24,484 nt of DNA, taken from a virus. The stretch is taken from IMG/VR virus record IMGVR_UViG_3300048590_001334, positions 1 through 24,484 of that record; one strand, written 5' to 3'. The notes under the pieces were generated by a model. The model searched no databases. It was not told where the DNA came from and saw only the letters and a list, made by a program, of their open reading frames with translations. A program made the translations under genes and the position numbers. This document shows, piece after piece, positions 1 to 24,484 of this stretch. Each line of letters starts with the position of its first letter. Within the stretch, counting starts at the first letter, position 1.

Positions 1-205
1 CCAAGGAGGCGGACCGCCGCGAGTCTTTGCCGCCACTTTTGGCAAGGCTAGCGACGCGGACGGCTGACGTCAGGTCGATCGCCCGGTCCTCCAGGCGGCG
101 GCCAAGTGTCGGGCGGTAGTGTTTGGGGAAGCTGCGTGTTCTTCCAAACACCATGACGGTCAATTGGTAGCTGTCGGCGAGGATCTTGGGGCTTCTAGCG
201 CTCAT
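1..205 (-). CDS. avd: DGR accessory variability determinant (Avd), N-terminal part, runs off left edge
   Basis: Reading leftward from ATG 205-203, 68 codons stay open to the window edge. The peptide has an F-P-K-x-Y-R-x-T-L-G-x-R-L-E-D-R-A-I-D-L pattern at about residues 26-45. This is the helix-1/helix-2 signature (FPxxxRxxLGxRI) of the Avd/23S-IVP four-helix-bundle family. Avd proteins form a pentameric barrel that binds the DGR reverse transcriptase and template RNA and are needed for mutagenic homing. The ATG lies inside the end of the preceding HTH gene (11-nt overlap ATGAGCGCTAG), which implies translational coupling. The plain four-helix-bundle family also occurs outside DGRs; the neighbouring FGE-type target gene makes the DGR role the better reading. 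The template repeat and reverse transcriptase are expected to the left. Confidence 0.75.
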   Translation of the reverse strand, partial: MSARSPKILADSYQLTVMVFGRTRSFPKHYRPTLGRRLEDRAIDLTSAVRVASLAKSGGKDSRRSASL

Positions 206-884
206 GGCGTCGCCCCCGGCCGTCGCGGTCCTGACCGCGCTCGATTTTCTTGATCAACGACGCAAACGCGGGCAGCACATCCCCCTCCAGAAAGGCGACG
301 TCGCTGGCCCAACGCAGCCTCGCATCAGGATCACTGTAAACGAGCGCCAACGCCGCGCCGATCAGCCCCCGGGAGCGGTCATAGTAGGCGCGCTTTTCTG
401 CGCCATACGAATAGAACCCGGAGCCGAGCTGCTCGAGAATCGCGCCCTGCAGATCACGCAGTCGATGGCCGTAGCGGAGCTTGTCGGCCTCCCCCCACAT
501 CGGCATCCGGAAAGCCTCCAGGCACAGCCGATAGCAGGCAAGCCCGTCGAGGTTCTTTCCAGAGGAGGCCCGCCTGGGGCGCGGCGGGCGTTCGCTGCCC
601 GTGGCCTCCGGCGACTTCGGAAGCGTTTCCGAAATTTCCGAAATTTCCGAAGTTTCGGAAATGGCCTGAGGCTCCCTTTCCGTGAGACCGCTGGCCTGCC
701 GAAAGGCCTCCAGCGATGCGAGGTCGACAAACCAGCGCTTGCCGACACGCAGCGCTTTGATCTGTCTGGCCTTGATGTAGTTGAGGACCATGCGCTCAGA
801 AACACCGAGAGATTTCGCGGCAGTATCGACGCTTACCTCGAGCTGGGATTGGGGCTGGCTGCGGCGTGGCATCGCGGGCGGCAT
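195..884 (-). CDS. Helix-turn-helix protein with a C-terminal Avd-like four-helix bundle (putative DGR accessory regulator)
   Basis: The product is 229 residues. Residues about 15-60 (VDTAAKSLGVSERMVLNYI, then a K-R-W-F-V wing and DLASLEAF) form a MerR/excisionase-type winged HTH. Residues about 76-110 are a low-complexity linker containing Ser-Glu-Ile tripeptide repeats, then a Pro/Arg-rich stretch. Residues about 112-218 are predicted helical: an amphipathic helix (YRLCLEAFRMP), a helix with an LRYGHRLRDLQGAIL core that parallels the R-x-x-L-G-x-R-L helix of Avd, a KRAYYDRSRGLIGAALALV helix, and a final helix ending FASLIKKIER. The size and helix order match Avd, so I infer an HTH-Avd fusion. 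It sits between the DGR target gene and a conventional avd gene, which its end overlaps by 11 nt. An AAGGA lies just upstream of the ATG with unusually short spacing. The HTH call is firm; the Avd homology of the C-terminus is inference. Confidence 0.75.
   Translation of the reverse strand: MPPAMPRRSQPQSQLEVSVDTAAKSLGVSERMVLNYIKARQIKALRVGKRWFVDLASLEAFRQASGLTEREPQAISETSEISEISETLPKSPEATGSERPPRPRRASSGKNLDGLACYRLCLEAFRMPMWGEADKLRYGHRLRDLQGAILEQLGSGFYSYGAEKRAYYDRSRGLIGAALALVYSDPDARLRWASDVAFLEGDVLPAFASLIKKIERGQDRDGRGRRHER
626..660. repeat. Intragenic array of TTTCCGAA/TTTCGGAA units
   Basis: Four 8-mers start at 626, 635, 644 and 653, with an exact 9-nt period. The first three read TTTCCGAA and the last TTTCGGAA on the plus strand. 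On the coding (minus) strand the period encodes Ser-Glu-Ile/Thr repeats in the linker of the HTH protein. The same units occur upstream at 963-1021 and 1093-1119. Confidence 0.85.
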
Positions 885-955
885 GATCCTTAATTGGGAG
901 CGCAGTGCACCCTAGCAGGGGACATGCCCGCTCAAAAGGGGGAAAATTCCTGGCT

Positions 956-1021
956 GGCATAATTTCCGAAATTTCGGAAATTTCCGAAGTTGCGGAAGTG
1001 ACGATTCCGAAGTTGCGGAAA
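956..1021. repeat. Array of alternating 9-bp palindromic units upstream of the HTH gene
   Basis: Nine-base units run head to tail: TTTCCGAAA (963), TTTCGGAAA (972), TTTCCGAAG (981), TTGCGGAAG (990), a 5-nt gap, ATTCCGAAG (1004) and TTGCGGAAA (1013). Adjacent units are inverted, so each pair is an 18-bp palindrome. Bases 956-988 are an exact copy of 1086-1118. The array lies 70-140 bp upstream of the HTH start, a plausible operator position. Binding by the HTH protein is inference. Confidence 0.85.
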
Positions 1022-1085
1022 TGCTGCCTGATGAAAGAATAAGCAATCTGAATTAAATCAACATGTTGCGTAAAGCTGCTGTTTC

Positions 1086-1119
1086 GGCATAATTTCCGAA
1101 ATTTCGGAAATTTCCGAAA
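1086..1119. repeat. Array of three alternating 9-bp units next to the DGR hairpin
   Basis: TTTCCGAAA (1093), TTTCGGAAA (1102) and TTTCCGAAA (1111) follow GGCATAA. Bases 1086-1118 match 956-988 without mismatch (33 bp). The array ends 8 bp from the hairpin stem at 1128. Similar half-sites (TTTCGG) also occur at 1082. Confidence 0.9.
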
Positions 1120-1127
1120 TGGAGCCG

Positions 1128-1147
1128 CTGGGGGCTAACGCCCCCAG
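1128..1147 (-). other. DGR-type target hairpin/cruciform (8-bp GC stem, 4-nt loop)
   Basis: On the plus strand CTGGGGGC-TAAC-GCCCCCAG is a perfect 8-bp stem with a 4-nt loop; on the target-gene strand the loop reads GTTA. It lies about 40 bp after the stop codon of the target gene. In the Bordetella phage BPP-1 DGR a hairpin of the same dimensions just 3' of the variable region is needed for efficient target recognition. No T-run follows on the minus strand, so it is not a canonical terminator. Confidence 0.7.
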
Positions 1148-1153
1148 ACCCCC

Positions 1154-1186
1154 AAACCAAGGACCAAGGTCCAAGAAACCAAGGAC
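1154..1186. repeat. 11-nt direct repeats between DGR target stop codon and hairpin
   Basis: AAACCAAGGAC occurs at 1154-1164 and 1176-1186 (22-nt period). The intervening bases contain GGACCAAGGTCC, a 5-bp stem with a 2-nt loop. Together they fill the 40-bp gap between the variable region and the hairpin. Confidence 0.7.
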
Positions 1187-1187
1187 T

Positions 1188-4100
1188 TTAGTGGGCATTG
1201 GAGAAGGCGCAGCGAAAGCCCACGGCGCTGCCGACGTTCGACGGCCCACTGCTCAGACCGGCGGCGAACACGCCGGCGCTCGTGCCAGCGCTCCAGGGGC
1301 CGCCGCGGAGCAGGGCATTGCCACTTGCGCTGCACCCATAATACTGACCGGCCCCGTTGGAGGAGGTCAGAGAGCCGCTTGGGCCAGCGACTAGCTTCTC
1401 CCAGTCGGTGACGTTGGCGTTGTTCCACTCGACCCATCCGGTGGTGTACCAGCTCGTCGTGTCGCACTGCGCATCCGTCCATTCCCAGACGTTGCCGGCG
1501 AGGTCCCAGATGGCATTGCCGTTGCTGAGGACGTGGGTGCGCATTTGCGATTTGTTGGCGCCACCAGCCGAATAGGCTGTGCTGTAGCCGTTGCCCGTGC
1601 CGCTATAGCCATAGTCGGTGCTGTTTCCGGCATAGGTACCAGGGCCACGCAGGGCACAGGAGTTGTTGCTGGCATCGGAGAGCGCCACAGTCAGCGTGCA
1701 GCTCGCAAGCGAGGGGTCCGCCACCGCGGCCAAGGCGCTGGCCGGAGAGTTGTCGGAGTGGCCGGTGGCAAGCTGAATGCCGGCGGCAGAGTCGATATCG
1801 TTGATGGCGGTGGCCTCGATGTTGCGGGCAATCGTCATCCACTCGCCCTCGTTGACGAGGTGGCCGCCGACCCGCTTGCAGGCGCTCATTGCCTCATACC
1901 AGGAGACAGAGACCCAGGGGGTGCCCGTGGCGGTCGAGACGGCCTGGCCGGTGGCGCCATCCTTCTTGGCCTCGTACTTCATCACGCAGAAGCTCTCTCG
2001 CGTGAAGCTGCTGTCGGCAGGTACAAGGATATAGCCCGTGGGGCAGGTGAGGCTGGCGGCCGGCAGATTGGTGAGCTGCGAGCCGTCGACGGCGGGCAGC
2101 TTGGCAGTGCCGTCGAGTTGGACGACTTTGTTGGCGGTCGTGCCGACATCCAGCGTGGCAGCCGTGCCAAGCCCGAGGCTGGTGCGCCCGGTGGCGGCGA
2201 CAAGACCCGTGGCACCGCCGTCCCATTTCATGCGGTCTGTGTAGGCGGTGTCCCAGTTGGCGGAGTTATCGGTCACGACGCTGTAGGTTCCGGCACCGGT
2301 GCGGGCCATGAGGCCGTTTGAGCCGAATTCGCCGTTCATCACGGCACCGGCGCTGTCGACCGTCGCTGTGGTGACGACGCTCGTGAGCTGCGAGCCGTCG
2401 ACGGCGGGCAGCTTGGCAGTGCCGTCGAGCTGCACGACCTTGTTGGCAGTGGTGCCGACGTCCAACGTGGCGGCCGTGCCGAGGCCCAGACTGGTGCGGG
2501 CGGTCGTCGCATTGAGGCCGCTGGCGCCGCCGTCCCACTGCAGGCGCTCGCTGTAGGCGGTGTTCCAGTTGCTGCTGCTGAGAGCAAGCCACGACGTCGT
2601 GCTGCCGTCGGTCGTGAGCACTTTGCCGGAGTTGCCGGTCTGTGCGGGCAGAAGATTCGTCAGAGCGCCGTCGGCCGTCGTCGCGCCGGTGCCGCCTTTG
2701 GCGACGGCCACGGCCGCACTGAGGTTGGCGGGGCTGAGGCTGGTAAGGGCCGAGCCGTCGACGGCTGGCAGCTTGCCCGTGCCATCGAGCTGCACCAGTT
2801 GATTGGCGGCGGTGCCGGCATCGAGCGTAGCCGATGTGCCGAGGCCGAGGCTCGTTCGGCCGGTGGCGGCGACGAGGCCGGCAGAGCCGCCGTCCCACTT
2901 GAGGCGGTCGGTGTGCGCCGTGTCCCAGTTGGTCGCGTTGAGAGCACTCCACGAAGCCGCCGTGCCGTCGGTCGAGAGCACCTTGCCGGAATTGCCGGTC
3001 TGGGCGGGCAGCAGGTTGGTGAGCGCTGCGCTGGCGCTGGCGGCCCCGGTGCCGCCGCGGGAGATCGAAAGCTGCGCCTCGGAGCTCATCACGCCGCTTC
3101 CGTCGTTGACGAGCACATGGGAAGCCGTGCCCGACGCCAGCTTGGCGCGGGCGATACCCGCGCCTGTCTTGATCTCCGAGTCGTCGATGCCCGTGATCGT
3201 GTTGGTGTCGGCATCGATCGACTTGTTGGTGAGCGTGTCGCTCGAGTTGGCCGTGGTCGCCGTCGCCCAGGACAAGACGCCCGAGCCGTTGGTGCTGAGC
3301 AGCTGGCCGGCGGTGCCGTCGGCCGCTGGTAGAGTCCAGATCAGGTTGCCGGCGATGGAGTCGGCGGCCTTGACGCCGACGTAGTTGTTCTCGAGCCCGT
3401 CACGCTCGGTAAAGCGCAGCTCGCCAGTTTGCCCGGCACCGCTGCCATAACCGCCGAGCGTCACGGCGGCCTGGAGGTCGGTGGTGAGCGAGCCGACCGG
3501 CAGGACGGTGGCGGCCGTGATGGTCGCCTGCTTGGCGTTGAGCTGGGCTTGCGGGTCAGAAGTCAGGCCCGCCAGATAATTGAAGTGCGTGTTGTCGACC
3601 GCTCCCGTGCCGATCTTGCTGGCGTCGATGTTGGCCGAAGCGCTGATGTCGGTGTCAGCGATGGTGCCGTCGGCGATGGTGGTCGACGTGACGTCGCCAG
3701 CGTTCAGCCCGCCGCTGGCAATGTCGTTCATGAGCTTGAAGCTGCCGGTGGCGTTGTCCCACTTGACGACCTTTTGATCGTTGCTGGCATCAAGAGCGTC
3801 GGTGAAGGCCTTGCCGCGGATCTTGGTGACCACCGTGGCATTCTGCGTGCCGGTGACGTCGCCGCTGAGGGTGCCGGAGAAGCTCTGCGCTTGTTTGATC
3901 GCGGTGATGTCGCCAGCGGCGTCGACTTCGACGAAGGCGCCGGTCGCTTTGATCACGCCGGGCGTATTGGCAGCGGCGGCCGGAAGAGTGGCCTTGAGGC
4001 GGCCGGCGCCGTCGAACGCCACCGTGCTGCCGTCGACCGGCACCCGGGCTGCCAGCGGGACGACAGCAAAGCGCTGCCTGGGATAGATGCGCGCGTTGGT

Positions 4101-4430
4101 CTGGTCGGTGATCTCGATATAGGCGGCCGTCTCAGCCGAGGGGAAAATCGTCGTGTAGTCGTCGACCGGGAGATCGAGAGTAAGCTGGAAAACTCCGTCC
4201 TGGAGGGTCACGGAGGGGGCGACGACCGGCTCGCCGAGCAGCGGACTGCCGCCGGTCTCGCTTTGGAAGAAATTCACGGCAAGATCGACCGGCCCCGCCA
4301 GCGGTGTACCGCTCGGATCAGTCAGGCGTCCGCCATAGGACAACGGGAATGGGCCGGCAAGAGCGGCCGGTGGCGCAAGGGCGAGCCACAGCCCGATCAG
4401 AGCCGAGGAAATCTGGTGGTGCTTGGGCAT
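1188..4430 (-). CDS. Secreted repetitive surface protein with C-terminal FGE/C-type-lectin DGR variable domain
   Basis: The product is 1080 residues from ATG 4430, preceded by GGGAG at 8-nt spacing; an alternative start 5 codons upstream lacks this. Residues 1-25 form a signal peptide (hydrophobic core, A-L-A cleavage site). Next is a beta-rich N-terminal domain (SYGGRLTDPSGTPLAGPVDL) seen in Bdellovibrio-type surface proteins. Residues about 150-790 are stalk-like, with tail-fibre-style repeats (GGTGA...LTNLLPAQTGNSGKVL, RTSLGLGTAATLD, KLPAVDGSQLT). Residues about 793-1080 form an FGE-sulfatase/C-type-lectin fold domain: CPTGYILVP, FCVMKYEA, EGEWMTIARNIEA, GNAIWDLAGNVWEW and a closing RGG-W...AGVFA...PSN...GFRCA. 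That ending is the hallmark of DGR-diversified FGE targets. It is probably displayed on the cell surface, where the variable face could bind ligands. Catalytic FGE cysteines are not evident, so a binding role is more likely than enzymatic. Confidence 0.85.
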   Translation of the reverse strand: MPKHHQISSALIGLWLALAPPAALAGPFPLSYGGRLTDPSGTPLAGPVDLAVNFFQSETGGSPLLGEPVVAPSVTLQDGVFQLTLDLPVDDYTTIFPSAETAAYIEITDQTNARIYPRQRFAVVPLAARVPVDGSTVAFDGAGRLKATLPAAAANTPGVIKATGAFVEVDAAGDITAIKQAQSFSGTLSGDVTGTQNATVVTKIRGKAFTDALDASNDQKVVKWDNATGSFKLMNDIASGGLNAGDVTSTTIADGTIADTDISASANIDASKIGTGAVDNTHFNYLAGLTSDPQAQLNAKQATITAATVLPVGSLTTDLQAAVTLGGYGSGAGQTGELRFTERDGLENNYVGVKAADSIAGNLIWTLPAADGTAGQLLSTNGSGVLSWATATTANSSDTLTNKSIDADTNTITGIDDSEIKTGAGIARAKLASGTASHVLVNDGSGVMSSEAQLSISRGGTGAASASAALTNLLPAQTGNSGKVLSTDGTAASWSALNATNWDTAHTDRLKWDGGSAGLVAATGRTSLGLGTSATLDAGTAANQLVQLDGTGKLPAVDGSALTSLSPANLSAAVAVAKGGTGATTADGALTNLLPAQTGNSGKVLTTDGSTTSWLALSSSNWNTAYSERLQWDGGASGLNATTARTSLGLGTAATLDVGTTANKVVQLDGTAKLPAVDGSQLTSVVTTATVDSAGAVMNGEFGSNGLMARTGAGTYSVVTDNSANWDTAYTDRMKWDGGATGLVAATGRTSLGLGTAATLDVGTTANKVVQLDGTAKLPAVDGSQLTNLPAASLTCPTGYILVPADSSFTRESFCVMKYEAKKDGATGQAVSTATGTPWVSVSWYEAMSACKRVGGHLVNEGEWMTIARNIEATAINDIDSAAGIQLATGHSDNSPASALAAVADPSLASCTLTVALSDASNNSCALRGPGTYAGNSTDYGYSGTGNGYSTAYSAGGANKSQMRTHVLSNGNAIWDLAGNVWEWTDAQCDTTSWYTTGWVEWNNANVTDWEKLVAGPSGSLTSSNGAGQYYGCSASGNALLRGGPWSAGTSAGVFAAGLSSGPSNVGSAVGFRCAFSNAH
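1191..1325 (-). other. Putative DGR variable region (VR)
   Basis: The last 45 or so codons of the target gene encode a conserved frame (RGG-W, AGVFA, L, PSN, GFRCA). It is interspersed with small residues in codons AGC, AGT, GGT, GGC and GCT at positions where FGE-type DGR templates usually carry AAC/AAT. This is what adenine-specific mutagenesis would leave. Exact VR limits cannot be set without the template repeat, which is not in the window. Confidence 0.65.
2071..2117. repeat. 47-bp direct repeat, copy 1, inside the target gene stalk
   Basis: Identical to 2383-2429. Both encode the K-L-P-A-V-D-G-S-Q-L-T segment of the stalk. A diverged third copy starts near 2742. The repeats are 312 bp apart, so the stalk grew by duplication of modules of this order of size. 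Confidence 0.85.
2383..2429. repeat. 47-bp direct repeat, copy 2, inside the target gene stalk
   Basis: Exact copy of 2071-2117; flanking sequence (RTSLGLGTAATLDVGT module) is also closely similar to the region around 2118-2200. Confidence 0.85.
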
Positions 4431-4956
4431 TCGGGCAACTCCCAACCGACATCGATTCCTCTAAGCGGCTTATAGGATGAGGTCGGAAAGATGCCTCAAA
4501 GTCTTTAGGGGTCATGCAGACCTAGATCAATGGACTGAATCTTAAGGATAATATTGGAGGCTTGATACGACGGCGGACGACGCCGTTTTGCCTGCTCTTG
4601 TGAAGCTCAAACCAAAGCTGTGTATGACGGCAACAGCGTCAATTATGGAGGTCTTTCATGCGCGAGAGGATGGTCCGAAGTCCAAATGCCATGGCGTGCT
4701 CCTCGGCTAGGCCTTGAGTTTACAGCAATTTCTAAAGAGGGACGGCAGACGGGGCTGACTGAGAGGGAGGGGCTTAGGGGCTGTGCCGCTATGCGTTGCG
4801 TTGGGCTCGACGAGTGGATGCGGAGGCGCGAGGAAGGCGAGCGTCTGACGGCGAGCTTTGTAAAATAGTCCCAAAAGGACAGCAGCTTACCAAAGCGCGG
4901 GTGCTTTACTTTGAGATAGTGGTTTCTTGTAGTAAAGTGTTCTAGGGGATTTGCCG
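4431..4956. other. Intergenic region between the DGR target and higB-type gene
   Basis: No gene is convincing here. On the minus strand a TTGAGG (4499-4494) and TATAAG (4474-4469) pair with a 19-nt spacer could serve the target gene. A 6-bp stem ACGGCG-GACGA-CGCCGT (4570-4586) followed by TTTG is a weak terminator-like element. A 19-codon ORF at 4658-4717 has a good Shine-Dalgarno (GGAGG, 6-nt spacing) but no recognisable product. A longer open frame at 4620-4868 has poor coding character. Confidence 0.5.
4904..4938 (+). promoter_or_regulatory. Candidate promoter and operator of the higBA-type module
   Basis: TTGAGA (4911-4916) and TAAAGT (4933-4938) are spaced 16 bp apart, 18 bp before the start codon. 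CTTTACT (4904-4910) and AGTAAAG (4931-4937) form a perfect 7-bp inverted repeat that brackets the -35 and overlaps the -10. This is a suitable position for autoregulation by the XRE antitoxin. Confidence 0.5.
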
Positions 4957-5316
4957 ATGAGGATTGACGTCAGATGCTGGGAGACTCCCAGCGGCCGCAA
5001 GCCGGTCAAGGAGTGGCTGCGGAATCTGCGCCAAGAGAATAAGCGAGGCGCCATGGCCGTCGACCGCTTGATCAGCAAGCTTGCCAAAGCAGGGCGCGAG
5101 TTCGGCTTGCCGGGCTGCAAATTTATCGGTGAGGGACTCTATGAGCTGCGCGACACGACCAAAGGGCCTGGCTACCGAGTTTACTTTACATGGGTCGGCT
5201 CATCGCTGGTCGTTCTGCTTGTAGGTGGCGACAAGAGTTCTCAGGAGCGCGATATCGAGACAGCCCGTCGGCGTATGCTCGGCCTGGCCGGCGATGACTG
5301 CGAGACAGCGAGGTAG
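4957..5316 (+). CDS. higB: HigB/RelE-superfamily toxin (Gp49-like killer protein)
   Basis: The product is 119 residues. ATG 4957 has AGGGG 8 nt upstream; an in-frame TTG at 4951 is a less likely start. The sequence shows the phage-derived Gp49/HigB layout: an N-terminal strand with a P-S-G-R-K-P-V-K-E-W-L motif, a basic helical middle (RLISKLAKAGREFGLP), then ...GEGLYELRDTTKGPGYRVYFTW and a hydrophobic strand LVVLLVGGDKSSQ, with a basic tail. Family members are ribosome-dependent mRNA interferases or related growth inhibitors. The XRE antitoxin gene follows 6 nt downstream, the toxin-first order typical of higBA. All expected segments are present, so it may be functional. Confidence 0.85.
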   Translation: MRIDVRCWETPSGRKPVKEWLRNLRQENKRGAMAVDRLISKLAKAGREFGLPGCKFIGEGLYELRDTTKGPGYRVYFTWVGSSLVVLLVGGDKSSQERDIETARRRMLGLAGDDCETAR

Positions 5317-5322
5317 GGCGTT

Positions 5323-5676
5323 ATGGCGAAGGCGAAAGATCATCAGACGGGGGGTCTCACGCCGGAGCGGGTGGCGGCGTTTGAGTCTTACGACGACATT
5401 CGGCGCGAGCTTTTCAGCGACGAAGAGATCACCCGCCAAGACGCTGCTGTCGACGCGGAGCTTGCGATTCTGCGCGCCATGCAGGAGAGCATCTCCAAGG
5501 CGGTGGCGGGCTTTATGGCTCAGGAGAACATAGGCTTTAACGAGCTCACACGCCGCATGGAGACGAGCACGCGGCAGAGTGCGCGCATTCTCAAGGGTGA
5601 AGCCAACCTCACGCTTGCGACGATCGCCGAGCTGGCTGCCGTTATGGGTAAGAGGGCTCGTATCGTCTTTGAGTGA
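5323..5676 (+). CDS. higA: HigA-type XRE antitoxin
   Basis: The product is 117 residues from ATG 5323, six bases after the toxin stop. Residues about 45-110 contain the XRE helix-turn-helix (SKAVAGFMAQENIGFNELT, then TSTRQSARILKGE, NLTLATIAELAAVMG). This resembles the short HigA antitoxins paired with Gp49-like toxins. It would neutralise the toxin and repress the module through the inverted repeat at 4904-4937. The N-terminal 45 residues are acidic (SYDDIRRELFSDEEITRQ) and could be the toxin-binding segment. Confidence 0.85.
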   Translation: MAKAKDHQTGGLTPERVAAFESYDDIRRELFSDEEITRQDAAVDAELAILRAMQESISKAVAGFMAQENIGFNELTRRMETSTRQSARILKGEANLTLATIAELAAVMGKRARIVFE

Positions 5677-5708
5677 AGCTGACTTGGGGCTCGGCAGAGA
5701 GCTAGTGG

Positions 5709-5775
5709 CGCCGGCCGTCGCTGTGACGCTTGGCGAGGTTATATACCTCGCCTCAAGGGCAGGATGCCGCCGCTG
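5709..5775. repeat. Mosaic of two gene fragments at the 3' end of the BrnA-like gene
   Basis: Bases 5740-5775 match 8170-8205 (inside the PIN-toxin gene) at 35 of 36 positions. The adjoining 5709-5740 resembles 8849-8878 (inside the orphan BrnA-like gene), including an identical 18-mer GTGACGCTTGGCGAGGTT. Two pieces of the neighbouring module are thus joined here. The first piece now encodes the last dozen residues of the BrnA-like protein. Confidence 0.8.
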
Positions 5776-6047
5776 GGCACGGTGCATCGGACGTGATCCA
5801 TCAGGACCATCCGCAAGTATGGCTGGTAGCCGAGCCTCTTGTCGCCCGCCAGCAGCTTCAGCTGTGCGATAAGCTGCTTCGGCAGCCGCACGGAGACGAC
5901 CTGAAGGCCCATGGCCTCGTCCATCTCCCGCTCGTCCTCGGCACTCGTGGGCTTCGCGTGGGCAGCATCCGCGCCCAACTTGCCCGACTCCCAGTCCTCC
6001 ACATCGTGGAGATACTCAGGGTTGGTAGGCTGGGTATTGCGCGCCAT
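5739..6047 (-). CDS. BrnA/CopG-type antitoxin with altered C-terminus
   Basis: The product is 102 residues from ATG 6047, with a GGAG Shine-Dalgarno just upstream. Residues about 50-88 (LQVVSVRLPKQLIAQLKLLAGDKRLGYQPYLRMVLMDHV) form the ribbon-helix-helix of the BrnA/CopG antitoxin family. The N-terminal half is acidic and would contact the toxin. The last 12 or so residues are read antisense from a fragment of a PIN-toxin gene (5740-5775), so the natural C-terminus has been replaced. The gene follows and overlaps a toxin remnant (6279-6016), matching the toxin-then-antitoxin order of brnTA. As its toxin looks dead, it is likely an orphan antitoxin. Confidence 0.7.
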   Translation of the reverse strand: MARNTQPTNPEYLHDVEDWESGKLGADAAHAKPTSAEDEREMDEAMGLQVVSVRLPKQLIAQLKLLAGDKRLGYQPYLRMVLMDHVRCTVPSGGILPLRRGI

Positions 6048-6279
6048 AGATCATCTCCTCTTGGGGGTTGGGTTCGTAGGCGGTCTTCAGGATGAACTGC
6101 TTGAGCTTCTTGTCGAACATGTAGACCACCTTGAGCTTCCGACCTGCGTTTATATTTGATTTTAAAGGAGATTGTTCAATCTGTCGGGTCTTTTACGGGA
6201 GGGAGGAAGGGGTGTCGATTACAGGGATCTCTCTAGGTCGCTCAGGTAGCTTGAGCAGCTCGACGAGCTGAGTTTTCAC
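6016..6279 (-). pseudogene. Toxin-gene remnant downstream of the phd-type antitoxin
   Basis: A GTG at 6279 overlaps the antitoxin stop (GTGA) and opens a 28-codon frame that stops at TAA 6195-6193. In the same frame, coding resumes to TGA 6018-6016 with G-R-K-L-K-V-V-Y-M-F-D near its middle and an F-I-L-K-T-A-Y-E-P strand. That is the kind of C-terminal hairpin seen in BrnT/RelE-like toxins. The total span (86 or so sense codons) suits a small toxin. I read it as an inactivated toxin. Whether the two halves come from one gene, and which family, is uncertain. Confidence 0.4.
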
Positions 6280-6554
6280 GTGGCGGCGTCCTTCTTTGCC
6301 CGAGCACGGGCGCGAAGGCGGCCTGCGGCCTCGCTGGGCTCGACCATGCTGCCTTGCCCTTCGAGCGCCTGCGACATACCGAGCAACCGGCGCTGCAGGG
6401 AGAGGATTTCGTTTTGCATGGAGGCGTAGAGGTCTTCTCGCATGAGGATGAGGGCTTCCCCGGAGCGGCGGTTGATGCGGATGGGCTCCGTGGCGGCGAG
6501 GTCGAGATAGTCTTTCAGCTCGGCTTTGAGATTTCGGGCGTTGATGGTTTCCAT
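6276..6554 (-). CDS. Phd/YefM-family antitoxin
   Basis: The product is 92 residues from ATG 6554, with GAGGTG about 9 nt upstream. The N-terminus (METINARNLKAELKDYLD, then EPIRINRRSGEALILMRE) is the Phd/YefM DNA-binding fold. The next segment (YASMQNEILSLQRRL) is helical and would lead into the toxin-binding region; the tail is Ala/Arg-rich. Phd proteins neutralise Doc- or RelE/YoeB-type toxins. Only a broken frame overlaps its stop, so it seems orphaned. It lies 118 bp downstream of vapC on the same strand and may be co-transcribed. Confidence 0.8.
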   Translation of the reverse strand: METINARNLKAELKDYLDLAATEPIRINRRSGEALILMREDLYASMQNEILSLQRRLLGMSQALEGQGSMVEPSEAAGRLRARARAKKDAAT

Positions 6555-6672
6555 GGGGAGGGCACCTCGGGAGTTTTCTGCTCGCAGGAAGGCGTCAATC
6601 GTCTTAGCCCTTTGCCGCCAAGCCGCAGTCGTGCTGGTGGGCAGTTTGGCGAAGCTTTCGCAGCATCTCTCG

Positions 6673-7068
6673 TCACCATGTCTGGACCCTGAGGCCTGGC
6701 ACGCGAGTGAATTCTTTGGTGTTGCGGGTTATGACTGCCACGTCGTGCGCCAGGGCGATCGAGGCGATGAGCAGATCGTTGGTTCCTATCGGCGTTCCAG
6801 CGCGCGCAAGCAGCGCACGGTTGGTGCCGTAAAACTCGGCTGCTTTGTCGTCGAAGGGGAGGCTTTCGAAGCTGGCAAAAAATCGTTCGAGTTTGTCGAG
6901 GTTGTCAGCGACACGCTGGCTGCGCCGCGCGCCATAGAGGAGTTCCGCCTTGACGACACTGCACAGCAGCAGCTCCCGCGGCTTTGCCTGTGCGAATTTC
7001 TGGACGACCTCCTGCTCGCCTTTGTGCAGGTAGGCGATGCAGGTGTTGGTGTCGAGGATACGCCTCAC
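6673..7068 (-). CDS. vapC: VapC PIN-domain ribonuclease toxin
   Basis: The product is 131 residues from GTG 7068, which overlaps the vapB stop as GTGA; a longer upstream frame is only a shadow of vapB. PIN acidic residues are in place: D in RRILDTNTCIAYL, E in VVKAELLYGA, and D in GTPIGTNDLLIASIALAHD, followed by AVITRNTKEFTRVPGL. This is the standard VapC arrangement (Mg-dependent RNase cutting tRNA or rRNA). Length matches the family. It appears intact and paired with the immediately upstream antitoxin. Confidence 0.92.
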   Translation of the reverse strand: MRRILDTNTCIAYLHKGEQEVVQKFAQAKPRELLLCSVVKAELLYGARRSQRVADNLDKLERFFASFESLPFDDKAAEFYGTNRALLARAGTPIGTNDLLIASIALAHDVAVITRNTKEFTRVPGLRVQTW

Positions 7069-7292
7069 GAGTCTCCCCAATCGCGCTCTTGCGGGGGCAG
7101 GTCTTCGATTTCTGGAAAGTCGCCTTCCCAGCTGCCGGCCAAGTCGAAGAAGCCCAGCGGCCACTGGTCGCTGCCGACTTCCTTGCGCACGAGCTCGGCG
7201 ATGAAGGCCGAGATGCTCTGGCCGCGGCGCGAGGCTTCCTTGCGGACTTTGCCCTCGAGTTCGTCGGGCACGTAGATGTTCAGTTGGGCCAT
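7065..7292 (-). CDS. vapB: VapB-type ribbon-helix-helix antitoxin
   Basis: The product is 75 residues from ATG 7292. The N-terminal MAQLNIYVPDELEGKVRKEA and RGQSISAFIAELVRKEV form an RHH DNA-binding dimer unit. The C-terminus (GFFDLAGSWEGDFPEIEDLP) is acidic with aromatic residues, typical of the segment that threads into the VapC active site. It precedes and overlaps vapC by 4 nt. An inverted repeat at 7321-7339, about 30 bp upstream, is the probable operator. Confidence 0.88.
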   Translation of the reverse strand: MAQLNIYVPDELEGKVRKEASRRGQSISAFIAELVRKEVGSDQWPLGFFDLAGSWEGDFPEIEDLPPQERDWGDS

Positions 7293-7320
7293 CGGGTTTC
7301 TCTCTTCACTCCAGGATGAC

Positions 7321-7339
7321 GAGTATATATATCATACTC
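7321..7339 (-). promoter_or_regulatory. Candidate vapBC operator
   Basis: GAGTA-TATATATCA-TACTC is a 5-bp inverted repeat around a very AT-rich core that can also supply the -10. It lies 29 bp upstream of vapB. RHH antitoxins bind such short palindromes cooperatively. Confidence 0.45.
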
Positions 7340-7468
7340 TATACACTTGTCGGCACGAGAGTGAATCCGCTTGAGGTGATTCTGGCGTGATGGCAGACAG
7401 ATCCGTCTGATTTCTTTTCAAAAAACAAATAGTTAACCAGGCGCTAAAGACTTTTGGCGAATTTTCCG

Positions 7469-7483
7469 ATATACGTTGTATAT
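7469..7483 (+). promoter_or_regulatory. Candidate operator upstream of the RHH/PIN module
   Basis: ATATAC-GTT-GTATAT is a perfect 6-bp inverted repeat with a 3-nt centre, 45 bp before the antitoxin start. TATATAC-like sequences recur upstream of other modules in the island (9059-9065, 9096-9102). Confidence 0.45.
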
Positions 7484-7528
7484 ACCTTCCCTCAAACGAG
7501 GGTTGGTCGGGGAAGGGAGAGCTGGTTC

Positions 7529-7972
7529 ATGAGCCGTAAATCCGAGGTGCAGCCCATCCGCGTAACGCCTGAGGAGAAGCGTCTCATCGCTTTGGGGGCC
7601 AAGCTGCGCGGTGTCAGCATGAGCGCGCTGCTCGTGCAGGCCGCCGTCAAGGAGGCGCGTGCTCTTATTGAGCAGGAGATTACCCGTCAGGCGGAGACCA
7701 AGAAAAAGCTTGGCGGACTGGTCTCTCCCGTCTCCTCCGACGAGGAGAAGCTGAAGTTTATCGCTGAGGGTTGGGGCGTTTCCGTTGGCGACCTGAAAAA
7801 GCATCGCCATCAGCCGGCAAGTGACAAGACGCAGCGCAAAGCCGTGCTCGACGACCTCTACGCTTGGTCGAGGTCCTTTGCGGCCGACCTCGAGCAGCAG
7901 TTTGGCTCGATCCCGACTGACGACTCGGAGCTTGCCGCTTACATCGACAGAGTGAAGAAAGCCCGCGCATGA
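7529..7972 (+). CDS. RHH-type antitoxin of a PIN-toxin module
   Basis: The product is 147 residues from ATG 7529, chosen because GGAAGGGAGA sits 8 nt upstream; an open frame extends to 7454 but overlaps the putative operator. Residues about 8-45 (VQPIRVTPEEKRLIALGAK, then GVSMSALLVQAAVKEA) look like a ribbon-helix-helix of the DUF1778/CopG sort. The rest is charged and helical, with WGVSVGDLKKH and AWSRSFAADLEQQFGS segments. It overlaps the following PIN gene by 4 nt (ATGA), the usual antitoxin-toxin coupling. The partner toxin is frameshifted, so it may be an orphan. Confidence 0.7.
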   Translation: MSRKSEVQPIRVTPEEKRLIALGAKLRGVSMSALLVQAAVKEARALIEQEITRQAETKKKLGGLVSPVSSDEEKLKFIAEGWGVSVGDLKKHRHQPASDKTQRKAVLDDLYAWSRSFAADLEQQFGSIPTDDSELAAYIDRVKKARA

Positions 7973-8506
7973 CGACGGGGCGCCCGCGCGTTGTCATCGA
8001 CACAAACATCTTGATCGCCGCCGCCGGAAACCTGGCAGCGTTTGCCGCTGGGAATGCCCAGATTTCGGTTGCCTCGAAGGTTCTCATCGCGGCTTTGAAA
8101 GGTGAGGTCGAGGTCTTTGTCTGTCCGGGCATCAGGGACGAGTACCGAGAGAAGATGGCGAGCGATTCCTATATGCCTCGCCTCAAGGGCAGGATGCCGC
8201 CGCTGTGGATGATCGACTTCCTGCTCACGGCGTCGATTGACGCCGCTCGATCCGGCGCTGGGAGATGGGCAGTGGACGCGTGACCCTGATGACGCGATTT
8301 TCCTGGCTGCGGCGGCCCGCTACGATGCCACCCTCATCACAAGTAACCTCGCCGACTATCCGGAAGATGGGCGCGGTGGCATCGAGGTTCTGCACGCGGG
8401 ACAGTTTCTTGGAAAGTTCCCGAAGCTGAAGGAGGCCACCGACTGCTGCTCCAACGGCTGCTGCCCTGGTGTGCGGCGTTGCCGCACCCACGGCGGTGGT
8501 GAGTAG
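7969..8506 (+). pseudogene. PIN-domain toxin (COG1569-like) broken by a frameshift
   Basis: From ATG 7969 the frame encodes a PIN N-terminus (RPRVVIDTNILIAAAG, then EVFVCPGIRDEYREKM) but stops at 8283. The C-terminal PIN half (RDPDDAIFLAAAARYDATLITSNLADYPE) continues in the +1 frame from about 8237 to 8506. The two frames are both open over 8213-8283, so one single-base change in that interval separates them. The late acidic residues needed for metal binding are in the displaced frame. Either the toxin is inactive, or a sequencing error or programmed shift is involved. The tail after the PIN fold (Cys-rich, ...DCCSNGCCPG...) is unusual. Confidence 0.75.
8170..8205. repeat. 36-bp segment shared with 5740-5775
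   Basis: Identical to 5740-5775 except for one A/G difference. Here it is in the sense frame of the PIN toxin (MPRLKGRMPPL); at 5740 it is out of context, so this copy is the original. Confidence 0.8.
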
Positions 8507-8519
8507 GCCGATGCTTAAT

Positions 8520-9026
8520 TCAGCGACGCTCCTTGGGGCGGCCTCCCCGCATGTCGTCGATCATCTCGTCGACGGCTTGGCCGGGCTCGAGGGGCTCGAC
8601 CTTTCCGGCCCACTCGGCGAGGTGGCCGTTTCTTGCGGTCTCGCCCTCCTCTGCGAGCGTGTGCTTGTCGCCGAGCTGGGTCGCTTGGCGCTCACTGGCA
8701 CGCCTTAGACGGATGTACTCGGTAACGGCCATCTTGATGAAGCTCTGGTAGCCGATGTTGAGGCGCCTTGCCTCTTCCTTGGCGTTGGCTAGCAGCGACT
8801 CTGGCCACTTCATATAGATGGCCACCAGGGGCTCGTCGCTTTTGGGCCGGCCGCCGGCGTGACGCTTGGCGAGGTTTTCTTTGACCTGCTGGTCGATCTC
8901 GTGGAGCTGGGAAAGCTCGTCGCCTTGGGGAGCCACCCAGTCGTTTTGACGTTGGGCTCGAAAGTCATCTTCGAGTGCTTTGGCCTCGGCGAGGTCAGCT
9001 TCTTTCTTGGGCATGTCGTTTGTCAT
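8520..9026 (-). CDS. Orphan BrnA/CopG-like antitoxin
   Basis: The product is 168 residues from ATG 9026 (AGAGAGGGG 6 nt upstream; ATG 9029 and GTG 9032 are too close to it). A charged, helical N-terminus (KEADLAEAKALEDDFRAQR) leads to an RHH-like region at about residues 70-110 (AIYMKWPESLLANAKEEA, then NIGYQSFIKMAVTEYIRLR). The GYQSFIKMAV helix parallels GYQPYLRMVL in the antitoxin at 5739. The acidic C-terminus could be a toxin-binding arm. No toxin adjoins it on either side. Upstream GTATATAC (9058-9065) may be its operator. Confidence 0.65.
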   Translation of the reverse strand: MTNDMPKKEADLAEAKALEDDFRAQRQNDWVAPQGDELSQLHEIDQQVKENLAKRHAGGRPKSDEPLVAIYMKWPESLLANAKEEARRLNIGYQSFIKMAVTEYIRLRRASERQATQLGDKHTLAEEGETARNGHLAEWAGKVEPLEPGQAVDEMIDDMRGGRPKERR

Positions 9027-9486
9027 CATCACCCCCTCTCTGGCGGCGGCATGTTTTGTATATACTTTAGCTCAGGCCAGCCCTTTTATCAAAAATATAT
9101 ACGAAACCAGCCCTCCTCCCGGCTCAGGCCGTAAGTCCGCAAAATTTTTCATTCTCTAGGGAGGGGGCGCGGCGCCGCCGGCACCGCAATAGGTGGGTTT
9201 CGAAGGACCCGTTTGCCGACTTTGTAAGCACATTCCTTGAAGCCTTCCGCATCATGGCAAAACCACTAAATCTTTCTCATTTCGTCTGCTATCTTAGCTG
9301 GATAGGTCCATTTTCCGCCAGAAGTCGTTGCCGCGCGCGAGCGGCCTTTGAGCCGCAAGGCTTTCGCGTCTCATCAACGAGGGCCGCCTGCGCCAGTTGA
9401 GTAACCCCCGGTTAAGCGAAACCTCCCACCCTGGGAGAGAGGGGGTGGTTTTGGCGTGGTTTATTCAATGAAAGTAGAGGTCTAGG
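9027..9486. other. Intergenic region between the toxin-antitoxin island and the prophage operon
   Basis: No gene is supported. It contains the palindrome GTATATAC (9058-9065) and a related AATATATACG (9095-9104) near the orphan antitoxin. A perfect 6-bp stem CTCCCA-CCC-TGGGAG lies at 9423-9437. An attachment site might be expected next to an integrase, but no tRNA or duplicated core is visible and the right end of the prophage is outside the window. Confidence 0.5.
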
Positions 9487-11076
9487 GTGCTTACGATCTA
9501 CTACGTGCCGCTTGGTGGCTCAGTCGATGAGATGAAGCACGTCTACCGGGAGCAGGAGGAGCGGCGGCATCCGGGCAAGATGCTGCCGCACCTGGACGAG
9601 CGGATGAACAAGGTGCGGGTGGTTCTCGAAAAGAATACCCCCTTTCGCTCGCTGATGCTGACGGCCGAAGATCGTAGCGTGGTCGTCATCGAAGGGCTCG
9701 ACAGCCTCAAGGTCGACAACGACGTCTTTGTCGAACTCTACGAGAAGCGCAGGAAAGACGGCGTTTACGTGCGGCTTCTGGTCGAAAACATTCTGCTCGA
9801 TCCCAAAGAGCAGGCGACCAACTCATTTTTCGGCGCCATCATGAGCACCCACCGCAAGCGGACGCTTCGAGTAAGGCGGGTGCCAAGCCTTGCCGAGGCC
9901 CACGGCAAGAAGTTTGTGGGCGACATGCAGCGCGAGAGGCGAGAGGGCGCAACCCTGGAGGCCTTGGCAAAGAAGTACAACGTCTCCCAGAGCGCTGCCC
10001 ATCGCTACACGAGAGGCTGCCGGCGGCGCCAGGCGCCGCGGAGTGACGAGTGCGAGCCGGTCGCCTCGCTTGCGAGGCTTGGCGCCCGCGCCGAGACGCC
10101 CGAAGGACGGCTCGAGCAGCTTATCGAGCTTTTTCTGTCCGGCCAAAGAAAGCCGTCCACCGCCAAGCTCTACCGGACGCATCTTGCCACCTACCGCAGC
10201 TTTGCGGCCAGCGTGCTCGAAAGCCCCGTCGACTGTCTCGACAAGTTTACGCTCGAGAGCGCCGTTGCCTTCAAGCAGTACCGAACCGAGCTTGGCAAGC
10301 AGCCGGCCACCATCGCCAGCGAGCTGAAGGCCGTCAAAGCCTTCATGCAGTTTTGCTTTGTCGAAGAGGAAATCCCAAAAAATCCTCTTCTGCGGCTTAA
10401 AACCCCCAAAGTCGAGCGCAAGATCCAAACCGAGGCCCTCACAAGAGAGGAGACCGCCAAGGTCATCAACACCGCGCAGGAAATTCTCAAGTCAACGCCG
10501 CCGCTCAACGTCTCGCAGCGCTGGAAGGCCCACCGCGACCTTTTGGCCGTCTACCTCCTGGCCGGCGTCGGCATGCGCCACAGCGGGCTTCTGTCGCTCA
10601 GAAAATGCGATCTTGTCGAGACACGCCGCGGAAAAAGCCTCGCCATCGACAGCAAAGCCAACGCCAATCGCTACACGGTGGGCGTCTCAAAGCCAGTCTC
10701 CGACATGGTCGAAGCCTATATCGATCGCTACTTTGTCGACGCACCCCCCGAAGCCTACCTCTTCTGCGCCTCGCTCGACGACAAGAGTGCCCCCATGACG
10801 ATTGCGGGAAGCTGTCGCCGCATCAGCATTCTTTTCGACAAGGCCGGCATCACGCCGCTTGCTGCCGGGGGAAGCCAGAGAAGAGCTCACAGCCTTAGAG
10901 TCTCCTGGGCCAAGTTTGCCTACGAGATCGGCACGGATATTCGTAAAATTCAGCACAAGATGAATCACGGGGATGTCGAGCAGACCTACGCCTATCTAAA
11001 AATCGACGACGGCGAGGTCGCCATCGACTGGCTGCCGACTGTCCGCCTGCAAACCTCTAGCGGAGCCAGGCTTTGA
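9487..11076 (+). CDS. Tyrosine recombinase (integrase) with a degenerate serine-recombinase-like N-terminal half
   Basis: The product is 529 residues from GTG 9487 (AGTAGAGG 6 nt upstream). Residues about 205-300 form a SAM-like core-binding domain (KPSTAKLYRTHLATYRSFA). Residues about 305-500 form the catalytic domain with R354 (GMRHSG), H458-x-x-R461 (HSLR), H484 (KMNHGD) and the nucleophile at Y491 or Y493, so it should be active. Residues 1-180 are atypical: strand-helix patterns VVVIEGLDSLK...FVELYEKRRKDGVYVRLLVENI, a long basic helix, then an HTH (GATLEALAKKYNVSQSAAHRYTRG). These parallel the resolvase core, E-helix and C-terminal HTH, but lack the catalytic Ser motif. The stop overlaps the next gene start (TTGA), so it is coupled to the packaging operon. 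Confidence 0.85.
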   Translation: MLTIYYVPLGGSVDEMKHVYREQEERRHPGKMLPHLDERMNKVRVVLEKNTPFRSLMLTAEDRSVVVIEGLDSLKVDNDVFVELYEKRRKDGVYVRLLVENILLDPKEQATNSFFGAIMSTHRKRTLRVRRVPSLAEAHGKKFVGDMQRERREGATLEALAKKYNVSQSAAHRYTRGCRRRQAPRSDECEPVASLARLGARAETPEGRLEQLIELFLSGQRKPSTAKLYRTHLATYRSFAASVLESPVDCLDKFTLESAVAFKQYRTELGKQPATIASELKAVKAFMQFCFVEEEIPKNPLLRLKTPKVERKIQTEALTREETAKVINTAQEILKSTPPLNVSQRWKAHRDLLAVYLLAGVGMRHSGLLSLRKCDLVETRRGKSLAIDSKANANRYTVGVSKPVSDMVEAYIDRYFVDAPPEAYLFCASLDDKSAPMTIAGSCRRISILFDKAGITPLAAGGSQRRAHSLRVSWAKFAYEIGTDIRKIQHKMNHGDVEQTYAYLKIDDGEVAIDWLPTVRLQTSSGARL

Positions 11077-11369
11077 AGGAAGATCCGAGAGGAGGAGCAC
11101 TTGAGGCCGAGCAGATCAGGCTTACCAAGGTGAGGGCCGACAAGCTCGAGCTCGAGCTGCTCGAAAAAGAGCGAGAGCTTGTGCCAGTCGACGAGGTGAA
11201 AAAGCTCTGGAAGGCGGCCGTCATGGCTGCCAAGGCCAGGCTTCTTTCGATTCCGCCGTCTTTGGCGCCCACGCTGGCTCTCCTTGGCGAGGCGTCCGAG
11301 GTCGAGGAGGTGCTCACTCGGGCCATCGACGACGCCCTCGGCGAGCTGTCCAGGGGAGAAGTCATTTGA
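11073..11369 (+). CDS. Phage terminase small subunit
   Basis: The product is 98 residues from TTG 11073, overlapping the integrase stop as TTGA. The long charged helix EQIRLTKVRADKLELELLEKERELVPVDEV followed by KLWKAAVMAAKARLLSIP is typical of Nu1-like small terminase C-terminal regions, which oligomerise and contact the large subunit. No clear N-terminal DNA-binding HTH is present, so the protein is short for a lambda gpNu1 (181 residues). It directly precedes the large subunit with a TTGA overlap. Confidence 0.75.
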   Translation: MKEDPRGGALEAEQIRLTKVRADKLELELLEKERELVPVDEVKKLWKAAVMAAKARLLSIPPSLAPTLALLGEASEVEEVLTRAIDDALGELSRGEVI

Positions 11370-13210
11370 GGGCCGAAGGGGAGCTGCTTTCTGTCTTTCG
11401 CGAAGCCTTTGCGCCGCCGCCCAGGCTTTCCATCTCGGATTGGGCCGAGCGCTACCGCGTGCTTTCGGGCGAGGCCTCGGCCTCGCCTGGCCGCTGGCGC
11501 ACCGATGCTGTGCCTTATCTGAGAGGCATCATGGAGGCCGTCAAGGCGCCCGAGGTAAAAGAGGTCATCGTCAAGGCCGCAGCCCAGGTCGGAAAGACCG
11601 AGTTTCTCCTCAACTGCATCGGCTACTACACCCACCAGGAGCCAAGCCCCCAGCTGGTGCTTCTGCCAACGCTTGAGCTGGCTGAGATCTGGAGCAAAGA
11701 CCGGCTTGCCACCATGATTCGCGACGCAAAAGTCCTTGCCAAGATCGTCGAAGACCCCAGGGCCAAGGACTCCTCCAACACCATGCTGCACAAGCGCTTT
11801 GCCGGCGGTCACATCTCGCTGGCCGGCGCCAACTCGCCGGCCTCGCTCTCGTCACGGCCGATCAGGATCGTCTATGCCGACGAGGTCGACCGGATGCCCG
11901 ACTCGGCCGGCTCTGAGGGAAGCCCGCTGGACCTGGCCCGCAAGCGGTCGTCGACCTTCTACAACCGAAAATTCATCGCCGCCAGCTCGCCCTCGCGGGA
12001 GCGCCGGACCTCCAAGATAAACCGCCTCTACGAGGCCTCAAGACGGCACGTCTTCGAGCTGCCCTGTCCCCACTGCAAGGCCTTTATCGTCCTCGAGTGG
12101 GAGGGGGTCGTCTGGGAGGACGCCAGGACTGAGACGGCCTTCTACCGCTGCCAGGAGTGCGCAGGCGCCATTCACGACGGCCACAAGCTTGTGGCGCTCA
12201 AAGCCGGCCGCTGGCGCTGTCTTGACCCAGAGAGGCGGGGGACAAGTGTCGGCTTTCACGTCTCGGCCCTCTACTCGCCGTGGGTCTCCTTTGGCGAGAC
12301 GGCAGGCGAGTACATGGCGGCGCAAAGAGACACCGAGAAGATGAAGGTCTTCTACAACACCTTTCTCGGCGAGCCCTACGAGGACGAGGTCGACACGGTG
12401 GCCGGCAGTCTGCTTTCTGCCAGAGCCGAAGACTACGCGGCCGAGGTGCCGGCAGGAGTCAGGGTGCTTGTCCTCGGAGTCGACGTCCAAGACGACCGGC
12501 TCGAGGCCCACGTCATCGGCTACGGCGAAGACTGGGAGGCCTGGGTCATCGGCTATTATGTCTTTTGGGGGGACGTCGCCACAGACAGCCCCTGGGCTCA
12601 GCTTGACGAGCTTAGGGCAAAAGAGTTTCGCCACGAGTGGGGCTTTCCGGTCCGCGTCGTGGCAACCGCCGTCGACGCGGGCGACAACACCAAGATCGTC
12701 TACGACTACGTGCGCGGCAAGACCGGCCAGAGGGTCTTTGCCATAAAAGGTATGCGCGGCACGGGAAGGCCAGTCGTCGGTGCGCCGACCAGGCGCAAAA
12801 GCCCCTCTGACGGGCGCGAGGTGGTGCTTTATCCGCTTGGCGTCGACGAGGGGAAGACTCTCCTCTACCAGAGGCTCAAGCTTTCAGACCCAGGCCCCGG
12901 CTACATACATTTCCCCGTGGCGCTTTCTGGTGATTACTATAAACAGCTTACCTCAGAACGCGTGAAGATCACTTACCAAAATGGCCACCCCGTCAAGGTG
13001 TGGGAGCTGCCGCGGCACCGTCGCAACGAAGCTCTCGACACGGCCGTCTACGCGCACGCGGCCGCCGTCATCCTCAACCCGCTTTTTCGCGAGATCACCC
13101 AGAGGATGGAGCGCCTGAGAGACGCCCACGGCAAGGCGAGCGAGAAAAAAAAGGTCCTCCTCAAGAAGCGGCCAAGTGGCGTCGGCTTTGTGAACGCCTG
13201 GAGAAACTAG
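11366..13210 (+). CDS. Phage terminase large subunit, lambda GpA type
   Basis: The product is 614 residues from TTG 11366 (TTGA overlap). The order matches the GpA family: an adaptor segment (LSISDWAERYR, GRWRTDAVPYLRGIM); ATPase Walker A at about residues 73-79 (AQVGKTE) and Walker B at about 168-174 (IVYADEVDR); coupling motif near IAASSPS; a Cys4 zinc ribbon (C234, C237, C262, C265); then the nuclease domain starting at VLVLGVDVQDDRLE (about 357-370), with VDAGDN further on. It drives DNA translocation into proheads and cuts the concatemer. Full length for the family. Confidence 0.95.
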   Translation: MRAEGELLSVFREAFAPPPRLSISDWAERYRVLSGEASASPGRWRTDAVPYLRGIMEAVKAPEVKEVIVKAAAQVGKTEFLLNCIGYYTHQEPSPQLVLLPTLELAEIWSKDRLATMIRDAKVLAKIVEDPRAKDSSNTMLHKRFAGGHISLAGANSPASLSSRPIRIVYADEVDRMPDSAGSEGSPLDLARKRSSTFYNRKFIAASSPSRERRTSKINRLYEASRRHVFELPCPHCKAFIVLEWEGVVWEDARTETAFYRCQECAGAIHDGHKLVALKAGRWRCLDPERRGTSVGFHVSALYSPWVSFGETAGEYMAAQRDTEKMKVFYNTFLGEPYEDEVDTVAGSLLSARAEDYAAEVPAGVRVLVLGVDVQDDRLEAHVIGYGEDWEAWVIGYYVFWGDVATDSPWAQLDELRAKEFRHEWGFPVRVVATAVDAGDNTKIVYDYVRGKTGQRVFAIKGMRGTGRPVVGAPTRRKSPSDGREVVLYPLGVDEGKTLLYQRLKLSDPGPGYIHFPVALSGDYYKQLTSERVKITYQNGHPVKVWELPRHRRNEALDTAVYAHAAAVILNPLFREITQRMERLRDAHGKASEKKKVLLKKRPSGVGFVNAWRN

Positions 13211-13467
13211 TGGAAGAGGTCAAAGAGGCGCTCGAGCGCGCTCGTGAGATTTCGCGCGCCATCGACGCTACGATTGCAGGCCGCGTCGGCAGCGACGTCT
13301 CCTCCTTTGAGATCGAGACCAACCTCGGAAAGCGCCGGCTCGACAAGATCCCGCTCAAAGAACTTCTCGAGGCTCGCACCTACTACCAAAAAGAGATAGC
13401 TCGGCTCGAAGCGCGCGTCAGACGCGGTGATCTGCCGTCTGCCCGCCAAGTCCTCGTGAGGTTTTAA
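13210..13467 (+). CDS. gpW-like head-tail connector
   Basis: The product is 85 residues from GTG 13210, overlapping the terminase stop by one base (TAGTG). It has a helical N-terminus (VKEALERAREISRAI), a short beta hairpin (EIETNLGKRRLDKIP) and a second helix (LKELLEARTYYQKEIARLEARVR). This is the helix-hairpin-helix layout of lambda gpW, which plugs the portal after packaging. The position between large terminase and portal is also that of gpW. The call rests on layout and context. Confidence 0.75.
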   Translation: MEEVKEALERAREISRAIDATIAGRVGSDVSSFEIETNLGKRRLDKIPLKELLEARTYYQKEIARLEARVRRGDLPSARQVLVRF

Positions 13468-13473
13468 AGACAC

Positions 13474-14949
13474 GTGGGCTGGTTTGCCAGAGTCTTTCTC
13501 GGGCGCAAAGACAAGGTTCAAAAAAGGGTTTTTGACGCCGCCAAGACCTCCCGGCTGCAGGCGGCAGGCTGGGGGGCTGACACCCCCTACGACAAAGACA
13601 TCCTCGCCTCGCTGTCTCGTCTTCGGGGCCGCTCGCGCGATCTGGCGCAAAACAACGACTACGTGAAGCGCTTTCTCGCGCTCCTCAACACGCACGTGGT
13701 CGGCCCCAAGGGCATTCAGCTTAGGTGCTCGTTTAAGGTGCAGGGCGAAATCGACCACCAGGTGAACGACGAGATCGAGGAGCAGTTTCGACGTTGGGGG
13801 AAAAAGGGCGTCTGCGACGTTACCGGGAGGCTTTCCTGGCGGGATGTTCAGCGCCTTGTGCTCCAGGGGGTGGCGCGCGACGGCGAGGCCTTCATTCGCT
13901 TTGTCTACGGCGAGCGCTACCCCTACGGTCTGGCGCTGCAGGTGATCGACCCGGCCCTGCTCGACGAGACGCTTTCCGACAGCAAGGGCGAGAGGCTCAT
14001 CTCGATGGGAGTCGAGCTCGACGAGTGGGGAAAGCCCACGGCCTACTACTTCAAGGCCGGCCGCGACACGGGCGAGGTGGTGGCAGGCCGGCATTACCGG
14101 CGCATCCCGGCCGGCGAGATCCTGCACGTTTTCATGCAGGACATGCCGCAACAAACCCGCGGCGTGCCGTGGATCCACACGGCCATGAGTCGCCTCAAGA
14201 TGCTTGGCGGCTACGAGGAGGCCGAGCTGGTCGCAGCCCGGGTGGCAAGCTCCAAGATGGGCTTTTTCAAGCAGACCGGCGGCTCTAGCTATGTTGGCGA
14301 CGACCTCAAGCCCGACGAGGAGGGGAGCGTCATCCAGAAGGCCGAGCCGGGGAGCTTTGAGCTGCTGCCCGAGGGAGTCGAGTTTGAGCCCTGGAACCCC
14401 GAGCACCCGGCCGGAAACTTCGGCCCCTTTGTGAAGGCCTGTTTGCGCGGCATCTCGGCCGGTCTTGGCATCTCCTACAACTCGCTAGCCAACGACGTCG
14501 AAAGCGTCAGCTACTCGTCGCTTCGCTCGAGTCTTCTCGAGGAGCGTGACCACTACGTGTGCCTGCAAAACTGGCTCGTTGAAAACCTGTGCGAGGCCGT
14601 CTACGCGAAGTGGTTGACGGGAGCGGTGCTTTCCAAGAAATTCACGAAAATCACGCCGGTCAACATGGACCGCTTTGACTCGCCGCAGTGGGTCGCCAGG
14701 CGCTGGGCCTGGGTCGACCCGCTCAAAGACACCAAGGCCAACATCCTGGCGCTCGAGGCCGGGCTCAAATCGCGCACAGAGATCATCTCCGAGCAGGGGA
14801 GGTCACTGGACGACGTCTTTTCAGAAATCGTAGCCGAGAAGGCCAAGGCCGAAAAATTCGGTCTGAGCTTTGGAGAGGGCAGTGAAGAAGATAGCGGAGA
14901 CGAGGGTGAGGCAGAGGCTACTGAGTCAGACGAGCAGTATCTCTCATAG
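13474..14949 (+). CDS. Phage portal protein, lambda family
   Basis: The product is 491 residues from GTG 13474. Features of the lambda gpB-type portal include SLSRLRGRSRDLAQNNDYVKR near the N-terminus, LLNTHVVGPKGI, the DPALLDE core, EILHVFMQDMPQQTRGVPW (residues about 210-230), and the late GISAGLGISYNSLANDVESVSYSSLRSSLLEER segment that forms part of the tunnel. The C-terminus is a very acidic tail (GSEEDSGDEGEAEATESDE). It forms the dodecameric gate through which the terminase pumps DNA. The next gene begins inside its last 68 bp. Confidence 0.95.
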   Translation: MGWFARVFLGRKDKVQKRVFDAAKTSRLQAAGWGADTPYDKDILASLSRLRGRSRDLAQNNDYVKRFLALLNTHVVGPKGIQLRCSFKVQGEIDHQVNDEIEEQFRRWGKKGVCDVTGRLSWRDVQRLVLQGVARDGEAFIRFVYGERYPYGLALQVIDPALLDETLSDSKGERLISMGVELDEWGKPTAYYFKAGRDTGEVVAGRHYRRIPAGEILHVFMQDMPQQTRGVPWIHTAMSRLKMLGGYEEAELVAARVASSKMGFFKQTGGSSYVGDDLKPDEEGSVIQKAEPGSFELLPEGVEFEPWNPEHPAGNFGPFVKACLRGISAGLGISYNSLANDVESVSYSSLRSSLLEERDHYVCLQNWLVENLCEAVYAKWLTGAVLSKKFTKITPVNMDRFDSPQWVARRWAWVDPLKDTKANILALEAGLKSRTEIISEQGRSLDDVFSEIVAEKAKAEKFGLSFGEGSEEDSGDEGEAEATESDEQYLS

Positions 14950-16783
14950 GCTCTCTGACCTTGCCTCGGGCGAGATCAACGACGAGGCCCGCACGGTCGT
15001 TTTGACGTTTTCCTCGGAAGCCCCCGTCGACCGGTGGTTTGGAAGAGAGGTTCTCGACCACGGGGCGCGGGCCGTGCGCCTTGCGAGGATCAACCGCGGC
15101 GGAGCTTTTCTCTTAAACCACGACCGTAATCAGCAGATCGGAGTCGTGCTGGAGGCCACCGTCGAGGGCCGGCGCGGCAAGGCGCTTGTGAAATTTTCCA
15201 GAAACCAGCTCGGCGAGGAAGCCTTCCAGGACGTCAAAGACGGCATCAAAAGTAACGTGTCGGTCTCCTACCGCTACCACGAGCTAAAGCTCGAGGAGCA
15301 AAAAAGCGAGGGACCTGACACCTACCGCGTCACCGACTGGGAGCCGCTCGAGATCTCGCTCGAGGCCGTGCCGGCCGACCCGACAGTCGGAGTCGGCCGG
15401 GGCAGTCACTTTGAAGACATCAACCAGCTGGGCGGCCCCCAAGAGGAGAGCGCCGCAGAGCCAAAGAGGGAGGACGTTGCAGTGGTGGTGGCAGCAGGCG
15501 CCGAAGACGAACGCAAGCGGGCGCTCGAGATCATCTCGCTTGGAGACAGGTTTCAAAAACAAGATCTGGCGCGCGCGGCCCTGATGGAAGGCCTCTCGGT
15601 CGACGAGTTCTCGCGAAAGCTCCTCTTGGCAATGGAGTCACGCCCTGAGCTGCCGGCGGCAGCCCCCACCTCGGCGCGCGAGAACATCGGTCTCAGCCGC
15701 AACGAGACCAAGCGGTTTTCATTTCTGAAAGCCATGCGCGCTGCCCTCAACAACGACTGGCGGGGGGCCGAGTTTGAGCGCGAGGTGAGTGAGGCCGCAG
15801 CGGCGAAGTTTAAGCGTGAGACCAGCGGCTTTCTCGTGCCCTCGGATGTGATGTTTGCCTCGCGCTTTGAGACGACGACAGCGCCGGGGTCTGCCGGCTC
15901 GCTCGTTGCCACCAATATCCCGCCTGGCAGCTTTATCGAGGCGCTCCGGGCGCGGCTTGTGATCCGCCAGCTTGGCGCCAAGATCCTCTCGGGCCTTGAA
16001 GGCAACGTGACTCTGCCGAGGATGGCCGGCGGCGCCAAGGCCTTTTGGGTGGCAGAGACCAAGGACGTCGAAGAGCAGCCCTTTAAGACCGACCAGGTGC
16101 CGCTTTCGCCAAAGTCCGTGGGTGCCTTCACCGATATCTCTCGCCGTCTCATCCTGCAAAGCTCCATTGACGTCGAAGAGGTCGTGAGAGAAGACCTCGC
16201 CACGGCCGTGGCCAGCGCCATCGACCTGGCAGCCATCGCCGGCAGCGGCAAGGACAACCAGCCGCGAGGCATTCTCTTGACCGAGGGCGTCACCAGTGTG
16301 CCCTTAATGGATTTTGACTTTAACGCCGTCGTCATGCTCGAGACGGCGATTGCCAAGGCCAACGCCAACTTTGGCTCGCTTGCCTATCTCACAAACCCCA
16401 GGGTCTCTGGCGTCTTGAAAACGACTCTCGTCAACGAGAACAGCAGCACCTTTATCTGGGGAAGCGGACCCGCCGGCCGTGGCATCGTCAACGGCTACCC
16501 GGCCGAGGTCTCCACCATCGTCCCCGACAACTTAAACGGCGACAAGAGCGCCATGATCTTTGGCAACTGGGCCGATCTGGTGATCGGCGAGTGGGGGGTG
16601 CTCGACGTCCAGGTGAACCCCTATCTGAAGGGCACCTCGGGTACAGTGCGCATCCGAGTCATTCAAGACGTCGACATCGCCATCCGCCACCCCGAGTCGT
16701 TTGCCTTCTACGACACCATCAAGCCACCCGCGGGGCCAGAGCCAAGTCCTGAGCGCGGGCGGACGCGGCGGGGGGAGAGTTGA
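14882..16783 (+). CDS. Prohead protease-major capsid protein fusion
   Basis: The product is 633 residues from GTG 14882, preceded by GGAGAGG; TTG 14870 is an alternative. The N-terminal 190 or so residues resemble S78-type prohead protease: H80 in FLLNHDRNQQIG, a Ser near residue 127 (KSNVSVSYRYHE) and a following EISLEAVPADPTVGVGR strand. After a helical, Glu/Ala-rich delta-like scaffold (about 185-280) comes an HK97-fold capsid domain: ETSGFLVPSDVM, GSLVATNIPPGSFIEALRAR, VTLPRM, FTDISRRLILQSS, AAIAGSGKDNQPRGIL, and a final RVIQDVDIAIRHPESFAFY. A single polypeptide thus supplies protease, scaffold and shell, presumably self-cleaving. It overlaps the portal gene by 68 bp. Confidence 0.92.
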   Translation: MKKIAETRVRQRLLSQTSSISHRLSDLASGEINDEARTVVLTFSSEAPVDRWFGREVLDHGARAVRLARINRGGAFLLNHDRNQQIGVVLEATVEGRRGKALVKFSRNQLGEEAFQDVKDGIKSNVSVSYRYHELKLEEQKSEGPDTYRVTDWEPLEISLEAVPADPTVGVGRGSHFEDINQLGGPQEESAAEPKREDVAVVVAAGAEDERKRALEIISLGDRFQKQDLARAALMEGLSVDEFSRKLLLAMESRPELPAAAPTSARENIGLSRNETKRFSFLKAMRAALNNDWRGAEFEREVSEAAAAKFKRETSGFLVPSDVMFASRFETTTAPGSAGSLVATNIPPGSFIEALRARLVIRQLGAKILSGLEGNVTLPRMAGGAKAFWVAETKDVEEQPFKTDQVPLSPKSVGAFTDISRRLILQSSIDVEEVVREDLATAVASAIDLAAIAGSGKDNQPRGILLTEGVTSVPLMDFDFNAVVMLETAIAKANANFGSLAYLTNPRVSGVLKTTLVNENSSTFIWGSGPAGRGIVNGYPAEVSTIVPDNLNGDKSAMIFGNWADLVIGEWGVLDVQVNPYLKGTSGTVRIRVIQDVDIAIRHPESFAFYDTIKPPAGPEPSPERGRTRRGES

Positions 16784-17127
16784 CACCAAAAGATGCCTTT
16801 GGCGAGGGGGACATTACCTTTTTTTTTAGAGGAACAGACCTCGTCCACCGGGGGGTGTTTGAGACCGGGAAGCTTTCCGGCAGAGAAGTGGCCGGCGTCT
16901 TTGACGTGAAATTCTTCGACGAGGCCGTCGGCTCGATGCGCGTTTCGGCCGAGAACAGCCAGTTTCTCGGCCTGACGAGTGATCTTTCGGGGGCCGAGGC
17001 TGGGGATGTCTTTGCCGTTGAGGGCAGGCGCTACCGGGTGGCCGCCTGCCACGACGACCTGACCGGGATGAGTCAGCTTGATCTTGCCGAAGAGCTCGAC
17101 ACCGAGCTTGGAGAGGACTTCGCTTGA
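16780..17127 (+). CDS. Head-tail joining protein (lambda gpFII-like stopper)
   Basis: The product is 115 residues from TTG 16780 (TTGA overlap with the capsid stop). The pattern of strands (ITFFFRGTDLVHRGVFETG; SQFLGLTSDLSGAEAGDVFAVEGRRYRVAACHDDLTGMSQLDL) parallels gpFII (117 residues), including the G-D-x-x-x-V/I...Y/W-x-V core strand. It would attach to the connector and receive the tail. The call combines fold pattern, length and position after the capsid gene. Confidence 0.7.
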   Translation: MTPKDAFGEGDITFFFRGTDLVHRGVFETGKLSGREVAGVFDVKFFDEAVGSMRVSAENSQFLGLTSDLSGAEAGDVFAVEGRRYRVAACHDDLTGMSQLDLAEELDTELGEDFA

Positions 17128-17627
17128 GCCTCGAAAAGGAAATCGAAGGCCTCGCAGAAGCGGTCCAGATGTCTGAGAAGACGCTCGAGGCGGCCATGGC
17201 GCGGGCTCTCTCGCGGACGGTGAGGACTTTTGCACGAAAGCTGGCACATGAGACGGCAGACGAGGCGAGAGTGCCGCTAAGGCCCGTGCGCCAGAGGATC
17301 AAGACGAGGGGGCGGGGGCTTTCGGCTACCCTCTCGATGATCACTCACGATCTGCCCTTGATCCTGGCAGGCGCCAGGCAAGGTCGGGCGGGAGTTGCGA
17401 CACGCCAGGGGAGGCAAGTCGAGGGCGCCTTTATCGCTCCCGGGCGGCTTGGGCGGCTTGAGCGCAAGGTCTACCGCCGGCTTTCTTTGGCAAGGCATCC
17501 ACTTCAGGTCGAGAAGGCAGAGCTGCACACGGCTGCCAGCGCGGCAGTCCTCAAGGTGGACGTGCGCGAGGCATTTCTAAAAAACCTGCTCCACGAGGTC
17601 AGATACCGCGGAGGCCTACTCGGCTAG
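17124..17627 (+). CDS. Minor tail protein Z-like
   Basis: The product is 167 residues from TTG 17124 (TTGA overlap). It is rich in basic residues: ARALSRTVRTFARKLAHETADEARVPLRPVRQRIKTR, followed by LPLILAGARQGRAGV and QVEGAFIAPGRLGRL...VYRRLS. This is the layout of prophage minor tail protein Z (lambda gpZ-like), whose relatives help join and complete the tail. It lies between the stopper and the tail terminator candidate, the normal place for a gpZ gene. Confidence 0.75.
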   Translation: MSLEKEIEGLAEAVQMSEKTLEAAMARALSRTVRTFARKLAHETADEARVPLRPVRQRIKTRGRGLSATLSMITHDLPLILAGARQGRAGVATRQGRQVEGAFIAPGRLGRLERKVYRRLSLARHPLQVEKAELHTAASAAVLKVDVREAFLKNLLHEVRYRGGLLG

Positions 17628-17632
17628 AGACG

Positions 17633-18088
17633 ATGTTTGGCGAGATCTACAAGAAAGTCGGCGACGAGCTGAGGCGGGTTTTTCCCAAGATCCCCGTCTA
17701 CGACGCCTATCCCGAGACCAAAAAGATCGAGAAGGTGCCGGCCATCTTCTTTGAGCTGACCGACTTTGAGCCTGAAGGCGACCCCATGACAGGCGAGATG
17801 GACTTTGAGACGCGCTGGGAGGCGCTGGCCGTCTTGCCGCCTGCGCGCGGCCGCCAGATGGTGACAGCTCGCGACATCGCAGCCCGCATGGCGCTTGCTA
17901 TTCATAACCAGACGTTTGTCGACTACGCGAGACAGGCGCGGGTTTTGCGCTGTGTCGACGCGCGGTTTGATCTTGCGGTTGCAGGCTACGAGGTGTGGTC
18001 TTGCGAATGGGTGCAGCTGGTGCGTCTTGGCGTCAACGACTGGGAGAGCTTGGCCATGTACCCAGAAGCTGCAAAGGTGCCGCCGTGA
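17633..18088 (+). CDS. Probable tail terminator (gpU/Gp37-like)
   Basis: The product is 151 residues from ATG 17633. Size, the strand pattern (KVPAIFFELTDFEPEG, METRWE-like strand DFETRWEALAVLP, then the helix ARDIAARMALAIHNQ and final strands YEVWSCEWVQLVRLG) and the position after gpZ fit a phage tail terminator, which caps the tube and sets tail length. I do not recognise a specific family with certainty; the call is from context and predicted alpha/beta order. Confidence 0.55.
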   Translation: MFGEIYKKVGDELRRVFPKIPVYDAYPETKKIEKVPAIFFELTDFEPEGDPMTGEMDFETRWEALAVLPPARGRQMVTARDIAARMALAIHNQTFVDYARQARVLRCVDARFDLAVAGYEVWSCEWVQLVRLGVNDWESLAMYPEAAKVPP

Positions 18089-18744
18089 CCAAAAGAAAGC
18101 ACGTGGTGCTTGATTTCACCGAGGAGGCCACCAGGCTTGGCTACCTGCCGTTTACGGCCTTTGACCCCTTCTCCAAGATGGCCTTTGACGGCTACGTCGG
18201 CGAGTGGGCCTGGCCGATCCTTGAAAAAAAGCTCAAAGACCCCGCCAAGGCCTCCCCCCTTTGGACCGTCCAGTTTTGCTCGGCCATCCTCAAGCTTGGC
18301 CTTGACGTCTGCACCGCCCAAGACGACCTCTACGAGTTTGTCACCAAAAGTGAGGCCTTCAAGGAGACGGCAAAAGCTCGAAGGAGCTGGCAGTTTTGGA
18401 CCTGGAGGCATTTTGACAAGCTAAGGGCCAAGCTTTTGGACCTGCCGCCTGAGATTCGCGAGAGAGCGCTGAAAAAGTGCTCCGACTTCGAGCACGGCTT
18501 TCGCGGAAAGCACAAGATTCCAAAGCCTAAGAAGGCTCCGCCACCGCCCAAGGAAAAGACCGCTAAGCCTGCGCCCAAGCCGGCAGCAAAACCGGCACCA
18601 AAGCCTGCGGCCAAGCCAACGCCGCCTCCCCCGCCAAAGCCGCGCCAGGGGGCTAGCAAAGCGCCCCTTGTCGTCGTGCGAAGAAGCACAGCGCCTGCTC
18701 CCGTCATCGTGCGCAAGGCAAAACTCACGGAGGACAAGCGGTGA
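18085..18744 (+). CDS. Unknown phage protein with a Lys/Pro/Ala-rich tail
   Basis: The product is 219 residues from GTG 18085 (GTGA overlap with the previous stop); the longer open frame back to 17995 lies within that gene. Residues 1-150 are aromatic-rich and globular (DFTEEATRLGYLPFTAFDPF, GEWAWPILEKKL, ARRSWQFWTWRHFDKLRAKLLDLPPEI). I know no family for it. Residues about 150-200 are KPAPKPAAKP-type repeats resembling histone-H1-like or TonB-like linkers, followed by a short basic hydrophobic end (PLVVVRRSTAPAPVIVRKAKL). The position between terminator and spike gene hints at a tail or baseplate role or a chaperone. Confidence 0.7.
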   Translation: MTKRKHVVLDFTEEATRLGYLPFTAFDPFSKMAFDGYVGEWAWPILEKKLKDPAKASPLWTVQFCSAILKLGLDVCTAQDDLYEFVTKSEAFKETAKARRSWQFWTWRHFDKLRAKLLDLPPEIRERALKKCSDFEHGFRGKHKIPKPKKAPPPPKEKTAKPAPKPAAKPAPKPAAKPTPPPPPKPRQGASKAPLVVVRRSTAPAPVIVRKAKLTEDKR

Positions 18745-19298
18745 CGGCGTTTGAGGCAGCCGAGATGCGGCGTCAGCTTGCAAGCCTTGTGAGCTTTGGC
18801 GTCGTCACGGCCACCCTGGACTTTGGCGCCAGGGCACGGGTCAGGATCGAAGGCGGCCTGGAGACCCCGCCGCTTTCGACCCTGAAACGGAGAGCAAAGG
18901 GGGACAACGAGAACTGGCCGCTCGAGGTCGGCGAGCAGGTCCTTTGTCTCTTTCCCTCGGGCTCGCTTGCGCAAGGGGTCATCCTCGGGGCTGTCATGAC
19001 AAAAGACAGCTTGCCGAAGGAGGATGGCCACCGCCTGAACTATAGCGACGGCGCGAGCGTGTCCTACGACAAGGCGGCCAAAGCCATGCGGGTCGTCTTG
19101 CCCGAGGGGGCAAGGCTCGAGGTCGTTGGCGGGGCAAGCATCGTCGTTAAGGCCAAGACGGTCGTCGTCGAGGCTGACAGTGTGGCGCTTGGCGGCGCCG
19201 ACGCAAGTGCCGGCGTGGTCACGACAGAAGCCGTCTGCGCCTTCACCGGCTCTCCGCACCCGCAGGGCTCTCTTCGCTGCAAGGTGAAGCATGCTTAA
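18741..19298 (+). CDS. V: Baseplate spike protein, P2 gpV-like
   Basis: The product is 185 residues from GTG 18741 (GTGA overlap). The N-terminal half is an OB-fold-like region (LASLVSFGVVTATLDFGARARVRIEGG; WPLEVGEQVLCLFPSGSLAQGVILGAV). The C-terminal half is a repetitive beta-helix pattern (RLEVVGGASIVVKAKTVVVEADSVALGG), as in the P2 gpV membrane-piercing spike. The family usually ends in a metal-binding H-x-H apex; here the end is GSPHPQGSLRCKVKHA, with histidines but no clear H-x-H. It starts the P2-order V-W-J-I-H baseplate cluster. Confidence 0.88.
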   Translation: MTAFEAAEMRRQLASLVSFGVVTATLDFGARARVRIEGGLETPPLSTLKRRAKGDNENWPLEVGEQVLCLFPSGSLAQGVILGAVMTKDSLPKEDGHRLNYSDGASVSYDKAAKAMRVVLPEGARLEVVGGASIVVKAKTVVVEADSVALGGADASAGVVTTEAVCAFTGSPHPQGSLRCKVKHA

Positions 19299-19476
19299 CG
19301 AGGACGAGGCCAGAGAGAGGATACTCGCCAAGATGAAAGAGCTTGGCTTCAAGCTTGACGCCGAGGGGGCCAGGGGCGCCGTGTTGGCCGATCTTCTTGC
19401 CGAGCTTGTCGCCTACATCGTCGAGAAAAACGAGGTCCAGGTCGACCCGGCAAGTGGGAAAGGAAAGTTTGGATGA
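19291..19476 (+). CDS. Small hypothetical baseplate-cluster protein
   Basis: The product is 61 residues from ATG 19291, overlapping V by 8 nt and the next gene by 4 nt (ATGA). It is acidic and helical (NEDEARERILAKMKELGFK, VLADLLAELVAYIVEKN) with a Gly/Lys end. No family recognised. The tight overlaps on both sides and its charged but ordered composition support it being a real gene. P2 has no counterpart between V and W. Confidence 0.65.
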   Translation: MLNEDEARERILAKMKELGFKLDAEGARGAVLADLLAELVAYIVEKNEVQVDPASGKGKFG

Positions 19477-19817
19477 TGTCGCGTCGCACGGGAAAAAAGC
19501 TCTCCCCCGAGGAGCACGTCCGCCAAAGCCTAGAAGACATCCTCACCACGCCTAAGGGCTCGCGCGTCATGCTGAGAAACTATGGGTCGAGGCTTTTTGA
19601 GCTGCTCGGCAGGGGGATCGACAAGATGTCGATCTTTACCGCTGTCCACGAGGCCGTCGCCCGCTGGGAGCCTCGGGTGAGGCTTAACGCCGTGAGGGTG
19701 CTCGACGGGCCAGAGGACGAGAAAAAAGTCGAAGACGGGACAGTCTCCATCCTGCTTGACGGCATCATCAAGGTGACAGACACGCCGTTTTCGCTCGCCG
19801 TGAGGCTTGAGCGGTGA
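19473..19817 (+). CDS. W: Baseplate wedge protein, P2 gpW / T4 gp25-like
   Basis: The product is 114 residues from ATG 19473 (ATGA overlap). The family signature is clear: VRQSLEDILTTPKGSRVMLRNYGSRL (P2 and T4 share the PGxRxMxxxFG-like motif), then helix IFTAVHEAVARWEPRVRL and strands with the E-P-R element conserved in gp25. It joins the sheath to the baseplate. Length equals P2 gpW (115). Confidence 0.9.
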   Translation: MMSRRTGKKLSPEEHVRQSLEDILTTPKGSRVMLRNYGSRLFELLGRGIDKMSIFTAVHEAVARWEPRVRLNAVRVLDGPEDEKKVEDGTVSILLDGIIKVTDTPFSLAVRLER

Positions 19818-20677
19818 AAGCTGGCGTGATTGATCTTCGTCGTCTGCCGGCGCCCGAGGTGGTGGAGACCTTGAGCTATGAGGCGATCAAGCGCCAGCTA
19901 CTCGAAGACTTTCGCGCTCGCTACGGCGAAGCCGTCGACCTTTTCGAGTCAGACCCCGCCGTCAAGGTGCTCGAGGTGTGTGCTTACCGCGAGCTGCTGC
20001 TGCGCGCCCGTGTGAACGAGGCCGCGCGTGCCACCATGCCGGCCTTTGCCCGGGGGGCAAACCTCGATCACGTCGCAGCGCGGCGCGGCTTGATGCGGGC
20101 CGCAGCCGAGACAGACGAGAGTCTCATTGGGCGGTTTTTGGACGAGGACGATCTCTTGTCGGCTGCCGGGTCAAAAGTCGGCTACATCGCTCAGGCCAAG
20201 GCCGTTCGGCTTTCCGGTGGAGGGTATGTCGTCGACGCCAACTGCGCCGAGGTGGGGCCAGCGCGGATCAAGCTTTGGGTTCTTTTTGACCCCAAGACAG
20301 AAGAGTCGGTGCGGGCGGCCGACCTGGCGCTGCTTCGCGACAAGATGGCCTACGTGCGCGCGCTGACCGATCACCTCACTGTCGAGGAGGCTTCCATAAA
20401 GCGCTTTCGCCTCCGTGCGCGCCTCAAAGTGCCCTACGGCGCCGACTGGCGAATGGTTCGCGCTCAGGCCGAGGCCTCGCTTAGAGAGCTTTTTAGGAGC
20501 CGCTTTCGGGTGGGGGCAAGCCTCGAGCCGTCTGTCCTCTATGCCGCGCTCCATGCCCAAAACGACGTCACCTCGGCCGAGCTGCTCGAGCCCTCGGACG
20601 GCGTCTTGTGCGAGGTCTTTGAGGCGCCGCTTCTCGAGGAGGGTGCGGACGGCCTCAAGCTGGAGATGTCCTCGTGA
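19814..20677 (+). CDS. J: Baseplate assembly protein J
   Basis: The product is 287 residues from GTG 19814 (GTGA overlap). Motifs of the P2 gpJ / T4 gp6-related family: DPAVKVLEVCAYRELLLRARVNEAARATMPAFARGANLDHVAARRG near the N-terminus, and the C-terminal KVPYGADWRMVRAQAEASLRELF region. It forms the baseplate wedge ring with W and I. Somewhat shorter than P2 gpJ (302). Confidence 0.92.
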   Translation: MKAGVIDLRRLPAPEVVETLSYEAIKRQLLEDFRARYGEAVDLFESDPAVKVLEVCAYRELLLRARVNEAARATMPAFARGANLDHVAARRGLMRAAAETDESLIGRFLDEDDLLSAAGSKVGYIAQAKAVRLSGGGYVVDANCAEVGPARIKLWVLFDPKTEESVRAADLALLRDKMAYVRALTDHLTVEEASIKRFRLRARLKVPYGADWRMVRAQAEASLRELFRSRFRVGASLEPSVLYAALHAQNDVTSAELLEPSDGVLCEVFEAPLLEEGADGLKLEMSS

Positions 20678-21240
20678 CCAGCCTTCTGCCGAAAAATTCG
20701 ACGCCGCTTGAGAGGACGCTCGAGGATGTTGCAGGAGAGAGGCTCGAGGGCCTCTCATTTGACTTTGCCTCGCTTTTTGACCCCGACACCTGCCCGCCGG
20801 CCTTTCTGCCGTATCTGGCTTGGGAGCGGGGGGTTGAGCTGTGGGACGAGGACTTTGTTGGGGTGGAGAGCGAAGACGACCTGACGAGGCGGCGCCGTGA
20901 GATCATCTCTCGCTTTGCCGCGATCAGGCGGCTGCGCGGCACCCTGGCTGCGATCGACTTGGCCATGGAGACCCTTGGCGTCAAGGCAAGAATCCGCGAG
21001 TGGTGGGACCACCCCGAGCCGAGGGAGCCCTACACCTTCAAAGTCATCCTACTGAGCAAGGACAACCGCCCCCTTGGCGAGGCTGAAAGACGCCGCATCC
21101 TGCGCGTTATCGAGTCGCTAAAGCCCCTGCGTGCCCGCTTTGACCTCGACGTCATGTTTGAGGCCGAGGCCACAGTCGGGGCAGCGATGTTTGCGCGGGT
21201 GACTCGCATCAAGCGTTTTGCCGCCGTCGTGGGGCGTTGA
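20674..21240 (+). CDS. I: Tail protein I (baseplate wedge)
   Basis: The product is 188 residues from GTG 20674 (GTGA overlap). The N-terminal STPLERTLEDVAG and PAFLPYLAWERGVELWDEDF are signature segments of the P2 gpI family (L-P-x-L-A-W-x-x-x-x-x-x-W), followed by RREIISRFAAIRRLRGTLAAID, which sets the tail-fibre attachment fold. It binds J and carries the fibre. Confidence 0.92.
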   Translation: MTSLLPKNSTPLERTLEDVAGERLEGLSFDFASLFDPDTCPPAFLPYLAWERGVELWDEDFVGVESEDDLTRRRREIISRFAAIRRLRGTLAAIDLAMETLGVKARIREWWDHPEPREPYTFKVILLSKDNRPLGEAERRRILRVIESLKPLRARFDLDVMFEAEATVGAAMFARVTRIKRFAAVVGR

Positions 21241-22361
21241 TGGAGCGCCCGAGGATTACAAGACGCGGGCTCGAGGCCCTGGCCGAGGCCGAGGCCAGGG
21301 GTAAGAGGCTTCGCTTTGTCGGCATTGAGCTGGGAAAGGCCTCCTACGATCCAGACGGCTCCGAAGCAGCGCTCAAGGAAAAAGTCGAGGGCTCGGCGCT
21401 TGCCGACTCAAACCGGGTCTCTGGAAACCGCGTCCATCTCACAGCCGAGTTTCGCTCTGGGAGAGAAGCCTACGACGTCGGCGAGATGGGCATTGTGGCA
21501 AGCCTCGAGGGGGGTGAGGCGCCCCTTCTCTTTGCCGTGCTCTCCAAGAGAGGCGAGATTCTCGCCAAGCGGATACCGTCGGAAGATCTGCTTTTTGGCA
21601 TCGACCTCATTCTCGAAGAGATCCCCGACTCGCTCATTGCAGTCGATGGGGTCGGAGAGCGTCTAAACCTCTCCTTGGCAAGGGAGCTTGCTGCAGTGGC
21701 TCTCTCTCTCACTCAAGGCCAGCGCCACACGCTCGAGCTGATGCGAGAGCTGACTGCCACCCGAGGGGAATTTTTGACCTTCAAGGAGGTCGCCAAGGCT
21801 TCGCTTGCGGCTCTGCGGGCTGACCTTGAGACCCAAAAGGCCGAGACTGCGAGGCTTGTTCAGGGGGTGCGAACTGAACTCGAGGCCGTGAAGGCCGAGG
21901 CTTTGGGTGAGCTTGCCCGCTACAAAGGGCGGCTTGGAGCGCTCCTCGGCTGGCCTGCCGGGGCGGGGGCTCAAGCTCTCCTGCAGGAGATCGAGCTCGA
22001 TTTGTCGTCTCCAGTCTCCCATACGGGGCTTATCGAGTACCAGTTTACCAAGAAGACGGGAGGGAGCCTCAAGGTCGGGCTCAGAGACTTCTGGCTTCTA
22101 CGCGCGGGAGGGACTTTTCCGCGCGAGCTGACGCTTGCGATCTATCTCGACAACGTCGAGCGACGCTTTCGCCTGGAAACAGCTCTCTACAGCGAGAAGT
22201 ACCTCTATCTGAGCGCCGGGCTTGTCGAGTTTGAGTTCTCCGAGGCAGAGCTTGCCTCTCCAGGCCCAAAGGAAGGGGTTATGAGTCTAGAAATCCTGGG
22301 GGATGCCCAGGCTCTCTTTTCGCAGGCGGCGCGAAAGCCTGCCATTTTCTTTATGGAGTAG
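21240..22361 (+). CDS. H: Tail fibre / collar protein H-like
   Basis: The product is 373 residues from ATG 21240 (TGATG overlap; a TTG three bases earlier is also possible). The N-terminus (ITRRGLEALAEAEARGKRL, then FVGIELGKASYDPDGS) is a weak form of the phage tail-collar fibre domain that docks on gpI. Residues about 150-240 form a heptad-rich coiled coil (LRADLETQKAETARLVQGVRTELEAVKAE). The C-terminal 120 residues are beta-rich and receptor-binding-like, with no recognised family and no DGR variable-region motif. The fibre is short compared with P2 gpH (669), and no tail-fibre chaperone gene follows. Confidence 0.75.
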   Translation: MERPRITRRGLEALAEAEARGKRLRFVGIELGKASYDPDGSEAALKEKVEGSALADSNRVSGNRVHLTAEFRSGREAYDVGEMGIVASLEGGEAPLLFAVLSKRGEILAKRIPSEDLLFGIDLILEEIPDSLIAVDGVGERLNLSLARELAAVALSLTQGQRHTLELMRELTATRGEFLTFKEVAKASLAALRADLETQKAETARLVQGVRTELEAVKAEALGELARYKGRLGALLGWPAGAGAQALLQEIELDLSSPVSHTGLIEYQFTKKTGGSLKVGLRDFWLLRAGGTFPRELTLAIYLDNVERRFRLETALYSEKYLYLSAGLVEFEFSEAELASPGPKEGVMSLEILGDAQALFSQAARKPAIFFME

Positions 22362-22365
22362 GGAC

Positions 22366-22518
22366 GTGACTCTCGAAGAGCAGATAGCGCTCCTGGTCGA
22401 CGAGACGAGAAGGCTGCAAGAGCTGATGGCAGGCGAGGTTAGAGCCCTGCAGACGAAAGTCACCGAGCAGGAAGCCAGGATCACGGCACTCGAACAGGGG
22501 AGGTCGCCAGGTGGCTGA
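22366..22518 (+). CDS. Small coiled-coil protein between fibre and sheath
   Basis: The product is 50 residues from GTG 22366, starting 5 nt after the fibre stop and overlapping the sheath gene by 8 nt. It is almost entirely a heptad-repeat helix (EEQIALLVDETRRLQELMAG; LQTKVTEQEARITALEQ). No family recognised. The close packing suggests a real gene, perhaps a fibre accessory or chaperone. Confidence 0.55.
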   Translation: MTLEEQIALLVDETRRLQELMAGEVRALQTKVTEQEARITALEQGRSPGG

Positions 22519-23674
22519 AGGTTTTTGGCATGGAATCGAGGTCGTGCCGGTCACGACCAGGACGGCCCCCGGGGTGAGAACCCCGGCGACGTCAGTCATT
22601 GGGGTTGTTGGCACGTCGGCTCTGTCGGACAAGGTCACAGCCCACACGCCCATTCTCGTGAGAGGGGCGCGGGAAGCCAGAGAGCTTTTCGGGGCACTCG
22701 ATGTGCCGGGGAGTCTGCCCAAGACCCTGGCAGCGATCTACGAGGAGACGCAGGCCGTCTGCGTGGTCGTCACAGTCGGGCCTGGCGAGGCCGACGCTCT
22801 GGCTACCCAGGTGGCGGGCACGCAAGGCGAGCTGACAGGCGTATACGGCCTGCTCAAGGCCAAGGCAGCGCTTGGCGCCCAGCCGCGCATTGTGATCGCG
22901 CCCGAGTTTTCCGCCGACGAGTCGGTGAGGGCAGCTCTAAGCAGCGTGGCAGGGCGGCTGCGCGCTGTGGCGTCTGTTGAAAGCCCAGACAGCGGCGACC
23001 TGCAAGCGGTGATCGGGAGCTTTCAGAGTCTTCGCAGCTCGCGGCTCTATCCGGTCTATCCAAACGTCCGGCTCGCCGCTCCGATCGGGGTGGTCGGCGG
23101 CTCGGCTCTTGCAGCCGCCTTGATCGCCAAGACCGACGCAGAGCTTGGGTTTTGGGTGTCGCCCTCTAACCGGCTTTGCTCGTCGGTCGTCGGCCTTACC
23201 CATCCGGTCGAGTTTTCGCTCGATCCCTCCGCGGGCGAGTCCGGCGCCAACCTTTTGAACAAAAACAAAATCGCCACCTTTGTGAACGAGCAGGGCTTTC
23301 GCCTGTGGGGCAACCGGACCCTTTACGACGAGGCCGACGCGCTGGACAGCCGGCACAAGTTCATCAACGTGCGGCGCCTCAGGGATTTTATCGATGACGC
23401 GATCCTGCAGAGCCACCTTTGGGCCGTCGACCGCAACATCACAAGAAGCTACGTCGCTCAGGTCACAGAAAGCATCAACAACTACCTGCGCGACCTCAAG
23501 GCCCAGGAGGCCATCCTCGGCGGCCACTGCTGGATAGACCCCGAGGCGAACACCGTGTCCCAGATCACCGAAGGCCACGTCACGTTTGACTACGAGTTTA
23601 CGCCGCCCTATCCGGCCGAGCGGATCACCTTTCGCTCGCTGCTGTCGGACGACCACGTAAAGGAGATCTTCTAG
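22511..23674 (+). CDS. FI: Contractile tail sheath protein FI
   Basis: The product is 387 residues from GTG 22511. The P2 FI pattern is full length: GFWHGIEVVPVTTRTAPGVR at the N-terminus, SVIGVVGTS, the ELGFWVSPSNR signature at about residues 210-220, IATFVNEQGFRLWGNRTL at about 255-272, and the C-terminal LRDLKAQEAILGGHCWIDPEAN. The sheath contracts to drive the tube through the host envelope, which confirms a myovirus-type tail. Confidence 0.96.
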   Translation: MAEGFWHGIEVVPVTTRTAPGVRTPATSVIGVVGTSALSDKVTAHTPILVRGAREARELFGALDVPGSLPKTLAAIYEETQAVCVVVTVGPGEADALATQVAGTQGELTGVYGLLKAKAALGAQPRIVIAPEFSADESVRAALSSVAGRLRAVASVESPDSGDLQAVIGSFQSLRSSRLYPVYPNVRLAAPIGVVGGSALAAALIAKTDAELGFWVSPSNRLCSSVVGLTHPVEFSLDPSAGESGANLLNKNKIATFVNEQGFRLWGNRTLYDEADALDSRHKFINVRRLRDFIDDAILQSHLWAVDRNITRSYVAQVTESINNYLRDLKAQEAILGGHCWIDPEANTVSQITEGHVTFDYEFTPPYPAERITFRSLLSDDHVKEIF

Positions 23675-24193
23675 GTGACGCTGCTAAACAATCTCCCGCA
23701 GAAGCTCACGCATTTTACGCTCTTTGTCGACGGCCGCGGCTACGCCGGCATGGTCGACGAGATCGTCCTGCCAAAGCTCACCTACAAGGTCGAAGACTAC
23801 AGGGCCGGCGGCATGGATCTTCCCATCCCAATCGAGATGGGCATGGAGAAGCTCGAGGCTGAGTTTACGCTTGGCGAGTACGACCGCTTTGTGATCCAGC
23901 AGCTTGGCTTTCAAGAGGGCGGCCCCATTGCCCTTCACGTGCGAGGCGCCCTCAAGCGCCACACGCTGGCTGTTCCCGTGAGCTGCCACATGCGGGGCGT
24001 CATCACCGAGATCGACTTTGGCGCCTGGAAGGCTGGCGAGACGACCGCCATGAAGTTTCGTCTCTACTGCACCTACTACCGCTACGCGCATGCCGAAGAG
24101 GTGCTCATCGAGATCGACGCCGACAACATGGTGCGCCGCATCAACGGCGTCGACCAACTGGCAGCCGTCAAGGCTGCGCTGCTTAGAGGATAA
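23675..24193 (+). CDS. FII: Tail tube protein FII
   Basis: The product is 172 residues from GTG 23675, abutting the sheath stop. P2 FII features include an N-terminal LTHFTLFVDGRGYAGMVDEIVLPKL, the YRAGGMDLPIPIEMGMEKLEAEFTLG core and a late KFRLYCTYYRYAHAEEVLIEIDADN. It forms the hexameric inner tube. Length equals P2 FII (172). Confidence 0.96.
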   Translation: MTLLNNLPQKLTHFTLFVDGRGYAGMVDEIVLPKLTYKVEDYRAGGMDLPIPIEMGMEKLEAEFTLGEYDRFVIQQLGFQEGGPIALHVRGALKRHTLAVPVSCHMRGVITEIDFGAWKAGETTAMKFRLYCTYYRYAHAEEVLIEIDADNMVRRINGVDQLAAVKAALLRG

Positions 24194-24198
24194 AGGGC

Positions 24199-24453
24199 AT
24201 GAAAAAAGAGGTAATCGAGCTTTCCTATCCCGTCGAGCTTTCGGGCCGGGGGTTGGTGCGGACCATCGAGCTTAGGAGAGCCAAGGTAAAAGACCTCGAG
24301 CTGGTCGACCGCTACGACACCGAGGCTGCCAAGACCTTGCATCTGATCAGCCACCTGGCCGAGTGGAGCCCAGACGAGGTGAGAGAACTCGACTTTGCCG
24401 ACTACCGCAGGGTGTCCGACAAGGTGGCTGGTTTTTTAGGGCTTGCTCCCTAG
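24199..24453 (+). CDS. E: Tail assembly chaperone E
   Basis: The product is 84 residues from ATG 24199, with an AGAGG-like site upstream. KEVIELSYPVELSGRGLVRTIELRRAKVKDLELV and the helical LISHLAEWSPDEVRELDFADYRRVSDKVAGFLG match the P2 gpE/gp41-like chaperone family, which coats the tape measure with its frameshifted longer form. A slippery heptamer lies five codons before its stop. The tape measure gene T should follow beyond the window. Confidence 0.9.
   Translation: MKKEVIELSYPVELSGRGLVRTIELRRAKVKDLELVDRYDTEAAKTLHLISHLAEWSPDEVRELDFADYRRVSDKVAGFLGLAP
24432..24438 (+). promoter_or_regulatory. -1 ribosomal frameshift site (T TTT TTA)
   Basis: The heptamer T TTT TTA is in the correct register of gene E (GGT TTT TTA). 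P2 E/E' uses the closely similar T TTT TTG. After a -1 slip, the new frame has no stop to the window end. Confidence 0.8.
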
Positions 24454-24484
24454 AGGAGCTGCCGGCGGGAAGGCGGGCACTGCT
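24438..24484 (+). CDS. E' extension of the tail chaperone, -1 frame, partial
   Basis: The -1 frame entered from the slippery site encodes RACSLEELPAGRRALL and is still open at the edge. In P2-like phages the E+E' fusion is made at a minor ratio to E, and both assemble on the tape measure protein. Only the first 15 or so codons are visible, so the identity rests on position and the slippery site. Confidence 0.65.

Follow-up and report, generated by a model that had tools for sequence, protein, structure and literature searches.

How a diversity-generating retroelement (DGR) complex finds its target gene is only partly understood, and the locus described here raises that question alongside two others: whether the retroelement fragment at the edge of a viral contig belongs to a working DGR, and whether the protein it diversifies serves the virus or a bacterial cell. 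The window analyzed is the entire IMG/VR record IMGVR_UViG_3300048590_001334 (24,484 bases), with nothing left of base 1. The initial annotation had read its left end as a partial DGR with an FGE-type secreted target, an Avd-type peptide at the edge, and a reverse transcriptase (RT) and template repeat (TR) just beyond base 1. Because the window is the whole record and the contig is cut inside avd, RT and TR were read from sibling contigs, which were found by an IMG/VR search with the target tip and a 229-aa protein, here called HTH-Avd. One sibling (G001) was 99.99% identical to the window; G002 and G003 were 92.6% identical over the DGR, and G004 and G005 about 88%. The cassette features of the window, including the variable repeat (VR), are as follows.

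2..205, minus strand: avd, truncated by the contig end after 68 codons (N-terminus the same as that of the full sibling Avd)
195..884, minus strand: HTH-Avd gene, 229 aa (PF12728; AF2 model; fold matches)
616..663, no strand: iteron cluster 3, lying within the HTH-Avd coding sequence, where it encodes the ETSEISEISETLPKS linker
963..1023, no strand: iteron cluster 2, flanked by the hairpin and the HTH-Avd start codon
1093..1121, no strand: iteron cluster 1, TTC(N1-2)GAA at 9-nt spacing
1128..1147, minus strand: hairpin/cruciform element with an 8-bp GC-rich stem and loop GTTA, after the target stop
1152..1183, minus strand: TTGG repeats spaced 5-8 nt apart, lying between VR and hairpin (count versus expectation)
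1201..1317, minus strand: VR (alignment to sibling TR)
1188..4445, minus strand: DGR target gene, 1085 aa (open reading frame; ATG at 4427, with TTG at 4445 as the listed start)

Past the position at which the window ends, G002, G003, and G004 carry a full avd (125 aa), an RT gene (325 aa), and then, downstream of the RT, a TR of 117 bp, for a cassette order of VR-(array)-hth-avd-avd-RT-TR. The left-edge open reading frame (205..2) encodes the first 68 residues of the 125-aa Avd. The full sibling Avd matched the PHROG family phrog_3206 (“Avd protein of DGR”; 1.1e-16) as well as NCBIfam DivGenRetAVD (1.3e-12; 48 bits, below the cut-off of 80 bits) and Pfam bAvd (8e-9; 36.3 bits, just under the cut-off of 40 bits), and the Avd-type reading of the edge peptide thus stands. 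The sibling RT matched PF00078 RVT_1 (3.3e-17) and phrog_1423 (2e-72) and has the IGNLTSQ and YMDD motifs. Absence of an RT or an adenine-biased repeat within 5 kb of base 1, the finding named beforehand as fatal to a DGR, is not what the siblings present, since they carry both past base 1. Searches of plasmids found no DNA similarity to window positions 1-4445, the target tip protein had no match among phages and plasmids, an Rfam search gave no match, and a tRNA search found none.

The stretch 1191-1325, of which a near-repeat differing only at template adenines had been anticipated to the left, contains the 117-bp VR, at 1201-1317. Compared with the TR of G002, the window VR is changed at 14 of 22 template adenines, with a single other mismatch near its end. 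Between the TRs of G002 and G004 there are three non-A differences, and at each of these positions every VR matches its own TR. Strain comparison for A-site variation, also suggested beforehand, was informative: of 69 differences between G004 and G005 over an overlap of 15.2 kb, the VR holds 12, two are scattered, and the last ~1.1 kb holds the other 55. All 12 VR differences fall at template adenines, as expected of recent mutagenic homing. Judged by these comparisons of sequence, the DGR is real, complete, and currently active. The 55 remaining differences sit in a divergent ~1.1-kb contig end.

The hairpin reported after the target stop is present at 1128-1147 as a perfectly paired 8-bp stem capped by a loop of 4 nt (CTGGGGGC-GTTA-GCCCCCAG), and the single-strand fold of 1095-1200 has a z score of -2.9; a chance hairpin at this position was considered and rejected. 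Hairpins of phage DGRs are GC rich, have a strict GRNA loop, and lie 4-34 nt downstream of the VR (PMC3240598). The window hairpin is like them in its 8-bp stem, whereas its loop (GTTA in the window, GTA in the siblings) is not GRNA and its distance from the VR is 53 nt. TTGG repeats were enriched both in the window (5 versus 0.6 expected) and over 19 loci (59 versus 12.9 expected), in many of which they lie between VR and hairpin.

The initial annotation had overlooked the 229-aa gene at 195-884 and the three iteron clusters. HTH-Avd comprises an N-terminal HTH_17/BldC/Xis-type winged helix (residues 16-65; PF12728, 8.4e-9), a linker, and a C-terminal four-helix bundle of Avd/S23 fold (residues 112-223), the last predicted by AF2 at a pLDDT near 90. 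Its N-terminal domain matched BldC (6ama; Z 8.2, 53/54 residues) and shares 36% identity with Pukovnik Xis (4j2n); these two proteins are little beyond a winged helix, whereas in HTH-Avd the winged helix is fused to the bundle. The top structural matches of the modeled bundle were S23/Avd proteins (2rld, Z 12.4; 8ub8_C, 12.3; 2gsc, 12.0; 4dwl, 11.7), on which it superposed at an rmsd of 1.9-2.4 Å over ~100 residues, with ~2 Å for both the Avd of the DGR ribonucleoprotein (8ub8) and bAvd (4dwl). Helical bundles may reach Z near 12 without kinship, and pectin methylesterase inhibitor follows close behind at Z 11.2; the case for an Avd fold lies in the top-ranked hits being S23/Avd. A profile-profile comparison of HTH-Avd with Avd (hhalign) was negative (probability 0.3%), as was a search against Pfam bAvd. 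Because sequence similarity to the Avd/S23 family was undetectable, we call the domain “Avd-fold” rather than Avd. An ordinary Avd is encoded separately in each cassette.

Used alone, with no RT information, the HTH-Avd profile finds full-length relatives in phylum B (369 genomes), a phylum other than that of the nearest chromosomal cousins (phylum A, 58 genomes). HTH-Avd, Avd, and RT were direct neighbors, in that order, at 16 of the 20 phylum B loci fetched; among the other four, L255 had an Avd with no RT match, and L254, L256, and L261 had neither. When the profile was run over 127 loci fetched by RT similarity, strong matches occurred only in the HTH-Avd-linked group, whose RTs form one clade (SH-aLRT 100 in a quick tree without bootstrap); in the same tree the phage RTs are nested inside those of phylum A (SH-aLRT 98). 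HTH-Avd was absent from 50,697 phage records, and within IMG/VR only the same four phage contigs matched. The closest RTs in genome collections, 58-63% identical, come from lake MAGs. Two such loci (L026 and L027), which we place on chromosomes because their neighbors are scpA/scpB/rluB-type genes, are arranged as target, hth, avd, RT, TR; over 113 bp, their TR/VR pairs show 10-11 adenine changes and one mismatch elsewhere, and most further loci have similar TR/VR pairs and the same order. A remote VR in G009 (L268) is a partial, decayed match with no array, too little for proof. Taken together, the related loci (L026, L027, L031, L199-L201, L242-L260) share with the window HTH-Avd, in most cases the cassette order, mostly the same iterons, and, where examined, FGE-type targets; they differ in that their RTs are at most 63% identical and in that they are chromosomal, or without demonstrated phage carriage, whereas the window copy is phage cargo. 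A 2023 DGR survey names Avd, HRDC, and MSL as accessory proteins, and a literature search on DGRs with excisionase, Oligoflexia, or HTH accessory, which did not include the 2018 survey (PMC5758913), returned nothing relevant; HTH-Avd is apparently a previously undescribed DGR component, with prior mention possible in that 2018 survey.

The iterons accompany this gene. From the VR to the HTH-Avd linker, TTC(N1-2)GAA sites number 147 in 12.9 kb, versus 127 in 203 kb of the remaining sequence of the same loci, an 18-fold enrichment, and they are spaced at 9-11, 20-23, and 30-33 nt. Because the pattern was chosen after inspecting the window and some relatives, these do not constitute an independent test of the array, whereas the later-fetched phylum B loci do. 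Most HTH-Avd loci have the array; it is absent from the basal loci L257, L258, and L260, and in L199 CGGAAA repeats take the place of TTC(N1-2)GAA. BldC binds 9-bp direct repeats head to tail (PMC5859096), which fits the 9-10-nt array spacing at HTH-Avd loci, and from this analogy HTH-Avd most likely binds the array as a head-to-tail filament.

Such a filament would coat the ~10-nt-phased array just downstream of the VR, and there it could either hold the retrohoming complex at the right VR or regulate the hth-avd/avd/RT operon. The second of these, in which HTH-Avd does no more than autoregulate, using the array as operator for hth-avd, avd, and RT and taking no part in targeting, has close to an even chance of being right. 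It agrees with the role of BldC-like proteins as transcription factors (PMC5859096) and with an array whose sites are found both upstream of the hth-avd gene and within it; it sits less easily with the Avd-fold bundle, which suggests contact with the DGR complex, and with two loci. In L200, where avd-RT is on the other strand, the array and hth-avd have remained beside the target, and L028, which has hth-avd, avd, RT, and TR with no adjacent VR, also has no array. These two loci, one case each, lean toward tying HTH-Avd and the array to the VR. We entertain, tentatively, a stronger proposal, namely, that HTH-Avd is a sequence-specific targeting subunit whose winged helix would sit on the array and whose bundle would dock the Avd-RT-template complex, so that array and TR/VR homology together would choose the gene to be mutagenized and the phage would thereby give its host a hypervariable surface adhesin.

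Whether such an adhesin would belong to the cell or to the virion depends on the target and on its surroundings. The target consists of a signal-peptide-like N-terminus (MPKHHQISSALIGLWLALAPPAALA|GPFP, judged by eye), an N-domain of ~120 aa, a repetitive shaft, and a C-terminal FGE-sulfatase-type tip (PF03781; 24.8 bits versus a cut-off of 23.3), so that the FGE-type call holds, and the protein ends, as had been quoted, in RGGPW...AGVFA...PSN...GFRCAF. Because an AF2 model of the tip, built from 7 sequences, reached a pLDDT of only 32, the FGE fold is assigned from sequence. The N-domain occurs in 11 of the 58 phylum A genomes, at up to 47 copies each (24 in G007, 36 in G008, 28 in G009, and 47 in G032), and in only 5 of 114 genomes of a second phylum. 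The right two thirds of the window, in turn, hold integrase, terminase, portal, head, baseplate, tail fiber, and sheath genes, of which the following were placed.

9487..11076, plus strand: phage tyrosine recombinase/integrase (sibling protein PF00589, 1.5e-15; phrog_1)
11366..13210, plus strand: phage terminase large subunit (phrog_15, 8.7e-235)
13474..16783, plus strand: phage portal and major head protein/protease
21237..22361, plus strand: the phage's own tail-fiber protein, far from the DGR target (phrog_3737, 1.8e-27)
22511..24193, plus strand: tail sheath and next tail/connector gene

With its terminase, portal, head, baseplate, contractile sheath, and integrase genes, the carrier is, by gene content, a temperate P2-type tailed phage. 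An ordinary phage DGR would have as its target a receptor-binding part of the virion, like Mtd in BPP-1, and would serve tropism switching. The phage setting, the usual choice of receptor-binding proteins by phage DGRs, and a tip of the FGE/C-type-lectin type found in many DGR targets all suit that explanation, yet we consider it unlikely: the target gene lies far from the tail module and on the other strand, and that module encodes a fiber of its own; its N-domain belongs to a paralogous family of cellular genomes, with chromosomal orthologs; and it has a signal-peptide-like leader, whereas the phage DGR targets of a published survey lack signal peptides (PMC6199706). Since it combines such a leader with an N-domain common in the cousins' bacterial group, we infer that the fiber is most probably exported and displayed by the lysogen. 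The initial annotation had called the target cell-surface and not phage and had concluded that diversification was host-level. Probable display on a bacterial cell, and with it diversification of a surface protein, is supported, but “not phage” fails on a tailed-phage genome whose genes flank the cassette and whose close relatives carry other cargo in the same slot; because the cassette lies inside that genome, “host-level” is better worded as phage-encoded, the protein being probably displayed by the lysogen. The phage has a GC content of 61%, versus 54% for the nearest chromosomal cousins.

The layout of the target recalls the MAT fibers of Bdellovibrio, surface proteins of ~1000 aa with a constant N-domain, a shaft, and varied adhesive tips, one of which has a C-type-lectin fold most like phage Mtd; no DGR was described for them (PMC10769870). 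A search of solved structures with the target itself gave nothing meaningful and no MAT structure. In the related phage contig G012, which has no RT, the same slot holds a 1519-aa secreted-type fiber whose N-domain is 41% identical to that of the target and which, unlike the target, matches MAT structures (bd2133, 8ond; 2.2e-7).

G012 is one of eight related phage contigs without an RT, several of which are fragments that do not reach the DGR slot; it covers the slot, and its identity to the window phage is 94% across 19.4 kb and 97% across the other arm. DGR-less sibling phages have no iteron cluster, which, together with the recurrence of the array core and its ~10-nt phasing between VR and HTH-Avd at divergent loci of two phyla with differing surroundings, makes it improbable that the array is a low-complexity or mobile repeat unrelated to the DGR and near it by accident, even if one of the window clusters is a 9-nt repeat that lies within coding sequence (SEISEISE).

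On the flank of the DGR opposite the structural genes, the siblings carry TA-type genes, a patatin gene, a GH108 endolysin gene, and a gene for a PriCT_1 protein. In G017 and G019 this endolysin/TA arm is joined to the tail module via ParA-like and primase-like genes, and both DGR flanks therefore belong to one phage genome; the DGR-phage linkage is kept in three lineages. The slot of G016 holds McrBC-like genes and a DNA methylase, and with phage genes on both sides and other cargo in the same place in G012 and G016, the DGR is itself phage cargo. That it is instead host chromosome flanking a prophage, and so a cellular DGR, was rejected as very improbable: the chromosomal location of its close relatives L026 and L027 and an integrase between cassette and structural genes would fit, but G017 and G019 show the far-side endolysin, patatin, and TA genes connected with the tail module, and in G012 and G016 it is other cargo that lies between the same arms.

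Overall, we judge it likely that this is an active DGR carried as phage cargo, with a fiber displayed by the lysogen and HTH-Avd acting on the array as tether or regulator. Avd and RT would copy the TR with adenine mutagenesis and write the copy into the last ~117 bp of the fiber gene; the lysogen would export and display the product, and the DGR would thereby diversify a bacterial surface adhesin and not a virion tail fiber. Compared with the BPP-1 DGR (mtd-avd-TR-brt), the system is alike in its Avd, adenine-specific TR/VR changes, 8-bp-stem hairpin after the VR, and temperate tailed phage carrier, and the sibling RT is 32% identical to Brt over 88%. It differs in gene order (VR-avd-TR-RT in BPP-1), in having an HTH-Avd gene, none being annotated in the BPP-1 cassette, and in the place of its target, which in BPP-1 is a tail-tip protein beside the tail genes. 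DGRs themselves are familiar; what looks new, unless the 2018 survey mentions it, is a cellular-type target borne by a phage, together with the HTH-Avd/array pair. A phage DGR acting on a seemingly secreted cellular fiber would break the reported no-signal-peptide pattern (PMC6199706) and hints at a type of lysogenic conversion by which the host would receive variable surface recognition from the phage. With a DNA-binding, Avd-like protein and an array beside the VR, the question of target finding becomes directly testable, and the pair could let DGR mutagenesis be steered to chosen genes. A further contig among the phage relatives, G018, ends in a TR-like stretch.

The N-domain of the target, about 120 amino acids long, occurs in 24 to 47 copies per genome in four bacterial genomes (G007, G008, G009 and G032), where many of the copies open long ORFs, some of more than 9,000 codons; these copies constitute a very large family of surface fibres. 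A fibre gene in G009 (locus L268) has an N-terminus of the same kind and a decayed VR-like end, and no TTC(N1-2)GAA iteron array was found close to it.

TTGG repeats lie between the VR and the hairpin, both in the window (1152-1183) and at the corresponding position of other loci, with a 4.6-fold enrichment (19 loci). Separately, on the minus strand of locus L243, 12 perfect 10-nt repeats (CCAGCCCAAG) were observed where the hth-avd reading frame begins.

Two further regions concern the phage itself:
Window 4951-8506: the stretch that separates the DGR from the integrase, with several genes of toxin-antitoxin type.
L017:16033-17055 and, in the related phage contig G017, 14090-19314: ParA-like and PriCT/primase-like genes, with an integrase, adjoining the tail module.
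The first includes a Gp49/HTH pair, a Phd/YefM antitoxin and PIN-like proteins (PIN-like by eye), and its genes are shuffled among sibling phages. The second points to a possible phage-plasmid lifestyle.

In the related phage G016 (L180:8958-13969), McrB/McrC-like genes and a DNA methylase sit in the cargo slot that corresponds to the DGR position of the window. In phage G012 (L178:8611-13170) this slot is occupied by a 1,519-aa secreted-type fibre, resembling Bdellovibrio MAT fibres in the PDB, with no DGR beside it. Between the sibling contigs G004 and G005, 55 differences fall within 1.1 kb at the contig end (G004 20000-21164), the remainder of their 15-kb overlap being nearly identical.
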